Below the pieces are notes generated by a model. It worked only from the letters and a program-made list of their open reading frames with translations, did not search any database and was not told the DNA's origin. Both the position numbers and the translations under genes were made by a program. Shown piece after piece: positions 1 through 64,000 of a stretch of 64,000 nt of DNA; within the stretch, counting starts at the first letter, position 1; every line of letters begins with the position of its first letter. Location of the stretch: assembly GCF_001541225.1 (NCBI RefSeq), contig NZ_LMTS01000324.1, positions 1-64,000 on the forward strand, written 5' to 3'. Origin of the DNA: Variovorax sp. WDL1. GTDB taxonomy: Bacteria; Pseudomonadota; Gammaproteobacteria; Burkholderiales; Burkholderiaceae_C.

Positions 1-82
1 CCGGCTCCTGCGTCCGCGCCTGCACCCGCACCCGCACCCGCAGCGGCACCGGCACCGGCACCCGCAGCGGCGCCTGCGCCCG
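1..82 (+). repeat. Pro/Ala-coding imperfect short repeat
   Basis: Tandem GCACCC/GCACCG/GCAGCG-type units encode an Ala-Pro/Ala-Ala run in the autotransporter linker. Degenerate third bases break up the repeat, so it is imperfect at DNA level. Such tracts are typical of extended periplasm-spanning linkers. Confidence 0.6.
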
Positions 83-1110
83 AAGTCGCTTCGACGACCA
101 CCGAGAAAACGCCCGAAGCCGCGGCGATTTCCCAGGCACCGGCGCCCGCCATCGCGCCGCCTCCGGCCCCGCCGGTGCTCCGCACCGAAGTGCCGCTCTT
201 CGCGGCGCTCCCTGCCCAGCTTCGGCAAGCCGATCTCGCAATGCTCGGCAATATGCACGGCCGCGTCGGCGACACCGGCCCGGATCGCAGCGCCTGGGCA
301 CGCGCGGTCTACACCGACCTCGACCTGCGCCAGGCCGGCAATGCTGCCCCGCACAGCCGGGGCCATGTCGGCGGCGTGCAGGTCGGCGCGGACCTCCTTG
401 CCGGCGGCAACTGGCGCGTCGGCGCCTACGTCGGAGGGCTGGACGGAAGCGCGGACGTGAGCGGCAACGCGAACGGCGCCTTCGGCAGGGTCGGCAGCAC
501 GGACCTGCAGTCGCGCTATCTCGCCGGCTATGCAAACTGGCGCGACGCGACCAGCGGCTGGTACGTCGAGGCCGTGCTGCAAGCGGGCCACCACCGCTAC
601 AGCGTGCGGCCCGACGGCAGCCTGCCGGTGTCGGGCAAGGCGCGCAGCGTCTCCGCCTCGATCGAGACCGGCAAGTCCTTCGCGCTGTCCGAAAGCTGGA
701 GCATCGAGCCACAGGTGCAGCTGATTCGCCAAAGAACGCGCGTCGACGACGTGTCGATCAACGGCGCGCTGGTCCGGCAACATGCCGATGGCGGCTGGAT
801 CGGCCGTCTGGGCGTGCGGATCAAGGGCGACATGCCCACCGGCGCGGGGCGGCTGCAGCCCTACGCTCGGTTCAACGTCTACCGCGCCAGCGCGGGCGCC
901 GATGTGGTGGATTTCGTTGCCCCGGCTGCCGCCACCCGCGTTGCCAGCAGCGGCGGCTACACCGCGACCGAAGTGGCAGGCGGACTTTCGCTGGCGCTCA
1001 CGCCGGGCACCACGGTGTACGGCGAGATCGGCCGCACCTTCAGCTCGGGCGGCGACACCCGGGTGAAGTCATCGGTGCAGGGCACGGTCGGCTTGCGCGT
1101 GACCTGGTAG
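1..1110 (+). CDS. Autotransporter beta-barrel protein, C-terminal part (5' end outside window)
   Basis: The frame is open from base 1, so the true start lies upstream. The first roughly 58 visible codons encode a Pro/Ala-rich linker, followed by about 300 residues of alternating polar/hydrophobic strands rich in Gly, Tyr and Trp. The chain ends in an aromatic residue (Val-Thr-Trp), as outer-membrane barrels do. This fits the autotransporter (type V secretion) translocator domain, with the linker joining it to a passenger that cannot be seen. The GTG at 175 is an internal codon, not a start. Passenger function is unknown. It converges with mrpG with 35 bp between them. Confidence 0.8.
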   Translation, partial: PAPASAPAPAPAPAAAPAPAPAAAPAPEVASTTTEKTPEAAAISQAPAPAIAPPPAPPVLRTEVPLFAALPAQLRQADLAMLGNMHGRVGDTGPDRSAWARAVYTDLDLRQAGNAAPHSRGHVGGVQVGADLLAGGNWRVGAYVGGLDGSADVSGNANGAFGRVGSTDLQSRYLAGYANWRDATSGWYVEAVLQAGHHRYSVRPDGSLPVSGKARSVSASIETGKSFALSESWSIEPQVQLIRQRTRVDDVSINGALVRQHADGGWIGRLGVRIKGDMPTGAGRLQPYARFNVYRASAGADVVDFVAPAAATRVASSGGYTATEVAGGLSLALTPGTTVYGEIGRTFSSGGDTRVKSSVQGTVGLRVTW

Positions 1111-1145
1111 CCGATGCCTCGGCGCGGATCGGGTCCGGCGGTGGC

Positions 1146-1496
1146 TCAGGGGTGCTCGGGTGGCAGGCCGCCGTCTTTCTGGCGCTCGCGGAACAGCGCG
1201 GCGCGCATCAGGAAGATGGTCGTGACGGGCGCACTGAGGGCGACGAAGAACGCGACCAGCGCCGCATGCAGGAAGAGATGCGCCCCTTGCACGGAGAAGT
1301 AGACGCTGGTGGCCAGCGTGATGCACCAGGTGCCCAGCGTGGCCCCCAGCGTTGGCGCGTGGATGCGCCGGAAGAAGGTGGGCAGCCGCACCAGCCCGAA
1401 GGAGCCGATGGCGGCAAAGGCGGCGCCGGCGACAGCGAACACCGCGGTCAGGATCTCTGCCCACAGCGGCAACGGGCCCGCGATGAAGTCGTTCAT
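1146..1496 (-). CDS. mrpG: Na+/H+ antiporter subunit G (MrpG/PhaG/MnhG)
   Basis: A 116-residue membrane protein with three predicted membrane segments, matching the size and pattern of MrpG (signature around Gly-Leu-Val-Arg-Leu-Pro-Thr-Phe-Phe-Arg-Arg-Ile-His-Ala-Pro). It is the last subunit of a group-2 Mrp antiporter that exchanges cytoplasmic Na+ (or K+) for H+. Its ATG overlaps the mrpF stop as ATGA, which implies translational coupling. The C-terminus is short and charged. Confidence 0.9.
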   Translation of the reverse strand: MNDFIAGPLPLWAEILTAVFAVAGAAFAAIGSFGLVRLPTFFRRIHAPTLGATLGTWCITLATSVYFSVQGAHLFLHAALVAFFVALSAPVTTIFLMRAALFRERQKDGGLPPEHP

Positions 1497-1771
1497 TCGA
1501 TGACCTCGCCGCGCAGCAGGAACTTGGCCAGCGCTGTCGAGCCGACGAAGCCGAAGAGCGCAACCAGCATCGCGGCCTCGAAGTACACGCTGCTGGCGTA
1601 GACGATGCCGAGCACCAGCATCATCAGCATGCCGTTGATGTACAGGCAGTCCAGCGCCATGATGCGGTCCTGCGCGGCGGGGCCGATGAGCAGCCGCGCC
1701 AGCGCGCAGAGCATGGCCACGGCGAGCAGCAGCAGCGCCAGCTTGAGGGCCCAGAGGAGTATCGGGGTCAT
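1493..1771 (-). CDS. mrpF: Na+/H+ antiporter subunit F (MrpF/PhaF/MnhF)
   Basis: A 92-residue protein of three membrane helices, with the conserved family stretch Gly-Pro-x-x-Gln-Asp-Arg-Ile-x-Ala-Leu-Asp in the first loop. The start was placed at the Met-Thr-Pro-Ile codon. The frame stays open further upstream, but that part lies within mrpE and is not membrane-like. It overlaps mrpE by 4 bp and mrpG by 4 bp, so the tail of the operon is tightly coupled. Confidence 0.88.
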   Translation of the reverse strand: MTPILLWALKLALLLLAVAMLCALARLLIGPAAQDRIMALDCLYINGMLMMLVLGIVYASSVYFEAAMLVALFGFVGSTALAKFLLRGEVIE

Positions 1772-2262
1772 GATTCGAAGATCTCCATCAGTGGACGTTC
1801 GTAGCGGGTCTTGATCATGCCGATGAATGCCGCTTCGTCCTCCTCGTGGAAGAGGTGGATCAGGAGGGTCGAGCGGTCCAGCGCAATCTCGCCCCAGGCC
1901 GTGCCGGGCGTCAGGCAGAGGATCATGGCCAGCGTGGCGAGCGCGTTGGGGTCGCGCATTGCGAGCGGTACGCGCACGAAGCACGGCGACATCTCCCTGC
2001 TGCGCCGGGTGAGGAGCAGGCGGGCCACGGCGAACGCCGAAACCACCAGGTCGTAGCCCACCAGGCCTCCGAGCCGGAGCGCGAGCCAGGGCTTTCGCAT
2101 CTTCACGCGCGCCGGCCGCAGGCTCTGCGTCAGCAGCGGGACCACAATCGCGAGCAAGGCCGCGAGCAGCAGCGTGGCCGCATCCAACGACTGGTTCAGC
2201 AGCAGCCAGACGACGAAGAGCGCCAGCGACAGCAGCGGCGAGGGCAGCCAGCGCTTGATCAT
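1768..2262 (-). CDS. mrpE: Na+/H+ antiporter subunit E (MrpE/PhaE/MnhE)
   Basis: A 164-residue subunit with two or three N-terminal membrane helices and a soluble C-terminal domain containing the family motif Leu-Thr-Pro-Gly-Thr. Subunit E belongs to the peripheral part of the Mrp complex and is needed for antiport by the whole assembly. It overlaps both neighbours by 4 bp (mrpD stop, mrpF start). Confidence 0.88.
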   Translation of the reverse strand: MIKRWLPSPLLSLALFVVWLLLNQSLDAATLLLAALLAIVVPLLTQSLRPARVKMRKPWLALRLGGLVGYDLVVSAFAVARLLLTRRSREMSPCFVRVPLAMRDPNALATLAMILCLTPGTAWGEIALDRSTLLIHLFHEEDEAAFIGMIKTRYERPLMEIFES

Positions 2263-3965
2263 GGTGCGGAGTCTCCCTTGGAGAGGGTCGGGCCGGGCCG
2301 CTGGCGCGCGCCGAATACGGCCTCGCGATAGGCGCCGGGGGAGCGCAGCCCCTGGGCGGTGGCGCTGGCGTGCTGCATCACCGGCTCGGCCATCAGCGTG
2401 AGGGCCAGGCAGGCGGCCAGCAGCGCCGCTACCGGCAGCACCTCGAGCGCACGCAGCGCAGGCAGGGTCTGGTGCGGCTGGGTCCAGAAATGGCGGATGC
2501 CGGTGCGGCTGAGCGCGATCAGCGTGAAAAAGCCGGAGGCGAGCAGCAGCGCGGTGAAGGTCCAGTGGGCCGGCGAGAGGCCACGCGTCTCGCCCACGAG
2601 GCTCGAGAGCATCGCGAACTTGCCGACGAAACCCGACAGCGGCGGCAGGCCCGCCAGCAGCAGCGTGCAGGCGAGGAAGCTGAGGCCGAGGAAGGCAATG
2701 CCGGCGGGAATGGCCCGGCCATAGAGTGCCTGCGCCTCATCGTCGAGGTTGACGTCTTCCACGTTGCGCAGATCCTCCGCGAGAAAAGGAGCGCCGCCGG
2801 GCGCCTCGTGCGGCGCGATGCTCAGGCCGGCGTTGCGCCAGCGCTCGATCATGTCGGTCAGGAGAAAGAAGGCGCTGACCGCCAGCGTGGAGCTCAGCAG
2901 GTAGTAGAGCGCGCCGGCCCACACGGACGGCTGGCCCAGCCCGATGGCCGCCAGCAGGGTGCCGGCGGACACCAGCACGCTGAAGCCCGCCAGGTTGGAC
3001 AGGCGCTGCGTGCCGACGATGCCGAGCGCGCCGCAGAACAGCGTGGCCAGCCCGATTGCGACCAGCGCCCCCTGCCCGAACGTCGCCGAACTGCCGGTAT
3101 CTGGCGCAAACAGCAGGCTCCAAAGCCTCAACAGCGTGTAGATGCCCAGCTTGGTAAGGAGCGCGAACACTGCGCCCACGGGCGACACTGCGGCGCTGTA
3201 GGCCGGCACCAGCCAGAAGTTGAGCGGCCATGCGCCGGCCTTGGCGAAGAAAGCGGTGGCGAGGATGGCTGCCGCCGCATGCACCAGCCCGCGATCGGCC
3301 GGCGCCAGCTGCGCGATGCGCACGCCCAGGTCGGCCATGTTCAGCGTGCCCGTCACCCCGTAGAGCAGGGCCGCGCCGACCAGGAACAGCGAGGAGGCCG
3401 CCAGGTTGATCGCTACGTAGTGCAGGCCGGCCTGCACGCGCAGCCGGCCGGAGCCGTGCAGCAGCAGACCGTAGGAGGCGGCCAGCATCACCTCGAAGAA
3501 GACGAAGAGGTTGAACAGGTCGCCGGTGAGGAAGGCGCCGTTGAGGCCCATGAGCTGCAGCTGCAGCAGTGGATGGAAATGCACGCCCGCGCGGTCCCAG
3601 CGCGAGGTGGAATAGATCGAGGCGCAGAAGGCGACCACGCCGGTGAGCGCGACCATCATGGTCGAGAGCCTGTCGGCCACCAGCACGATGCCGAAGGGCG
3701 CGCGCCAGTTGCCGGGCAGGTAGACCCCGACCGAGCCGGGGCCGTCCCCGGTGTCAGCGGCGTTGACCCAGCGCAGCAGGGCCAGCGCGGCCAGGAGGCC
3801 CAGCAGTCCGGAGACCACGCTCAGGAAGGACTTGGCGCGGCGGCGCTCCTCGCCCATCAGGAGCATCAGCGCGGCCGTGAGGAGCGGCAGCAGGATCGGC
3901 ACCGCGACCAGGTGCGGCATGCCGAACTCGAGCAGGCGGTCGAGGAAGGAGACGAGGCCCGTCAT
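2259..3965 (-). CDS. mrpD: Na+/H+ antiporter subunit D (MrpD/PhaD/MnhD)
   Basis: A 568-residue, roughly 14-helix protein related to the NuoM/NuoN proton-pumping subunits of complex I. Family signatures include the glutamate in the Phe-Phe-Glu-Val-Met helix and the lysine in Lys-Ala-Gly-Ala-Trp-Pro-Leu-Asn-Phe-Trp-Leu, a helix that in complex I carries a proton-path lysine. MrpD forms the antiport module together with MrpA. It sits between mrpC and mrpE with 4-bp overlaps. A loop of about 40 residues rich in acidic side chains lies before the last helices. Confidence 0.92.
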   Translation of the reverse strand: MTGLVSFLDRLLEFGMPHLVAVPILLPLLTAALMLLMGEERRRAKSFLSVVSGLLGLLAALALLRWVNAADTGDGPGSVGVYLPGNWRAPFGIVLVADRLSTMMVALTGVVAFCASIYSTSRWDRAGVHFHPLLQLQLMGLNGAFLTGDLFNLFVFFEVMLAASYGLLLHGSGRLRVQAGLHYVAINLAASSLFLVGAALLYGVTGTLNMADLGVRIAQLAPADRGLVHAAAAILATAFFAKAGAWPLNFWLVPAYSAAVSPVGAVFALLTKLGIYTLLRLWSLLFAPDTGSSATFGQGALVAIGLATLFCGALGIVGTQRLSNLAGFSVLVSAGTLLAAIGLGQPSVWAGALYYLLSSTLAVSAFFLLTDMIERWRNAGLSIAPHEAPGGAPFLAEDLRNVEDVNLDDEAQALYGRAIPAGIAFLGLSFLACTLLLAGLPPLSGFVGKFAMLSSLVGETRGLSPAHWTFTALLLASGFFTLIALSRTGIRHFWTQPHQTLPALRALEVLPVAALLAACLALTLMAEPVMQHASATAQGLRSPGAYREAVFGARQRPGPTLSKGDSAP

Positions 3966-4315
3966 TCCGCGAGCTCCGTCTTTTCTTCGCCGTCCACGTG
4001 GTCTGTGCCGCTGAGCCCGCGCGAGGCGAGCAGCACCACCAGGAACAGCGCCGTCATCGCGAAGCCGATCACGATGGCGGTGAGCACCAGCGCCTGCGGC
4101 ATCGGGTCGGCTGTGTTGGCCAGGGTGGCGGCGAGGCCGGGGACCAGCACCGGCTCGCTGTCGACCTTGATGCGGCCCATGCTGAAGATGAAGAGGTTGA
4201 CCGCGTAGGAGATCAGCGTGAGACCCATGATCACCTGGAAGGTGCGTGGCCGCAGCAGCAGGTAGACACCCGAGCCGGTGAGGACGCCGATGGCGATGGC
4301 GAGCACGGCTTCCAT
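3962..4315 (-). CDS. mrpC: Na+/H+ antiporter subunit C (MrpC/PhaC/MnhC)
   Basis: A 117-residue, three-helix homologue of NuoK. The conserved core Gly-Leu-x-Leu-Ile-Ser-Tyr-Ala-Val-Asn-Leu is present, followed by Asp-Pro-x-Pro-Gln-Ala-Leu-Val-Leu-Thr-Ala-Ile-Val-Ile. The start was chosen at Met-Glu-Ala-Val because its ATG overlaps the mrpAB stop (ATGA). The longer upstream frame is non-membrane and arginine-rich, a shadow of mrpAB. Confidence 0.9.
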   Translation of the reverse strand: MEAVLAIAIGVLTGSGVYLLLRPRTFQVIMGLTLISYAVNLFIFSMGRIKVDSEPVLVPGLAATLANTADPMPQALVLTAIVIGFAMTALFLVVLLASRGLSGTDHVDGEEKTELAE

Positions 4316-7263
4316 CAGGCGGCGCCCTTCGCTGCGAGCGCCGCGAGCGCTGCGCGCTCGGCTTCCTTCTCCGCTTGTTCCTCGGCCCAGCGGTGGCTGC
4401 GGATGGATTGGTGCGCGAGCGCCGTGAGGATCAGCATCGTCGCGCCGAGCACGAGCGCGAACACGCCGATGTCGAAGAACAGCGCGCTCGGCACGTGTAC
4501 GTCGCCGAGCACCGGCAGGTGCAGGTGCGCGGTGTGCGTGGTGAGGAAGGGATAGCCGAAAAGCAGCGCGCCCGAGCCCGTTCCCAGGGCCAGCAGCAGG
4601 CCGGCGGCGATCCAGCGGCGCGGATAGATGCGCAGGTGCTCCTCCACCCATTCGGCGCCCGAGACGATGAACTGCAGCAGGAGCGCCACCGACATCACCA
4701 GCCCGGCGACGAAGCCGCCGCCCGGCTGGTTGTGGCCGCGCATGAAGAAGTAGACCGACACCAGCGCCGCGAGCGGCAGCAGGAAGCGAACCAGCACGGC
4801 CGGCACCATCAGGTAGCCGATGGCGGTGTCCGGGGCGCGGCGCGGGTTCAGCAGGTCGCTGCTGCCGTCGTCGGCTTGGGCCCGCTGCTGCATGGGCAGG
4901 GCCATGGATTCAGGCGCGGGGCGGAAGCGCCGCAGCAGCGCATAGACGGTCAGCGCGACGATGCCGAGCACCGTGATCTCGCCGAAGGTGTCGAAGCCGC
5001 GGAAGTCGACCAGCATCACGTTGACCACGTTGGTGCCGCCGCCTTCGGACAGCGCGCGCTCCAGGAAGAAGGGCGAGATGCTCTGCGGGAAGGGCCGCGT
5101 CATCATCGTCCAGGCGAGCGCCGCCATGCCGCCGCCCGCGGCGGACGCTACCAGCAGGTCGCGCCCGCGCCGGCCCCACGGCCGCAGGCGCGCGCGCATC
5201 GGCTGCGGCTTGGCGGTGCGCATCGGCAGCCAGCGCAGGCCGAGAAGGATCAGCACCATCGTAACGGTCTCGACCACCAGCTGCGTCAGCGCGAGGTCGG
5301 GCGCCGAGAACCAGATGTAGGTGGTGCAGCACACCAGGCCCGCGCCCGAGGCCAGCATCAGCGAGGTCAGGCGGTGGAACTTGGCCTGCCAGGCAGCCGC
5401 CAGCGCACAGGTGCAGCCGATCACCCAGGTCATCGCGAACATCGGCGAGAAGGGCAGCAGCTCGCGTGTGCCGCGGTTCGCCGGCGTGAGCCACAGCGAG
5501 GCGCCGGCCCCGGCCACCGCCACCACGACCAGCAGCAGCAATTGCATCTGCATGCGCCGCGTGCCCAGCACGCGCCGGCTGCGCCGGCCGGCCTCGCTCA
5601 GGCGGGCCATCAGGTTCTCGAAGATGCGCTGACCGTCGAAGCGGTGCAGCAGCGGGGTGCGTGCGAGCGCGCCATGCGCGCGGCCCCGCCGCTGCAGCAG
5701 ATAGAGACCGGCACCGCCGACCAGCGCGACGGCGCTCATCGCGAGCGGCAGGTTGAAGCCATGCCACACCGCGAGGCTGTATTCGGGCAGCGTGCCGCCG
5801 ACCACGGGCGTCGCGGCAGTGGCGAGGAAGGCGCCCACGGACCAGGCCGGGGCCACGCCCACCACCAGGCAGATCAGCACCAGCAACTCGGCCGGCACGC
5901 GCATCCAGTGCGGCGGCTCGTGGGGCTGCTTCGGCACCTCGGGGCCCGGCAGCGGGCCGAAGAAGACGTCGAACACGAAGCGGGCCGAGTAGGCCACGCT
6001 GAAGACGCCGGCCAGGGTGGCGATGACCGGCAGGCTTCGGTTGACCCAGGGCGTGGCCTGGATGAAGACGGTTTCGGCGAAGAACATTTCCTTCGAGAGG
6101 AAGCCGTTGAGCAGCGGCACGCCGGCCATCGAGGCACTGGCGATGATGGCCAGGGCGCCGGTGATCGGCATGAGCTTCAGCAGGCCGCTGAGCTTGCGGA
6201 TGTCGCGCGTGCCGCTCTCGTGATCGATGATGCCCGCCGCCATGAAGAGCGAGGCCTTGAAGGTCGCGTGGTTCATCACGTGGAAGACGGCAGCGACTGC
6301 GGCGAGCGGGCTGTTGAGCCCGAGCAGCAGCGTGATGAGCCCGAGATGCGAGATGGTCGAGTAGGCGAGCAGCGCCTTGAGGTCGCGCTGGAACATGGCC
6401 ACGTAGCCGCCCAGCAGCAGGGTGGCGGCGCCGGCGCCGCCCACCAGCCAGAACCAGGCTTCGGTGCCGGAGAGCACCGGCCACAGGCGCGCCATCAGGA
6501 AGACGCCGAGCTTCACCATCGTGGCCGAATGCAGGTAGGCCGACACGGGCGTGGGTGCCGCCATCGCGCGCGGCAGCCAGAAGTGGAAGGGGAATTGCGC
6601 GCTCTTGGTGAATGCGCCCAGCAGGACCAGCAGCAGCACCAGCGGGTAGAGCCGGCTGGCGCGGATCTGCTCGCCGGAGGCGAGCACCGCGTCGAGTTCG
6701 TAGCTGCCCACGATGCGGCCGAGCACCAGCACGCCGGCCAGCAGGCACAGGCCGCCCGCGCCGGTGACCGTGAGCGCCATGCTCGCGCCGCGTCGCGCAT
6801 CGCGCCGGTGATGCCAGTAGCCGATCAGCAGGAAGGAGAACAGGCTGGTGAGCTCCCAGAACATCACCATCTGGATCAGGTTGCCCGAAAGCACCACGCC
6901 CACCATCGAGCCCATGAAGGCGAGGAAGAAGGAGAAGAAGCGCGGCACGGGATCGGAGGCCGACATGTAGTAGCGCGCGTAGAGCACCACCAGTGCGCCG
7001 ATGCCGAGCACGAGCATGCAGAACAGCCAGGCGAAACCGTCCATGCGGAACACGAGATCGAGGCCGAGCGCGGGAATCCAGCGGATCTCTTCGCGGATCA
7101 CGTCCCCGGCGGCGAGGCGAGGGAAGAGCCACGCCACATGCACCGCACAGCCCAGCGCGACCAGGCCTGCAAGTGTCGACTCCCGGTTGCGTGCGTTCGA
7201 CGGCAGCAGGGCCGCGATCACACTGGCGATGAAGGGAAGTGCGACAAGGAGGGCAAGGGGCAT
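4315..7263 (-). CDS. mrpA: Na+/H+ antiporter fused subunits A and B (MrpAB/PhaAB)
   Basis: A 982-residue fusion. Residues 1 to about 800 are MrpA, a NuoL-like antiporter subunit with a C-terminal MrpA extension. Residues from about 812 to the end are MrpB, beginning Asp-Thr-Ala-Ile-Gly and containing Gly-His-Asn-Gln-Pro-Gly-Gly-Gly-Phe. An A-B fusion defines group-2 Mrp systems such as Sinorhizobium PhaAB, which have six genes instead of seven. The start at Met-Pro-Leu-Ala-Leu-Leu directly precedes the first helix. The upstream in-frame extension runs into crcB and has no membrane character. The gap to crcB is 43 bp. Confidence 0.92.
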   Translation of the reverse strand: MPLALLVALPFIASVIAALLPSNARNRESTLAGLVALGCAVHVAWLFPRLAAGDVIREEIRWIPALGLDLVFRMDGFAWLFCMLVLGIGALVVLYARYYMSASDPVPRFFSFFLAFMGSMVGVVLSGNLIQMVMFWELTSLFSFLLIGYWHHRRDARRGASMALTVTGAGGLCLLAGVLVLGRIVGSYELDAVLASGEQIRASRLYPLVLLLVLLGAFTKSAQFPFHFWLPRAMAAPTPVSAYLHSATMVKLGVFLMARLWPVLSGTEAWFWLVGGAGAATLLLGGYVAMFQRDLKALLAYSTISHLGLITLLLGLNSPLAAVAAVFHVMNHATFKASLFMAAGIIDHESGTRDIRKLSGLLKLMPITGALAIIASASMAGVPLLNGFLSKEMFFAETVFIQATPWVNRSLPVIATLAGVFSVAYSARFVFDVFFGPLPGPEVPKQPHEPPHWMRVPAELLVLICLVVGVAPAWSVGAFLATAATPVVGGTLPEYSLAVWHGFNLPLAMSAVALVGGAGLYLLQRRGRAHGALARTPLLHRFDGQRIFENLMARLSEAGRRSRRVLGTRRMQMQLLLLVVVAVAGAGASLWLTPANRGTRELLPFSPMFAMTWVIGCTCALAAAWQAKFHRLTSLMLASGAGLVCCTTYIWFSAPDLALTQLVVETVTMVLILLGLRWLPMRTAKPQPMRARLRPWGRRGRDLLVASAAGGGMAALAWTMMTRPFPQSISPFFLERALSEGGGTNVVNVMLVDFRGFDTFGEITVLGIVALTVYALLRRFRPAPESMALPMQQRAQADDGSSDLLNPRRAPDTAIGYLMVPAVLVRFLLPLAALVSVYFFMRGHNQPGGGFVAGLVMSVALLLQFIVSGAEWVEEHLRIYPRRWIAAGLLLALGTGSGALLFGYPFLTTHTAHLHLPVLGDVHVPSALFFDIGVFALVLGATMLILTALAHQSIRSHRWAEEQAEKEAERAALAALAAKGAA

Positions 7264-7306
7264 CGCGTTCGATTCTATCGACCGCCTTCTGGCGCAAGCC
7301 CTGCGA

Positions 7307-7684
7307 TCAGGCGCTGAACTGCTGCACCGTGCGGATGCCGAGCCAGGTGAGAAACAGGGACCCGCAGACATGCAGCGCCGCGGTGCCCAGCGCCAGGCCG
7401 AGGCGCTCGTTCATCAGCATCGCGACGACCTCGGCCGAGAAGCTGGAGAAGGTGGTGAGCCCGCCGAGGAAGCCGGTGATGAGCAGCAGGCGCCAGGCGG
7501 GATCGAGCTGCGGCATTGCCTGGAACACCGCGACCGCGATGCCGATCAGGTAGCCGCCGATCAGGTTGGATGCGAGCGTGCCGTAGGGCAGGGGGCCCGC
7601 GGAGGCGAGCCAGATGCCGAGGCCCCATCGGCACAGCGCGCCGATCGAGGCGCCCGTGCAGATGGCGAGGACGTGCAGGAACAT
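7307..7684 (-). CDS. crcB: Fluoride exporter CrcB (Fluc channel)
   Basis: A 125-residue, four-helix protein with [10 protein letters not shown] in helix 3 and Asn-Leu-Ile-Gly-Gly-Tyr in helix 2. Both are diagnostic of the dual-topology fluoride channel that protects the cytoplasm from F-. It lies 19 bp after dctM and 43 bp before mrpAB on the same strand, so co-transcription is likely. The 19-bp upstream gap leaves no room for a crcB fluoride riboswitch. Confidence 0.92.
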
Positions 7685-7703
7685 GCGCGGAAGTATCGTC
7701 GCC

Positions 7704-9005
7704 TCAGGGCGCCATCTGTCGCGGCAACCAGGTCACGAGGTCAGGGGCGATGTAGATGAGCAGCACCGCCGCTGCCATCAGCATGAACATCGGCAGGGTC
7801 ACGCGTGCGATGTAGAGGAGGTCCTTGCCCGTCATGCCTTGCAGCACGAAGAGGTTGAATCCCACCGGCGGCGTGATCTGCGCCATTTCCACGACCAGCA
7901 CGACGAAGATGCCGAACCACAGCGGGTCGATGCCTGCGGCCACTACCGTCGGCATGACCACGCCCATGGTCAGCACGACCATCGAGATCCCGTCGAGGAA
8001 GCAGCCGAGCACGATGTAGAAAAGGGCCAGCATCACCACGAGCTGGAACTTCGACAGCCCGAGCGTCCCGATCCATTCCGCGAGGTGGCGCGGCAGGCCG
8101 ATGTAGCCCATGGCGAGCGTGAGGAAGGCGGCTCCGGCAAGGATCAGCGCCATCATGCAGTACAGCCGCGTGGCGCCCAGCAGCGAGTCCTTGAAGGTCT
8201 GCCAGGTGAGGGAACCCTGCGTCGCAGAGATGACCAGCGCCCCGACCACCCCAACTGCAGCAGCCTCGGTGGCGGTTGCGATTCCTGCGTAGATCGAGCC
8301 CAGCACGGCGAGGATCAGCACCGCGACCGGGATCAGGGTCAGCGATGCGCGCAGCTTCTGCACGAAACTCATTGGGGGATCCGGCGGCGGCACGCGTTGC
8401 GGGTTCAGCAGCGCCCACGCCGCGATATAGCCCGAGAAGAGCACGGCCAGCAGGATGCCCGGCACCACGCCTGCGATGAAGAGCTTGGCGATCGACACGT
8501 CTGCGCTGACGCCGTAGACGATCATGATGATCGAGGGCGGGATGAGCAGACCCAGGGTCCCGGCGCCGGCCAGTGTGCCGATCACCATGTCGTCCGGGTA
8601 GCCCCGCTGCTTGAGTTCCGGCAGCGTCATCTTGCCGATGGTCGCGCAGGTGGCGGCGCTCGAACCGGAGACGGCGGCGAACACGGCACAGCCCGCCACA
8701 TTGGTGTGCAGCAGCCGACCTGGCAGCCGCTGCATCCACGGCGCCAGACCCCTGAACATGTCTTGCGACAAACGGGTGCGGAAGAGCACCTCGCCCATCC
8801 AGAGGAACAGGGGCAGGGCGGTGAGCGTCCAGCCGGAGGCCGAGCCCCAGATGGTCACTGCCATCGCGTCGCCCGCGGGGCGGGCAGAAAACAGCTGCAT
8901 GCCGATCCATGCGACGCCCGAAAGGGTGAGGCCGATCCAGACGCCGCTGCCGAGAATGAGGAAAAGGGTGGCAATCAGCAACCCGGCGACGGCGATGTCA
9001 CTCAT
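7704..9005 (-). CDS. dctM: TRAP transporter large permease (DctM family)
   Basis: A 433-residue, roughly 12-helix protein of the DctM/YiaN family. It carries the conserved Gly-Met-(Ile)-Pro-Pro-Ser-type motif (here Leu-Ile-Pro-Pro-Ser-Ile-Ile-Met-Ile) and [11 protein letters not shown]. DctM is the Na+-coupled translocating subunit of tripartite ATP-independent periplasmic transporters. It overlaps dctQ by 8 bp. The substrate cannot be read from the permease; TRAP systems import carboxylates as a rule. Confidence 0.92.
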
Positions 9006-9516
9006 GGCGAACGGCCTCGGCGGTCTCGGCTTCCATCGGCCTGCCGCGCCATTCGATCAGGAACTCGTCGACCGCGGCAATGGCGAAGACCAGTGCGCCG
9101 GCGGCCATGCTCAGCTGCGGCAGCCACAGCGGTGTCGCGTCGTTGCCGGTCGAGATGTCGTTGTAGGCATGCGATTGCCACGCAAGCCGTACGCTGTAGA
9201 AGGCGAAGAGCGCTGCCAGCAGCGCCGCAGCTCCTGTTGCCCAGCGCTCCAGCCAACGCCGCGGTCCGCCGTGCAGCCTGCCGAGAACCAGCGTGACGCG
9301 GATGTGCTCGCCGCGCTTGAGCGTATGGGCCAGCGCCAGGAAGCCGGCGCCTGCCATCATGTAGCCGGCGTAGGCATCGAGCCCCGCGATGTTGAAGTGC
9401 AGCTGGCGACCGACGATGGACAGCAGCACCGCCACCAGCAGACCGATCATGAAAAGCGCCGCCAGGGCGGCGGCGCTGTCGTAGACGAAATCGAGCGTCT
9501 TGCGCATCCGGGTCAC
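8998..9516 (-). CDS. dctQ: TRAP transporter small permease (DctQ family)
   Basis: A 172-residue, four-helix DctQ protein that partners DctM in the TRAP membrane domain. The start is a GTG giving Met-Thr-Arg-Met-Arg-Lys. An ATG three codons downstream (9507) is equally possible, since neither has a clear ribosome binding site. It begins only 6 bp after the dctP stop. Confidence 0.88.
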   Translation of the reverse strand: MTRMRKTLDFVYDSAAALAALFMIGLLVAVLLSIVGRQLHFNIAGLDAYAGYMMAGAGFLALAHTLKRGEHIRVTLVLGRLHGGPRRWLERWATGAAALLAALFAFYSVRLAWQSHAYNDISTGNDATPLWLPQLSMAAGALVFAIAAVDEFLIEWRGRPMEAETAEAVRHE

Positions 9517-9522
9517 GGGGGG

Positions 9523-10491
9523 CTACATCTTCTTGTAGGCGTCGACCACCGCCTGGCCTTCGGGGCCTGCCTTTTCCAGCCATTCCTTGATCATGGTGTC
9601 GCCGACCTTCTTCATGTCGGTCTTGAGCTGCGCCGATGGCGGATGAATCGTCATGCCGTTCTTCTTGAGCAGGTCCAGGTACTCGACGTTCTTCTTCTTC
9701 GAGATTTCCCAGCCGCGCTTCTCGGCCTCGGCACCGGCCTTCAGCAGTCCGTCCTGGGTGGGCTTGTCGAGCGCGTCGAAGGCTTTCTTGTTCACCAGGA
9801 CCGCATTCTTGGGAAGCCAGGCCTGGGTGTCATAGAAGTTCTTGATGTACTCGTAGGTCTTGGTGTCGTAGCCGGTGGAACCGGAGGACATGTAGGACTC
9901 GATCACGCCTGTGGCCATGGCCTGCGACAGCTCGGCCTGCTGGACCGTGACCGGCTGGGCGCCGACCAGTTCGCCGATGCGCGCCGTAGCAGGGCTGTAG
10001 GCGCGCCACTTCACGCCCTTGAGGTCCGCGGCGGATGCGATCTCTTTCTTCACGAAGATGCCCTGCGGCGGCCAGGCAACCGCGTAGAGCAGCATCATCC
10101 CTTGCTCGGCCAGCTTTTTTTCGAGCGCCGGCTTCTGGGCTTGGTAGAGCTTCCAGGCGGCGTCGTAGCTGTCGGCCAGGAAGGGAATGCCGTCGGTGCC
10201 GAAGATCTGCCATTCGTTCTGGTAGTTGACGAGCAGGATCTCGCCCATCTGTGCCTGTCCGCCCTGCACGGCACGCTTGATCTCCGGCGCCTTGAACAGG
10301 GCGGCGTTCGAATGAACGGTGATCTTGAGCTTGCCGCCGGTCGCCTTGTCGACGTCGCTCGCGAACTGGGTGATGTTCTCGGTATGGAAGTTGGCGGCCG
10401 GATAGGCGGTGGGAAGGTCCCACTTGGTTTGCGCGAAGGCTGCCGCGCCAAGGGCGAGGCTGGCGAGGGCGATGCCGAACTTGTGAATCAT
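9523..10491 (-). CDS. dctP: TRAP transporter periplasmic solute-binding protein (DctP family)
   Basis: A 322-residue protein with an N-terminal signal peptide (Met-Ile-His-Lys-Phe-Gly then a hydrophobic Ala/Leu stretch ending Ala-Phe-Ala), so it is periplasmic. The DctP fold is recognisable from Ala-Pro-Glu-Ile-Lys-Arg-Ala-Val-Gln-Gly-Gly and the later Gly-Val-Lys-Trp-Arg-Ala-Tyr-Ser-Pro, where the arginine is the family's carboxylate ligand. The start is preceded by GGAGAG and a sigma-54 promoter about 50 bp upstream. It is the first gene of dctPQM and probably of a longer unit with crcB and mrp. Confidence 0.93.
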   Translation of the reverse strand: MIHKFGIALASLALGAAAFAQTKWDLPTAYPAANFHTENITQFASDVDKATGGKLKITVHSNAALFKAPEIKRAVQGGQAQMGEILLVNYQNEWQIFGTDGIPFLADSYDAAWKLYQAQKPALEKKLAEQGMMLLYAVAWPPQGIFVKKEIASAADLKGVKWRAYSPATARIGELVGAQPVTVQQAELSQAMATGVIESYMSSGSTGYDTKTYEYIKNFYDTQAWLPKNAVLVNKKAFDALDKPTQDGLLKAGAEAEKRGWEISKKKNVEYLDLLKKNGMTIHPPSAQLKTDMKKVGDTMIKEWLEKAGPEGQAVVDAYKKM

Positions 10492-10538
10492 GGGCTCTCC
10501 AGAACGTACGGATGGGAAAAGGCGTCGAGCAGCATACG

Positions 10539-10554
10539 TGCAAATATCGGGCCA
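10539..10554 (-). promoter_or_regulatory. Sigma-54 (-24/-12) promoter for dctPQM
   Basis: On the minus strand the sequence reads TGGCCCGATATTTGCA. The consensus TGGCACG-N4-TTGCA is matched with one mismatch and the exact 10-nt distance between the GG and GC pairs. Transcription would begin near 10528, giving a leader of about 37 nt before dctP. An RpoN-dependent enhancer-binding activator is implied, but no DctB/DctD pair is present in the window. Confidence 0.75.
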
Positions 10555-10610
10555 TCGCGTGGGGCTTTCCCCTGAGGGTTTCGTCTGACGCGTACCGGAG
10601 GCGCTCGCAA

Positions 10611-10634
10611 GAAAGCCGCCCGAGGGCGGCTTTC
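10611..10634 (-). terminator. Hairpin between comEA and dctP
   Basis: A perfect 10-bp stem (GAAAGCCGCC / GGCGGCTTTC) with a 4-nt loop lies 36 bp past the comEA stop. Only two T residues follow on the minus strand, so the U-tract is weak, but position and symmetry suit the end of the upstream housekeeping unit. Confidence 0.6.
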
Positions 10635-10670
10635 GGTTGGCGATGCGGCGTGGGGCCGCATGCGGGTTTC

Positions 10671-11027
10671 TCAGGGCTTCGGCTCGGCTTTCTTTGCCGT
10701 GCCCTCGGCCTTCTCCTTCTTGGACTCGGCCTTCGCGACCTTGGTCGCCGGCGCCGTGCCGCCGAAGCTCTGGCCGTTGACCGTCAGCCCCTCGGCCGAC
10801 AGCTTGGCGGCCGCCTTTTCCTTGACGCCCTTGACCCGGCTCATGAGGTCGGGCCAGTCCTTGAAGTCTCCACCCTTCTTCCGCTCGTCGATGATGCGCT
10901 TGGAGAGCGAAGGACCTACGCCCCTGACGGCATCGAGTTCGGCGTCGCCCGCCTTGTTGACATCGACAGCCGCCCACGATGCAGCGGCAAACAGCATGGC
11001 CATGATGGCCAGAATCTTCTTCAACAT
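10671..11027 (-). CDS. comEA: ComEA-like helix-hairpin-helix DNA-binding protein
   Basis: A 118-residue protein with a signal peptide or membrane anchor (Met-Leu-Lys-Lys-Ile-Leu...Ala-Ala-Ser-Trp-Ala) followed by the helix-hairpin-helix block Val-Asp-Val-Asn-Lys-Ala-x-x-x-Glu-Leu...Gly-Val-Gly-Pro. This is the short proteobacterial form of ComEA, a periplasmic DNA-binding protein used in natural transformation. The C-terminal 30 residues are Lys/Ala/Glu-rich and low in complexity. It follows lapB by 129 bp. Confidence 0.85.
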   Translation of the reverse strand: MLKKILAIMAMLFAAASWAAVDVNKAGDAELDAVRGVGPSLSKRIIDERKKGGDFKDWPDLMSRVKGVKEKAAAKLSAEGLTVNGQSFGGTAPATKVAKAESKKEKAEGTAKKAEPKP

Positions 11028-11156
11028 TCTTGAAATTTCCCTGTCAACGTTGTGAAAGAGACGCTCCTCGCGTCCCGTCGCATGCGGATTGCATGCGGCG
11101 TGGATTTGAACGAGAAGATCGCGAACGGTGTGAAGGTTGCGACAATTTGAGGGATT

Positions 11157-12341
11157 TCAGAGCTCTTCCACGCGCCGAGGCGGATAGCTGTCCCAGGCCT
11201 GGCAGCCCGGGCAATGCCAGAAATGCTGGTGCGCCTCGAAGCCGCAGGCGGCGCAGCGGTAGCGCATCAGCGGCCGAGTGGCCTGGTCGAGAGCCCGCTG
11301 CACGGGCTGGCGGTACTGCTCGTGCGCGAAGCGCTCGCCGGCCAGCCAGCGCGCGGCCGCCACCAGCGAGGGTTGATGGCTCAGGTGGGCGATGTAGCCG
11401 TCGCGCGGCTCCGGTGGCGTTGTGGATTGCGCCCCGATATCGTCGGGCAGCACCGGGGTGCCGCCGAGCGCCATGATGGCTTCGAGTACGTCGATGGAAG
11501 GCGACTCCGCATAGCGGCGCTGCAGCATGAGGAGTGCCTCGCCACCGCGCTGCGATGCGACTGCGGCCTGCTGGAGCATCGTGGCGTAGAGCGGCAGCGC
11601 CAGCGGCGCGGTCTCGCACAGGGCGGCGAGTGTGCTGTAGGCGCCGGCAGAATCGCCGTTGCGCAGCTGCAGCGCGGCGGTGTCGATGGCCGGGCGCGGC
11701 GCCTGTGGCGCCAGCGCGACCGCCTGTTCCAGCAACTGGGCCGCCCCCTGGGCATCCCCGGCAGCCACCTGCTCGGCGGCCTGCTCGCAGAGGTGATGCG
11801 CACGGCGCACGCTGTAGCTGGCCTGTTCGGCCTCGTCGAGCTTGTGCGCAACGGCGGCGGCCTGTGTCCATTCGCGGGAGCGCTCGTAGATGGCAAGCAG
11901 TGCCAGCCGGGCCTCGTTCTCGTAGCGTGTGCCTTCGAGCTTCTGCAGTGCGGCCTCGGCACGGTCAAGCAGCCCCGCGCGCAGGAAGTCCTGCGCCAGC
12001 GCGTGCTGCGCGCGGTCGCGATCGGCTCGGCTCAGGTCGCCCCGGCCCAGCAGATGCTCGTGCACGCGCACGGCGCGCTGGTATTCGCCGCGGCGGCGGA
12101 ACAGGTTGCCTAGCGCGAAGTGCAGCTCCTGCGTGTCGGGGTCGTTCTGCACGGCCTCGATGAAGGCATCGATGGCCTGGTCCTGCTGCTCGTTGAGCAG
12201 GAAGTTGAGGCCGCGGAAATAGGCCTTGGGCGCCTGGCGATTCTCGATGCGCAGTTGCCGAAGGTCGAAGCGCGAGGCGAGCCAACCCAGGATGAATGCG
12301 AGTGGCAGGCCAAGCAGCAGCCAGCTGAAGTCAAAGTCCAT
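11157..12341 (-). CDS. lapB: Lipopolysaccharide assembly protein LapB (YciM)
   Basis: A 394-residue protein with an N-terminal membrane helix, about six TPR-like repeats and a C-terminal rubredoxin-like metal site (Cys-x-x-Cys...Cys-x-x-Cys), the layout and length of E. coli LapB (389 residues). LapB works with FtsH to control LpxC turnover and so balances lipopolysaccharide synthesis. The start at Met-Asp-Phe-Asp-Phe overlaps the end of lapA by 11 bp. A longer upstream frame exists but lacks the family N-terminus. Confidence 0.92.
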   Translation of the reverse strand: MDFDFSWLLLGLPLAFILGWLASRFDLRQLRIENRQAPKAYFRGLNFLLNEQQDQAIDAFIEAVQNDPDTQELHFALGNLFRRRGEYQRAVRVHEHLLGRGDLSRADRDRAQHALAQDFLRAGLLDRAEAALQKLEGTRYENEARLALLAIYERSREWTQAAAVAHKLDEAEQASYSVRRAHHLCEQAAEQVAAGDAQGAAQLLEQAVALAPQAPRPAIDTAALQLRNGDSAGAYSTLAALCETAPLALPLYATMLQQAAVASQRGGEALLMLQRRYAESPSIDVLEAIMALGGTPVLPDDIGAQSTTPPEPRDGYIAHLSHQPSLVAAARWLAGERFAHEQYRQPVQRALDQATRPLMRYRCAACGFEAHQHFWHCPGCQAWDSYPPRRVEEL

Positions 12342-12639
12342 GTTGGCGTACGGCGGGCAGGTCAGTCGTGGCCGTTGGCGTCGTGGGCGCGCCGCCTGCC
12401 GTGTCAGCAGCACCGGGGAGCTGGGCGGCTGCGCTGCGGTGCTTCCACCAGCCCGGCAGCATGCCGAGTGCGCCCACCACCAGGCCGCCGGCAAAGGCGG
12501 CGAGCACCACCAGCACCAGCGGGGCGCGCCAGGAGGTGCCGAAGAAGAAGTAAACGGTGGCGTCGTGCTGGTTGTTCAGCGCGAAAGCGAAGAGGGTAAA
12601 AAAAATGGCTGCCTTGAGCAGCCACAGGAGATATTTCAT
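12331..12639 (-). CDS. lapA: Lipopolysaccharide assembly protein LapA (DUF1049)
   Basis: A 102-residue protein with two membrane helices and the family motif Ala-Leu-Asn-Asn-Gln-(His)-Asp-Ala-Thr-Val between them. It is the usual partner of lapB, which it overlaps. The C-terminal tail is Thr/Pro/Ala-rich and probably disordered. It lies 32 bp after ihfB. Confidence 0.88.
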   Translation of the reverse strand: MKYLLWLLKAAIFFTLFAFALNNQHDATVYFFFGTSWRAPLVLVVLAAFAGGLVVGALGMLPGWWKHRSAAAQLPGAADTAGGAPTTPTATTDLPAVRQHGL

Positions 12640-12671
12640 GCGCGTCCCCGTTGGCGGGGGAATTCTATGCT

Positions 12672-12992
12672 TCAGCCTTCGCGCCGACGCTGCTCGGCAT
12701 CCAGCTCCGCGGTGCGCGCATCGACCGCTTCGCGCAGGGCCTTGCCCGGCTTGAAGTGCGGCACGCGCTTCTCGGGGATCTGCACGCTTTCGCCCGAACG
12801 CGGATTGCGTCCGATGCGTGGCGGACGCCGGTTTACCGTGAAGCTGCCGAAGCCGCGGATCTCGATGCGGTGCCCGCGCACCAGCGCGTCGCTCATTGCG
12901 TCAAGAATGGTCTTGACGGCGTATTCGGCGTCGCGGTGCGTGAGTTGCGCGAAGCGGGCCGCCAATTCCTCAACAAGGTCTGAACGAGTCAT
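12672..12992 (-). CDS. ihfB: Integration host factor subunit beta
   Basis: A 106-residue HU/IHF-family protein starting Met-Thr-Arg-Ser-Asp-Leu-Val. It shows the arm motif Arg-Gly-Phe-Gly-Ser-Phe-Thr-Val-Asn-x-Arg-Pro-Pro-Arg-x-Gly-Arg-Asn-Pro that carries the intercalating proline. IhfB bends DNA with IhfA and assists sigma-54 promoters such as those seen here. It is longer than E. coli IhfB (94 residues) through a charged C-terminal tail. It follows rpsA with a terminator hairpin in its leader. Confidence 0.93.
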
Positions 12993-13006
12993 GTAACAGG
13001 CGAAAA

Positions 13007-13033
13007 CACGGCAAGGGCTTTGCCCTTGCCGTG
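13007..13033 (-). terminator. Rho-independent terminator after rpsA
   Basis: A perfect 12-bp stem (CACGGCAAGGGC / GCCCTTGCCGTG) with a 3-nt loop, followed on the minus strand by TTTTCG. It lies 11 bp beyond the rpsA stop and 14 bp before the ihfB start, so it likely attenuates read-through into ihfB rather than isolating it. Confidence 0.85.
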
Positions 13034-13044
13034 TCCTTCTGTTC

Positions 13045-14733
13045 TTATTTTTCGTTGTTGCTGTCGAGCTTGGCACGCAGTAGGGCGCCCAGGCTGGTCG
13101 TGCCCGCGTTCTCGCGTGCCGACTGCTGGCTGAGGTTGGCCATCGCGCCTTGCTCGTCGGCCAGGTCCTTCTGCTTGATCGACAGCTGGATGTTGCGGGT
13201 CTTGCGATCCACATTGACCACCACCGCCGTGACCTCGTCGCCTTCCTTGAGCACATTGCGGGCATCTTCCACGCGGTCGCGGGAGATCTCGCTGGCTCGC
13301 AGGTAGCCGATGATGTCGTCGCCCAGGTCGATCTCGGCGCCGCGCGGGTCGACGGTCTTGACCTTGCCGGTCACGATCTGGCCCTTGTCGTTCACCGTGG
13401 TGAAGGTGGTGAAGGGGTCGCTGTCGAGCTGCTTGATGCCGAGGCTGATGCGCTCGCGGTCGACATCGACGGCCAGCACGATCGCTTCGACTTCCTGGCC
13501 CTTCTTGTAGTTGCGCACGGCGGTTTCGCCGGGCTCGTTCCACGAGAGGTCGGACAGGTGCACCAGGCCATCGATGCCGGCAGCCAGGCCAACGAACACG
13601 CCGAAGTCGGTGATCGACTTGATCGGACCCTTGACGCGGTCGCCGCGCTTGGTGTTCTGCGCGAACTCCTGCCACGGATTGGCCTTGCACTGCTTCATGC
13701 CCAGGCTGATGCGGCGCTTGTCTTCGTCGATCTCCAGGACCATGACCTCGACTTCGTCGCCCAGAGAGACGATCTTGTTGGGGGCGATGTTCTTGTTGGT
13801 CCAGTCCATCTCGGAGACGTGCACCAGGCCCTCGATGCCGGGCTCGAGCTCGACGAAGGCGCCGTAGTCGGCGATGTTGGTGACCTTGCCGAACAGGCGA
13901 GTGCCCTGCGGGTAGCGACGCGAGACGCCCATCCATGGGTCGTCGCCCATCTGCTTGAGGCCCAGCGAGACGCGGTTCTTCTCGGTGTCGAACTTGAGGA
14001 TCTTGGCCGTGATTTCCTGGCCGGCCTGCACCACCTCGCTCGGATGGCGGACGCGGCGCCAGGCCATGTCGGTGATGTGCAGCAGGCCGTCGATGCCGCC
14101 GAGGTCGACGAACGCACCGTACTCGGTGATGTTCTTGACCACACCGCGCACGACTGCGCCTTCCTTGAGGGTCTCCATCAGCTTGGCGCGCTCTTCGCCC
14201 ATGCTGGCCTCGACCACGGCGCGGCGCGAGAGCACCACGTTGTTGCGCTTGCGGTCGAGCTTGATGACCTTGAATTCAAGGGTCTTGTTTTCGTACGGGG
14301 TCAGGTCCTTGATCGGACGGGTGTCGATCAGCGAGCCCGGCAGGAAGGCACGGATGCCGTTGACCAGGACGGTCAGGCCGCCCTTGACCTTGCCGCTCGT
14401 CGTGCCGGTGACGAAGTCGCCGGATTCGAGCGCCTTCTCGAGCGCCAGCCACGAGGCCAGACGCTTGGCGGTGTCGCGCGACAGGATGGTGTCGCCGTAG
14501 CCGTTCTCGACGCTGCCGATGGCCACGGAGACGAAATCGCCGGCCTGGACTTCGAGTTCGCCCTTGTCGTTCTTGAACTCCTCGATCGGCACGTAGGCTT
14601 CGGACTTGAGGCCGGCGTTGACCACGACGTGGTTGTGCTCGACGCGCACGACTTCGGCGGTGATGACCTCGCCGCTGCGCATTTCGGAACGCTTCAGGGA
14701 TTCTTCGAACAGGTCGGCAAAAGATTCAGACAT
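13045..14733 (-). CDS. rpsA: 30S ribosomal protein S1
   Basis: A 562-residue protein with six S1 RNA-binding repeats (for example [14 protein letters not shown] and the later Gly-Ala-Phe-Val-Glu-Leu...Gly-Leu-Val-His), the expected length for a proteobacterial S1. It binds mRNA leaders and the ribosome and promotes initiation. A strong GGAAGGA sequence precedes the ATG. The 168-bp leader holds an inverted repeat (see findings). Confidence 0.97.
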
Positions 14734-14901
14734 GTGTCATTTCCTTCCGTCACGCAGGGTTTTCAGCCGCAAATGCAAGATCGCGGGGCGGCTGGCTGGG
14801 TCTGGAGACGGCGGTTGTGGGCTTGGTGCCCGGGTTGAGTTGGACAACCAGCAGGCCGGTGCGCTGTCGCGCGGCGGGGACCTGCTGGACCGAAACACCT
14901 C

Positions 14902-16896
14902 TCAAGAAGACTTGAAAGGCTGTACTTCCTGCCACAGGACAAGCACTCGCTCGACCGATTGCTCGACCGAGAGCGCGGAGTTGTCCAGGAGGCGGGCATC
15001 AGGCGCCGGCTTCAAAGGGGCGACGCTGCGGGAAGAGTCCCGAAGGTCGCGCGCTTCCAGATCGGCGCGAAGACCGTCGAGTGTAGTCGAAATACCTTTT
15101 GAAACCAATTGCTTAAAGCGTCGCTCCGCTCGCTGGGCGGCACTGGCGGTCAGGTAGACCTTGAGGGCGGCATCGGGAAAGACGACCGTGCCCATGTCCC
15201 GGCCGTCGGCCACCAGGCCGGGCAGGCGGCGGAAGCTCTTCTGCAGCGCCAGCAATGCCTGCCGCACGGCCGGCAGCGCGGAGACGCGGGAGGCGTCCAT
15301 GCCGGCCGCCTCGGTTCGGATGGCATCGCTGACGTCCTCGCCGGCCAGCAGCACCTTGCCGTCGGCGAAGCGCAGGGGCAAGGTGCGCGCGAGTTCTGCG
15401 ATCCGTGCTTCGTGGGTCGCGTCCGCCTCCAGGCCGCTGCGGCGCATCGCGAGGCCCGTCACGCGGTAGAGCGTGCCCGAATCGAGATAGTGGTAGCCCA
15501 GCTGGTACGCCACGGCCACGGCCAGCGTCCCCTTGCCCGAGGCGGTGGGGCCGTCGATGCAGATCACCGGGACTTCGGCTGCCTCGGCCACCGAGAACAG
15601 GGTCTCGAAGTAGTCGGGGAAGGTCTTGGCGACGCAATGCGGCTCGAGGATGCGCACGGGCAGGCCGGACGGGTTGAAGGCCGCCAGCGAGAAGCACATC
15701 GCCACCCGGTGGTCGTCGTAGGTGCGGATACTTGCGGCACGCCAGTCGGCCGCGCGGAGAGGGTGCACGCGCAGGAAGTCGGGGCCGTCCTCGACGACGG
15801 CGCCCAGCTTGCGCAGTTCCCGGGCCATGGCGTCGATGCGGTCGGTCTCCTTGACGCGCCAGCTTGCGATGTTGCGCAGCAGGCAGGGGCCGTCGGCGTA
15901 TAGCGCCATGACGGCCAGGGTCATCGCGGCGTCGGGGATGTGATTGGCGTCGAGCTCGATTGCCTTGAGCGGCCAGGCTCCGCGCGAGATCGCCAGCCAG
16001 TTGGGGCCGCTGTCGATCCGGGCGCCCATCTGCCGCGCCGCCTCGACGAAGCGGATGTCGCCCTGGATGGAGTCCGCGCCGACACCCTCGATGCGGATGC
16101 CTTCACCCTTGGCGATCGCGCCGAGCGCAATGAAGTAGCTGGCCGAGGAGGCATCGGCTTCGACGTGGATGTCTCCGGGCGAGCGGTAGCGGCTGCCCGC
16201 GGGGATCACGAAGCGTTCCCAGCCTTCGCGCCGGACCTCGATGCCGAAGCGCGACAGCAGGTTGAGCGTAATCTCGATGTAGGGCTTCGAGATCAGTTCG
16301 CCGATGACCTCGATGGTGATGTCGCGCCCCGCGGCCAGCGGCAGCGCCAGCAGCAGGGCGGTCAGGAACTGGCTGGAGACATCGCCTCGCACCCGGATCG
16401 GCGCAGCGAGCTGGAGCGTGTCGAGTGGCGCCGGATGGATGGCCAAGGGCGGATAGCCGGGGTTGCCGAGGTAGTCGATGCGGCAGCCGAGTTGCGCCAG
16501 CGCATCGACCAGGTCGCCGATGGGACGCTCGTGCATGCGCGGCACGCCGGACAGCTCGAACTCGCCCCCGAGCAGCGACAGCGCCGCCGTCAGCGGCCGC
16601 ATCGCAGTCCCGGCATTGCCCAGGAAGAGCTTGGCGCGGGGGGTGCGCAGCCGGCCGTCGAGACCCTCGATGCGCAGCGCGGCGCCCGCGCGATCGATGC
16701 GGCAGCCGAGCGCAGCGAGGGCATCGAGCATCACCCGCGTGTCGTCCGAGTCCAGCAGGTCATGCACGGTGGTCGTGCCCCTGGCGAGCGCCGCCAGCAG
16801 CAGTACCCGGTTGGAAATGCTCTTGGAACCCGGGAGGCGCACGGTGCCGCCGGCACCCGCGAGTGGTGGAAGGTCGAGGAACGGCGTGGAGAACAT
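14902..16896 (-). CDS. aroA-cmk: Fused EPSP synthase / cytidylate kinase
   Basis: A 664-residue bifunctional protein. Residues 1 to about 435 are 3-phosphoshikimate 1-carboxyvinyltransferase ([10 protein letters not shown] near the start, and later Arg-x-x-Glu-(Thr)-Asp-Arg). Residues from about 442 on are CMP kinase, with a P-loop Gly-Pro-Thr-Ala-Ser-Gly-Lys-Gly-Thr and a Gly-Arg-Asp-Met-Gly-Thr motif. The linker is only a few residues (Val-Ala-Glu-Ala-Ala-Glu). It joins aromatic amino-acid synthesis and nucleotide metabolism. The start two bases after the tyrA stop was chosen; an upstream extension is arginine-rich shadow sequence. Confidence 0.95.
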
Positions 16897-16898
16897 GG

Positions 16899-17777
16899 TC
16901 AGTCGGGCGACATGCCGGCGCCCGGCTGCCATCGTGCGCGGGCGGCGCTCGCTGCGGCGATGGCGTCCTCGAGCGCCTGCGAATCGCCTGCCCGCATCAG
17001 GGCTTCGAGTTGCGAGAGGGACGCGAGAAAGGCTTGCGACTGCTGCAGTACCTGCTCGCGATTGGCCAGCAGGACATCGCGCCACAGGGCCGGGTCGCCG
17101 GCTGCGATGCGCGTGAAGTCGCGAAAGCCCGGGCCGGCCAGCTCGAGGAAGCGCTGCCCCTCGGACTGCGCCGTGATTGCGTTGGTGAAGGCGAAGGCGA
17201 GCAGGTGGGGGAGGTGGCTGACGGCCGCGAAGGCCCTGTCGTGCGCCTCCGGCGTCATGGTCAAGACCTTGGCACCGATCCCGGACCAGACCTGTGTTGC
17301 ACGCTGCACGTTGGAACGCAGCGTGGCCTTGACGGGCGTCAGGACAACCTGACGTCCGGCGTAGAGACTCGCATCGGCATGCTCGACGCCGGCGACCTCC
17401 TTGCCGGCGATCGGATGCGCCGGAACGAAGCTGGCGAACTGATCATGCAGCCCGCGTCGCGCGGCCTCGATCACGTCGCCCTTGGTCGAGCCCACATCCA
17501 TCACGAGTATCTGCTCGGTGATGCCGTGGCGAATCGCCTTGAAGGTGGCTTCGGAGGCGCCCACCGGCACTGCGATCAGCACCAGGTCGGCACCGGACAC
17601 CGCGAGCAATGCGGAGGGCGCCGCGACGTCGATCACGCCCAGCTGCCGGGCGCGCTCGGTGGTCGATGGCGATTTGCTGTAGCCGACCACGCGCTTCACC
17701 AGCTTGGCGCGCTTCAATGCCAGCGCGAAGGATCCGCCCATCAGGCCGCAGCCGATCAAGCCGAGCTGTTCGAACAT
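16899..17777 (-). CDS. tyrA: Prephenate dehydrogenase
   Basis: A 292-residue NAD(P)-dependent enzyme with an N-terminal Rossmann motif Gly-Cys-Gly-Leu-Met-Gly-Gly-Ser and the conserved Val-Pro-Ala-His-Pro-Ile-Ala-Gly active-site segment. It converts prephenate to 4-hydroxyphenylpyruvate in tyrosine synthesis. It has no fused chorismate mutase, which pheA supplies. It lies 10 bp after pheA. Confidence 0.94.
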
Positions 17778-17787
17778 GGCGGCGACC

Positions 17788-18906
17788 TCAGGCGGTGACG
17801 GGGTAGGCCCCGATAACCTTGTAGAACGCGCAGAGCTTGCGCAGTTCGGCGAGGGCGGCGGCCACGTTGGGCTGCGAAGGATGGCCGTCGAGGTCGATGT
17901 AGAAGTAGTACTCCCACTGGCCAGTGCGCGCGGGGCGCGACTCGAAGCGCGTCATTGAAACATCGTTGAGCTTCAGGGGGACAAGCAGGTCGTGCACGGC
18001 GCCCGGCCGGTTTGGCACGGAGACCACCAGGCTGGTGCAGTCCTTACTCGAGGCTGGCGGCATGGCCAGGGTCTGCGGCAGGCAGATGACGGCGAAGCGG
18101 GTGCGGTTGTAGGAGTCGTCCTGGATCGCATGCGAGACGATGTGCAACCCGAAGCGCGTGGCGGCTCGCTCGCTGGCCAGGCCCGCCCAGGCCGGGTTGC
18201 CGGCTGCAAGCCGGGCGCCCTCGGCATTGCTGGAGACGGCGCGCCGCTCCGCATGCGGCAGATGCTTGGACAGCCAGGTCTGGCACTGCGCAAGCGCCTG
18301 CGGATGGGCCAGGACCGCCTCGATGCCATCCAGCGAATTGACCGTGCGCAGCAGGTGGTGACGCACCAGCAGGCTGACCTCGCCGACCACGTGCGTCGGG
18401 GAGTGCAGGAACAGGTCGAGCGAGCGCGTGACCACTCCTTCGGTGGTGTTCTCGACCCCGACCACGCCGTATTGCGCGCTGCCAGCCGCCGTGGCGTGGA
18501 AGACCTCATCGAAGCTCGCGCAGTAGATCAGGTCGGCGGCGCCGCCGAAGTACTCGATGGCGGCTTGCTCGCAGAAGGTGCCCTCGGGTCCGAGCACGGC
18601 GACGCGCTGCGGGGACTCGAGCGCCAGGCAGGCCGACATGATCTCGCGCCAGATGGCGGCCACGTGCAGCGCCTTGAGCGGGCCCTGGTTGCTCTGCTGC
18701 ATCTTCTCGATCACCTGCGCGACGCGGTCGGGTCGGAAGTAGGGCGTGCCTTCGCGCTTCTTGACCTCACCCACCTGCTCGGCCACGTGGGCGCGGCGGT
18801 TGAGGAGGTCGAGCAGTTGCCGGTCGAGCGAATCGATCTGCACCCGCAGATCGGCAAGGCTGGCGGAAGGGTCGGAGGCGGGGGGCTGGGGCGTGGAGGC
18901 GGTCAT
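17788..18906 (-). CDS. pheA: Chorismate mutase / prephenate dehydratase (P-protein)
   Basis: A 372-residue protein: AroQ-type chorismate mutase (about residues 15-100, Leu-Arg-x-x-Ile-Asp-x-x-Asp), prephenate dehydratase (about 105-285, starting Val-Ala-Val-Leu-Gly-Pro-Glu-Gly-Thr-Phe) and an ACT domain (about 290-372) with the phenylalanine-sensing Glu-Ser-Arg-Pro motif. It makes phenylpyruvate and is likely feedback-inhibited by phenylalanine. The usual betaproteobacterial hisC between pheA and tyrA is absent here. Confidence 0.95.
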   Translation of the reverse strand: MTASTPQPPASDPSASLADLRVQIDSLDRQLLDLLNRRAHVAEQVGEVKKREGTPYFRPDRVAQVIEKMQQSNQGPLKALHVAAIWREIMSACLALESPQRVAVLGPEGTFCEQAAIEYFGGAADLIYCASFDEVFHATAAGSAQYGVVGVENTTEGVVTRSLDLFLHSPTHVVGEVSLLVRHHLLRTVNSLDGIEAVLAHPQALAQCQTWLSKHLPHAERRAVSSNAEGARLAAGNPAWAGLASERAATRFGLHIVSHAIQDDSYNRTRFAVICLPQTLAMPPASSKDCTSLVVSVPNRPGAVHDLLVPLKLNDVSMTRFESRPARTGQWEYYFYIDLDGHPSQPNVAAALAELRKLCAFYKVIGAYPVTA

Positions 18907-18930
18907 CGGTCAGGTCGCACGCGTCTCAAT

Positions 18931-20052
18931 CTACGCGTGCGACTGCTCGAATTCTCGCATGTAGCCCACCAGTGCTTGCACGCCCTCGAGCGGCATCGCG
19001 TTGTAGATGCTGGCCCGCATGCCGCCGACCGACTTGTGGCCCTTGAGTTGCAGCAGGCCGGCCTCGCGCGCGCCAGCCAGGAAAGCCTCGTTGCGGCTCT
19101 CGTCCTTGAGGAAGAAGGGGACGTTCATGCGCGAGCGGCAATCGGCGGCGACCCGATTCTCGTAGAACGGCGATGCGTCGATGAAGTCGTAGAGCAGCCG
19201 CGCCTTGGCGATGTTGCGTTTCTCCATCGCCGCGACGCCGGTCAGCCCGCCCTCGGTCTGCTGCCGCAGCCATTGGAAGGTGAGTCCAGCAACGTAGATG
19301 GCCCAGGTCGGCGGGGTGTTGTACATGGACTTGTTGTCCGCGACGATCCGGTAGTTGAACGCGCTGGGGCAGATCTCGAGCGCATGACCCAGCAGGTCCT
19401 CGCGCACGATCACCAGCGTCAGGCCAGCCGGGCCGAGATTCTTCTGAGCGCCGCCGAAAGCCAGGCCGACGCGGTTCCAGTCGACAGGGCGTGAAGCCAC
19501 GTGTGAAGAGAAGTCGATGACCAGCGGGGACTTGCTTCCCAGCGCGGCCAGATCGGGCAACTCCTGGAATTCAACGCCGTGAATGGTCTCGTTCGAGCAG
19601 AGGTGCACGTAGGAGGCATCGCCTGAGAGCTGCCAGCTCGCAGCCGCGGGCAGCCATGTGTGCTGGCCGTCGGCGTTCGAGGCCGCAATGCGCGACTGGC
19701 AATAGCGCTGCGCTTCCTTCTGCGACTTGGCGCTCCAACTGCCGGTGATCACGAAGTCGACGTTTCCGCCGCGCGACAGGTTCATGGGGACGATGGCGTT
19801 CTCGCCAAGGCCGCCGCCTTGCATGAAGAGGACGTGGAAGTACTCGGGCACCGCGAGCAGCGCGCGCAGGTCGGCTTCGGCCTGGGCGCAGATCGCGCCG
19901 AACTCCTTGCCGCGATGGCTCATCTCCATCACACCCATGCCGCTGCCGTGCCAGTCCAGCATCTCGGCGGCGGCGCGTTGCAGCACCGCCTCCGGCATCG
20001 CGGCCGGACCGGCGGAGAAGTTGTAGGGGCGTTGACCGGCGCTTGGCGTCAC
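18931..20052 (-). CDS. serC: Phosphoserine aminotransferase
   Basis: A 373-residue PLP enzyme. The N-terminus has Tyr-Asn-Phe-Ser-Ala-Gly-Pro-Ala, the PLP lysine lies in Gly-Gly-Ala-Gln-Lys-Asn-Leu-Gly, and there is a Thr-Pro-Pro-Thr motif after Tyr-Asn. It acts in serine and pyridoxal-phosphate synthesis. The start is GTG and overlaps the stop of the DUF2059 gene. Confidence 0.95.
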
Positions 20053-20624
20053 TTCTTGGCGGGCGCCTTGGGCGCTGACTTGGCCGGCGGAGCGCCTTCC
20101 GTCGGGGCCCCCAGAGCCTTGGCGACATTGGCGTCGAGTGTGCGCATTTTCGGCTCGATGCTGGAGCGGGTTTCGGCCACCAGCTTTTCCGTCAGCGCGG
20201 TCTGCATCTTGGGATTGAGTTCCTGGTACTTCTTGCTCAGGGGCGAGTTGATCCAGGCCAGCAGCTGACGCAATTCTTCCTCGCTGAAGTTGTCGCGCAG
20301 GATCGGGCCGAGTGCATCGGGTGCGAGCGCCACGGCCTTGTCGCGCACGATGGGGTAGGCCTCATCGAAGTACTTCTTGAGCTCGGCGTCGGCAGCCTTG
20401 GCGGCGGCCTCGCGCTTCTCTGCGGGGACCTGCGTCTGCAGGTATTGCGAGCCGGCCTGCGCGATGGGCGCGCTCGACTGCTCGACCAGTCCGCGCGCGA
20501 GTGCCTCGATGCCGGGGCGCTGCAGGTCGAGGAACTGCTTGACCATTGCCGGCTTGTCCTGGGCCATGGCCATGGAGCTGCCGGCGAGCGCGACCGCGAG
20601 GAGCGCGAACTTGAATTTTTTCAC
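20049..20624 (-). CDS. Secreted DUF2059-family protein
   Basis: A 191-residue protein with a clear signal peptide (Met-Lys-Lys-Phe-Lys-Phe...Met-Ala-Met-Ala-Gln). The helical core, with [10 protein letters not shown] and Leu-Ser-Lys-Lys-Tyr-Gln-Glu-Leu, resembles DUF2059. The tail is Ala/Pro/Lys-rich. No function is established. Its GTG start overlaps the gyrA stop and its stop overlaps the serC start, so it is translated as part of the gyrA-serC unit. Confidence 0.75.
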
Positions 20625-23275
20625 TGAGGGTTCTCCGTTGAAGATGTTGAAGTGGCGTCGTCGGCGCCGTTCTCGTTGTCGCTTTCCGCATTCGCGTCGT
20701 TCTCGACGATGCGCTGCAAGCCGCTGAGCTTGGCGCCTTCGTCGAGCCCGATCAGCGTGACGCCTTGCGTCGCGCGGCCGAGTTCGCGGATTTCGGAGAC
20801 TCGGGTGCGCACGAGCACGCCCTTGTCTGTGATGAGCATGATCTCGTCGTCGGCGTGCACGAGGGTGGCAGCCACGACCTTCCCGTTGCGCTCACTTTGT
20901 TGAATGGCAATCATGCCTTTGGTTCCGCGGCCGTGACGCGTGTACTCGGTAATGCTTGTGCGTTTTCCGTAACCATTTTCGGTGGCTGTGAGCACGCTCT
21001 GCTCCTCGTCCTCGGCCACCAGCATGGCGATCACGCCCTGGCCGTCCTCCAGCGTCATGCCGCGCACGCCGCGGGCATTGCGGCCCATGGGACGCACGTC
21101 GTTCTCGTCGAAACGCACGGCCTTGCCGCCGTCGGAGAACAGCATCACGTCGTGCGCACCGTCAGTCAGCGCGGCGCCGATGAGGTAGTCGCCCGGGTCC
21201 AGGTCGACCGCGATGATGCCGGCCTTGCGCGGATTGCTGAACTCGTCGAGCGCGGTCTTCTTGACCGTGCCCATGGAGGTGGCCATGAAGACGTACTGGT
21301 TGGCCGGGAAGGTGCGCTTCTCGCCCGTGAGCGGCAGTACGACGTTGATCTTCTCGCCTTCCTGCAGCGGGAACATGTTGACGATCGGCCGCCCGCGCGA
21401 GCCGCGCGAGCCCGCCGGAGCCTCCCACACCTTGAGCCAGTAGAGCCGACCACGGTTGGAGAAGCAAAGGATGTAGTCGTGCGTGTTGGCGATGAAGAGC
21501 TGGTCGATCCAGTCATCTTCCTTGGTGGCCGTAGCCTGCTTGCCGCGTCCGCCGCGCTTCTGCGCTCGGTACTCGCCCAGTGGCTGGCTCTTGATATAGC
21601 CGGCGTGGGAGAGGGTGACAACCATGTCGGTAGGCGTGATCAGATCCTCGGTGGACAGATCGAAGGCGCTGTGCTCGACCTGGCTTCGACGCGCGCCCAG
21701 CTTGCTCTGGCCGAACTCCTGCTTGAGGGTGGCGAGCTCGTCGCCGATGATGGTCGAGACGCGCTCCGGCTTGGCCAGGATGTCCAGCAGATCGTCGATC
21801 TCGGCCATCACTTCCTTGTACTCGGCCACGATCTTGTCCTGCTCCAGGCCGGTCAGGCGCTGCAGACGCATCTGCAGGATCTCCTGGGCCTGCGTGTCCG
21901 AAAGACGGTAGAGGCCGTCCGAGCTCATGCCGTAGTCGCGCTCCAGCCCGTCCGGACGATAGTCGTCGGCATTGACGATGCCGCCGTCGGCACGCGCCCG
22001 GGTGAGCATCTCGCGCACCAGCTTGCTGTCCCAGCGGCGCGTCATCAGCTCTGCCTTGGCGACTGGCGGCGTTGGCGCGTTGCGAATGATGGCGATGAAC
22101 TCGTCGATATTGGCCAGCGCGACCGCCAGGCCTTCGAGCACGTGGCCGCGCTCGCGCGCCTTGCGCAGGTTGAAGACCGTGCGGCGAGTCACGACTTCGC
22201 GCCGGTGCTGCAGGAAAACCTGGATCAGGTCCTTCAGGTTGCACAGCTTCGGCTGACCATCCACCAGCGCAACCATGTTGATGCCAAAGGTGTCCTGCAG
22301 CTGAGTCTGCTTGTAGAGGTTGTTCAGCACGACCTCGGGCACCTCGCCGCGCTTCAGTTCGATCACCAGCCGCATGCCCGACTTGTCGGATTCGTCCTGG
22401 ATATGGCTGATGCCCTCGATCTTCTTCTCGTGCACCAGCTCGGCCATGCGCTCCTGCAGCGTCTTCTTGTTGACCTGGTAGGGCAGTTCGTCGACGATGA
22501 TCGCCTGCCGCTGGCCCCGGTCGATGTCCTCGAAGTGGCACCTTGCGCGCATCACCACCTTGCCGCGACCCGTACGGTAGCCGTCCTTGATGCCGTTGAC
22601 GCCGTAGATGATCCCGGCCGTGGGGAAATCGGGTGCCGGGATGATCTCCATCAGGTCGTCGATGCTGGCGTCCGGGTGGCGCAGAAGGTGCAGGCAGCCG
22701 TCGACGACTTCATTCAGGTTGTGAGGAGGAATGTTGGTCGCCATCCCGACGGCAATGCCACCTGAACCATTGACCAGCAAATTCGGCAGCTTGCTTGGCA
22801 ATACCAGCGGTTCTTTCTCACTGCCATCGTAATTCGGCCCGAAATCGACTGTTTCCTTGTCGATGTCGGCCAGCATTTCATGCGCAATCTTCGCCAGCCG
22901 AATTTCCGTGTAGCGCATCGCTGCCGCGTTATCGCCGTCGACTGATCCGAAATTGCCCTGACCATCGACCAGCATGTGGCGCATCGAGAAGTCCTGGGCC
23001 AGCCGCACGATGGTGTCGTAGACCGACTGGTCGCCGTGCGGGTGGTACTTGCCGATGACGTCGCCGACGATACGCGCCGACTTCTTGTATGGCCGGTTCC
23101 AATCGTTGTTCAGCTCGTGCATCGCATACAGCACGCGCCGATGCACTGGCTTGAGGCCATCGCGAGCATCCGGTAGGGCGCGTCCCACGATCACGCTCAT
23201 GGCGTAATCGAGATAGCTGCGGCGCATTTCCTCTTCGAGGCTGATGGGCAAAGTTTCTTTGGCGAACGAGGTCAT
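20621..23275 (-). CDS. gyrA: DNA gyrase subunit A
   Basis: An 884-residue type II topoisomerase subunit with the catalytic Tyr122 in Ala-Ala-Met-Arg-Tyr-Thr-Glu, the GyrA box Gln-Lys-Arg-Gly-Gly-Arg-Gly-Lys, and a C-terminal six-blade pinwheel. The tail is acidic (Glu/Asn/Asp). In the quinolone-resistance region the residue equivalent to E. coli Ser83 is Gln83, followed by Ser84 and Asp87. It is the first gene of the housekeeping block and divergent from ompA. Confidence 0.97.
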
Positions 23276-23305
23276 GGGCAGCGGGCTGACGGCAAGGAAC
23301 CGGAA

Positions 23306-23311
23306 ATTTTA
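23306..23311 (-). promoter_or_regulatory. Candidate -10 element for gyrA
   Basis: TAAAAT on the minus strand, about 30 bp before the gyrA ATG, fits the -10 consensus at five of six positions. No good -35 hexamer lies 16-18 bp upstream (the best is GCAGTG), so this call is tentative. Confidence 0.3.
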
Positions 23312-23462
23312 CGCCGTGCAGGGTGTCGCACTGCCGCAACACAAGGCCGGGAATCCGCCTCCGTCCTACGGTTCAGGGGCGCCTGCCGGGCGGTTTGCCA
23401 AAGATCCCATGGCACAATCGCCTCAACGTTTTGGGTGGTGGTCACTTAAAGCGTCCTTGATT

Positions 23463-23484
23463 CGCAGCGCGGCTGCGGCTTTTT
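23463..23484 (+). promoter_or_regulatory. Hairpin plus T-run in the ompA leader
   Basis: A 6-bp stem CGCAGC / GCTGCG with a GCG loop is followed by GCTTTTT. It has the form of a short intrinsic terminator and sits just before the ompA ribosome binding site (GAGGAG at about 23490). It could be an attenuator, the end of a small leader RNA or an mRNA-stabilising structure. Confidence 0.4.
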
Positions 23485-23500
23485 CCCCAAGAGGAGAACC

Positions 23501-24160
23501 ATGAAGAAACTGAATAAAGTGGCGATGATGTTTGCAGTCGCTGCGCTCGCCACTGCCGCCGGCGCGCAGACCCGTGTCACCGCCGCGAACGGTGGGCCCG
23601 TGATCGACAACTGGCAGAACGGCACTGGCGAATTGGTCTGGAAGAACGGCACGAACGAACTCTGCTGGCGCGATGCGAACTGGACGCCTGCAACCGCTGC
23701 CGCTGGCTGCGACGGCGCCCTGGTTCCGCCGCCGCCTCCCGCTGCCGTGACCCCGGCCGCTCCGGTGCCCGCTCCTCGGCCCGCTCCTCCGGCTGTTGCC
23801 GCTTCGAAGGTCACCTTCGCTGCCGATGCCTTCTTCGATTTTGACAAGTCCGTGCTCAAGCCCGAAGGCCGCGCCAAGCTGGACGACCTGGTCTCGAAGA
23901 TCCGTGACGTGAACCTCGAGGTGATCATTGCCGTCGGTCATACCGACTCGATCGGTACCGATGCCTACAACCAGCGCCTGTCTGTCCGTCGCGCTGAAGC
24001 CGTGAAGGCCTACTTGGTCTCGAAGGGCATCGAACGCAACCGCGTCTATACCGAAGGCAAGGGCGAGAAGCAGCCTGTGGCCGACAACCGCACCCGCGAA
24101 GGCCGCGCCAAGAATCGCCGCGTGGAAATCGAAGTGGTTGGTACCCGCGCCAACCGCTGA
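23501..24160 (+). CDS. ompA: OmpA-family peptidoglycan-associated protein
   Basis: A 219-residue secreted protein with a signal peptide cut after Ala-Gly-Ala. A roughly 60-residue N-terminal region carries two cysteines, followed by a Pro/Ala linker and a C-terminal OmpA-like domain (about residues 105-215). That domain shows Phe-Phe-Asp-Phe-Asp-Lys, Gly-His-Thr-Asp and the peptidoglycan-binding Asn-Arg-Arg-Val-Glu. The eight-strand barrel of enterobacterial OmpA is missing. It is strongly expressed in related bacteria, and an AAGAGGAG ribosome binding site and a good terminator agree with that. Confidence 0.9.
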   Translation: MKKLNKVAMMFAVAALATAAGAQTRVTAANGGPVIDNWQNGTGELVWKNGTNELCWRDANWTPATAAAGCDGALVPPPPPAAVTPAAPVPAPRPAPPAVAASKVTFAADAFFDFDKSVLKPEGRAKLDDLVSKIRDVNLEVIIAVGHTDSIGTDAYNQRLSVRRAEAVKAYLVSKGIERNRVYTEGKGEKQPVADNRTREGRAKNRRVEIEVVGTRANR

Positions 24161-24180
24161 TTCGCAAGAATCTTCAAAGC

Positions 24181-24202
24181 AAACCCCGCCTCGGCGGGGT
24201 TT
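24181..24202 (+). terminator. Rho-independent terminator after ompA
   Basis: AAACCCCGC and GCGGGGTTT form a 9-bp stem with a 4-nt CTCG loop, running into a T-tract (six Ts overall). It lies 20 bp after the ompA stop. Confidence 0.92.
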
Positions 24203-24273
24203 TTTAATGGCAAATGCATTGCGGATTCGCCGAGAATGGGCTAAGGCAATTCGCGTCGTTTCATAATCTGCAT

Positions 24274-24996
24274 ATGACCGAAACCGTGAATGCCGATCCA
24301 GCGGAACTCGCCAAATTCTCGGAGCTGGCTCACCGCTGGTGGGATCTGGAAAGCGAATTCCGGCCGCTTCATGAAATTAATCCACTCCGTCTTGAGTGGA
24401 TCGAAAGTATTACGCCCATAGCAGGACTTCGGGTGCTCGACGTGGGTTGCGGAGGCGGAATCCTCGCTGATGCGATGGCGCGGCGCGGCGGTGACGTGCT
24501 TGGCATCGACTTGGCCGACAAGGCCCTCAAGGTGGCCCAACTGCACGCGCTAGAGGCTGCGACGCGCGGCGTGAAGTATCGCCTTATCAGCGCCGAAGCG
24601 CTGGCCGCCGAGCAGCCCGAGAGCTTCGACGTCGTCACCTGCATGGAGATGCTGGAGCATGTGCCGCAGCCGGCCTCGGTCGTGGGGGCCTGCGCCCGGC
24701 TGGCCAAGCCCGGCGGCTGGGTCTTCTTCTCGACCATCCATCGCAACCTCAAGTCTTTCCTCTTCGCGATCGTCGGGGCGGAGTACGTGCTGGGCATGCT
24801 GCCGCGCGGCACGCACGAGTACCAAAAGCTGATCCGGCCGAGCGAACTGGCTGCCCACTGCCGCGCTGCAGGGCTCGACCTGCACCAGACACGCGGCCTG
24901 CAGCACAATCCCGTCACACGTCGCTATTGGCTCAGTGACGACACCAGCGTCAACTACATGTTTGCAACGCGCAAGCCGCCTTTGCCCCCATCATGA
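24274..24996 (+). CDS. ubiG: Ubiquinone biosynthesis O-methyltransferase UbiG
   Basis: A 240-residue SAM-dependent methyltransferase with the Phe-(Ser)-x-x-Ala-x-x-Trp-Trp-Asp N-terminus typical of UbiG, motif I Val-Leu-Asp-Val-Gly-Cys-Gly-Gly-Gly-Ile-Leu, and Glu-Met-Leu-Glu-His-Val. It performs both O-methylations in ubiquinone synthesis. The start at Met-Thr-Glu-Thr was preferred to an in-frame ATG 60 bp upstream, which adds non-conserved residues next to the ompA terminator. Its stop overlaps the gph start. Confidence 0.93.
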   Translation: MTETVNADPAELAKFSELAHRWWDLESEFRPLHEINPLRLEWIESITPIAGLRVLDVGCGGGILADAMARRGGDVLGIDLADKALKVAQLHALEAATRGVKYRLISAEALAAEQPESFDVVTCMEMLEHVPQPASVVGACARLAKPGGWVFFSTIHRNLKSFLFAIVGAEYVLGMLPRGTHEYQKLIRPSELAAHCRAAGLDLHQTRGLQHNPVTRRYWLSDDTSVNYMFATRKPPLPPS

Positions 24997-25661
24997 TCTC
25001 CGCTGCCGGACCCAGAGCCGTTCTGTTCGACCTGGACGGCACGCTGATCGACAGCGCACCCGACCTGGGTGCCGCTGCTGATCAAATGCGCACCGAGCGC
25101 GGACTGGCCTCGCTGCCGATGGAGCGTTATCGCCCCATGGCCGGCGCCGGGGCGCGCGGGATGCTGGGCGTCGCCTTTGGTATCACCCCCGACGCGCCGG
25201 ACTTCGCACCGCTGCGCGAGGAATTTTTCCTCAACTATGAAGCTCGGATGATGCGCACGCGGGTATTTGACGGCGTGGCTGAGCTGGTGGCGGCACTTTG
25301 CGCGCACGGCCTGCAATGGGGTGTGGTCACCAACAAGTCGGTCCGCTTTACCGAGCCGCTCACGCGCGCGATGCCGTTGTTCGCCACGGCGCGCGCGATC
25401 GTCAGCGGCGACACGACCCCTTACGCCAAGCCGCATCCCGAGCCACTGTTCGAGGCGGCACGGCAACTGGGTGTGACGCCGGAGCACTGCATCTATGTGG
25501 GCGACGACGAGCGCGACATGACGGCTGGGCGGGCCGCGGGCATGCGCACCGTGGCCGCGGCCTACGGCTACATGGGCGCCGATGCGGACGTGACGCTCTG
25601 GGAAGCCGACGCGGCCATCAAATCACCCCTGGAGCTCTTGCAACTACTGGAAGCGGCCTAA
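24993..25661 (+). CDS. gph: Phosphoglycolate phosphatase
   Basis: A 222-residue HAD-family phosphatase with motif I Phe-Asp-Leu-Asp-Gly-Thr-Leu-Ile-Asp-Ser, a cap domain, the motif III lysine in Tyr-Ala-Lys-Pro-His-Pro and motif IV Val-Gly-Asp-Asp-Glu-Arg-Asp. It clears 2-phosphoglycolate formed in DNA repair. Its proximity to ubiG is common in betaproteobacteria. The ATG overlaps the ubiG stop, and its own stop codon lies inside the ssrA -10 box. Confidence 0.9.
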   Translation: MISAAGPRAVLFDLDGTLIDSAPDLGAAADQMRTERGLASLPMERYRPMAGAGARGMLGVAFGITPDAPDFAPLREEFFLNYEARMMRTRVFDGVAELVAALCAHGLQWGVVTNKSVRFTEPLTRAMPLFATARAIVSGDTTPYAKPHPEPLFEAARQLGVTPEHCIYVGDDERDMTAGRAAGMRTVAAAYGYMGADADVTLWEADAAIKSPLELLQLLEAA

Positions 25662-25664
25662 AAT
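25638..25664 (+). promoter_or_regulatory. Candidate ssrA promoter
   Basis: TTGCAA (25638-25643) and TAAAAT (25659-25664) are separated by 15 nt; taking CTTGCA instead gives 16. The -10 element includes the gph stop codon. Initiation would fall a few bases before the mature tmRNA 5' end, consistent with RNase P processing. Confidence 0.5.
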
Positions 25665-25673
25665 ACGCGACTT

Positions 25674-26059
25674 GGGGCTGCACTGGTTTCGACGTGGGTT
25701 CGGAATCGCAGCGGGGCATGTCGAGCTGAATGCGCTCGTAAAACAGATTCAAACAAACTAACTGCAAACGACGAACGTTTCGCACTCGCCGCTTAATTGC
25801 CGGTGAGCTTTGCAACAGCACGCCGATGGGCTGGGCAAGGGGGCAAGGAGCAATCCGCGCCTCCCGGCTGCAAAGATAATCTACATCGGCTGGCCTCGAT
25901 CCGGGTACCTTGGGTCGAGGCGAGATCCAAGGGTACTGGCGGCCGGTGTAGCGTGCGACTGCGCGACACCGGTGGCGAGACTCAAAACAGATCGCTAAAC
26001 ATGTAGATCTGCGCGAAGAAGGCTTGCGGACGGGGGTTCAAATCCCCCCAGCTCCACCA
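25674..26059 (+). ncRNA. ssrA: Transfer-messenger RNA (tmRNA)
   Basis: A 386-nt RNA. The 5' end GGGGCUG pairs with CAGCUCC just before the 3' ACCA, forming the alanyl acceptor stem, and the T-arm GGUUCAAAUCCCCC is present. The tag reading frame is at 25764-25796 and encodes ANDERFALAA followed by TAA. tmRNA rescues stalled ribosomes with SmpB and marks the peptide for proteolysis. The 3' CCA is encoded. Confidence 0.97.
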
Positions 26060-26210
26060 TTCAACCTGCAAAGACTTCCTCTTTGCGTTCACGATGGTCG
26101 CGGTTTGCTCCCGAGCGGTTCAGCATCGGGCATCGTTTCCAACCTCTCCTCAAGTACTATGCCGCGCCGATCGGTTCGGTCGGGCCGGCGCGCAGTTCTG
26201 GGAGACCACA

Positions 26211-27167
26211 ATGACAATCACCACACCTTCGGTGCAGCCCGTCACTTGGAGTGACCTGTGCGATGCCGGGTTCTGGCGCTCGCTCGCCCCTCAGCTTTGT
26301 ATCGGCGGTGTGCAGTCGGATGTTGGGACCGCGCCGCGGCAGAGCAATGAACGGCTCGCGCAACGGATGTCGAAGGACGGCTATTTTGGCGACAGCGATG
26401 AGGTGATCGAGCGGCTGGCGCCGCTCGTCGGCGGTGCCGTGACGCGCTGCGTCGCTATCGGGCTGCCGGCCGTGTTCGCGTGGGTCTACGACGAGCCGTG
26501 GGCTTGCTATGCACGCCTGCGACCGGTGTTCGCGCATTTCCTGGGTGCCGAGTACAAGCCATTGCCGGCCTTCTGGGCGTGGCACGTCGATCCAAGGAAG
26601 GGAGAGACCGGTTGGAAGCCGCACCGTGACAACCGCTACAACTCACTAGCCGCGGATGGGTCGCCGATCTCACTCACCTGTTGGATCCCGCTGTCCGACG
26701 CGAACCCGCTCAACAGCTGCATGTACATCGTGCCAAAGCACATGGATCCTGGTTACAGCACGCCAGCCGGCATGCCGGAGCCACCGACGCCTGTGTTTGC
26801 CGCGCGTGCGCTGCCGGCGAAGCCGGGCGACTACCTGGTCTGGAATCAGTGCGTCATGCACTGGGGCGGCCCGACCAGCGAGTTTGCCGAGCAGCCCCGC
26901 ATGAGCATGGCACTGGAGTTTCAGCGTGGCGACGTTCAACCCATCATGCAGCCATTCCAACGCGGGGAACATTTTCCGGCCATGCCTCCCTTACTGGAGC
27001 AGAAGCCCCATCCCGGCTTCGAGGCCCGCCTGCAACTCGTCGCGCGTCAGATCCTCCAGTACCAGCACATGTATGGCTTGTCGCAGAGTCTCGCCGACCT
27101 CGCGGCGTATCTGCTGACGGCGCCCACGCGTGACGACTGGCAGCAGCGTCCAAGCTGCAGATTCTGA
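26211..27167 (+). CDS. Phytanoyl-CoA dioxygenase-like (PhyH) protein
   Basis: A 318-residue protein with the pattern of a 2-oxoglutarate/Fe(II) oxygenase. A His-x-Asp pair occurs in Trp-Lys-Pro-His-Arg-Asp-Asn-Arg, and a distal histidine lies in Val-Met-His-Trp-Gly-Gly after Gly-Asp-Tyr-Leu-Val-Trp-Asn. There is no signal peptide. The ATG follows GGGAG at a normal distance; a longer upstream frame was not used because it runs through poorly conserved sequence just past ssrA. The substrate is unknown. It stands alone between ssrA and a methyltransferase gene. Confidence 0.65.
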   Translation: MTITTPSVQPVTWSDLCDAGFWRSLAPQLCIGGVQSDVGTAPRQSNERLAQRMSKDGYFGDSDEVIERLAPLVGGAVTRCVAIGLPAVFAWVYDEPWACYARLRPVFAHFLGAEYKPLPAFWAWHVDPRKGETGWKPHRDNRYNSLAADGSPISLTCWIPLSDANPLNSCMYIVPKHMDPGYSTPAGMPEPPTPVFAARALPAKPGDYLVWNQCVMHWGGPTSEFAEQPRMSMALEFQRGDVQPIMQPFQRGEHFPAMPPLLEQKPHPGFEARLQLVARQILQYQHMYGLSQSLADLAAYLLTAPTRDDWQQRPSCRF

Positions 27168-27301
27168 TTCTTTCTTTCGCATTCCTCGCGCGTTGTCGCA
27201 CGCGGGCTATAGTCCGCCTCGCTCGCGCTCGCAGCCGGAGGGGATCGGCCTTCCGGCAGGCAACGGAGACACCCGTGGCCCGCGCGCGCTGGAGGATACA
27301 C

Positions 27302-28897
27302 ATGGAATCATCGACGCCGCCCACGAACTCGAATTACTACGATGTCGTTCCGTACGAGTCTCATCCCTTCCCACAATCGACAATCGAGCATCTCGAGGCC
27401 CTGGCCTTCCTCTTCGGCCTCGCCACGCCGCCTCTCAAGACGGCGCGTGTGCTCGAACTGGGCTGCGCCGCGGGCGGTAACCTGATCCCCATCGCCGCCC
27501 GCCATCCGGACGCATCGATGGTGGGGGTGGATCTGTCCTCGGTGCAGATCCAGCAGGGCCAAGCAGCCATCGACCAGGCGCAGCTCAGGAACATCGAGCT
27601 GCGGGCCCTGGACATCACAGGCATCGACGCTTCCTTTGGCCAGTTCGACTACATCATCTGCCACGGCGTCTACAGCTGGGTGCCGGCGGCGGTGCAGGAC
27701 GCGATCCTGCGCATCTGCTCCCAAAACCTGGCGCCCGAAGGCGTGGCCTACATCAGCTACAACGTGTACCCCGGATGGAAGGCGCGCGAGATCGTGCGCG
27801 ACGCCATGATCCTGCGCGGCGCCCCACGCGACGAGCCAGACGAGAAGCTTTCCTACGCCCGCGGGATGCTCGAGTTCCTGGAACAGTCGGCGCGGCCCGA
27901 CAGCGTACTCAAGAAGACGCTGGAAGAGAACATGCCGATCGTGCGCAACTCGGGGGCGTACTACCTCCTGCACGAATTCCTCGAGCCGCACAACGCCCCC
28001 TGCTACTTCAAGGAGTTCGCCGCGCGCGCCGGCGCCCACGGCCTCAGCTACCTGGCGGACGCCGAACCCTCGACGATGTTCGTGCAGAACTACGGGGAAA
28101 AGGTGCGTGATCCGCTGCTGAGGGAATGCGGGGGCAGCCAGATCATGATGGAGCAGTACCTGGATTTCCTGGTCAACAGGACGTTCCGGCAGACATTGCT
28201 CGTCAAGCAAGAGCGTGCCTCGGGCGTCCGCTATCGCCTTGACGCCGAGCGCATCCGGGCGCTGGAGTACGCCGGGGTGTTTTCGGCCCAAGACGGCGAA
28301 GTGCTCACGCTCGATGCGCGCGAGCAGGTCTGCCGCGCGATTCGCAACCTCAAGGTCACGCTGCGGGTGCCGGTCCACAAGGCGGTGGCCCAGGTGCTCG
28401 ACGAGCGCTACCCGGCGAGCACGCCCACCGATACGCTGATCGCCGCGGTCTCGGCGCGCACCGGCGAGCCGCGGGCCGCTGTCGAGACGCCGGTCATGGC
28501 GATGCTGGAGGAACTGCTGATCCTCGGGGCGGTGCGCATCCGGCGCACGCCGCCTCAGGCCAGTGTCGCGGTGTCGGCCTTCCCGCGCGCGGCCGCCGTG
28601 ACGCGCAATGCGCGGGGTCTTGCGCTGAGTGCGGGACCAACGGCCGTCGCCTGCAATCAATGGCATGAGCTGGTGGGACTGTCCTTGCTCGAGCGCTGCC
28701 TGCTGCCCTTGCTCGACGGCAAGCATTCGCACGAGGCCCTGGCCCAGCACCTGGCTGCAGAGGCCCGCGCTGGAAGGCTGCGGTTCATCAAGGACGAGAA
28801 GCCGCTGACCGAGGAAGCGGCGCTGCGCGAGTTCACGCAGCGGCAGGTGGCCCTGGCATTGCGCGACCTTCGTCGAAAGGCGCTGATAGAGGCATGA
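27302..28897 (+). CDS. SAM-dependent methyltransferase with C-terminal regulatory domain
   Basis: A 531-residue protein. Residues 1 to about 200 form a Rossmann methyltransferase (Val-Leu-Glu-Leu-Gly-Cys-Ala-Ala-Gly-Gly-Asn as motif I). The next region resembles the predicted methyltransferase regulatory domain (PF10119-type), followed by a winged-helix-like C-terminal part. The family includes putative protein lysine methyltransferases and proteins tied to surface or LPS genes, but the target is not known. GGAGG seven bases before the ATG fixes this start over one 27 bp upstream. Confidence 0.75.
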   Translation: MESSTPPTNSNYYDVVPYESHPFPQSTIEHLEALAFLFGLATPPLKTARVLELGCAAGGNLIPIAARHPDASMVGVDLSSVQIQQGQAAIDQAQLRNIELRALDITGIDASFGQFDYIICHGVYSWVPAAVQDAILRICSQNLAPEGVAYISYNVYPGWKAREIVRDAMILRGAPRDEPDEKLSYARGMLEFLEQSARPDSVLKKTLEENMPIVRNSGAYYLLHEFLEPHNAPCYFKEFAARAGAHGLSYLADAEPSTMFVQNYGEKVRDPLLRECGGSQIMMEQYLDFLVNRTFRQTLLVKQERASGVRYRLDAERIRALEYAGVFSAQDGEVLTLDAREQVCRAIRNLKVTLRVPVHKAVAQVLDERYPASTPTDTLIAAVSARTGEPRAAVETPVMAMLEELLILGAVRIRRTPPQASVAVSAFPRAAAVTRNARGLALSAGPTAVACNQWHELVGLSLLERCLLPLLDGKHSHEALAQHLAAEARAGRLRFIKDEKPLTEEAALREFTQRQVALALRDLRRKALIEA

Positions 28898-28925
28898 TGC
28901 ACTCCTTTGCAAAAAGGAGATCGCG

Positions 28926-30662
28926 GTGAAAGAACTCATGTGGACCACGGCAGCGCGCAGCGCGGTCGTGGCGGCGCTGGCGCTGGCCGGTGTGGCCCAG
29001 CTGCATGCCGCTTCACAGGCGCCCGCGGCCGCCGAGAACGGCATGGTGGTGAGCGCCCAGCACTTGGCGACAAAGATCGGCGTGGATGTGCTCAAGCGCG
29101 GGGGCAATGCCATCGATTCTGCGGTGGCGGTGGGGTACGCGCTCGCGGTGGTTTATCCGGCGGCCGGGAACCTGGGTGGCGGTGGCTTCATGACAGTGCA
29201 ACTGGCCGACGGCCGCAAGACCTTTCTCGACTTCCGCGAAAAAGCGCCGCTGGCGGCAACCGCCAGCATGTACCTCGACAAGGAAGGCAACGTGGTCAAG
29301 GGCCTGAGCACTCTTGGCCATCTTGCAGTCGGCGTTCCGGGCACTGTTTCCGGGCTCGAGCTGGCGCGCCAGAAATACGGCACCCTGCAGCGCGCCGCGC
29401 TGATTGCGCCGGCGATCGCTCTGGCCGAACGCGGCTTCGCGCTGGAGCAGGGTGACGTCGACATGCTCGCCACGGCCACCGCCGCGTTCAAGAAGGATTC
29501 GGCCACCGGCGCCATCTTCCTCAACAAGGGTGAGCCCTTCGCGGTCGGCCAGAAGCTGGTGCAGAAAGACCTGGCCAAAACGCTCAAGGCAATCAGCCAA
29601 AAGGGCCCCGACGGCTTCTACAGGGGACCTGTCGGCGCAGCCATCGTCAAGTCGAGCCAGGCCGGCAAGGGCATCATCACCCAGGCCGACCTCGATCAGT
29701 ACACGACCCGCGAGCTTGCGCCGATCGAATGCGACTACCGAGGCTACCGCGTGATCTCGGCGCCCCCGCCGAGTTCGGGTGGGGTGGTGATCTGCGAAAT
29801 GCTGAACATCCTCGAAGGCTATCCGCTCAAGGACCTGGGCTTCCGCTCAGCCGAGGCGGTGCACTACCAGATCGAGGCCATGCGCCACGCCTACATGGAC
29901 CGCAACAGTTACCTGGGCGACCCCGATTTCGTGAAGAACCCCCTCGACCGCCTGCTCGACAAGGGCTACGCCGAGAAGATCCGCGCGGTCATCGACCCGA
30001 AGAAGGCCGGGGTTTCCAAGGAACTCAAGCCCGGCGTCCCGCCGCACGAAGGCAGCAACACCACCCACTATTCGATCGTCGACCAATGGGGCAACGCAGT
30101 CTCGGTGACCTATACGCTCAATGACTGGTTCGGCGCCAAGGTCACGGCGGCCGGCACTGGCGTGCTGCTCAACAACGAGATGGATGACTTCACCTCGAAG
30201 GTGGGCGTACCCAATCTCTACGGCCTGGTGCAGGGCGAGGCCAATGCCATCGCCCCGGGCAAACGGCCGCTGTCCTCCATGAGCCCGACCATCGTGACCA
30301 GGGAAGGCAAGCCTGTCTTCGTGGTCGGCACGCCCGGTGGCAGCCGCATCATCACGGCGGTGCTCCACACGATCCTCAACGTGGTGGACTACGGCATGAA
30401 CGTGCAGGAGGCGGTCGATGCGCCGCGCTTCCACCAGCAATGGCTACCTGACGTGACCAATGTCGAGACCTTCGCGCTCGGTCCCGATACCCGCAAGATA
30501 CTGACCGACATGGGCCACAACATCGGTGTGCCCCAGCCGGCCAATCATGTTGCGGCGATCATCGTCGGCGCTCCTTCGCTGGGCGGCAAGCCGGTGGGCA
30601 AGAACCGCTTCTACGGCGCCAACGACCCGCGCCGCAACACCGGACTCGCCCTCGGCTACTGA
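28926..30662 (+). CDS. ggt: Gamma-glutamyltransferase
   Basis: A 578-residue periplasmic precursor with a signal peptide (Ala-Gly-Val-Ala-Gln-Leu-His-Ala). The autoprocessing and catalytic threonine is Thr379 in Asn-Thr-Thr-His-Tyr-Ser, splitting the large and small subunits. The Pro-Ser-Ser-Gly-Gly motif before the site and Gly-Thr-Pro-Gly-Gly-Ser-Arg-Ile near the end are also present. It hydrolyses glutathione and transfers gamma-glutamyl groups. The start is GTG with an AAGGAG site 7 bp upstream. It overlaps rsuA by one base. Confidence 0.93.
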   Translation: MKELMWTTAARSAVVAALALAGVAQLHAASQAPAAAENGMVVSAQHLATKIGVDVLKRGGNAIDSAVAVGYALAVVYPAAGNLGGGGFMTVQLADGRKTFLDFREKAPLAATASMYLDKEGNVVKGLSTLGHLAVGVPGTVSGLELARQKYGTLQRAALIAPAIALAERGFALEQGDVDMLATATAAFKKDSATGAIFLNKGEPFAVGQKLVQKDLAKTLKAISQKGPDGFYRGPVGAAIVKSSQAGKGIITQADLDQYTTRELAPIECDYRGYRVISAPPPSSGGVVICEMLNILEGYPLKDLGFRSAEAVHYQIEAMRHAYMDRNSYLGDPDFVKNPLDRLLDKGYAEKIRAVIDPKKAGVSKELKPGVPPHEGSNTTHYSIVDQWGNAVSVTYTLNDWFGAKVTAAGTGVLLNNEMDDFTSKVGVPNLYGLVQGEANAIAPGKRPLSSMSPTIVTREGKPVFVVGTPGGSRIITAVLHTILNVVDYGMNVQEAVDAPRFHQQWLPDVTNVETFALGPDTRKILTDMGHNIGVPQPANHVAAIIVGAPSLGGKPVGKNRFYGANDPRRNTGLALGY

Positions 30663-31420
30663 TGCGCATCGAGGAGATCCTCTACACCCAGGGCTTCGGC
30701 ACCCGGCGCGTTTGCGCCGGGCTGGTCCAACAAGGCTTCGTGCAGGTGCAAGGGGCAGCGGTCACCGATCCGGGCGCGGAGTTCGAGGCGCAGGGCCTGC
30801 GTTTCACCGTGCAGGGCAGCGCGTGGGAGTACCACGAGAAGGCCTACGTGATGTTGCACAAGCCGGCTGCCACGGAATGCTCGCAGAAGCCTTCGACCTA
30901 CCCCAGCATCTACACGCTGCTGCCGGCGCCCCTGCGCCAGCGGCCCAACAAGGGTGCGGTGCAGGGCGTGCAGGCCATCGGACGCCTGGACCAGGACACC
31001 ACGGGGCTGCTTCTGCTGACCGACGACGGCCAGTTCATCCACCGCATGGGCTCGCCCAAGCACCACGTGCCCAAGGTCTACGAAGTGGGCACGAAGCATC
31101 CGATCGATCCCGGGCAGCTCGACCGGCTGCTGGCCGGCGTGGTACTCGACGACGATCCCAAGCCGGTGCGGGCGGCGGCCTGCGAGGCGACCGGTCCGCT
31201 GCAGCTTCGGCTGACGCTGACGGAGGGCAAGTATCACCAGGTCAAGCGCATGCTCGCTGCCGTTGGCAATCGGGTCGAGACCCTGCACCGTTCCCGCATC
31301 GGCCCGCTCGCATTGCCGCCGGACTTGGCGCCCGGCCAGTGGAGGTGGCTGGAGACGGAGCAGGTCGAGGCCCTGCGAAATGCACGCGCCGGTCAGCCGC
31401 CGAACAGGATCGATCGTTAA
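30662..31420 (+). CDS. rsuA: 16S rRNA pseudouridine synthase (RsuA family)
   Basis: A 252-residue enzyme with an N-terminal S4-like RNA-binding domain and the catalytic Gly-Arg-Leu-Asp-Gln-Asp-Thr-Thr-Gly-Leu motif (Asp near residue 110), then Lys-Tyr-His-Gln-Val-Lys-Arg-Met. It fits RsuA, which makes pseudouridine 516 in 16S rRNA; RluE/RluF-like specificity cannot be excluded. Start and ggt stop share a base. Confidence 0.85.
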   Translation: MRIEEILYTQGFGTRRVCAGLVQQGFVQVQGAAVTDPGAEFEAQGLRFTVQGSAWEYHEKAYVMLHKPAATECSQKPSTYPSIYTLLPAPLRQRPNKGAVQGVQAIGRLDQDTTGLLLLTDDGQFIHRMGSPKHHVPKVYEVGTKHPIDPGQLDRLLAGVVLDDDPKPVRAAACEATGPLQLRLTLTEGKYHQVKRMLAAVGNRVETLHRSRIGPLALPPDLAPGQWRWLETEQVEALRNARAGQPPNRIDR

Positions 31421-31452
31421 GATTTGAAGCCTCCTTCCGGAAACGTCCCCCC

Positions 31453-32442
31453 TTGCGCTTCAAGTTCTCCGCCCCAGGCCGCCGTTACGCGGCCTTTTTG
31501 TTTGCCTGCGTGGCGCTGCCTTCGCTGGCCGCCGAGCTGCCACCGGTCTTCGTGCTCAATTCGCTCGATGCCACGGTGAGCGTGATCGATCCGGCCAACT
31601 GGAGCGAGAAGCAGCGCATCCCGACCGGCAAGGAGCCACACCATCTCTACCTCTCGCCCGACGAGCGCTCGCTGATCGTCGCCAACTCGGCCGGCGACTC
31701 GCTGACGTTTCTCAATCCGCGTACGGCCGAGGTCCAGCGCGTGGTTTACGGCATCATCGATCCGTACCACCTGCGCTTCTCGCCCGACATGAAGTGGCTC
31801 GTCACTGCCGGCAACCGGCTCAACCACGTCGACATCTACCGCTGGGACGGCAAGGAGCCCAGGCTGGTCAAGCGCCTCCCGTCGGGCAAGACGCCGAGCC
31901 ACATCTGGATCGACGGCAAGAGCGCCACCGCCTGCGTGACCATGCAGGACAGCGATGAGCTGGTCGCAGTCGACCTGGCCACCCAGACTGTCCGCTGGCG
32001 CACCCCCACCGGGCCCATGCCCGCAGATATCTTCGGTATCCACGACGGAAAGACCCTGTTGGTGGGGCTTACCGGCAGCGACGGCGTGCAGGTCTTCGAC
32101 GTCGCGGGTCCTCAGCCCAAGCCGCTCGGCAAGATCCTGACGGGGCAGGGTGCCCATGCCTTCCGCTTGGCCGGCGACGGCCGCAGCGTCTTCGTCAGCA
32201 ACCGCGTGGCCAACAGCATCAGCCGCATCGACCTGCAGACACTGCAGGTTGTCGACACCTACCCGGTGCCTGGCGGGCCCGACTGCATGGATGTATCGGC
32301 CGACGGCAAGACGCTCTACGTGACCTCGCGCTGGGCCAGGAAGCTCAGCGTGCTTGACCTGGCGGCCCACAAGGTGGTGAGGCAGGTGCCCGTCGGCCGC
32401 TCGCCGCACGGGGTCTGGACCCTGGATCATGCAAAGCGCTAG
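31453..32442 (+). CDS. Secreted YVTN-type beta-propeller protein
   Basis: A 329-residue protein with repeated motifs of the type Val-Ser-Val-Ile-Asp and Gly-x-x-Pro-x-x-x-x-x-Ser-Pro-Asp, giving about seven blades of a YVTN/lactonase-like propeller. The best start is the TTG at 31453, which gives a signal peptide (Arg-Phe-Lys-Phe...Ala-Ala-Phe-Leu-Phe-Ala-Cys). Upstream in-frame sequence is only shadow of rsuA. No enzyme motif is recognised. Its end overlaps the deacetylase gene by 14 bp. Confidence 0.7.
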   Translation: MRFKFSAPGRRYAAFLFACVALPSLAAELPPVFVLNSLDATVSVIDPANWSEKQRIPTGKEPHHLYLSPDERSLIVANSAGDSLTFLNPRTAEVQRVVYGIIDPYHLRFSPDMKWLVTAGNRLNHVDIYRWDGKEPRLVKRLPSGKTPSHIWIDGKSATACVTMQDSDELVAVDLATQTVRWRTPTGPMPADIFGIHDGKTLLVGLTGSDGVQVFDVAGPQPKPLGKILTGQGAHAFRLAGDGRSVFVSNRVANSISRIDLQTLQVVDTYPVPGGPDCMDVSADGKTLYVTSRWARKLSVLDLAAHKVVRQVPVGRSPHGVWTLDHAKR

Positions 32443-33226
32443 GGCTGCGGCCGCCTCGTTCCTTCTTGCGGTGGCCGTCGCGCCCACCGGCGCCCTCGCG
32501 CAGGGCAAGTGCGCCAAGCCGGTCTACCTGAGCTTCGACACCGGCCACATGGGGGTGGCGCCGCTGGTGGCCGATGTGCTCAGGCGCCAGGATGTGCGCG
32601 TAACCTTCTTCGCCGCGGCCGAGCGCACCCAGACGGGCGGCGACAGCCTGGACAGCCAGTGGGCACCGTGGTGGAAGGCGAGGGCCGCCGAAGGCCACGA
32701 ATTCGCCTCCCACACCTACGACCACGCCTACTGGTGGGGCGACATCAAGGGCGTCGCACCTCGCTTTCGCATGCAGCCCTCGTCCGGCGCATTCGCCGGA
32801 CGGCAGTTCACATGGGATGCGCAGCAGTACTGCGCCAACATCGCCAAAGCCTCCGATCGCCTGCAGCACATTACCGGCAAGAAGCCGCTGCCGCTGTTCC
32901 GGGCCCCGGGCGGCAAGACCTCGCCCAAACTGCTGGCGGCGGCCAAGGCCTGCGGCTATGAGCACGTGGGCTGGTCGCCCGCCGGCTTCCTGGGCGACGA
33001 GCTGCCGAGCGAGCAATTCAGCAACGAGAAGCTGCTGCAGCAGGCCCTCGATCGCATCCAGCCCGGCGACATCCTGGTCGCGCATTTGGGTATCTGGTCG
33101 CGCAAGGACCCGTGGGCGCCGGCGGTGTTGGAGCCCTTGATCGTCGGACTCAAGGGCAAGGGCTTCTGTTTCGAGACGCTGCGCCAGCATCCGGCCTATC
33201 GTGCCTGGATCGCATCGCATTCCTGA
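32429..33226 (+). CDS. Secreted polysaccharide deacetylase-family protein
   Basis: A 265-residue NodB-fold protein with a signal peptide ending Ala-Leu-Ala-Gln. Motif 2 (His-Thr-Tyr-Asp-His) and motif 3 (Arg-Ala-Pro-Gly-Gly) are present. Motif 1, however, is Ser-Phe-Asp-Thr-Gly-His instead of Thr-Phe-Asp-Asp-Gly, so the usual metal-binding second aspartate is a threonine. Activity may be altered or use other ligands. It overlaps the propeller gene upstream and is followed by the hydroxylase gene after 19 bp. Confidence 0.78.
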   Translation: MQSARAAAASFLLAVAVAPTGALAQGKCAKPVYLSFDTGHMGVAPLVADVLRRQDVRVTFFAAAERTQTGGDSLDSQWAPWWKARAAEGHEFASHTYDHAYWWGDIKGVAPRFRMQPSSGAFAGRQFTWDAQQYCANIAKASDRLQHITGKKPLPLFRAPGGKTSPKLLAAAKACGYEHVGWSPAGFLGDELPSEQFSNEKLLQQALDRIQPGDILVAHLGIWSRKDPWAPAVLEPLIVGLKGKGFCFETLRQHPAYRAWIASHS

Positions 33227-33245
33227 ATCGCGTGCTGCTGTGCCG

Positions 33246-34217
33246 ATGGACTGGCTGACGGACATCTTCGCCAACGTGCAGCAGTGGCTCTTCGAAGCCG
33301 CGGTGCAGCCGCTGGTCTACGCCGTCGGCCTCGGCGGGTGGGTCGAGGACGCCTTCAACGCCACAGGCTGGCTTTTGGTCGGGCTGATCCAGATCGGCGT
33401 GCTGGTCGCGCTCATCGGCCCCCTGCAGCGCTGGCGCCCGGCCGAGCCGGTGGTCGACCGGCCGGCCATCCGCACCGACATCCTCTACACGCTGATCCAT
33501 CGGCTGGGCCTCTTTCGCCTGGCCATGTTCTTCGCGGTCGATCCACTGTTCGACGACGTGTTGGGCGCTGTGCGCGCTGCCGGCTGGGGCTCCGCCCACC
33601 TGGACCAGCTCTGGCCGGGCATGACGGACATCCCCTGGGTCGCCTTCGCCATCTACCTGGTGGTGCTGGATTTCGTCGAATACCTCATCCACCGCGGGCA
33701 GCACCGCTTCAACTGGTGGTGGGCGCTGCATTCGCTGCACCACTCGCAGCGGCAGATGACCATGTGGAGCGACAACCGCAACCACCTGCTCGACGACCTG
33801 ATCCACGACTCCATCATCGTCGTGGTGGCCCAGGTGATCGGCGTGGCGCCGGGGCAGTTCATCGTCCTTGTCGCCTTCACGCAGCTCAGCGAGAGCCTGC
33901 AGCACGCCAACCTGCGCTGGAGCTTCGGCGCGCTCGGCGGGCGGCTCTGGATCAGCCCTCGCTTTCATCGCGTGCACCACAGCATCGGCATCGGCCACGA
34001 ATCGAAAGGCCCGCGCACGCTCGGTGGCCACAACTTCGGCGTGCTGCTGCCGTGGTGGGACATGCTGTTTCGCACCGTGAGTTTCGAGGATCGTTACGAC
34101 CCGACGGGCGTGCGCGACCAGGTCGAGCCCGATGCGCATGGCCGGGTGCGGGATTACGGCCGCGGCTTCTGGTCGCAGCAGTGGCTGGGCCTGAAGCGGC
34201 TGGCGGACCGCGGTTGA
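33246..34217 (+). CDS. Sterol desaturase / fatty acid hydroxylase-family membrane protein
   Basis: A 323-residue membrane protein with the di-iron histidine motifs His-Arg-Gly-Gln-His-Arg, His-Ser-Leu-His-His and His-Arg-Val-His-His. It would hydroxylate or desaturate a lipid at the inner membrane; the substrate is unknown. The start at Met-Asp-Trp-Leu gives an ordinary N-terminus, and an upstream extension lies mostly in the previous gene. Confidence 0.8.
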   Translation: MDWLTDIFANVQQWLFEAAVQPLVYAVGLGGWVEDAFNATGWLLVGLIQIGVLVALIGPLQRWRPAEPVVDRPAIRTDILYTLIHRLGLFRLAMFFAVDPLFDDVLGAVRAAGWGSAHLDQLWPGMTDIPWVAFAIYLVVLDFVEYLIHRGQHRFNWWWALHSLHHSQRQMTMWSDNRNHLLDDLIHDSIIVVVAQVIGVAPGQFIVLVAFTQLSESLQHANLRWSFGALGGRLWISPRFHRVHHSIGIGHESKGPRTLGGHNFGVLLPWWDMLFRTVSFEDRYDPTGVRDQVEPDAHGRVRDYGRGFWSQQWLGLKRLADRG

Positions 34218-34288
34218 ACAGGGTCGCGCGGCTCATGCCGGGGTCATTGAGCCCCGCGTTCACCCGCTGGCGTTATCCTCGGCCCCCG

Positions 34289-35161
34289 ATGCGTCTCCTC
34301 CTCGACTCCTTCTGGCGATCGGTTGCCTATTGCATGCACCCGCGGGTGATCGTGCTGTCGCTGCTTCCGCTCGGGCTCATGGTGCTGCTGGCCGCGCTGC
34401 TCGGATACTTCTACTGGGACGCCACCGTCGCCTGGACGCGCGAGGCGCTCGAGGCCTGGCCGCTGCTGGCCAGTTTCTGGGGCTGGATCGGGCGGCTGTT
34501 CTCCGGCGACGTCACTTCCGTGGTCGCGCCGATGGTCGTCGTGATCGCCGCGACGCCGTTGATCGTGGTGGTGGCGCTGCTGGTCGTCTCCGGCCTGATG
34601 GCGCCGGCGCTGACGCGACTGGTGGCCGAGCGCCGCTTCCCGGCGCTGGAGCAGAAAAAGGGCGCTTCATTCGTCGGCAGCGTGTTCCGCTCGCTGGGCC
34701 TCACGGTCCTGGCGCTGCTTGCGCTGGTGGTGTCGATGCCGCTATGGCTGATCCCGCCCCTGGTGCTGATCCTGCCGCCGCTGATCTGGGGCTGGCTGAC
34801 CTACCGCGTGATGAGCTTCGACGCCCTCGCAGAGCACGCGAGCCCCGAGGAGCGTGCGACCCTGCTGCGCGACCACCATCTGCCGCTGCTCGGCATCGGT
34901 GTGCTGTGCGGCTACCTGGGCGCGGCGCCAAGCATCGTCTGGGCGTCCGGGCTGCTCTTCGTCGCTGCCTTCCTGGTGCTGGCGCCGCTCGCGATCTGGA
35001 TCTACACGCTGGTGTTCGCCTTTTCCGCGCTCTGGTTCTCGCACTACTGCCTGGACGCGCTGGCCAAGCTGCGGGCGCAGCGCGCTGCGGCGGCCCTTCC
35101 CACCACGGCGGCCGAGGCGGCGGACGCCCGCGCTGTCGCAACCCAATGGGGTGCTCCATGA
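34289..35161 (+). CDS. EI24-domain integral membrane protein
   Basis: A 290-residue protein with about six membrane helices and an N-terminus (Leu-Leu-Asp-Ser-Phe-Trp-Arg-Ser) typical of the EI24/CysZ-like family. The C-terminal 25 residues are Ala-rich and soluble. CysZ itself is a sulfate channel, but this protein cannot be assigned to sulfate without more evidence. Its stop overlaps the next start (ATGA). Confidence 0.72.
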   Translation: MRLLLDSFWRSVAYCMHPRVIVLSLLPLGLMVLLAALLGYFYWDATVAWTREALEAWPLLASFWGWIGRLFSGDVTSVVAPMVVVIAATPLIVVVALLVVSGLMAPALTRLVAERRFPALEQKKGASFVGSVFRSLGLTVLALLALVVSMPLWLIPPLVLILPPLIWGWLTYRVMSFDALAEHASPEERATLLRDHHLPLLGIGVLCGYLGAAPSIVWASGLLFVAAFLVLAPLAIWIYTLVFAFSALWFSHYCLDALAKLRAQRAAAALPTTAAEAADARAVATQWGAP

Positions 35162-35958
35162 CCCGTCTCATCGGCCTGCTCGTCGTCGGCGACGAGATCC
35201 TCTCCGGCAAGCGCGCCGACAAGCACATGCCCAAGCTGATCGAACTGCTCGCCGCTCGCGGCCTGCAACTGGCCTGGGCCGAATACGTGGGCGACGAGCC
35301 GACCCGCATCACCGCTGCGCTGGGGCGCGCCTTCGCATCGGGCGACATCGTGTTCTCTACCGGCGGCATAGGCGCCACGCCCGATGACCACACGCGCCAG
35401 TGCGCGGCCGCGGCGCTGGGCGTGCCGCTGGCCTTGCATCCCGAGGCCGAGGTCCTGATCCGGGAACGCATGCAGGACACGGCGCGCGAGCAGGGCACCG
35501 TCTATGAGCCGGACCGCCCCGACAACATCCATCGCCTCAACATGGGCGTGTTCCCGCTCGGGGCGAAGATCATCCGCAACCCCTACAACAAGATCCCCGG
35601 CTTCAGCGTGGCCGACGTGCATTTCGTGCCCGGCTTCCCCGTCATGGCCTGGCCGATGATCGAGTCGGTGCTCGACGAGCGCTACGGCCACCTGTTCGCC
35701 CGCGGCCGCTCGGTCGAGAAGTCGGTGATCGTCTACGGTGCCATGGAAGCCACGCTCACGCCGCTGATGGAGGCTGTCGAGCGCACGCATCCGGGCATCA
35801 AGGTCTTCAGCCTGCCCAGCGTCGACCACGCCGAGCACGGTCGCCACATCGAACTCGGCGTCAAGGGCGACGCCGAGCGCGTCGACGCGGCCTATGCGCA
35901 GCTGCTCGAAGGCCTGCACAGTTTTAATGCGCGTCTTGGCCCCGAATTGGTGCGTTGA
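35158..35958 (+). CDS. Molybdopterin-binding domain protein (CinA N-terminal/MoCF type)
   Basis: A 266-residue protein with the MoCF-biosynth core: Val-Val-Gly-Asp-Glu-Ile-Leu-Ser-Gly near the start and Phe-Ser-Thr-Gly-Gly-Ile-Gly-Ala-Thr-Pro-Asp-Asp-x-Thr. It matches the N-terminal part of CinA-like proteins but lacks the C-terminal nicotinamide-nucleotide deamidase domain. Its precise role is open. It is coupled to the EI24 gene by a 4-bp overlap. Confidence 0.8.
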   Translation: MTRLIGLLVVGDEILSGKRADKHMPKLIELLAARGLQLAWAEYVGDEPTRITAALGRAFASGDIVFSTGGIGATPDDHTRQCAAAALGVPLALHPEAEVLIRERMQDTAREQGTVYEPDRPDNIHRLNMGVFPLGAKIIRNPYNKIPGFSVADVHFVPGFPVMAWPMIESVLDERYGHLFARGRSVEKSVIVYGAMEATLTPLMEAVERTHPGIKVFSLPSVDHAEHGRHIELGVKGDAERVDAAYAQLLEGLHSFNARLGPELVR

Positions 35959-35975
35959 GCTGACAGGCACCAATT
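35945..35975. repeat. Inverted repeat spanning the end of the CinA-like gene
   Basis: AATTGGTGC and GCACCAATT form perfect 9-bp arms separated by 13 bp, with the stop codon in the loop. It is not followed by a T-run, so it is a poor terminator. Both arms contain GGTGC/GCACC, the core of NtrC half-sites. Confidence 0.55.
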
Positions 35976-35982
35976 TGGTTAC
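35966..35982 (+). promoter_or_regulatory. Candidate NtrC binding site upstream of glnA
   Basis: GGCACCAATTTGGTTAC resembles the NtrC palindrome TGCACCA-N3-TGGTGCA: the left half is a near-perfect match and the right half keeps TGGT. It is centred about 90 bp before the predicted sigma-54 start of glnA, a normal enhancer distance. Confidence 0.45.
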
Positions 35983-36041
35983 AACTTGCCTGCTTTTGGG
36001 CGCATCGCACGGTGCTTCATGCCGCTACATGCCCCTGACAA

Positions 36042-36057
36042 TGGCACAGAAACTGCA
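36042..36057 (+). promoter_or_regulatory. Sigma-54 (-24/-12) promoter of glnA
   Basis: TGGCACAGAAACTGCA has a perfect TGGCAC -24 element and a CTGCA -12 element with the required 10 nt between GG and GC. Initiation would be near 36067, giving a leader of about 42 nt. It fits nitrogen-limited, NtrC-activated expression, and ntrBC lie just downstream. Confidence 0.8.
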
Positions 36058-36108
36058 TCCTCGAACGCTGCTGTATTTCCAACCACTACCAATCCTAGGA
36101 GAAGCCTG

Positions 36109-37524
36109 ATGGCTAAGACCGTCGCCGATGTACTCAAACTCGTCAAGGAAAACGAGGTCAAGTTCGTCGACTTTCGATTCACCGACACCCGCGGCAAAGA
36201 GCAGCACGTGACCGTGCCGGTCTCGCACTTCGACGAGGGCAAGTTCAACGACGGTCACGCCTTCGACGGTTCGTCGATCGCCGGTTGGAAGGGCATCGAG
36301 GCCTCGGACATGCTGCTCATGCCCGATCCGAACACCGCCAACATCGATCCCTTCTTCGAAGAAACCACCCTGATCCTGACCTGCGACGTGGTCGACCCGA
36401 CCGACGGCAAACCCTACGAGCGCGATCCGCGCTCGCTGGCCAAGCGCGCAGAGGCCTACATGAAGGCCTCCGGCCTGGGCGACACCGCCTTCTTCGGGCC
36501 GGAGCCCGAGTTCTTCGTCTTCGACGGCGTGCGCTGGCAGAACGACATGTCCGGCTGCTACGTCAAGATCGAGTCCGAAGAGGCCTCGTGGAACACCGGC
36601 AAGGAGTTCGAGCACGGCAACACCGGCCACCGCCCCGCCGTCAAGGGCGGCTACTTCCCCGTTCCGCCGGTCGACAGCTTCCAGGACATGCGCTCCGAGA
36701 TGTGCCTGGTGCTCGAGTCGCTGGGCATCCCGGTCGAAGTGCATCACCACGAAGTGGCGAACGCCGGCCAGATGGAGCTCGGCACCAAGTTCAGCACGCT
36801 GATCCAGCGCGCCGACTGGGTCCAGCTGCAGAAGTACGTGATCCACAACGTGGCCCATGCCTACGGCAAGACCGCCACCTTCATGCCCAAGCCCATCGTA
36901 GGCGACAACGGCTCCGGCATGCACGTGCACCAGTCGGTCTGGAAAGACGGCAAGAACCTGTTCGCCGGCGACGGCTACGCAGGCCTGAGCGACTTCGCGC
37001 TGCACTACATCGGCGGCATCATCAAGCATGCCCGCGCGCTGAACGCCATCACCAACCCCGGCACCAACAGCTACAAGCGCCTGGTGCCCGGCTTCGAAGC
37101 CCCGGTGAAGCTGGCCTACTCGGCCAAGAACCGCTCGGCCTCGATCCGCATCCCGTTCGTGGCCAACCCGAAGGGCCGCCGCGTCGAAGCGCGCTTCCCC
37201 GATCCGATGATGAACCCCTACCTCGGCTTCGCCGCCATGCTGATGGCAGGCCTGGACGGCGTTGAGAACAAGATCCATCCGGGCGAGGCTGCCAGCAAGG
37301 ACCTCTACCACCTGCCGCCGGAGGAAGACGCGCTGATCCCGACCGTGTGCCACAGCCTCGACCAGGCGCTCGACTATCTCGACAAGGACCGTGCCTTCCT
37401 GACCAAGGGCGGCGTGTTCACCGATGCATACATCGACGCCTACATCGACCTCAAGATGCAGGAAGTCACGCGCTTCCGCATGGCCACGCACCCGGTCGAG
37501 TTCGACATGTACTACTCCCTGTAA
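36109..37524 (+). CDS. glnA: Glutamine synthetase type I
   Basis: A 471-residue GS-I-beta enzyme, with the Asp-Gly-Ser-Ser-Ile latch motif near residue 52, Glu-Pro-Glu-Phe-Phe-Val-Phe, Asn-Gly-Ser-Gly-Met-His-Val-His and the C-terminal adenylylation site Asp-Leu-Tyr-His-Leu-Pro-Pro (Tyr400, equivalent to E. coli Tyr397). It condenses ammonia and glutamate. The start follows AGGAGAA; earlier in-frame ATGs lie within the promoter region. Regulation by GlnE and PII is expected from the tyrosine site. Confidence 0.97.
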
Positions 37525-37560
37525 GGGCATCGCCCTCCCGGGGCGCCTTTCAGTGAAATA

Positions 37561-37586
37561 AAGGACGGCTTGCCGTCCTTTTTTCT
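37561..37586 (+). terminator. Rho-independent terminator after glnA
   Basis: AAGGACGG and CCGTCCTT form an 8-bp stem with a CTTG loop, followed by TTTTTCTT. It separates glnA from the downstream hypothetical-ntrBC unit. Confidence 0.92.
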
Positions 37587-37658
37587 TGGGGCGATGGCCT
37601 CCCGTGGTCGTGCCGTCGAATTGCACGAAAATGCCGTCCGGTTGCCCACTTTCATACG

Positions 37659-38174
37659 ATGATCATGAAGACTTCTTTCGTTTACCTGCTGGCCGCCATG
37701 GCAGCGGCCGGCGTCCACATGCAGGCCCAGGCGCAGCAGGAACGCGTCTGGCGCTGCGGCAACGAGTACACCAACAACGCAGCCATGGCCCAGCAGCGCG
37801 GCTGCAAGGTCATGGAAGGCGGCAACGTGACCGTGGTACAGGGGAGCCGGCCGGTTGCGGCGGCTGCTCCAAGCAGCGGAAGTAGCGCCGTGCGGGCACC
37901 GGCCGGCAGCCCGCGCGTCGAAAGCGTCGACCAGCGCGCCCGCGACGGCGAAGCCCGATCGGTGCTGGAGTCCGAGCTCAAGAAGGCCGAGGAGCGCCAG
38001 GCCCAACTGCTCAGGGAATACAACAACGGCGAGCCCGAGAAGCAGGGCAGCGAGTCCCGCAACTACCAGAAGTACCTCGACCGCGTGGCCGAGATGAAGG
38101 CCGAGATCGCCCGCAACGAGAGCGACATCGCCGGCATCCGCCGGGAGATCGGCCGACTGCCGGCCGCGCGCTGA
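37659..38174 (+). CDS. Secreted coiled-coil protein of unknown function
   Basis: A 171-residue protein with a signal peptide (ending Ala-Gln-Ala-Gln). A short cysteine-containing segment (Val-Trp-Arg-Cys-Gly-Asn-Glu-Tyr...Gly-Cys-Lys-Val) is reminiscent of DUF4124, then a Ser/Ala/Pro linker, and a C-terminal charged coiled coil with Lys/Glu heptads from about residue 95. Two starts are possible: Met-Ile-Met-Lys, or the third codon ATG at 37665. Its last base is shared with the ntrB start. The function is unknown; its position between glnA and ntrB is the main clue. Confidence 0.7.
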   Translation: MIMKTSFVYLLAAMAAAGVHMQAQAQQERVWRCGNEYTNNAAMAQQRGCKVMEGGNVTVVQGSRPVAAAAPSSGSSAVRAPAGSPRVESVDQRARDGEARSVLESELKKAEERQAQLLREYNNGEPEKQGSESRNYQKYLDRVAEMKAEIARNESDIAGIRREIGRLPAAR

Positions 38175-39250
38175 TGGCCTTCGGCAAGTCCGCTGCCGCC
38201 GCCAAGCGCTTCCAGGCCTTCGACCTCCTTTCCACGCTGATCGCGGTAGTGCGCACCGACGGCTCGGTGCTCTTTGCCAATGCCGGCCTCGAGGACGCGC
38301 TGGGCACCTCGCGCCGCACGCTCGAAGGCTCGCAGTTCGGCGCCTGCTTCCACGAACCCCAGGTGCTGCGCACCGCCATCGACGGCGCTCGCAGCAACGA
38401 CTTCGCCACGCTGCGCTACGAGGCCTTCCTGCGCCGCGTCAACCACGAGCTGATGCCCGTGCAGGTGACGCTCGCGCAAGGCGACCGCAAGGGCGAGCTG
38501 ATCATCGAGATGTCGCCGCTCGAGCAGCAGGTGCGGCAGGACCGCGAGGAGCGCCTGCTCGACCAGGCGCAGGCCAACAAGGAGCTGATCCGCAACCTCG
38601 CGCATGAGATCAAGAACCCGCTGGGCGGCATCCGCGGCGCGGCGCAGCTGCTGCAGATGGAGGTGGAGTCGCGCGACCTGGTCGAGTACACGCAGGTCAT
38701 CATCCACGAGGCCGATCGCTTGCAGACTCTCGTCGATCGCCTGCTGGCGCCGCACCGCCGCCCGCACGTGGTCGGCGACGTCAACATCCACGAAGTCTGC
38801 GAGCGCGTGCGTTCGGTGATCCTCGCCGAGTTCCCGCGCGACCTGCACATCGAACGCGACTTCGACGTATCGATTCCGGAGTTTCGCGGCGACCGCGAGC
38901 AACTCATCCAGGCCACGCTCAACATCGTCCACAACGCTGCCCAGGCGCTCGCCGAGCGGCGCGCGGCGGGCGATGCGCGCATTACCTTCAAGACTCGCAT
39001 CGCGCGCCAGGTGATATTCAACAAGCAGTGGTATCGACTGGCACTGGAATTGCATGTCATCGACAATGGACCGGGTGTGCCGGACGCGATCAAGGACCGC
39101 ATCTTCTATCCGCTGGTGTCGGGCAGGGAAGGCGGGACAGGCCTTGGATTGACGCTGGCACAGACTTTCGTGCAACAGCACCATGGCGTGATCGAGTGCG
39201 ACAGTGTCCCGGGCCGGACTGATTTCAAGATATTGATACCGTTGCCTTAG
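38174..39250 (+). CDS. ntrB: Nitrogen regulation histidine kinase NtrB (GlnL)
   Basis: A 358-residue cytosolic kinase: PAS-like N-terminal domain (about residues 12-110), H-box with His144 in Asn-Leu-Ala-His-Glu-Ile-Lys-Asn-Pro-Leu-Gly-Gly-Ile-Arg-Gly, and an ATP-binding domain with Asp-Asn-Gly-Pro-Gly-Val and Gly-Gly-Thr-Gly-Leu-Gly-Leu. It phosphorylates NtrC under nitrogen limitation and is reversed by PII. It has no membrane segments. It lies 20 bp before ntrC. Confidence 0.95.
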   Translation: MAFGKSAAAAKRFQAFDLLSTLIAVVRTDGSVLFANAGLEDALGTSRRTLEGSQFGACFHEPQVLRTAIDGARSNDFATLRYEAFLRRVNHELMPVQVTLAQGDRKGELIIEMSPLEQQVRQDREERLLDQAQANKELIRNLAHEIKNPLGGIRGAAQLLQMEVESRDLVEYTQVIIHEADRLQTLVDRLLAPHRRPHVVGDVNIHEVCERVRSVILAEFPRDLHIERDFDVSIPEFRGDREQLIQATLNIVHNAAQALAERRAAGDARITFKTRIARQVIFNKQWYRLALELHVIDNGPGVPDAIKDRIFYPLVSGREGGTGLGLTLAQTFVQQHHGVIECDSVPGRTDFKILIPLP

Positions 39251-39270
39251 GACAGGGAAGAAGGAACTGC

Positions 39271-40788
39271 ATGAAGCCGATCTGGATAGTGGATGACGAC
39301 CAATCGATACGCTTCGTGCTTGAGAAGGCGCTGCTGCGCGAGGACCTGCCCACCCGCAGCTTCACCAACACCCGCGAGGTGCTGGCCGCGCTCGAAGCCG
39401 CGGCCGACGACGAGATGCTCGGCCCCCAGGTACTGGTGAGCGACATCCGCATGCCAGGCGGCTCGGGCCTCGACCTGCTCGACAAGATCAAGGCCAAGCA
39501 TCCCGGCCTGCCGGTCATCATCATGACCGCCTTCTCCGACCTAGACAGTGCCGTCTCGGCCTTCCAGGGCGGCGCCTTCGAGTACCTGCCCAAGCCCTTC
39601 GATCTGCCGCGCGCCGTGGAACTGATCCGCCGTGCCGTCGACGAGAGCCAGCGCGAGGAAGTGGCAGAAGAGCGCATGGCCGCCACCCCCGAAATGCTGG
39701 GCCAGGCGCCGGCCATGCAGGACGTCTTCCGCGCCATCGGGCGGCTGTCGCAGAGCAATGTGACGGTGCTGATCACCGGCGAGTCCGGCAGCGGCAAGGA
39801 ACTGGTCGCACGCGCGCTGCACAAGCATTCGCCGCGCGCCAACGGGCCCTTCGTGGCCATCAACACCGCGGCGATCCCGAAGGACCTGCTCGAGAGCGAG
39901 CTCTTCGGCCACGAGCGAGGTGCCTTCACCGGCGCGCAGACCATGCGGCGCGGGCGCTTCGAGCAGGCCGAGGGCGGCACGCTCTTTCTCGACGAGATCG
40001 GCGACATGCCCTTCGACCTGCAGACGCGCCTGCTGCGCGTGCTGAGCGATGGGCACTTCTACCGTGTGGGCGGCCACAACTCGGTCAAGGCCAACGTGCG
40101 CGTGATCGCGGCCACGCACCAGGACCTGGAGCTGCGGGTGAAGCAGGGGGGCTTTCGCGAAGACCTGTTTCACCGCCTCAACGTCATCCGGCTGCGGCTG
40201 CCTGCCTTGCGCGAGCGAGGCGAGGACGTGCCTGCACTTACCCGCCACTTCCTGCAGCAGAGCGCCAAGCAGCTCGGCGTCGAGCCCAAGCGCATCTCGG
40301 ACGCAGCGCTGGCGCGGCTGTCGACTTTCGCATTCCCCGGCAACGTCCGGCAGCTCGAGAACATCTGCCACTGGCTGACCGTGATGGCGCCGGCGCAGCT
40401 GATCGAGGCCAAGGACCTGCCCCCCGAGGTGATGGCCGGTGCGCCGGTCGAGGCGCCGCTCTCCGCGGCGAGCGCCGCCCCGGCGGCGGCCGGCGAACGC
40501 GAGGCTGCCGCTCCTTCAGCCGTGCCCCCCGCGGCCGCGGTGCCAGCCGCGCCGGCTGCCGCTGTAGGTCAGGTCGCCGGCTGGGAAAGCGGCTTGGAGC
40601 AGGAAGCCCAGAGCCTGCTGGCGGCCGGGCGCCACGATGTCTGGGACACGTTGTCGCGCCGCTTCGAATCGCGTCTGATCCTCACCGCCCTGGCCAACAC
40701 GCGGGGCCGCCGCATCGAGGCAGCTCAGAAGCTCGGCATCGGCCGCAACACCATCACACGCAAGATCCAGGAGCTGGGCCTCGAGTAG
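39271..40788 (+). CDS. ntrC: Nitrogen regulation response regulator NtrC (GlnG)
   Basis: A 505-residue sigma-54 activator. The receiver domain has phosphoacceptor Asp58 (Val-Ser-Asp-Ile-Arg-Met-Pro). The AAA+ domain has Walker A Gly-Glu-Ser-Gly-Ser-Gly-Lys-Glu, the sigma-54 loop Gly-Ala-Phe-Thr-Gly-Ala and Walker B Thr-Leu-Phe-Leu-Asp-Glu. A Fis-type helix-turn-helix forms the C-terminus. An Ala/Pro-rich linker of about 55 residues before the helix-turn-helix and a small insertion before Asp58 make it longer than E. coli NtrC (469). It likely acts on the glnA sigma-54 promoter. Confidence 0.96.
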   Translation: MKPIWIVDDDQSIRFVLEKALLREDLPTRSFTNTREVLAALEAAADDEMLGPQVLVSDIRMPGGSGLDLLDKIKAKHPGLPVIIMTAFSDLDSAVSAFQGGAFEYLPKPFDLPRAVELIRRAVDESQREEVAEERMAATPEMLGQAPAMQDVFRAIGRLSQSNVTVLITGESGSGKELVARALHKHSPRANGPFVAINTAAIPKDLLESELFGHERGAFTGAQTMRRGRFEQAEGGTLFLDEIGDMPFDLQTRLLRVLSDGHFYRVGGHNSVKANVRVIAATHQDLELRVKQGGFREDLFHRLNVIRLRLPALRERGEDVPALTRHFLQQSAKQLGVEPKRISDAALARLSTFAFPGNVRQLENICHWLTVMAPAQLIEAKDLPPEVMAGAPVEAPLSAASAAPAAAGEREAAAPSAVPPAAAVPAAPAAAVGQVAGWESGLEQEAQSLLAAGRHDVWDTLSRRFESRLILTALANTRGRRIEAAQKLGIGRNTITRKIQELGLE

Positions 40789-40813
40789 GTCAGCGCGGGG
40801 CCGCGGCCTGTGC

Positions 40814-41335
40814 TCAGCGGCTGCGCTGGCCCAGCGTCAGCGTGTCGAGCTGGAACTGGCCGCTCCTGTCCCACAGCCAGGTGTCGACATAGGTGTGCGC
40901 GCCGAGCTTGCCCGGGTTCGGCAGCGGCGAGGCCTCGCGGATCAGCTCGGCAATCTTGCCGCTGACCTCCGGTGCGTGGCTTGGCGTGCGCGTGAAGTGC
41001 ACGCCCTTTACCTGCCCCGTGGCGTCGATGTCGGTTTCGGTCACCACCACGGCGTACACCAACGGCGGGATCTTCCCCTTGTAGATGCGCTTGGGATAGG
41101 CGTTGTAGATGTGCCGGGCGCCGACCTTCCGATACGCGCGCACGGCCGGCGTCTGCGCGGTGATGAGGCGCACGGTGGGCACGTCGGCGGAGGGCCTGGA
41201 CACTTCGTCCGCAGGCTTGTCGGCCTCGCGCGAAGCCGCGGGGCCTGCGGCGTCCGGCTTGAAGATCGAGCAGGCGGACAGAGCGAGCGTGGCCGCCAGC
41301 AGCGCGGCCTTGAATGCAGTGGTCGAAGTTTTCAT
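40814..41335 (-). CDS. Putative lipoprotein with TonB-C-terminal-like domain
   Basis: A 173-residue protein with a lipobox (Leu-Ala-Leu-Ser-Ala-Cys) at about residue 22, then a disordered Ala/Asp segment. The C-terminal 100 residues have the Gly-x-Val...Pro-Glu-Val-x-x-x-Ile...Ser-Pro-Leu-Pro-Asn-Pro pattern of TonB-C-like folds. No plug or energy-coupling partner is nearby, so a true TonB role is unlikely. The start overlaps the xth stop (ATGA). Confidence 0.65.
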   Translation of the reverse strand: MKTSTTAFKAALLAATLALSACSIFKPDAAGPAASREADKPADEVSRPSADVPTVRLITAQTPAVRAYRKVGARHIYNAYPKRIYKGKIPPLVYAVVVTETDIDATGQVKGVHFTRTPSHAPEVSGKIAELIREASPLPNPGKLGAHTYVDTWLWDRSGQFQLDTLTLGQRSR

Positions 41336-42111
41336 GCGTCGAGCTCCAGAATCACGGGGGCATGGTCGCTGGGCTTGTCCCATTTGCGGGGGACGCGGTC
41401 GATGACGCATCCCTTCGCCCGCGGCACCAGCGGCTCGCTCACCAGGATGTGATCGATGCGCAGCCCGCGGTTCTTCTGGTAGCCCAGCATTCGGTAGTCC
41501 CACCAAGAGTAGCTCTTCTCCGGCTGCTCGAACAGGCGGAAGCTGTCCACCAGTCCGAGCTGCAGCAGGGCCTTGAAGTGCTCGCGCTCCTCGGTGGTGT
41601 GATGGATGGTCTCGGCCAGGCCCGCAGGATCGAAGCTGTCGCGGTCCTCCGGCGCGATGTTGAAGTCGCCGAGCACCGCCAGCCGCGGATGCCCCGCCAT
41701 TTCTTCGCGCAGCCAGTCGCGCAGTGCTCGCAGCCAGCTCATCTTGTAGGCGAATTTTTCTGTCCCGGGCGCCTGTCCGTTGACGAAGTAGCCGTTGACA
41801 ATGCGCAGCTCGCCGGACGGCGTGTCAAGCGTCGCACTGATGACGCGCGAATGGTCATCCGCGAAGCCGCCGATGTTCTTCGCGACGTCGCGCAGCGGCG
41901 CGAGGCTCAGGATCGCGACGCCGTTGTAGGTCCGCTGCCCGAACACCGCCGCGTGATAGCCGGCTGACTGCAGCACGTCCAGCGGGAACTTGTCGTCGCT
42001 CATCTTGAGCTCCTGCAGGCACAGCACGTCGACAGGGTTGGCGATCAGCCAGTCCAGCACATGCTGGAGCCGGGCGGTGAGGGAATTGACATTCCAGGTG
42101 GCAATTTTCAT
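41332..42111 (-). CDS. xth: Exodeoxyribonuclease III
   Basis: A 259-residue AP endonuclease/3' exonuclease beginning Met-Lys-Ile-Ala-Thr-Trp-Asn-Val-Asn-Ser. It carries the metal glutamate in Leu-Gln-Glu-Leu-Lys, Gly-Asp-Phe-Asn-Ile-Ala-Pro-Glu-Asp and the C-terminal Ser-Asp-His-Ala-Pro-Val. It acts in base-excision repair. An upstream in-frame extension into the spacer was rejected because the family N-terminus starts exactly at Met-Lys-Ile. Confidence 0.94.
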   Translation of the reverse strand: MKIATWNVNSLTARLQHVLDWLIANPVDVLCLQELKMSDDKFPLDVLQSAGYHAAVFGQRTYNGVAILSLAPLRDVAKNIGGFADDHSRVISATLDTPSGELRIVNGYFVNGQAPGTEKFAYKMSWLRALRDWLREEMAGHPRLAVLGDFNIAPEDRDSFDPAGLAETIHHTTEEREHFKALLQLGLVDSFRLFEQPEKSYSWWDYRMLGYQKNRGLRIDHILVSEPLVPRAKGCVIDRVPRKWDKPSDHAPVILELDA

Positions 42112-42214
42112 GAGCAGCGTGTGAACGGCTTGGGGGTGATCCAGGGGGCAGGACCGAAGCGTACCCGAGTCCCGCGGCCCTTTCCGTACGACGGGGACGC
42201 AGACTCTCGCGGCG

Positions 42215-44275
42215 TCAAGCAGCAGCGCCGCTCGCCACGCCTCCCAGGAGGGTCGCCTGCGAGTGGACTGTTCCACGCAGCCTATGCATCCGCAGGGCGA
42301 CGTGCAGTTCGAGAAAGCGCCCGTCCTGGCGCCAGTCCTTCAGCAGGTTGTCGACCGACTCGAGTCGCTGGCGCAGGGTGTTCACGTGGATCTGCAGCGA
42401 GTCGGCGGTGGCCTTCGCGTTCTGCGCATGCTCGAGGTAGGCGAGCAGGGTGCCCGCCAGGTCGGTGCCGCGGCGCTGGTCGTTCTGCACCAGGTCGCCG
42501 ACGGTCGCCTCGATGAAGCTCGCGACGTCGGCTGCGCGGCGGTGCTCGAACAGCAGCGAATACATCGACAGCGTCGCCTCGGGGACCAGCTCGCGCGATC
42601 GACCCAGTGCGCGCAGGATGTCGATGCCGCGCTTGAGCGCGCGGAAGCAATCGGGCAGCCCGTCGACCTGCGACAGCGTGCCGGAGGTCACGCCGACGGC
42701 GCCCAGCCGCGCATCGACGAGCAGCGTGGCCTGCAGCGCGCCCTGCAGCGCCTCGAAGGCGGCCTCGGGACTGATGGCGACGATGAAGCCCTCGCATTCC
42801 TCCAGCAGCGTGCCGCGCACGATGGCCGGCCGCATGCGGCGCAGCGCGTACTCGATGTGCCGCTCCTCCACGCTGAGCACGACCATGCGCAGCGGCAGCG
42901 CCAGGTCCAGCCCCAGCGGTTGCGTCCGCAGCTGCAGCGCGGCCATGGATTCCTGCTGCCAGCTCACCAGCGCCCGGATGGCGGCAGCCGATTCGCCGCT
43001 CACCACCAGCTCGCTGCGCTCCTGCGACAGCAGCACCACGCCTGCGACCAGCGCGCCGCGCTCGAAGGTGCGGATCTCGTTCGCGCTCATCGCTCGGTCC
43101 GACAGCATGAGCATGGCGCCCAGCAGGCGGTCGGCACCCATCAGCGCCGCCACGCGCAGGTAGCGGCCGGGGCCGCCGTCGACTTCGTGCGAGCGGCCGG
43201 TGCGCCGGCCTTCGGTCAGCGCGCGGTGCACCAGGTCCTGGGTGTCCGTGCTGCCCAGCAGTTCGGCCAGCCCGCTGGCAAGATGCGCGGGCGCGACCGT
43301 GGCGCGCTGGGTGGGCTGCTCGGCCTCGTCGAGCAGCACGATATGGCCGCCGAGCATCGAGGCCACCATGTTGAGGATGTCGACCACGCTGCAGCCGCGC
43401 GCGACCAGCCGCGTCATTTGCTCATGCGCCTCGGCTGCGGCCTGGATCTCCTCGGCCTGCCGGTGCAGCGAGGCGTTTGCATCACTGGCGCGCTGGAGCG
43501 CGACCTGCGCCTCCTGGAACAGGCGCGCGTTCTCGATCGCGACCGCGGCCTGTGCAGCCAGTGTCGACAGCATGGCGACCTCCCAGGGTGCATGGCGACG
43601 CGGTTGCCTGTCGCAAATGCACAGCACGCCGATGCAATGATTGCCCACCATGAGCGGTGCGCCCAGGAGCGACTGGACACCCTCCTCCTTGATCGCGAGG
43701 TCGATGCCCTGCTCGTGTGCGAAGCCATCGTCGGTCAGGTAATTGCTGCTGTGGTAGGGCGTCTTGTGCTTGAGCACGTGCCCGCAGATGCCGTGGTCCG
43801 GCGGCACGCGCACGTTCTTGAAGCGCTCCGAGATCGCTCCCTCTGTGGCACGGATATAGAAGTCGTTGCGCACCCGGTCGAAGTTCGTCAGGTAGCCGAT
43901 GTCGGACGAGAAGATCTGCCGCGCGCGCCGAACGATCGCCAGCAGCACCAGCTCCAGGTCGCGGATCGACGTGAGGTCGTGCGCGCTCTCCAGCACCACC
44001 AGCAGTCCACGCTCGCGCCGCTGCTGCAGTGCCTGCTGCTCGCAGATCGCGACCGCGGCACGGATGCTGCCGGCCAGCAGCGAGCGCTGGGCCGGGTCGT
44101 GCAACGTGGCCTCCACCCGCTCCAGCATCTCGTCGAACTCGCGCGCGCTGGCGTTGCGCTGGAGCATGGCGAGCAGCTCGGACTGTAGCTCCGTGGGCAC
44201 CAGCGACGAGGTTTCCGCTATCCGCTCGCCCGTGGCTGGGGGGGCGTGGCGCTCGACTGAATTCGACGTTGTCAA
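42215..44275 (-). CDS. GAF-domain transcriptional regulator with PucR/CdaR-type helix-turn-helix
   Basis: A 686-residue protein. After an N-terminal helical part lies a GAF domain (about residues 105-255; Asp-His-Gly-Ile-Cys-Gly-His-Val-Leu and Gly-Val-Leu-Cys-Ile-Cys-Asp-Arg). A coiled-coil linker and a CdaR-like middle domain follow. The C-terminal helix-turn-helix (about 605-665; Leu-Leu-Ala-Tyr-Leu-Glu-His-Ala-Gln-Asn...Asn-Thr-Leu-Arg-Gln-Arg-Leu) is typical of PucR-family activators. It is divergent from the ABC/CoA/HMG-CoA-reductase block with a 201-bp spacer and is its likely regulator. The ligand is unknown. Confidence 0.8.
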   Translation of the reverse strand: MTTSNSVERHAPPATGERIAETSSLVPTELQSELLAMLQRNASAREFDEMLERVEATLHDPAQRSLLAGSIRAAVAICEQQALQQRRERGLLVVLESAHDLTSIRDLELVLLAIVRRARQIFSSDIGYLTNFDRVRNDFYIRATEGAISERFKNVRVPPDHGICGHVLKHKTPYHSSNYLTDDGFAHEQGIDLAIKEEGVQSLLGAPLMVGNHCIGVLCICDRQPRRHAPWEVAMLSTLAAQAAVAIENARLFQEAQVALQRASDANASLHRQAEEIQAAAEAHEQMTRLVARGCSVVDILNMVASMLGGHIVLLDEAEQPTQRATVAPAHLASGLAELLGSTDTQDLVHRALTEGRRTGRSHEVDGGPGRYLRVAALMGADRLLGAMLMLSDRAMSANEIRTFERGALVAGVVLLSQERSELVVSGESAAAIRALVSWQQESMAALQLRTQPLGLDLALPLRMVVLSVEERHIEYALRRMRPAIVRGTLLEECEGFIVAISPEAAFEALQGALQATLLVDARLGAVGVTSGTLSQVDGLPDCFRALKRGIDILRALGRSRELVPEATLSMYSLLFEHRRAADVASFIEATVGDLVQNDQRRGTDLAGTLLAYLEHAQNAKATADSLQIHVNTLRQRLESVDNLLKDWRQDGRFLELHVALRMHRLRGTVHSQATLLGGVASGAAA

Positions 44276-44326
44276 AGATCTCTCCCGACCCTCGCCCTGG
44301 GGACGGTGAATCTCAGTGCAAACCCT

Positions 44327-44341
44327 GATGTGAATCGCATC
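44327..44341. promoter_or_regulatory. Candidate operator between the GAF regulator and the liv-type operon
   Basis: GATGTGAATCGCATC is an inverted repeat with 6-bp arms (one mismatch) and a 3-bp centre, in the divergent spacer. A 9-bp palindrome ATGATTCAT lies at 44426-44434, and CTCAGTG occurs three times across the spacer. Any of these could be regulator sites. No convincing sigma-70 or sigma-54 promoter was found. Confidence 0.3.
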
Positions 44342-44476
44342 TGCACCTCAGTGATGTGTGGAGTGCCCATAAGCCTCGTGGTTTGCTGTGCTGATCCGCC
44401 ATAGCAGATCGTTGGTGCGAACCGGATGATTCATGCACTCGCACATTAACAGTGAGAGACCACAGGAGACAACTCA

Positions 44477-45778
44477 GTGAAATCGATTGCCAGACTCATG
44501 GCGTGGGGAACGGCTCTGTTCGCCCTGGCCACCGCTGCCGTCGCCCAACCCCAGCGCCCACCCGAGATCAAGCTCGGCATGAGCACCTTCATGACCGGAC
44601 CGGCCTCGGTGCTCGGCGCGCCCGCCAAGGTGGCGGCCGACATGTGGATCGAGGAATTCAATGCCGCGGGCGGCATCAACGGCACGAAGCTCAGCCCGAC
44701 ATGGATCGACGAAGGGCAGGGCGACGACAAGTTCCTTTCCGAATACCGCCGCCTGGCGCAGGAGCCCGGCGAGAAGCTGATGCTCTCGGCCATTTCGAGC
44801 GGCTACTGCAATGCATTGGCCCCGGTGGCCGAGGACCTGAAGGTCATCAACATCCTCTGGGAATGCTCGACCGAGAAGGTGCTGGAGGAGCGGCCCTACA
44901 AGTACGTGTTCCGTACCGGCCCCAACGCCACGATGGAGATGGTGGCGGCGGTACTGCACCTGCTGAAGCTCAAGCCCGACTTCAAGACCCTCGCGGTGGT
45001 GAACCAGGACTACGCCTGGGGCCGCGATTCCTGGGAGATCTTCCGCAACACGCTGCAGGCGCTCAAGCCCGACGTGAGGATCGTGGCCGAGCTGTTCCCG
45101 AAGTTCGGCGCCTCCGACTTCTCCACCGAGGTCACGCGGCTGCAGGCGCTGCGGCCCGACGTGGTGCTGTCCACCGCCTGGGGCGGCGATCTCGACACCT
45201 TCCTGCGCCAGGCCTCGCAGCGCGGCCTGCTCAAGTCCTCGCAGTTCGTGTTGCCGCTCGCCGACTCCTCGCTCGAACGACTGGGCGACGCAGTGCCTCC
45301 GGGCGTGATCGTCGGCTTCGTGGGCGACGGCTACTTCGCCGACCCCGAATTCGCGAACGACCCCGAGGCACGCGCCTTCGTGCGGAAGTTCAAGGAGCGC
45401 ACCGGGGCTTATCCCAACTTCGCGGTCTACCACATGGTCCAGGCGCTGAAGGCCGCCACGGGTGCCTATCGGCAGGCGATCGCCGACAACAAGGGGCAGT
45501 GGCCGACCACCGACCAGCTCGCGGCCACCTTGCGCAAGCTCGAGTACCGCGGCCTGTCCCGCCCGATCCGGCTGCGCGAGGACGGGCAAGCCCTCCAGGG
45601 GCAGCTGTACGGCGTGACGGCCAAGGATGCATCGCAGCCGTTTCCGGTGGTGCGGCAACTCATCTTCTATCCGGCCGAGATCCTGGCGCCGCCGGTAGGG
45701 CAGAAGTCCGCCGAATGGGTGAAGACGCTCAAGCCGGCGCTGATGCAGAACGGTCAGATCCGGCGCGTGGGCGACTGA
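44477..45778 (+). CDS. livK: ABC transporter substrate-binding protein (LivK/branched-chain type)
   Basis: A 433-residue periplasmic type I binding protein with a signal peptide cut near Ala-Val-Ala-Gln, followed by Ile-Lys-Leu-Gly-Met-Ser-Thr-Phe and Gly-Gly-Ile-Asn-Gly. It is longer than LivK proper and belongs to the broad family used for amino acids, amides and aromatic or short-chain acids, so the name shows family and not substrate. The start is GTG with AGGAG 8 bp upstream. It is the first gene of the 13-gene block. Confidence 0.85.
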   Translation: MKSIARLMAWGTALFALATAAVAQPQRPPEIKLGMSTFMTGPASVLGAPAKVAADMWIEEFNAAGGINGTKLSPTWIDEGQGDDKFLSEYRRLAQEPGEKLMLSAISSGYCNALAPVAEDLKVINILWECSTEKVLEERPYKYVFRTGPNATMEMVAAVLHLLKLKPDFKTLAVVNQDYAWGRDSWEIFRNTLQALKPDVRIVAELFPKFGASDFSTEVTRLQALRPDVVLSTAWGGDLDTFLRQASQRGLLKSSQFVLPLADSSLERLGDAVPPGVIVGFVGDGYFADPEFANDPEARAFVRKFKERTGAYPNFAVYHMVQALKAATGAYRQAIADNKGQWPTTDQLAATLRKLEYRGLSRPIRLREDGQALQGQLYGVTAKDASQPFPVVRQLIFYPAEILAPPVGQKSAEWVKTLKPALMQNGQIRRVGD

Positions 45779-45806
45779 TTCCGAAGACACGAGACGCCCA
45801 TCGTTC

Positions 45807-46712
45807 ATGGATCTGAATCTCCTCCTGCTGGCCACCGTCGACGGACTGTCGTACGCCGGCCTGCTGTTCCTCATCGCGCTCGGGTTGACCCTGATCTGCG
45901 GCGTCTTCGGCGTCATCAACGTGGCGCACGGCAGTCTCTATGCCTTCGGCGGCTACAGCGCCGCCAGCCTGCTGGCCTGGCTGCTGCCCCACACCTCGTC
46001 GACGGCCGTGCTGGTGGCCTCGCTGTTTGCCGCTGCCGCCGTCGTGGGCGGGAGCCTGGGTGCCCTGCTCGAGCGTGGCCTGCTGCGGCACTTCCAGGAC
46101 CGTGATCCGGTGCTGCAGCTGCTCGTCACCTTCGCGGCCTTCATGGTGCTCGAGGACGTGCAGCGCATGGTGTGGGGTGCCACGCCCGTGAACGCGGGCG
46201 ACCTGGCGACGCGCCTGGGCACCACCGAGCTGCTGGGCGTGACCTTCATGAACTACCAGCTCCTGTTCATTCCCGGCGTGGCGCTCGTCGCCTACGCGGG
46301 GCTGCAGTTCCTGCTGCGCCATTCGATCGCGGGACGCCAGATCGTGGCCGTCATCCATCACCGCGAAGTGGCCACGGCGCTGGGCATCAACGCGGCGCGC
46401 GTCGGCACGCTGACCTTCTCGCTGGCGGGCGCGCTCGGGGCCCTGGGCGGCGCGCTCTCGGTTCCGATGACCTCCTTCGTGCCGGGCCTGGGCGCCGAGA
46501 TGATCGTCACCTCGTTCGCCGTCATCGCCACCGCAGGGCTCGGGCAGATCACCGGCGCGCTGGTCGCTGCGGTGCTCATCGGCATGGCCCGCTCGCTCGC
46601 GGTGTACACGCTGCCCGAGCTGGAGGTCGTGATGCCCTACCTGATGATGGTGGCGGTGCTGCTGGTCCGCCCGCACGGCCTCTTCTCCGCCGCCGCGGCA
46701 CGAAGGATCTGA
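45807..46712 (+). CDS. livH: Branched-chain-type ABC transporter permease LivH
   Basis: A 301-residue membrane protein of the LivH family with Leu-Gly-Leu-Thr-Leu-Ile-Cys-Gly-Val-Phe-Gly-Val-Ile-Asn-Val-Ala-His-Gly near the N-terminus and Gly-Leu-Gly-Gln-Ile-Thr-Gly-Ala near the end. It forms half of the membrane channel with LivM. It shares one base with livM. Confidence 0.9.
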   Translation: MDLNLLLLATVDGLSYAGLLFLIALGLTLICGVFGVINVAHGSLYAFGGYSAASLLAWLLPHTSSTAVLVASLFAAAAVVGGSLGALLERGLLRHFQDRDPVLQLLVTFAAFMVLEDVQRMVWGATPVNAGDLATRLGTTELLGVTFMNYQLLFIPGVALVAYAGLQFLLRHSIAGRQIVAVIHHREVATALGINAARVGTLTFSLAGALGALGGALSVPMTSFVPGLGAEMIVTSFAVIATAGLGQITGALVAAVLIGMARSLAVYTLPELEVVMPYLMMVAVLLVRPHGLFSAAAARRI

Positions 46713-47665
46713 TGCGCACCCCGGCTTCCCTCGCAGCCGTGGCGCTCGCGGTCATGCTCCTGCTCGGTGCCGGCTGGGCGTGGCCCTGGTCGCGCATGCC
46801 GATCATCACCTTCCTGTGCTTCGGCCTGGGCGCCCTCGGCCTCACGGTGCTGATGCGGGCTGGCCAGGTGTCCTTCGGCCATGCCATGTACGCGGCCATC
46901 GGCGGCTATGGCACTGCCTTCACGGTGCGCGCCTTTCCCGGCGTCGACGGCCTGGTCGCGGCAGCGGCGGGCGTGGTCGCCAGCCTGGCGGTCGGTGCGC
47001 TGGTCGCTGCCTTCGTGTCGCGCTATCGCGGCATCTTCTTCGGCATGCTGAACCTCGGCCTCTCGATGGTGCTGTTCTCGCTGGCCGGCAAGCTCTATGC
47101 ATGGACCGGCGGCACCGATGGGCTTCGCTTCGAGCGGCCCTCGCTGCTGGGCATGGCGATGGAACGCGGCCAGTTCGAGCTGGCGATGCTGGTGCTGGCG
47201 CTGATGCTGGCCGTGGGCGTCACCTGGATGGTGCAGCGCTACTTCGACTCCTGCTCGGGCCAGGTCATGGTGGCGATCCGCACCAACGAGACGCGGCTGG
47301 AATACATCGGCCTGTCGGCGCGGTGGGTGCTCGCACAGGGCTATGTGCTTTCTGCCGGCCTGGTGGGCCTGGCAGGCGCGCTGCTGGCGCTGGTGCAGAG
47401 CCTGGTGACGCCCGAAAGCGGCTACTGGATCCGCTCGGGCGAGTACGTGTTCATCGCCATTCTCGGCGGCTCGGGCCACGCCTCGGGTGCATTCCTGGGC
47501 GCGGCCGTGTTCGAGCTGATCAAGCTCACGGCAGCGGCCTATTTCACCAACGCATGGCAGATCCTGCTCGGCGCCACCTTGATCGCCGTGATCTTCTTCG
47601 CCCCGCAGGGCATCGTCGGCTGGCTCCGGCGCCCGAAGCCGGCCACGCCGCAGGAGGCCTTGTGA
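46712..47665 (+). CDS. livM: Branched-chain-type ABC transporter permease LivM
   Basis: A 317-residue membrane protein with the LivM signature Leu-Met-Arg-Ala-Gly-Gln-Val-Ser-Phe-Gly-His-Ala-Met-Tyr and Ile-Arg-x-Asn-Glu-x-Arg...Gly in the cytoplasmic EAA-like loop. The start was set at the ATG sharing a base with the livH stop; the longer in-frame region upstream is livH shadow. Its stop overlaps the livG GTG. Confidence 0.9.
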   Translation: MRTPASLAAVALAVMLLLGAGWAWPWSRMPIITFLCFGLGALGLTVLMRAGQVSFGHAMYAAIGGYGTAFTVRAFPGVDGLVAAAAGVVASLAVGALVAAFVSRYRGIFFGMLNLGLSMVLFSLAGKLYAWTGGTDGLRFERPSLLGMAMERGQFELAMLVLALMLAVGVTWMVQRYFDSCSGQVMVAIRTNETRLEYIGLSARWVLAQGYVLSAGLVGLAGALLALVQSLVTPESGYWIRSGEYVFIAILGGSGHASGAFLGAAVFELIKLTAAAYFTNAWQILLGATLIAVIFFAPQGIVGWLRRPKPATPQEAL

Positions 47666-48426
47666 GCGCATCAGCATCAACTACCAGGGAACTGCTGCGC
47701 ACCGAGGGGCTCACCCTGCACTTCGGCGGCATCGCCGCCGCCGACGGGATCGACTTCGCGCTGGCGCATGGAGAGCACCTGGCGGTGATCGGCGCCAATG
47801 GTGCCGGCAAGACCACCTTCATCAACATCTGCACCGGCTACATCAAGCCGAGCCGAGGGCGGGTGCTGCTCGAGGGCCTGGACATCACGCGCAAGGGGCC
47901 GCGGCAGATCGCGCGCCTGGGCGTGGGCCGATCGTTCCAGCTGCCGCAGCTGTTCCTCGACCATACGGTGCGGCAGTGCCTGGAGCTGGCCTCGGTCAGC
48001 CGCCAGGGGCGGCTGTCGCGATGGACCTCGCTGGCGCGCGCCGCGGACCAGCGCGCCGTCGCCGAGATGCTGGAGCTGGTCGAGCTCGCCGGCCATGCGG
48101 ACGATCCGACAGCGGCCCTGCCCGAGGGCCGGCGCAAGCTGCTGGACGTGGGCATCGCGCTGATGCTCGAGCCCAAGCTGGTGATCATGGACGAGCCGAC
48201 CAGCGGCGTGTCGTCGGAAGACAAGCATGGGGTGATGCAGACGATGATGCGCGCGCTGCGGCAGCGCCGCGTCACGAGCTGGTTCGTCGAGCACGACGTC
48301 GAGATCGTGCGCCGCTACGCGACCCGCGTTGCCGCATGGATCGACGGACGCATCGCGGCGGACGGCACGCCGGACCACGTGTTCGCCGACCCGCTGGTGC
48401 GCCGCGAAGTGCTGGGGGAACGCTGA
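47662..48426 (+). CDS. livG: Branched-chain-type ABC transporter ATPase LivG
   Basis: A 254-residue ATPase with Walker A Gly-Ala-Asn-Gly-Ala-Gly-Lys-Thr-Thr and Walker B Leu-Val-Ile-Met-Asp-Glu-Pro-Thr-Ser-Gly. The ABC signature is weak (Leu-Pro-Glu-Gly-Arg-Arg-Lys in place of Leu-Ser-x-Gly-x-x-x). The start is GTG, with CAGGAGG 5-6 bp upstream, overlapping the livM stop. It works with LivF. Confidence 0.88.
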   Translation: MSASASTTRELLRTEGLTLHFGGIAAADGIDFALAHGEHLAVIGANGAGKTTFINICTGYIKPSRGRVLLEGLDITRKGPRQIARLGVGRSFQLPQLFLDHTVRQCLELASVSRQGRLSRWTSLARAADQRAVAEMLELVELAGHADDPTAALPEGRRKLLDVGIALMLEPKLVIMDEPTSGVSSEDKHGVMQTMMRALRQRRVTSWFVEHDVEIVRRYATRVAAWIDGRIAADGTPDHVFADPLVRREVLGER

Positions 48427-49139
48427 TGCTGCGCATCCAATCCATGAGCATCGACCTGGCGGGTCACTCGGTGCTGCGCGGCGTCGATCTCGAACTCGAG
48501 CCGGGCCAGACGGTGGCCGTCGTCGGCCGCAACGGCGCGGGCAAGACCACGCTGCTGCGCGGCATCATGGGCCTCGTCCCGCCACGCTCGGGCCGGCTGC
48601 TGCTCGACGGCGAGGACATCACACGCAGCCCTGCGTCACGCCGTGCTGCCGCCGGCTTCGGCTACGCGCCCGAGGACCGCGTGATCCTGCCGACCCTGAG
48701 CGTCGCCCAGAACATCGCCTTGCCGTGCGAGGTGCTGCGGCTGCCGCGCCACGAGATCCGTCGCCGGATCGACGCGTTGCTTGCCAGCGTGCCGCAGATC
48801 GAGCCGATGCTCGCGCGTTCCGGTGCGGCGCTGTCCGGCGGCCAGGGAAAGATCGTCGCGCTCGCGCGCGCCCTCATGGTCGGCGTGCGCTTCGTGCTGC
48901 TGGACGAACCCTTCCAGGGGCTGGCGCCTGCATTGGCGCGCCAGTACGGGGACGCGCTGCGCGCCTTGCGGGTTTCGCACCCGCAGCTGTGCGTCGTGGT
49001 GACGGAATCGAATGCGGCGCTGCTCGAGGCGGTACAGAGCCGCACGCTGCACATCGAGCGCGGCTCGATCACGGAGGCGGCGGGCGCGACGGACGCTGAT
49101 GAAGTCTCGACATGGACCCAACGGAGAACACACAAGTGA
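48426..49139 (+). CDS. livF: Branched-chain-type ABC transporter ATPase LivF
   Basis: A 237-residue ATPase with Walker A Gly-Arg-Asn-Gly-Ala-Gly-Lys-Thr-Thr, signature Leu-Ser-Gly-Gly-Gln-Gly-Lys and Walker B Phe-Val-Leu-Leu-Asp-Glu-Pro. The LivF hallmark Gly-Tyr-x-Pro-Glu-(Asp)-Arg is present. It shares one base with livG, and its stop overlaps the GTG of the CoA-transferase gene. Confidence 0.88.
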   Translation: MLRIQSMSIDLAGHSVLRGVDLELEPGQTVAVVGRNGAGKTTLLRGIMGLVPPRSGRLLLDGEDITRSPASRRAAAGFGYAPEDRVILPTLSVAQNIALPCEVLRLPRHEIRRRIDALLASVPQIEPMLARSGAALSGGQGKIVALARALMVGVRFVLLDEPFQGLAPALARQYGDALRALRVSHPQLCVVVTESNAALLEAVQSRTLHIERGSITEAAGATDADEVSTWTQRRTHK

Positions 49140-50368
49140 GTACTGAAACGATGCAGCTTCCGCTCGGCGAGGGGCCGCTGCGCGGCCTGGTGGTGGTCGA
49201 TGTCACGCGGGTCGTGGCCGGCCCCTACTGCACCATGATGCTGGCCGACCTGGGCGCCACGGTGATCAAGGTCGAGAACCCCGCCGAACCCGACTACGTG
49301 CGCAGCTTCCCGCCCTTCGTGCAGGGCGAGACCGGCCGGGCCAGCGGGTTCTTCGCGCAATACAACCGCCACAAGCTGGGCGTGAGCCTGGACCTCAAGT
49401 CGGAGCAGGGCCGCGCCCTGCTGCGCGAGCTGGTGCGCAAGGCCGACCTGCTGGTGGAGAACTTCCGACCCGGCACCATGGAGCGCATGGGGCTGGGCTA
49501 CGAGGCGCTGAAGCAATGCAACCCGCGGCTGGTCTACGTGTCGATCAGCGGCTTCGGCCAGACCGGTCCCAACTCGCGCCGGCCGGCCTACGACAACAGC
49601 GCGCAAGCGACCGGTGGCCTGTGGTCGCTGAACGGAGAGAAGGGTCGCCCGCCGCTGCGCGTGGGCACCATCATCGGCGACCTGTCGGCCTCGTTCTACG
49701 CGGCCATCGCAGCCTTGTCGGCAGTGATCCACACGCGGCACAGCGGCGAAGGCCAGTGGGTCGATGTCGCCCAGCAGGACGCGGTCGTGACGCTGACCGA
49801 GCATGCGATCGTCAACTACACGGTGGACGGAGTGGTCGGCGAGCCGCTGGGCAATGACCACCCCTTCGTGCGGCCCTACGGCCAGTACGCCTGCAAGGAC
49901 GGGTTCGTCTTCTTCGGCGCCTACACCGACAAGTTCTGGCGCGAGGCGTGCCGGATCTTCGGCGAGGCATCGCTGGTCGACGACACCGAGATCGACACCA
50001 TGGAAAAGCGCTTCGATCCCGAGACCTACGCGCGCCGGGTGCAGCCGATCGTGCAGCGCTGGTGCGCGCAGCACACCAAGGCCGAGCTCGAGGCCATGGC
50101 CGGCGACATCATTCCGATGACACCGATCAAGACCATTGCCGAGGTCGTCGACGACCCGCACCTGAAGGCGCGCGACATGTTCGTCTCGACGAAGATCGAT
50201 GGGGCTCAGGTGCAGGTATTCGGCAGTCCGATGAAGCTGTCGGCCACGCCGGCTTGCGCAGTCGGCAGTGCGCCCGCGTTCGGCGAGCACAACGAGATCG
50301 TCCTCAAAGGCTGGTTGCGCGTTGCTGCCGCCGACTACGACCGCTACGTCGCCGAGGGAGTGATCTGA
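49136..50368 (+). CDS. Class III (CaiB/BaiF-type) CoA-transferase
   Basis: A 410-residue protein with the family N-terminus [19 protein letters not shown] and the catalytic aspartate region Arg-Pro-Ala-Tyr-Asp. It would activate an organic acid by moving CoA from a donor such as succinyl-CoA. The GTG overlapping the livF stop, with CGGAG upstream, is the likely start; an ATG 24 bp earlier is possible. Its place between an importer and acyl-CoA enzymes suggests it activates the imported acid. Confidence 0.87.
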
Positions 50369-51138
50369 TGGCAATCTCCTATGCGGTGGACGAAGGCATC
50401 GCGCACGTTCGCTTCGACCGGCCCGAGAAGCTCAATGCGCTGACGCTCGCCATGTACGAGGAGCTCGCGCAGTGCTTCGCCCGCGCGAACGACGACCCGC
50501 AGGTGCGGGTTGTGCTGCTCGGCGGCAACGGCGACCGCGCCTTCTGCGTCGGTGCCGACCTGGGCGAGTCGATCCCGGCGCTGGCAGAAGGGCGCTTCGA
50601 CATCTCGGAATGGGATGGCGCCCACATCAAGCAGCCGGGCTTCTACAAGCCGGTGGTCGCCGCGATCAACGGGCTGTGCATGGGAGGCGGCTTCGAGATC
50701 ATGCTGGCCGCGGACATCCGGATCGCTTCGGAGACAGCCGTGTTCGCGCTGCCCGAGGCCTCGCTCGGCTTCACGCCGGCCGGGGGCACCCTGGTGCGGC
50801 TGGTGCGCCAGATCCCCTACGCGCTGGCGATGGAGCTGATGCTCACGGCCGAACGCTTTCCCGCACGCCGGCTGGCCGAGATGGGCCTGCTGAACCGCGT
50901 GGTGCCGCCCGGCGAACTGGAGGCTGCGGCGCTGTCCTGTGCCCGAGGCATCGCGCAGAAGGGGCGCGTGGCCGTGTCGGTCATCAAGGAGGCGGCGCTC
51001 ACGCTCGGGCACCTGCCCTTCGACGAAGCCTTCCGCCGCGAGGCCGTGCTCGGCCAACGCGCCTTCACCAGCGACGAGGCCCGGGAGGGCCTGCGCCGCT
51101 TCCTGTCGCGCGATCGGACCGGGTCCTCGCCGGGCTGA
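50368..51138 (+). CDS. Enoyl-CoA hydratase/isomerase-family protein
   Basis: A 256-residue crotonase-fold protein. Both hydratase glutamates are present (Gly-Gly-Gly-Phe-Glu-Ile and Leu-Pro-Glu-Ala-Ser-Leu-Gly) and the oxyanion-hole residues lie in Ala-Phe-Cys-Val-Gly-Ala-Asp and Gly-Leu-Cys-Met-Gly-Gly. It should add or remove water at an enoyl-CoA. Beside an HMG-CoA reductase, a methylglutaconyl-CoA hydratase role is attractive but unproven. It shares one base with the CoA-transferase gene. Confidence 0.87.
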
Positions 51139-51200
51139 GCCCGTCGCGCCGTTGCATCCGGCTCCCGCCCACTCATTCACCCATCGATTCAGGACGTCAC

Positions 51201-52496
51201 ATGGTTCAGGACTCCCGCCTCCCCAACTTCCGGGCTCTCTCGCCAGCCCAACGGCTCGATCACGTCGCGGTGGCGGCGGGCCTCACCGCCGACGATGTCG
51301 GGTTGCTGAAGACGCCCGGCGCGCTCGCCTTGTCGCGCGCCGACGGCATGATCGAGAACGTGGTCGGCACCTTCGAACTGCCGCTCGGCATCGCCGGCAA
51401 CTTCCAGGTCAACGGCCGCGACGTGCTGGTGCCGATGGTGGTGGAAGAGCCGTCCGTGGTCGCTGCGGCATCGTTCATGGCCAAGCTGGCGCGCGAATGC
51501 GGCGGCTTCGAGGCCTCGAGCACCGGGCCGGTCATGCGCGCGCAGGTGCAGGTCCTCGGCGTGACCGACCCCTATGGCGCGCGGCAGGCGCTGCTGCGGC
51601 AGCGCGACCGCGTCCTGGAGATCGCCAACAGCCGCGACACGGTACTGATCGGACTGGGGGGCGGTTGCCGCGACATCGAGGTGCACGTCTTTCCCGATAC
51701 GCCGCGCGGCGCGATGGTGGTGATGCACCTGATCGTGGACGTGCGCGACGCGATGGGCGCCAACACCGTCAACACCATGGCCGAGGCGGTGTCGCCGCTG
51801 GTCGAGCAACTGACCGGCGGTACGGTGCGCCTGCGCATCCTGTCGAACCTGGCCGACCTGCGGCTGGCGCGCGCACGCGTGCGGCTCACGCCCGAGGTCC
51901 TGAAAACCGCCGAGCGCAGCGGCGAGGAGATCATCGAAGGCGTGCTCGATGCGTACACCTTCGCGGCGGGCGATCCCTACCGTGCCGCCACCCACAACAA
52001 GGGGATCATGAACGGCATCGATCCGGTGATCGTGGCGACCGGCAACGACTGGCGCGCAGTCGAGGCCGGCGCGCACGCGTACGCCTGCCGCAGCGGCCGC
52101 TACACCTCGCTCACGATCTGGGAGAAGGACCGCAGCGGCGCGCTGGTCGGCACCATCGAGATGCCGATGCCCGTCGGCCTGGTGGGTGGCGCGACCAAGA
52201 CGCATCCGCTCGCGCGCCTGGCACTGAAGATCCTCGACGTGAAGTCGGCCCAGGAACTCGGCGAAGTGGCCGTGGCCGTGGGCCTGGCGCAGAACCTCGG
52301 CGCGCTGCGCGCGCTCGCGACCGAAGGCATCCAGCGTGGCCACATGGCGCTGCACGCCCGCAACATCGCGCTGGTGGCCGGCGCCACTGGCGACGAGATC
52401 GACACCGTCGCGCGGCAGATGGCCGCCGAGCACGACGTGCGCACCGACCGGGCCCTCGCGTTGCTCGAGGCGCTGCGCGGCAAAGCTTCGCTATAA
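51201..52496 (+). CDS. mvaA: Class II (degradative) hydroxymethylglutaryl-CoA reductase
   Basis: A 431-residue enzyme. The four catalytic residues fall at Glu83 (Val-Glu-Glu-Pro-Ser-Val-Val), Lys267 (Thr-His-Asn-Lys-Gly-Ile-Met-Asn-Gly), Asp283 (Thr-Gly-Asn-Asp-Trp-Arg) and His381 (Arg-Gly-His-Met), the same numbers as in Pseudomonas mevalonii MvaA. Class II enzymes of this kind run oxidatively: mevalonate + CoA + 2 NAD+ to HMG-CoA. Burkholderiales make isoprenoids by the MEP route, so a catabolic role is expected. No HMG-CoA lyase gene is in the window. The next transporter begins 39 bp later. Confidence 0.93.
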
Positions 52497-52535
52497 CCGT
52501 GGCCTTGTCGTGAGCATCCAGGAGGCAGAACCGTC

Positions 52536-53594
52536 ATGAGCCATACGGCCGTTCCGAAGCGGGATAGCACCGCAGCCGAACTCGCAGGGACTGCAGGGCC
52601 AGCCATCGCCGCGCGCTGGCGTTTTCATGCCGGATGGCTGACTCAGGAGCGCATCGTGCTGCTGCTGGCCGTGCTGCTGTTCGTGGTTTTCAGCCTCGGG
52701 CTGAACGGCTTCGCCGCGCGCGACAACCTGCTCTCGCTGCTGCGCGGGGTGGCCGTGCTCGGGATCCTCGGGCTCGCCATGGCGCTGGTGGTGATCGGGC
52801 GGGGCATCGACTTGTCGCTGGTGGCAGTGATGGCGATCTCGGTGGCCTGGTCGCTGGCGCTGTCCGCCAGCGGCATGTCGCTCGGCATGGCCCTTCTGGT
52901 GGGCATGGCCTTTGCACTGGTGCTGGGCGTGGCCAACGGCCTCCTGATCGCCTATGCCGAGATCCCTTCGCTTTTCTCGACGCTGGCCATGGGCACCTTC
53001 ATCTACGGGCTCGGACGCATGAAGCTGATTCCGCTCGACGTGGTCTATGCGCCGGAGGACGCAGCCTGGTTCAGCCGCATCGGCCAGGGCGAACTCGCCG
53101 GCGTGCCGCTGCCGGTGCTGTTCTTCCTGGCCACGGCTGCGCTGGTGGCCACGTTCCTGCGCTACACCCGCACCGGCCGCTTCATCTATGCCATGGGCGA
53201 CAACTACCAGGCCGCCCGCATCACCGGCGTGCCGGTGCGGCCGCTCGTGGTGCTGCAGTACGCGATCGCCTCGTGCGTGGGCTGCGTGGCCGGTGTCATC
53301 ACCGCAGCGTCGGTCGGCAGCATGAACACCCGCATCGTCAACTCCACCATGATCTACGACGTGATCCTGGTGGTGGTGCTCGGCGGCATCGGCCTGAGCG
53401 GCGGCAAGGGCGGCGTGCGCAACGTCCTGGTGGGCACCGTGCTCATCGGCATCCTGCTCAATGGCATGACGATCATGGACATCCAGTACACGGTCCAGAA
53501 CGTCATCAAGAGCGCCATCCTGCTGGCCGCGCTCGTCATCGACAGCCTGATCAATCCGCGCGACGAGCAGACGGCCCAGCAGGGCGACATCTAG
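52536..53594 (+). CDS. Ribose/sugar-type ABC transporter permease
   Basis: A 352-residue permease of the RbsC family, about ten helices, with Gly-Arg-Gly-Ile-Asp-Leu-Ser-Leu (the conserved Gly-x-Ile-Asp-Leu-Ser-Val-Gly region), Ala-Met-Gly-Asp-Asn-x-x-Ala-Ala-Arg-x-Thr-Gly-Val-Pro and Gly-Gly-Ile-Gly-Leu-Ser-Gly-Gly-Lys-Gly. The N-terminal 30 residues are polar. The start has AGGAGG 10 bp upstream. It opens the second transport set, directly after mvaA. Confidence 0.88.
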   Translation: MSHTAVPKRDSTAAELAGTAGPAIAARWRFHAGWLTQERIVLLLAVLLFVVFSLGLNGFAARDNLLSLLRGVAVLGILGLAMALVVIGRGIDLSLVAVMAISVAWSLALSASGMSLGMALLVGMAFALVLGVANGLLIAYAEIPSLFSTLAMGTFIYGLGRMKLIPLDVVYAPEDAAWFSRIGQGELAGVPLPVLFFLATAALVATFLRYTRTGRFIYAMGDNYQAARITGVPVRPLVVLQYAIASCVGCVAGVITAASVGSMNTRIVNSTMIYDVILVVVLGGIGLSGGKGGVRNVLVGTVLIGILLNGMTIMDIQYTVQNVIKSAILLAALVIDSLINPRDEQTAQQGDI

Positions 53595-53661
53595 CGCCGC
53601 GCACCAAGCCGCCGGACACGGGCCGTACCCTTTTCGTTCAAATGACCCAGGAGACAAGACC

Positions 53662-54639
53662 ATGAGATCCCTTTCCCTCCGACTCGCATTCGTGGGCGCC
53701 GCCTTCGCCATCGGCTGCGCGGCGCAGGCCGCCGACGCCCCTCTCAAGGGCAAGACCGTGGCCTTCGTGCCCACCTCGCTCGGCTACGACCTGACCGATG
53801 GCTGGAACGCCATGGTGCGCGGCCAGCTCGAGCCGCTGGGCGTCAAATGGATCGTGCGCGACCCCAACTGGAGCACCGACGCCGGCGCCCAGGCGATCAC
53901 TTCGCTGATCAACGAGAAACCCGACGTGCTGCTGGTGCAGAACCCGGACATCCAGTCCTACGCCCGGCTGCTCAAGCGTGCCGAGGACGCCGGCATCCGC
54001 GTCGTGCAAGTCAACATGCGATCGGCTGCCAGGACGAGCGCCTTCGTCGGCGCCGACTGGGTCGGCATCGGCGAAGCCATGGCCAAGGCCGTGGTCGAGA
54101 AGTGCAGCCCGAAGACCGGCAGGTCGGGCAAGGTCACCATCGTGCAGGGCGTGCTGACGGCGGCGGCGAGCACCTTCCAGATGCAGGGCGTGCAGGCCGT
54201 GCTGGCCAAGAACCCGGACATCAAGGTGGTCTCGAACCAGGCGGCCGACTGGGACGCTTCGAAGGCCCGCGCCGTGACCGACACCGCGCTCAAGCAGCAT
54301 CCGGACCTGTGCGGCGTGATCGGCTTCTGGGACGGGCAGGACACCGGCACGGCAGCGGCAATCCGCGAGGCCAAGAAGCAGGACCAGGTGTTCCTCGCCA
54401 CCAACGGCGGCGCCGCGCGCACCGGTTGCGCCAACGTGGCCAACGGCAACTTCAGCGCCTACATGACCTACGACGTGAAGCAGCAGTCGCAGGACCTGGT
54501 GCAGGTGATCAAGACGCTGCTGGCGAGTTCGGCGCGCCCGGCGCAGGACATCTCCCGCGTCACGCCCGTGGGGGTGATCACCAAGGCCAGCCTGCGCGAC
54601 GACACGTGCTGGAACCTCGAGGAATACAAGAAGAAGTAA
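53662..54639 (+). CDS. Sugar-type ABC transporter periplasmic binding protein
   Basis: A 325-residue protein with a signal peptide ending Ala-Ala-Gln-Ala-Ala-Asp and a type I (RbsB-like) binding fold: Val-Ala-Phe-Val-Pro, Gly-Trp-Asn-Ala-Met, Gly-Phe-Trp-Asp-Gly-Gln-Asp-Thr-Gly-Thr. It contains several cysteines (Lys-Cys-Ser-Pro, Asp-Leu-Cys-Gly, Gly-Cys-Ala-Asn, Thr-Cys-Trp). AGGAGA lies before the ATG. The substrate is unknown; RbsB-like proteins usually bind sugars or polyols. Confidence 0.85.
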   Translation: MRSLSLRLAFVGAAFAIGCAAQAADAPLKGKTVAFVPTSLGYDLTDGWNAMVRGQLEPLGVKWIVRDPNWSTDAGAQAITSLINEKPDVLLVQNPDIQSYARLLKRAEDAGIRVVQVNMRSAARTSAFVGADWVGIGEAMAKAVVEKCSPKTGRSGKVTIVQGVLTAAASTFQMQGVQAVLAKNPDIKVVSNQAADWDASKARAVTDTALKQHPDLCGVIGFWDGQDTGTAAAIREAKKQDQVFLATNGGAARTGCANVANGNFSAYMTYDVKQQSQDLVQVIKTLLASSARPAQDISRVTPVGVITKASLRDDTCWNLEEYKKK

Positions 54640-54711
54640 GCACCGCGATCACCGCTCACAGCCGTACGGCGGACCGCCCGCTGCTCGGCGCGCCTCTGGA
54701 GTTTGCCGCAC

Positions 54712-56835
54712 ATGTCTGTGTCCCGAAGCATCGCCCGATGGCGATACAAGTATGTGCCCGACCACGTCGTCGGGGAGATCCTGTCGAAGAACTGGATCGA
54801 CAACGCCGTGCCCTTCCTGGCGCTGGCGGTCGTCCTGGCCGTGTTCGGCAACCTGATTCCGGACTTCTTCGGCGCCGCCAACCTGGGGGACACCTCGCGG
54901 CAGCTCGGCGAATTCATCTTCATCGTCTGCGCAATGATGATCGTGATGGTCGCCGGCGGCATCGACCTGAGCGTGGGTTCGAACTTCGCGCTGGGGAATT
55001 TCGTCGCGCTCTTCCTGATGAACGTCGCGCAGTGGTCGCCCTGGGCGGTGATGCCGGCCGTGCTCCTGGTCTGCGCGGCCGTGGGCCTGCTCAACGGCGT
55101 GCTGATCGGCTACCTGAAACTGCGCGCCTTCCTCACCACGCTGGTCACGCTGATCATCGTGCGCGCGGTGGTCGACATGCTGCTGCTCAAGCATGCGGTC
55201 GACATCGCCAGCAACATGCCGGAGTCGGCAGTGTGGGACTTCATCGGCGCGGGTTCCGCGCTCGGGGTGCCGCTGAGCTTCCTGGTGGCGGGCGTGTTCG
55301 CGGCCTGCGCCCACTTGTTTCTCAGCCGGACGCGGCCCGGCTGGCACATCATGGCGATCGGGGGCTCGCGGCGCTCCGCCTACAACGTCGGCATCCCCGT
55401 GCGGCGCACGATCTGCCTGACCTATGTGGGCTCGGGTCTGCTATGCGGCCTGGCGGCCCTGATGTATGCCGCGCGCCTGGGCAGTGCCGGCTCGGACACC
55501 GGGGTCGGCCTCGAGATCATGGCGCTCACCGCCGCGGTCGTGGGCGGCAACAGCCTCGGCGGCGGGCGGGGCTCGGTCGCGAAAGCGCTGATGGGCGCGG
55601 TGGTGGTGGTGCTCGTCACCAACGGGCTGGTGCGCATCGGATTCCAGAGCGGTGCGGGATCGCTGGCACTCGGCCTGATCCTGCTGTCGGCCATTGCGAT
55701 CGACGTGCGCTGGCTCAAGAACAAGCACAAGCTGCTGGCGAAGTCCTATGTGTCGCCCGCCTATCTGGAGCTGCCGCCGGCGCCCCCTACCGAGGCCGGC
55801 TCGGCCTCGCCCTACGCGGTGAACGATCGGCTGCGCGACGTGGCCCTGATCGGCCTCGGGCGGGTCGAAGGGCCGGAGGACGTGATCTTCGACGCGCAGG
55901 GACACCTCTACACCGGCACCCGGCACGGCGACATCGTGCGCTTCTTCGGACCGGAGCACGAGCGCATGGAGGTGTTCGCCCACGTGGGTGGTCATCCGCT
56001 GGGCCTGGCCTTCGATCGCGCGGGCAACTTGCTGGTGTGCATCGCCGGCATGGGCCTCTACAGCGTCTCGCCCGAACGCCGGATCGAGCGGCTGACCGAC
56101 GAGACGAACCGCACGCCCTGGTCCGTCATCGACGACTCGCGGCTCAAGCTGGCCGACGACCTCGACGTGGCGCCTGACGGGCGCATCTTCTTCAGCGAGG
56201 CGACCGTTCGCTACGAGATGCACAACTGGGCGTACGACGCGCTGGAGAGCCGCGGCAACGGCCGCATCATCTGCTACGACCCCGCCACCCGAAGGACCCG
56301 CACGGTGCTGCGCAACCTGGTGTTTCCCAACGGGGTGTGCATGGCGCACGACGGCGAGTCCTTCTTCTTCGCCGAGACCTGGGCCTGCCGCATCAGCCGC
56401 TACTGGTACGCCGGGCCGAAGGCGGGCAGGGTGGAGCGTGTCATCGACGACCTGCCGGGCTACCCCGACAACATCAACCGTGCCTCCGACGGCAACTTCT
56501 GGCTCGCGCTGGTCGGCATGCGGACGCCGTCCATGGACCTGTCGCTTCGCATGCCGGGATTCCGCAAGCGCATGGCGCGGCGTGTCTCGCCGCAGGAGCT
56601 CATCTTCCCGAACATCAACACCGGCTGCGTGATCAAGTTCGACGTGCAGGGCCGGGTGCTGGAATCGCTGTGGGACCTCGGCGGGGAAAACCATCCCATG
56701 ATCACCTCGATGCGCGAGCACCAGGGATACCTCTACCTCGGCGGCCTGCTCAACAACCGGATCGGCCGCCTGAAGCTGACGGACGCCGATCCGGCGTGGA
56801 CGGGGCAGCAGAGCTATTGGGGAGGCGCGGCATGA
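54712..56835 (+). CDS. ABC transporter permease fused to an SMP-30/strictosidine-synthase-like propeller
   Basis: A 707-residue two-part protein. Residues 1 to about 345 are an RbsC-type permease (Val-Ala-Gly-Gly-Ile-Asp-Leu-Ser-Val-Gly-Ser-Asn; Ala-Ile-Gly-Gly-Ser-Arg-Arg-Ser-Ala; Gly-Gly-Asn-Ser-Leu-Gly-Gly-Gly). Residues from about 375 on form a beta-propeller with Leu-Ala-Asp-Asp-Leu-Asp-Val-Ala-Pro-Asp-Gly, Phe-Pro-Asn-Gly-Val and Leu-Pro-Gly-Tyr-Pro-Asp-Asn-Ile, as in SMP-30 lactonases and strictosidine-synthase-like proteins. The ATG with GGAG 10 bp upstream was chosen; a TTG 9 bp earlier is too close to that site. Confidence 0.87.
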   Translation: MSVSRSIARWRYKYVPDHVVGEILSKNWIDNAVPFLALAVVLAVFGNLIPDFFGAANLGDTSRQLGEFIFIVCAMMIVMVAGGIDLSVGSNFALGNFVALFLMNVAQWSPWAVMPAVLLVCAAVGLLNGVLIGYLKLRAFLTTLVTLIIVRAVVDMLLLKHAVDIASNMPESAVWDFIGAGSALGVPLSFLVAGVFAACAHLFLSRTRPGWHIMAIGGSRRSAYNVGIPVRRTICLTYVGSGLLCGLAALMYAARLGSAGSDTGVGLEIMALTAAVVGGNSLGGGRGSVAKALMGAVVVVLVTNGLVRIGFQSGAGSLALGLILLSAIAIDVRWLKNKHKLLAKSYVSPAYLELPPAPPTEAGSASPYAVNDRLRDVALIGLGRVEGPEDVIFDAQGHLYTGTRHGDIVRFFGPEHERMEVFAHVGGHPLGLAFDRAGNLLVCIAGMGLYSVSPERRIERLTDETNRTPWSVIDDSRLKLADDLDVAPDGRIFFSEATVRYEMHNWAYDALESRGNGRIICYDPATRRTRTVLRNLVFPNGVCMAHDGESFFFAETWACRISRYWYAGPKAGRVERVIDDLPGYPDNINRASDGNFWLALVGMRTPSMDLSLRMPGFRKRMARRVSPQELIFPNINTGCVIKFDVQGRVLESLWDLGGENHPMITSMREHQGYLYLGGLLNNRIGRLKLTDADPAWTGQQSYWGGAA

Positions 56836-57992
56836 GACGCACGGCCACTCCGAGCGGCACCGCAGCCGGAGGCGAAGGTGCGCCCGTCAGCACGCTGCCG
56901 CACGGAAGGTTCGGGGCACTGCTCGACCGGCTGCTGGGGCGCGGCTCGCACGCCGTCACCGTGCCGCCCATGGACGGTCCGCTGCGGCCCAACAGCCTGC
57001 TCGACCAGGCGGCCGGCCTCTTGCGCATCGCCTCGCCGGACAACCTCACGCCCTCGCGCGACCAGTTGCTTTTCAGCAGCGGCCCCGAGGTGCATGCACT
57101 CGACCCTGCCACGGGCGCGCTGCGGCTGATGGGTCGTATGGATGGCGATGTGTGCGCGATCACGGCACTGGCCGACGGCGGGGCGCTCGCCGCGATCTCG
57201 GGCGGCGGTCTTCGCACGGTCGGCCAGGCGCCGATGGCCGCCAGCCTGCTGGCCGACGCCGAGCGCCGGGTGATCCGTTGCCCCACGGCCCTGCTGGCCG
57301 CTCCCGACGGCCGGCTGCTGGTCGCCGAGGGCTCGCGTGATCGCCTGCCGCCCCAGTGGCGCGCGGACCTGCTGCACGGCAAGGCGACAGGCGCGCTGTG
57401 GATGCTCGACCGCTGGGACGCGCCCGCGCGCCCCGTGGCTTCGGGCTTGGCGTGGCCCAACGGCATCGCGTGGCACCGCGACGGCTCGATCGTCGTCAGC
57501 GAAGCCTGGGCACACCGGCTGGTGCGCATCGACGGCCAGGGCCGGCGCAGCGTGCTGCTGGGCGATCTGCCAGGTTATCCGTCGAGGATCGCGCCCGCGG
57601 CCGACGGCGGCTGGTGGCTGTGCCTGTTCGCGCCGCGCAGCCAGCTGGTCGAGTTCGTGCTGCGCGAGCGCGAGTACCGCGAACAGATGATGGTGCAGAT
57701 TCCCGAGCGCTACTGGGTGGCGCCGGCGCTGGCATCTGGCCAGGACTTCCGAGAGCCCATGCAGGGTGGCGGCATCAAGTCGATGGGCAGGCTGAAGCCA
57801 TGGGCGCCGACACGTTCCTACGGGCTGGTGTGCAAGCTCGACGCCGACTTTCAGCCGCAATGGAGCGCGCACAGCCGCGCCGACGGGCGCAGGCACGGCG
57901 TGACAAGCGTGGCCGAACTGGGCGGCCGCCTGTACGTGGGTTGCCAGGGGGGCGACGAGGTCGTCTCGCTGGACGTGCAAGCGCGGGAATGA
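56832..57992 (+). CDS. SMP-30/strictosidine-synthase-like beta-propeller protein
   Basis: A 386-residue protein with the same propeller hallmarks as the preceding fusion: Trp-Pro-Asn-Gly-Ile-Ala, Val-Val-Ser-Glu-Ala-Trp-Ala, Leu-Pro-Gly-Tyr-Pro-Ser. No clear signal peptide is seen; the first 35 residues are polar. Relatives hydrolyse lactones, but the full metal site cannot be confirmed by eye. It overlaps the fusion gene by 4 bp, and the ATPase gene starts 4 bp later, so the three are co-translated. Confidence 0.8.
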   Translation: MRRTATPSGTAAGGEGAPVSTLPHGRFGALLDRLLGRGSHAVTVPPMDGPLRPNSLLDQAAGLLRIASPDNLTPSRDQLLFSSGPEVHALDPATGALRLMGRMDGDVCAITALADGGALAAISGGGLRTVGQAPMAASLLADAERRVIRCPTALLAAPDGRLLVAEGSRDRLPPQWRADLLHGKATGALWMLDRWDAPARPVASGLAWPNGIAWHRDGSIVVSEAWAHRLVRIDGQGRRSVLLGDLPGYPSRIAPAADGGWWLCLFAPRSQLVEFVLREREYREQMMVQIPERYWVAPALASGQDFREPMQGGGIKSMGRLKPWAPTRSYGLVCKLDADFQPQWSAHSRADGRRHGVTSVAELGGRLYVGCQGGDEVVSLDVQARE

Positions 57993-57996
57993 AGCC

Positions 57997-59493
57997 ATGG
58001 ACCACTTGATCGAACTCCGGAACATCGGCAAGGAATACCGCGGCGCTCACGCGGTGCGCGACGTCTCGTTGGGCGTGCGGCGCGGAGAGGTGCATGCGCT
58101 GCTCGGCGAGAACGGCGCGGGCAAGTCGACGCTGACCAAGATCCTGGCCGGCGCGGTGCAGCCGTCGCAGGGGCAGATCCTGCTCGAGGGCCGGCCGGTG
58201 AGCTTCGCCACGCCCCACGACGCGCTCGCACATGGCATCGCCATGGTCTACCAGGAAACCAGCCTGGTGCCGTCGCTGACCGTGGCGCAGAACCTCTATC
58301 TCGGCGACGAGCCCTTCTTCAACCGCCTGCGCGGCCTGTACATCGCCGCGCAGCAGTTCCTGCAGCGCCTGAACTTCAACGTCGATCCGACGAAGCTGGT
58401 GTCGCAGCTCGGGGCGGCGCAGCGGCAGATGGTGGAGATCGCGCGGGCGGTGCAGCACGAGGCCCGGCTCATCATCTTCGACGAGCCGACGGCAACCTTG
58501 ACGCCCGAGGAGAAACACCACTTCTTCGGCTTGGTGCAGCGGCTGCGCGCGGAGGGCGTGTCGATCGTCTTCATCTCTCACGCGCTCGAGGAGGCGCTGA
58601 TGATCGCCGACCGCATCACCATCCTGCGCGATGGCGAGCACGTGCTGACCGCCGACGCAGGCGAGATGGACCGCGACCGGATCATCCAGGCGATGGTCGG
58701 GCGCTCGCTCTCGCAGGAGCTCTATGGCAACCGGTCGCAGCGGGTACGCCGCCCGCGCGGCGCAAAGGTGCTGAGCGTGCAGAACCTGTCGATGGGCACC
58801 ATCGTCAAGAACAATGCCTTCTCGCTCTATGCGGGCCAGATCACCGGCATGTTCGGGCTGATCGGCTCGGGGCGCACTGAGACGGCCAAGATCGTGGCCG
58901 GCGTGGCGAAGCGGGATTTCCTGCACGGCGGAGAGATCCTGCTCGACGGCGAACCGGTGCGCTACCGCACACCGCGCCCGGCGGTCAGGGGCGGCGTCGT
59001 CTACGTGACGGAAGACCGCAAGCTCGAAGGCTTCTTCGAGACCTTGTCGATCGCCGAGAACATCTACACCGGACAGCTGGCGTCGTCGCCGAGCCCGTTC
59101 ATGCTCGCGCGGCAAGGCCAGATGCGAGAGCTCGCCGAGGCCTGGCGCAAGCGATTGTCGATCCGCGCGATCGACAGCGATGCGCGAATCGTCGAGCTGT
59201 CGGGCGGCAACCAGCAGAAGGTGGTGATCGCCAAGTCGCTGGTCCAGAGGCCGCGCCTGGTGATCTTCGACGAGCCTACCCGCGGGGTCGACGTCGGCGC
59301 GATCGCCGAGATCCACCAGCTGATCCACTCCCTGGCCGACGAAGGCATCGCGGTACTCGTGATCTCGTCCTACCTGCCGGAGATCCTGACCTTGTCCGAT
59401 CGAATACTCGTCACGCGGCAGGGCCGCGTCGTCGAGGAGTTCGCACCGGAAGCCGCCACCGAAGACAGGATCATGTACGCGGCGGTGCACTGA
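57997..59493 (+). CDS. Sugar-type ABC transporter ATPase with two nucleotide-binding domains
   Basis: A 498-residue RbsA/MglA-like tandem ATPase. The first domain has Walker A Gly-Glu-Asn-Gly-Ala-Gly-Lys-Ser-Thr and Walker B Leu-Ile-Ile-Phe-Asp-Glu-Pro-Thr-Ala, with a variant signature Leu-Gly-Ala-Ala-Gln-Arg-Gln. The second has the expected degenerate Walker A (Gly-Leu-Ile-Gly-Ser-Gly-Arg-Thr-Glu), signature Leu-Ser-Gly-Gly-Asn-Gln-Gln-Lys and Walker B. It powers the two permeases upstream and is the last gene of the block. Confidence 0.92.
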   Translation: MDHLIELRNIGKEYRGAHAVRDVSLGVRRGEVHALLGENGAGKSTLTKILAGAVQPSQGQILLEGRPVSFATPHDALAHGIAMVYQETSLVPSLTVAQNLYLGDEPFFNRLRGLYIAAQQFLQRLNFNVDPTKLVSQLGAAQRQMVEIARAVQHEARLIIFDEPTATLTPEEKHHFFGLVQRLRAEGVSIVFISHALEEALMIADRITILRDGEHVLTADAGEMDRDRIIQAMVGRSLSQELYGNRSQRVRRPRGAKVLSVQNLSMGTIVKNNAFSLYAGQITGMFGLIGSGRTETAKIVAGVAKRDFLHGGEILLDGEPVRYRTPRPAVRGGVVYVTEDRKLEGFFETLSIAENIYTGQLASSPSPFMLARQGQMRELAEAWRKRLSIRAIDSDARIVELSGGNQQKVVIAKSLVQRPRLVIFDEPTRGVDVGAIAEIHQLIHSLADEGIAVLVISSYLPEILTLSDRILVTRQGRVVEEFAPEAATEDRIMYAAVH

Positions 59494-59551
59494 CCTGGAC
59501 CGAGGCCCACGATTCGAAGCCGCACCCTCCACTCCACAGCCTTGGAGACGC

Positions 59552-60460
59552 TCAGCTGTCGGCGAAGTGCTCGAACAGCAGCCCGCGCAGCCACTGGTTG
59601 CCAGGGTCGCGGTGGAAGCGCGCATGCCAGAAGCAGTTGATCGCGATTTCCGGAAGCTTGGCTGGGTGCGCCCGCGAGACCAGCCCGAAAGGCTCGGCGA
59701 TGCTGCGGGCCAGGCGCTCGGGCACGGTGGCGATCATCGGCGTGGCGCGCAGGATGTGGCCGATGGCGACGAAGTGCGGCACCGTCAGCCGGATGCGACG
59801 CACGATGCCCTGCGCGGCCATCAGATTGTCGACTTGGCCGTGGCCGGTGCACACGGCCTGCACCAGCAGGTGGTCGGCGGCCGAGAAGTCCTTGAGCGAC
59901 AGCCGCGGCCTGGCGGCAAGCGGATGCGCCGCGCCGAAGAGGCACACGTAGCGCTGCCGGAACAGGCGCCGCTGGAAGATGCTGGTCTTTAGCTGCGGCA
60001 GCAGGCCGATGGCGATGTCCACATGGCCGGCCTCCATCGCATCGCGCAGGTTGACAGCGGTGTTGCGCACGGTGCTGATCGTCACTCCCGGTGCAGTGCG
60101 CGCGAGCAGCTCCATGAGCAGCGGCGTGAAGTAGATCTCGCCGATGTCGGTCATCGCGAGCGTGAAGCCGCGCGTGCTGGTGGCGGGGTCGAAGACGGTG
60201 TGCTGGTTGAGCGCGCCGTGCAGCGCGCTCATGGCATAGGCCACCGGCTCCGCCAGCTGCAGCGCGAAGGGCGTGGGTTCCATGCCGCGCGCGGTCCGCA
60301 GGAACAGCTCGTCGCCGAACACGCGGCGCAGCCGCGCCAGCGCATTGCTGATGGCCGGCTGCGACAGGCCGAGCGTCTCGGCCACTGCCGAGACGCGCTT
60401 CTCGGCCAGCATGCGGTCGAAAACGAGGAGCAGATTCAGGTCGATGTCCTTGAGCTCCAT
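59552..60460 (-). CDS. nagR: LysR-family regulator, NahR/NagR-like
   Basis: A 302-residue LysR protein beginning Met-Glu-Leu-Lys-Asp-Ile-Asp-Leu-Asn-Leu-Leu, with the helix-turn-helix Ala-Glu-Thr-Leu-Gly-Leu-Ser-Gln-Pro-Ala-Ile-Ser-Asn-Ala. The stretches Phe-Thr-Leu-Ala-Met-Thr-Asp-Ile-Gly-Glu-Ile-Tyr-Phe, Pro-His-Phe-Val-Ala-Ile-Gly-His-Ile-Leu and Leu-Pro-Glu-Ile-Ala-Ile-Asn are, from memory, close to NahR, the salicylate-responsive activator. It is divergent from the ring-hydroxylase genes, and a NahR-type site lies in the spacer. Orthology to NagR is inferred. Confidence 0.82.
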   Translation of the reverse strand: MELKDIDLNLLLVFDRMLAEKRVSAVAETLGLSQPAISNALARLRRVFGDELFLRTARGMEPTPFALQLAEPVAYAMSALHGALNQHTVFDPATSTRGFTLAMTDIGEIYFTPLLMELLARTAPGVTISTVRNTAVNLRDAMEAGHVDIAIGLLPQLKTSIFQRRLFRQRYVCLFGAAHPLAARPRLSLKDFSAADHLLVQAVCTGHGQVDNLMAAQGIVRRIRLTVPHFVAIGHILRATPMIATVPERLARSIAEPFGLVSRAHPAKLPEIAINCFWHARFHRDPGNQWLRGLLFEHFADS

Positions 60461-60474
60461 GCGCGCACACCTTT

Positions 60475-60489
60475 ATTCACGACAGTGAT
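60475..60489 (+). promoter_or_regulatory. NahR/NagR-type operator
   Basis: ATTCACGACAGTGAT matches the published NahR recognition pattern ATTCACGCT-N2-TGAT at the invariant ATTCACG and TGAT blocks. A second ATTCACGA copy begins at 60497, exactly 22 bp (about two helical turns) further on. It lies just upstream of both divergent genes. Confidence 0.6.
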
Positions 60490-60535
60490 TCGATAGATTC
60501 ACGAGATTCTATTGGCCAATGTGCGTCCGGAGCCG

Positions 60536-61543
60536 ATGATCGGCGCCATGGACTTGCACATCCGCCCCCTGGGCCGCACCCTCGACGTTCGCCCTGGCGC
60601 GAACCTGCTCGAGGTGCTGCGCGAGCATCAGGTGCCGGTGTCGTACAGCTGCATGGCCGGGCGCTGCGGCACCTGCCGCTGCAAGCTGGTCGAAGGCCGG
60701 CTGCTCGATGGCGGCCCCGGGCCCGGCGCGATGCGGCCCGAGGGGCTGCGCGAGCAGCACGTGCTGGCCTGCCAGAGCACGCTGACCGAAAGCTGCACCA
60801 TCGAGATCCCCGAGCCCGACGAGGTGGTGGTGCACCCGGCGCGGATCATCAAGGCCACGATCGCAGGCATCGACATGCTCACCCACGACATCCGTCGGCT
60901 GCGCCTGAAGCCGGCCAAGCCGCTGTCCTTCTCGCCGGGGCAATACGCCCAGCTGCAGTTCGCGCCCGAGCATGTGCGGCCCTATTCGATGGCGCGCACG
61001 AGCGGCGACGCGGAGCTGGAATTCCATGTGCGGCGCGTGCCCGGCGGCCGCGTCACCGACTACGTGTTCGAGAAGCTCAAGCCGGGCGACGCGGTGCGCG
61101 TGAGCGGGCCGATGGGCGCGGCCTACCTGCGAACGCGGCACGACGGCCCCATCCTCTGCGCGGCCGGCGGCACGGGGCTGGCGCCCGTGCTGGCGATCGT
61201 ACGCGGCGCGATCGAGGCCGGGATGGCCAACCCGATCCACCTCTATTTCGGCGTGCGCTCGGACGCGGACGTGTACGGGCTCGAGGAGCTGCGCGAGCTG
61301 CAGGCGCTGCATCCGGCGCTGAAGGTGCATGTCGTCGGCGTCACGGGTCCGCTGCGCCCGGGCATGCGCCAGGGCCTGATCACCGACGCCATTCGTGCCG
61401 ACTGGCCGGCCGGCTTCGAGGGATGGCGCGCCTACCTCTGTGGCTCGCCGCCGATGGTGGAGGCGGTCACGCTGCTGCTCGAGGAGCGCGGGCTGCCCGT
61501 CGAGAAGATCCATGCCGATGCCTTCTATCCGCAGGCAGCCTGA
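60536..61543 (+). CDS. nagAa: Ring-hydroxylating oxygenase ferredoxin reductase (NagAa/NahAa-like)
   Basis: A 335-residue electron-transfer protein. The N-terminal plant-type 2Fe-2S domain has [12 protein letters not shown] and a distal Cys-Gln-Ser. The FAD domain has Arg-Pro-Tyr-Ser-Met-Ala and the NAD domain [10 protein letters not shown]. Order and motifs match the naphthalene/salicylate system reductase. The start is uncertain: ATG at 60536, with GGAG 3 bp upstream, or ATG at 60548, where the conserved part begins. Confidence 0.82.
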
Positions 61544-61566
61544 GGCGAAGACAGTAAGGAGACCCC

Positions 61567-62832
61567 ATGACCAACGCCAACCCCTCGATCGTGTTCCCCC
61601 GCGAGCTGCGATGGGAATCGGAGAAGACCAGCCGCATTCCCTTCATGGCCTACACCGGCGAGGAACAGCACAAGAAAGAGCTGGAGCGCTTCTTCTACAG
61701 CAAGCACTGGTGCTACGTCGGCCTCGAGGCGGAGATCCCGAACGCGGGCGACTTCAAGCGCACCGCGATCGGCGAGCGCTCGGTGATCATGGTGCGCGAC
61801 GCCGACGGCGGCATCAACGTGGTGGAGAACGTCTGCGCCCATCGCGGCATGCGCTTCTGCCGCGAGCGGCAGGGCAACCGCAAGGAGTTCGTCTGCCCCT
61901 ACCACCAGTGGAACTACACGTTGAAGGGCGACCTGCAGGGCGTGCCCTTCCGCCGCGGCGTGAAGCAGGACGGCAAGGTCAACGGCGGCATGCCGGCCGA
62001 CTTCAAGACGGAGGAGAACAGCCTCAACAAACTGAAGGTGGCGACGCGCGGCGGGGTGGTCTTCGCGTCCTTCGATCATGAGATCGAATCGCTGGAGGAC
62101 TTCATGGGGCCGGCGATCCTGGGCTACTTCGACCGCCTCTTCAACGGCCGCAAGCTGAAGATCCTCGGCTACAACCGCCAGCGCATCCCCGGCAACTGGA
62201 AGCTCATGCAGGAGAACATCAAGGACCCGTACCACCCGGGGCTCCTGCACACCTGGTTCGTGACCTTCGGGCTCTGGCGCGCCGACAACAAGTCGGAGCT
62301 GAAGATGGACGCGCGCGGCCGTCACGCAGCGATGATCTCGACCCGCGGCAGTGCCGGCAAGGCGGCGCAGGTCACGCAGGTCTCCAGCTTCAAGGAGAGC
62401 ATGCAGCTGAAGGACCCGCGCTTCCTGGACATCGTGCCCGAAGCCTGGTGGGGCGGCCCGACGGCGGTGATGACGACGCTGTTCCCGAGCGTGATCCTGC
62501 AGCAGCAGGTCAACAGCGTCTCGACGCGCCACATCCAGCCGGTGGGCCACGGCGCCTTCGACTTCGTATGGACGCATTTCGGCTTCGAGGACGACAGCGA
62601 GGAGATGGAGCAGCGCCGCCTGCGCCAGGCCAACCTGTTCGGGCCGGCGGGCTTCGTTTCGGCCGACGACGGCGAGGTGATCGAGTTCTCGCAGCAGGGC
62701 TTCGAGCAGAAGCCCTACCACCGCACGCTCGCCGAGCTCGGCGGGCGGGAGGTGGAGGACACCGACCACATGGTGACCGAGACGCTGATCCGCGGGATGT
62801 ATCGCTATTGGCGCGAGGTGATGGAGGCATGA
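61567..62832 (+). CDS. nagG: Ring-hydroxylating oxygenase alpha subunit, salicylate 5-hydroxylase-like (NagG)
   Basis: A 421-residue oxygenase. The Rieske site is Cys-Ala-His-Arg-Gly...Cys-Pro-Tyr-His-Gln-Trp, and the mononuclear iron site includes Glu-Asn-x-x-Asp-Pro-Tyr-His-Pro-Gly-Leu-Leu-His. The gene order (NagR-like, NagAa-like, this gene, beta subunit) is that of the nag salicylate-5-hydroxylase operon, which makes gentisate. Anthranilate or another hydroxybenzoate remains possible. AAGGAG precedes the ATG. No gentisate dioxygenase is in the window. Confidence 0.8.
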
Positions 62833-63308
62833 CCATGACTTTCGAGGACTACTTCGCGCTCAACCAGTTGTACGCCGACTACGCGCGCGCCGTCGATTCC
62901 GGCAACTGGGACCTGTGGCCCGCCTTCTTCGTCGAGGACTGCAGCTACCGACTCCAGCCGCGCGAGAACCACGAGCGCGGCCTGCCACTGGCCACGCTGT
63001 CCTTCGAGAGCCGGGGCATGCTGGAGGACCGGGTCTACGGCATCCGCGAGACGCTGTTCCATGATCCCTACTACCAGCGCCACGTGGTCGGCCAGCCGCT
63101 CGTGCACAAGGTCGACGCCGACGGCACCATCCACAGCGAGGCCAACTATGCGGTGTTCCGCACCAAGCTGAGCGAGCTGTCCACGGTGTTCAACGTGGGC
63201 CGCTACATCGACACCATCGTTCGCCGGCCCGAGGGACTGAAGTTCGCGTCGCGGCTGGCGGTGTACGACAGCGAAATGATCCCCAACTCCATCATCTATC
63301 CGATCTGA
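62829..63308 (+). CDS. nagH: Ring-hydroxylating oxygenase beta subunit (NagH-like)
   Basis: A 159-residue protein of the SnoaL-like beta-subunit fold ([12 protein letters not shown] near the N-terminus, Asp-Arg-Val-Tyr-Gly-Ile-Arg-Glu-Thr). It has a structural role in the oxygenase hexamer. It overlaps the alpha gene by 4 bp (ATGA); a second ATG two codons later is an alternative start. Confidence 0.85.
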
Positions 63309-63311
63309 GAC

Positions 63312-63683
63312 ATGACAGAAAAAGAACCCGATGCCCATGGCGCTGCGCTGCGCCGCTTCCTCGACCCGGCCTATGTGCCGCTGGCCGACAACCTGGCGCA
63401 GGTGCGCGAGCGCATCGATGCGATCGATGTGCAGATCGTCGAGCTGCTGGCCGAGCGCGGCCGCTACGTGAAGGACGCGGCGCGCTTCAAGCGCGATGCC
63501 TTCCAGGTCTCGGCGCCGCAGCGCCAGCAGGAGGTGTTCGACAAGGTCCGCCGGCTGGCCGAAGAGAAAGGTGCCTATCCGGAAGTCGTCGAGGCGGCCT
63601 ACCGCGCGCTGGTGGCAGGCTTCATCGCGCGCGAGCAGCGCGACCATGCGGAGATGGTCGAGATCGGGGAGGGGCAGCCATGA
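63312..63683 (+). CDS. Chorismate-mutase-fold protein (PchB/AroQ-like)
   Basis: A 123-residue all-helical protein with Val-Arg-Glu-Arg-Ile-Asp-Ala-Ile-Asp-Val-Gln-Ile-Val-Glu-Leu-Leu and Tyr-Val-Lys-Asp-Ala-Ala-Arg-Phe-Lys. The latter is like the Tyr-Val-Lys-x-Ala-x-x-Phe-Lys of PchB, the isochorismate-pyruvate lyase that makes salicylate. It is clearly of the AroQ fold; whether it is a mutase, a lyase or a binding protein cannot be said. It sits 3 bp after the beta subunit and overlaps the next gene by 4 bp. Confidence 0.75.
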   Translation: MTEKEPDAHGAALRRFLDPAYVPLADNLAQVRERIDAIDVQIVELLAERGRYVKDAARFKRDAFQVSAPQRQQEVFDKVRRLAEEKGAYPEVVEAAYRALVAGFIAREQRDHAEMVEIGEGQP

Positions 63684-64000
63684 TGCGCCTTCGCCTTCTT
63701 CCCTTCGCGCTGCTGGCCCTGTCCGCCGTCCACGCCGCCGCGCAGGACTGGCCGCAGCGCCCGGTACGCATCGTCGTGCCGTTCGCCGCGGGTTCCTCGC
63801 CAGACATCCTGGCGCGCATCGTCAACGACAAGCTCGCGGGCCGCCTTGGCCAGCCGCTGATCGTCGACAACAAGCCGGGCGCGGGCGGCAACAGCGGCAC
63901 CGACCTCGTCGCGAAGGCGCAGCCCGACGGCCATACCTTCCTGCTATCAGTCAACGCGCCGCTGGTCTACAACACGGTGCTGTACAAGAACCTGCCGTAC
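63680..64000 (+). CDS. TctC-type (Bug family) periplasmic solute-binding protein, 5' part
   Basis: The first 107 codons, with a signal peptide (ending Val-His-Ala-Ala-Ala-Gln) and the family opening Trp-Pro-Gln-Arg-Pro-Val-Arg-Ile-Val-Val-Pro-Phe-Ala-Ala-Gly. It continues Asn-Lys-Pro-Gly-Ala-Gly-Gly-Asn and Pro-Asp-Gly-His-Thr. The window ends inside the gene. Such receptors bind carboxylates; here an aromatic acid is plausible from context. Two adjacent ATG codons can serve as start. Confidence 0.88.
   Translation, partial: MMRLRLLPFALLALSAVHAAAQDWPQRPVRIVVPFAAGSSPDILARIVNDKLAGRLGQPLIVDNKPGAGGNSGTDLVAKAQPDGHTFLLSVNAPLVYNTVLYKNLPY

Follow-up and report, generated by a model that had tools for sequence, protein, structure and literature searches.

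The transport of a nutrient and the first step of its catabolism are usually entrusted to separate proteins. As for transport, the importers closest to the locus described here are those of the CUT2 or ribose type (RbsABC-like), which draw their permease, binding protein and tandem ATPase from the same families; as for the enzymatic side, the relevant relatives are the SSL propellers, which include standalone bacterial SSL proteins and TGW6, an IAA-glucose hydrolase, and the SMP-30/gluconolactonase/Drp35/DFPase propellers. The closest precedent found for the natural fusion of a lactonase propeller is a Deinococcus protein, in which a Cu/Zn-superoxide dismutase is joined to a beta-propeller lactonase with a calcium site made of Glu, Asn, Asn and Asp (PMC12362111); a lactonase-type propeller is there attached to an unrelated protein, as at the present locus, but the partner is a soluble enzyme, whereas here it is a transporter.

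The locus lies in a window of 64,000 nucleotides from Variovorax sp. WDL1, this being the whole stretch of DNA analysed. Its component families are known, and the architecture that joins a permease to a propeller appears new: no description of it was found in the literature, among the listings and the abstract openings consulted, and no description of this permease fusion was found among the matches listed for mevalonate or lactone import and for propeller lactonases. Plasmid records label the fusion "SMP-30/gluconolactonase/LRE family protein", "ABC transporter permease" or RbsC.

The fusion gene (54712..56835, + strand) is a single open frame that starts with ATG, ends with TGA and has zero internal stops; its product of 707 aa was divided, by Pfam, a structure model (mean pLDDT 83.0, pTM 0.67) and conservation, into a permease (residues ~1-346), a linker to ~365 and a propeller that extends to residue 707. 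The Pfam scan placed BPD_transp_2 at residues 69-325, and SSL_N, SGL and Str_synth at 367-411, 426-602 and 482-568, respectively. The ATG of the free propeller, at 56832, falls inside the last codons of the fusion, with a 4-nt overlap of the two genes; this overlap is exactly 4 nt in 50 of the 77 called pairs, the window included, with starts as set by a gene caller that often places them too late, that missed one fusion (locus L085) and that shortened one plain permease (L075). The sequence-only reading, which had described an RbsC-type permease and a propeller in one frame with a second propeller gene overlapping them, was borne out by the ORF reading and by Pfam. It had also considered that a frameshift might hide a stop near codon 350, or that homologues might always be encoded as two genes, and neither was found.

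Regarding the first point, a scan of genome contigs, in which 279 relatives were ordered by their match to the whole query and the best 80 were taken, corresponding to 79 loci, returned the fusion in one frame in 79/79 kept loci; 78 of them were called as genes, and L085 was read directly, with 722 open codons. By their record titles, the kept loci come from Alpha-, Beta- and Gammaproteobacteria, except L090, titled Frankia sp. RB7; its neighbourhood matches that of Bradyrhizobium loci, and it is probably a mislabelled or mixed assembly. As for the second point, when 398 proteobacterial genomes were searched with a profile, 15 full-length fusions were found in 11 genomes (975-1297 bits, the window's own included), and 15/15 matches above 900 bits were full length and stop-free; the next match had 294 bits and covered the permease part only, standalone propellers scored 275 bits or less, and no split homologue was found above 294 bits, with at most two candidates scored per genome. 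In the family to which the window belongs, matches at E ≤ 1e-60 numbered seven, from 6 of 150 genomes (its own included), and each of them spanned nearly the whole query. Because full-length copies in a single frame recur across genome sets, the fusion is, as judged from these comparisons, old and fixed in its lineage; a rare split form may exist, because at most two candidates per genome were scored, the best 80 of 279 relatives were kept, and the ranking favours fusions. On one contig of the same genome (C58, loci L158 and L002), an SMP-30-type gene and an RbsC-type permease gene are separate and ~8 kb apart, which is the usual unfused arrangement.

The fusion is the third gene of a unit encoded on the + strand, in the order plain permease, binding protein, permease-propeller fusion, free propeller and tandem ATPase. 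The plain permease (52536..53594, 352 aa) is of the RbsC type and contains the permease domain alone (BPD_transp_2, 97.9 bits), as had been proposed for this second, extension-free permease; it is followed by a periplasmic sugar-type binding protein (53662..54639, 325 aa; Peripla_BP_4, 142.2 bits), and, after the fusion, by the free propeller (56832..57992, 386 aa), whose SGL match is marginal (26.6 bits for a cut-off of 26.3), and by an ATPase with two ABC domains (57997..59493, 498 aa; ABC_tran in two stretches). Counted from tblastn positions, and wherever the contig extended far enough, the plain permease lay upstream of the fusion in 72/72 loci, the binding protein was present in 76/76, the free propeller was downstream in 75/75, and the tandem ATPase was present in 73/73; the unit is a fixed five-gene cassette. 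The partner permease is propeller-free, with 308-364 aa in 74 of 76 called copies, in agreement with the asymmetric transporter already envisaged; the two shorter calls were clipped, one by the start of the contig and one by the gene caller (L075).

With BPD_transp_2, Peripla_BP_4 and ABC_tran in its permease, binding protein and two-domain ATPase, the cassette falls within CUT2/RbsABC; it did not reach the NCBIfam equivalog cut-offs for named sugars, and no known sugar system was assigned to it. It departs from RbsABC-like importers in having two different permeases, a propeller being attached to one of these, and in having a free propeller besides. A relative from genome G174 (L151) has a plain permease and a binding protein, as the cassette does, and its permease is 46% identical to the fused one over ~229 residues; at L151:4433-6973, however, the permease is in frame with an ATPase (846 aa), and the genes called at this locus include no propeller.

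The membrane side of the fused propeller was deduced from the distribution of charges. Ten model helices were taken as spans, by the authors' choice, counting the half-length one at 267-277 and cutting the last one at 336, though it is modelled to 346; on this assignment, all 16 loop Lys/Arg of the window protein lie on one side, where the stretch behind the last span is counted too, and the opposite side has 0. Over 79 proteins, the mean number of Lys/Arg is 0.01-0.11 per predicted outside loop versus 2.94 at residues 337-350, while the short inside loop 81-87 has a mean of 0.00. Because Lys and Arg are confined to the inside loops, including residues 337-350 that precede the propeller, the charge rule predicts that the latter is in the cytoplasm. 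In this, and in being attached to a permease, it differs from the SSL propellers; indeed, 14 of the 15 standalone SSL proteins taken from the 398-genome search have an N-terminal hydrophobic stretch above 2, because of which they probably work outside the cytoplasm, unlike what is predicted for the fused propeller. Among the free propellers such a stretch is nearly absent, with 1 of 75 above 1.6.

Regarding its fold, the model of the fused propeller matched strictosidine synthase/TGW6 (Z 31.1), DFPase (29.6) and the lactonase RPA3624 (29.2). Its membership of the SSL group follows from SSL_N (59.6 bits) and Str_synth (78.2 bits), with Pfam cut-offs of 18.9 and 25, respectively; these models and the fold (Z 31) are common to TGW6 and to the standalone bacterial SSL proteins, and the fused propellers cluster with the latter in a tree (96/94). 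The identity with the SMP-30/gluconolactonase/Drp35/DFPase propellers is 14-18% only, and the four positions of the metal site align nonetheless. These were mapped in two steps via an SMP-30-type protein of the same genome: the fused-propeller profile was compared with this protein (hhalign 98.8%), which was in turn aligned to DFPase and Drp35. In this way, E389, D482, N540 and D586 align with E21, N120, N175 and D229 of DFPase, the residues named in the PDB titles of DFPase mutants, which are its calcium ligands; at one position Asp replaces Asn, as in Drp35, where D482 aligns with D138. Among the fused proteins (the window and 78 loci, with L085 left out), E389, D482, D483 and N540 are present in 79/79 and D586 in 78/79. 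The fused copy has the four-residue site of lactonases and DFPase (Glu, Asn/Asp, Asn, Asp), and the inspection of the ligands recommended by the sequence-only reading points to a lactonase-type metal site, with E389, D482, N540 and D586 kept.

With modest confidence, we lean towards a CUT2-type importer with a built-in, cytosolic and metal-dependent lactonase-like propeller, proposed to open an imported lactone. The periplasmic binding protein would feed an asymmetric transporter made of the plain permease, the permease-propeller fusion and the tandem ATPase; the substrate would enter as a lactone, and the fused propeller would take the molecule leaving the channel and presumably hydrolyse its ring. 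The open hydroxy acid would then be trapped in the cell for the adjoining catabolic enzymes, while the free propeller could dock on the fused propeller or on the plain permease, as a non-catalytic partner with a structural or regulatory role. It should be noted that the standalone relatives of the propeller seem to act outside the cytoplasm, which speaks against this proposal.

As for the free propeller, its model has a pLDDT of 86.5 and it aligns to the fused propeller with an hhalign value of 99.9%. At the equivalents of the four metal-site positions, taken in turn, 7 of the 75 full-length copies have Glu, 11 have Asp/Asn, 22 have Asn and 0 have Asp, two truncated copies being excluded, so the four-residue site of lactonases and DFPase is not complete in the free copy. 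Because its metal site is mostly lost, this protein is probably not a second lactonase, and it looks like a conserved pseudo-enzyme; yet the Glu position is Asp in 59/75, and 75/75 retain a His that is conserved among the fused copies, so that some ligand binding is possible. In a tree built from 16 of the 79 fused copies, 16 of the 75 free copies, 15 standalone SSL proteins and 4 SGL proteins, the end branches measured 0.34-1.13 for the free copies versus 0.06-0.22 for the fused ones (16 each); the free copies come together on a single long branch, for which the tool warns of long-branch effects, and tandem duplication is one possible origin of the two propellers.

This second propeller bears on the strongest rival of the ring-opening importer, namely that the cytoplasmic propellers act as a sensor or valve that binds the ligand or its product and throttles the transporter by trans-inhibition, in a non-catalytic role for which the fused copy would use its metal site to bind the ligand. 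A propeller that is always present beside the fusion and has lost most of its metal site is what would be expected of a binding or regulatory part, and the adjoining catabolic genes differ between loci; however, the near-invariance of the site in the fused copy (78-79/79) goes beyond the needs of mere binding, and we regard this explanation as unlikely.

Somewhat less probable again is that the fused propeller is another kind of metal-dependent hydrolase, which would cleave esters, conjugates or phosphotriesters in a reaction coupled to import. Its metal site can be aligned with those of both DFPase and lactonases, TGW6 is its nearest solved hydrolase-like relative by sequence, and the fact that a lactonase-type site can also serve esters or phosphotriesters weakens the lactonase assignment itself. 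Conversely, D482 matches the lactonase Drp35, and metallo-beta-lactamase-fold hydrolases lie beside the cassette in 12/80 loci (raw count), one scanned representative being AidB-lactonase-like, though below the cut-off.

A strictosidine-synthase-like condensation is very improbable: the top Pfam and PDB sequence matches are indeed strictosidine-synthase-like, but Glu309, the catalytic residue of strictosidine synthase, aligns with T665, albeit near the end of the alignment, where it is weak, and the fused propeller keeps metal-site residues that are absent from that enzyme, so this chemistry is disfavoured. Finally, an artefact of assembly or frameshift with a lost stop, or two genes joined by chance, is ruled out for practical purposes by the conservation of the fusion, which is a single frame in each of the 79 kept loci and in all 15 strong matches of a separate genome set, and by public plasmid records that annotate permease and propeller as a single gene.

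Returning to the ring-opening importer, a candidate substrate for the window member comes from the genes next to it. Upstream of the cassette and on the same + strand are a five-gene LIV-type ABC importer (44498..49139; Peripla_BP_6, two BPD_transp_2, and ATPases recognised by BLAST clustering only), a family III CoA-transferase of the CaiB type (49112..50368; CoA_transf_3, 398.3 bits), an enoyl-CoA hydratase/isomerase (ECH) family protein (50368..51138; ECH_1, 188.5 bits) and a degradative HMG-CoA reductase (51201..52496, scanned from 51180; TIGR00532, 424.9 bits for a cut-off of 259.95), the enzyme that marks mevalonate operons of the P. mevalonii mvaAB type. These genes and the cassette form a co-directional, tightly spaced run (44498-59493), ended by a LysR-type regulator on the − strand (59552..60460; HTH_1, LysR_substrate); because the LIV-type importer and the cassette share this run, one operon may hold two importers. 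Beyond the LysR gene, at 60536-63308, there is a Rieske-type ring-hydroxylating oxygenase (alpha and beta) with a ferredoxin-reductase gene. HMG-CoA lyase is absent from the window operon, and its homologues in the same genome are on other contigs, the best being 49% identical. At the Alcanivorax locus L013, instead, the genes beside the cassette are those for HMG-CoA lyase (411.5 bits for a cut-off of 246), HMG-CoA reductase, CaiB and ECH, in a gene order different from that of the window and with a 3-oxoacid CoA-transferase subunit nearby, an arrangement that fits the breakdown of mevalonate to acetoacetate and acetyl-CoA.

Because the cassette adjoins a degradative HMG-CoA reductase in the window and in L013, mevalonate and/or mevalonolactone are put forward as the substrate of the window member, a guess whose chances we put slightly below even; in that case, mevalonolactone or mevalonate would be passed to the adjoining reductase. 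As a substrate of the whole family mevalonate was rejected, since HMG-CoA reductase is beside the cassette in just 2/80 loci, the same two. The fusion closest to that of the window (L012, 85%) is on a contig too short to show neighbours. From the opposite direction, a degradative HMG-CoA reductase occurs in 12 of 399 genomes of the order, its own included, and the cassette was found in 1 of 11 reductase neighbourhoods, that of the window only; these neighbourhoods are the window and 10 of the 12 other matches, L108 and L109 being short loci on truncated contigs. It also weighs against the mevalonate link that the window operon already contains a LIV-type importer, and that the operon most like it (L147) combines this importer with CaiB, ECH and the reductase but lacks the cassette; because of this, the cassette appears dispensable for some mevalonate operons. 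Further downstream at L147, on the opposite strand, is an ordinary CUT2-like importer without propellers. In six other loci (L141-L144, L146 and L148), HMG-CoA reductase is followed by a small membrane-protein-like gene and by a putative sodium-solute symporter, and from its sequence this two-gene symporter is a candidate for a second kind of mevalonate transporter.

Some fungal siderophore enzymes handle anhydromevalonate-type compounds; by analogy, and more speculatively, CaiB and ECH might act on anhydromevalonate-type lactones. According to PMC13064465, the ring of mevalonolactone opens spontaneously in water, and therefore the need for an enzyme is weaker in the mevalonate case. A 2025 paper evolved a mevalonate or mevalonolactone importer in yeast and notes that several bacterial species have systems for importing mevalonate (PMC12405511).

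Elsewhere, the outer neighbours of the cassette vary among the loci whose representatives were scanned, and several of their labels (CitE-, carboxymuconolactone-decarboxylase-, hydroxyisobutyrate-dehydrogenase- and AidB-like) are below the NCBIfam cut-off of the family named. In one type of neighbourhood an AraC regulator accompanies a fusion of a CoA ligase and a crotonase; another has alcohol and aldehyde dehydrogenases, CaiB, an acyl-CoA dehydrogenase, MmgE/PrpD and a CitE-like lyase; a third has MmgE/PrpD, carboxymuconolactone-decarboxylase-like and hydroxyisobutyrate-dehydrogenase-like genes, and the metallo-beta-lactamase-fold hydrolases; and a further one has an acyl-CoA ligase with a thiolase. 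The ligase-crotonase fusion directly follows the cassette at L034:14684-17350 (888 aa, Pfam), and 8 loci, L034 included, have a gene of this cluster that encodes 860-895 aa; because five other loci carry a long and a short gene in its place, this second fusion has split forms. On plasmid pPAT9B04 of Pantoea sp. At-9b (L152), the cassette is near dihydroxyacetone-kinase-family, triose-phosphate-isomerase-family and phosphogluconate-dehydrogenase-like genes, and because of these families a substrate of the tetrose or polyol type is hinted at.

In conclusion, a fusion that is fixed across Alpha-, Beta- and Gammaproteobacteria, with a conserved site in one of the propellers and with a second propeller that is largely dead, opens transport-coupled catalysis to direct testing, and it would give meaning to a protein labelled only by family in plasmid records. 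The window member is a candidate natural importer of mevalonate or mevalonolactone. The most extensive form of the proposal is tentative and, taken as a whole, rather doubtful: these would be widespread ABC importers that carry a permease-fused active lactonase and an obligate pseudo-lactonase, in which ring opening at the channel exit traps the substrate and helps to drive or gate its import, with the window's own being an importer of mevalonolactone or mevalonate. If true, cells may open ring-shaped nutrients during their uptake.
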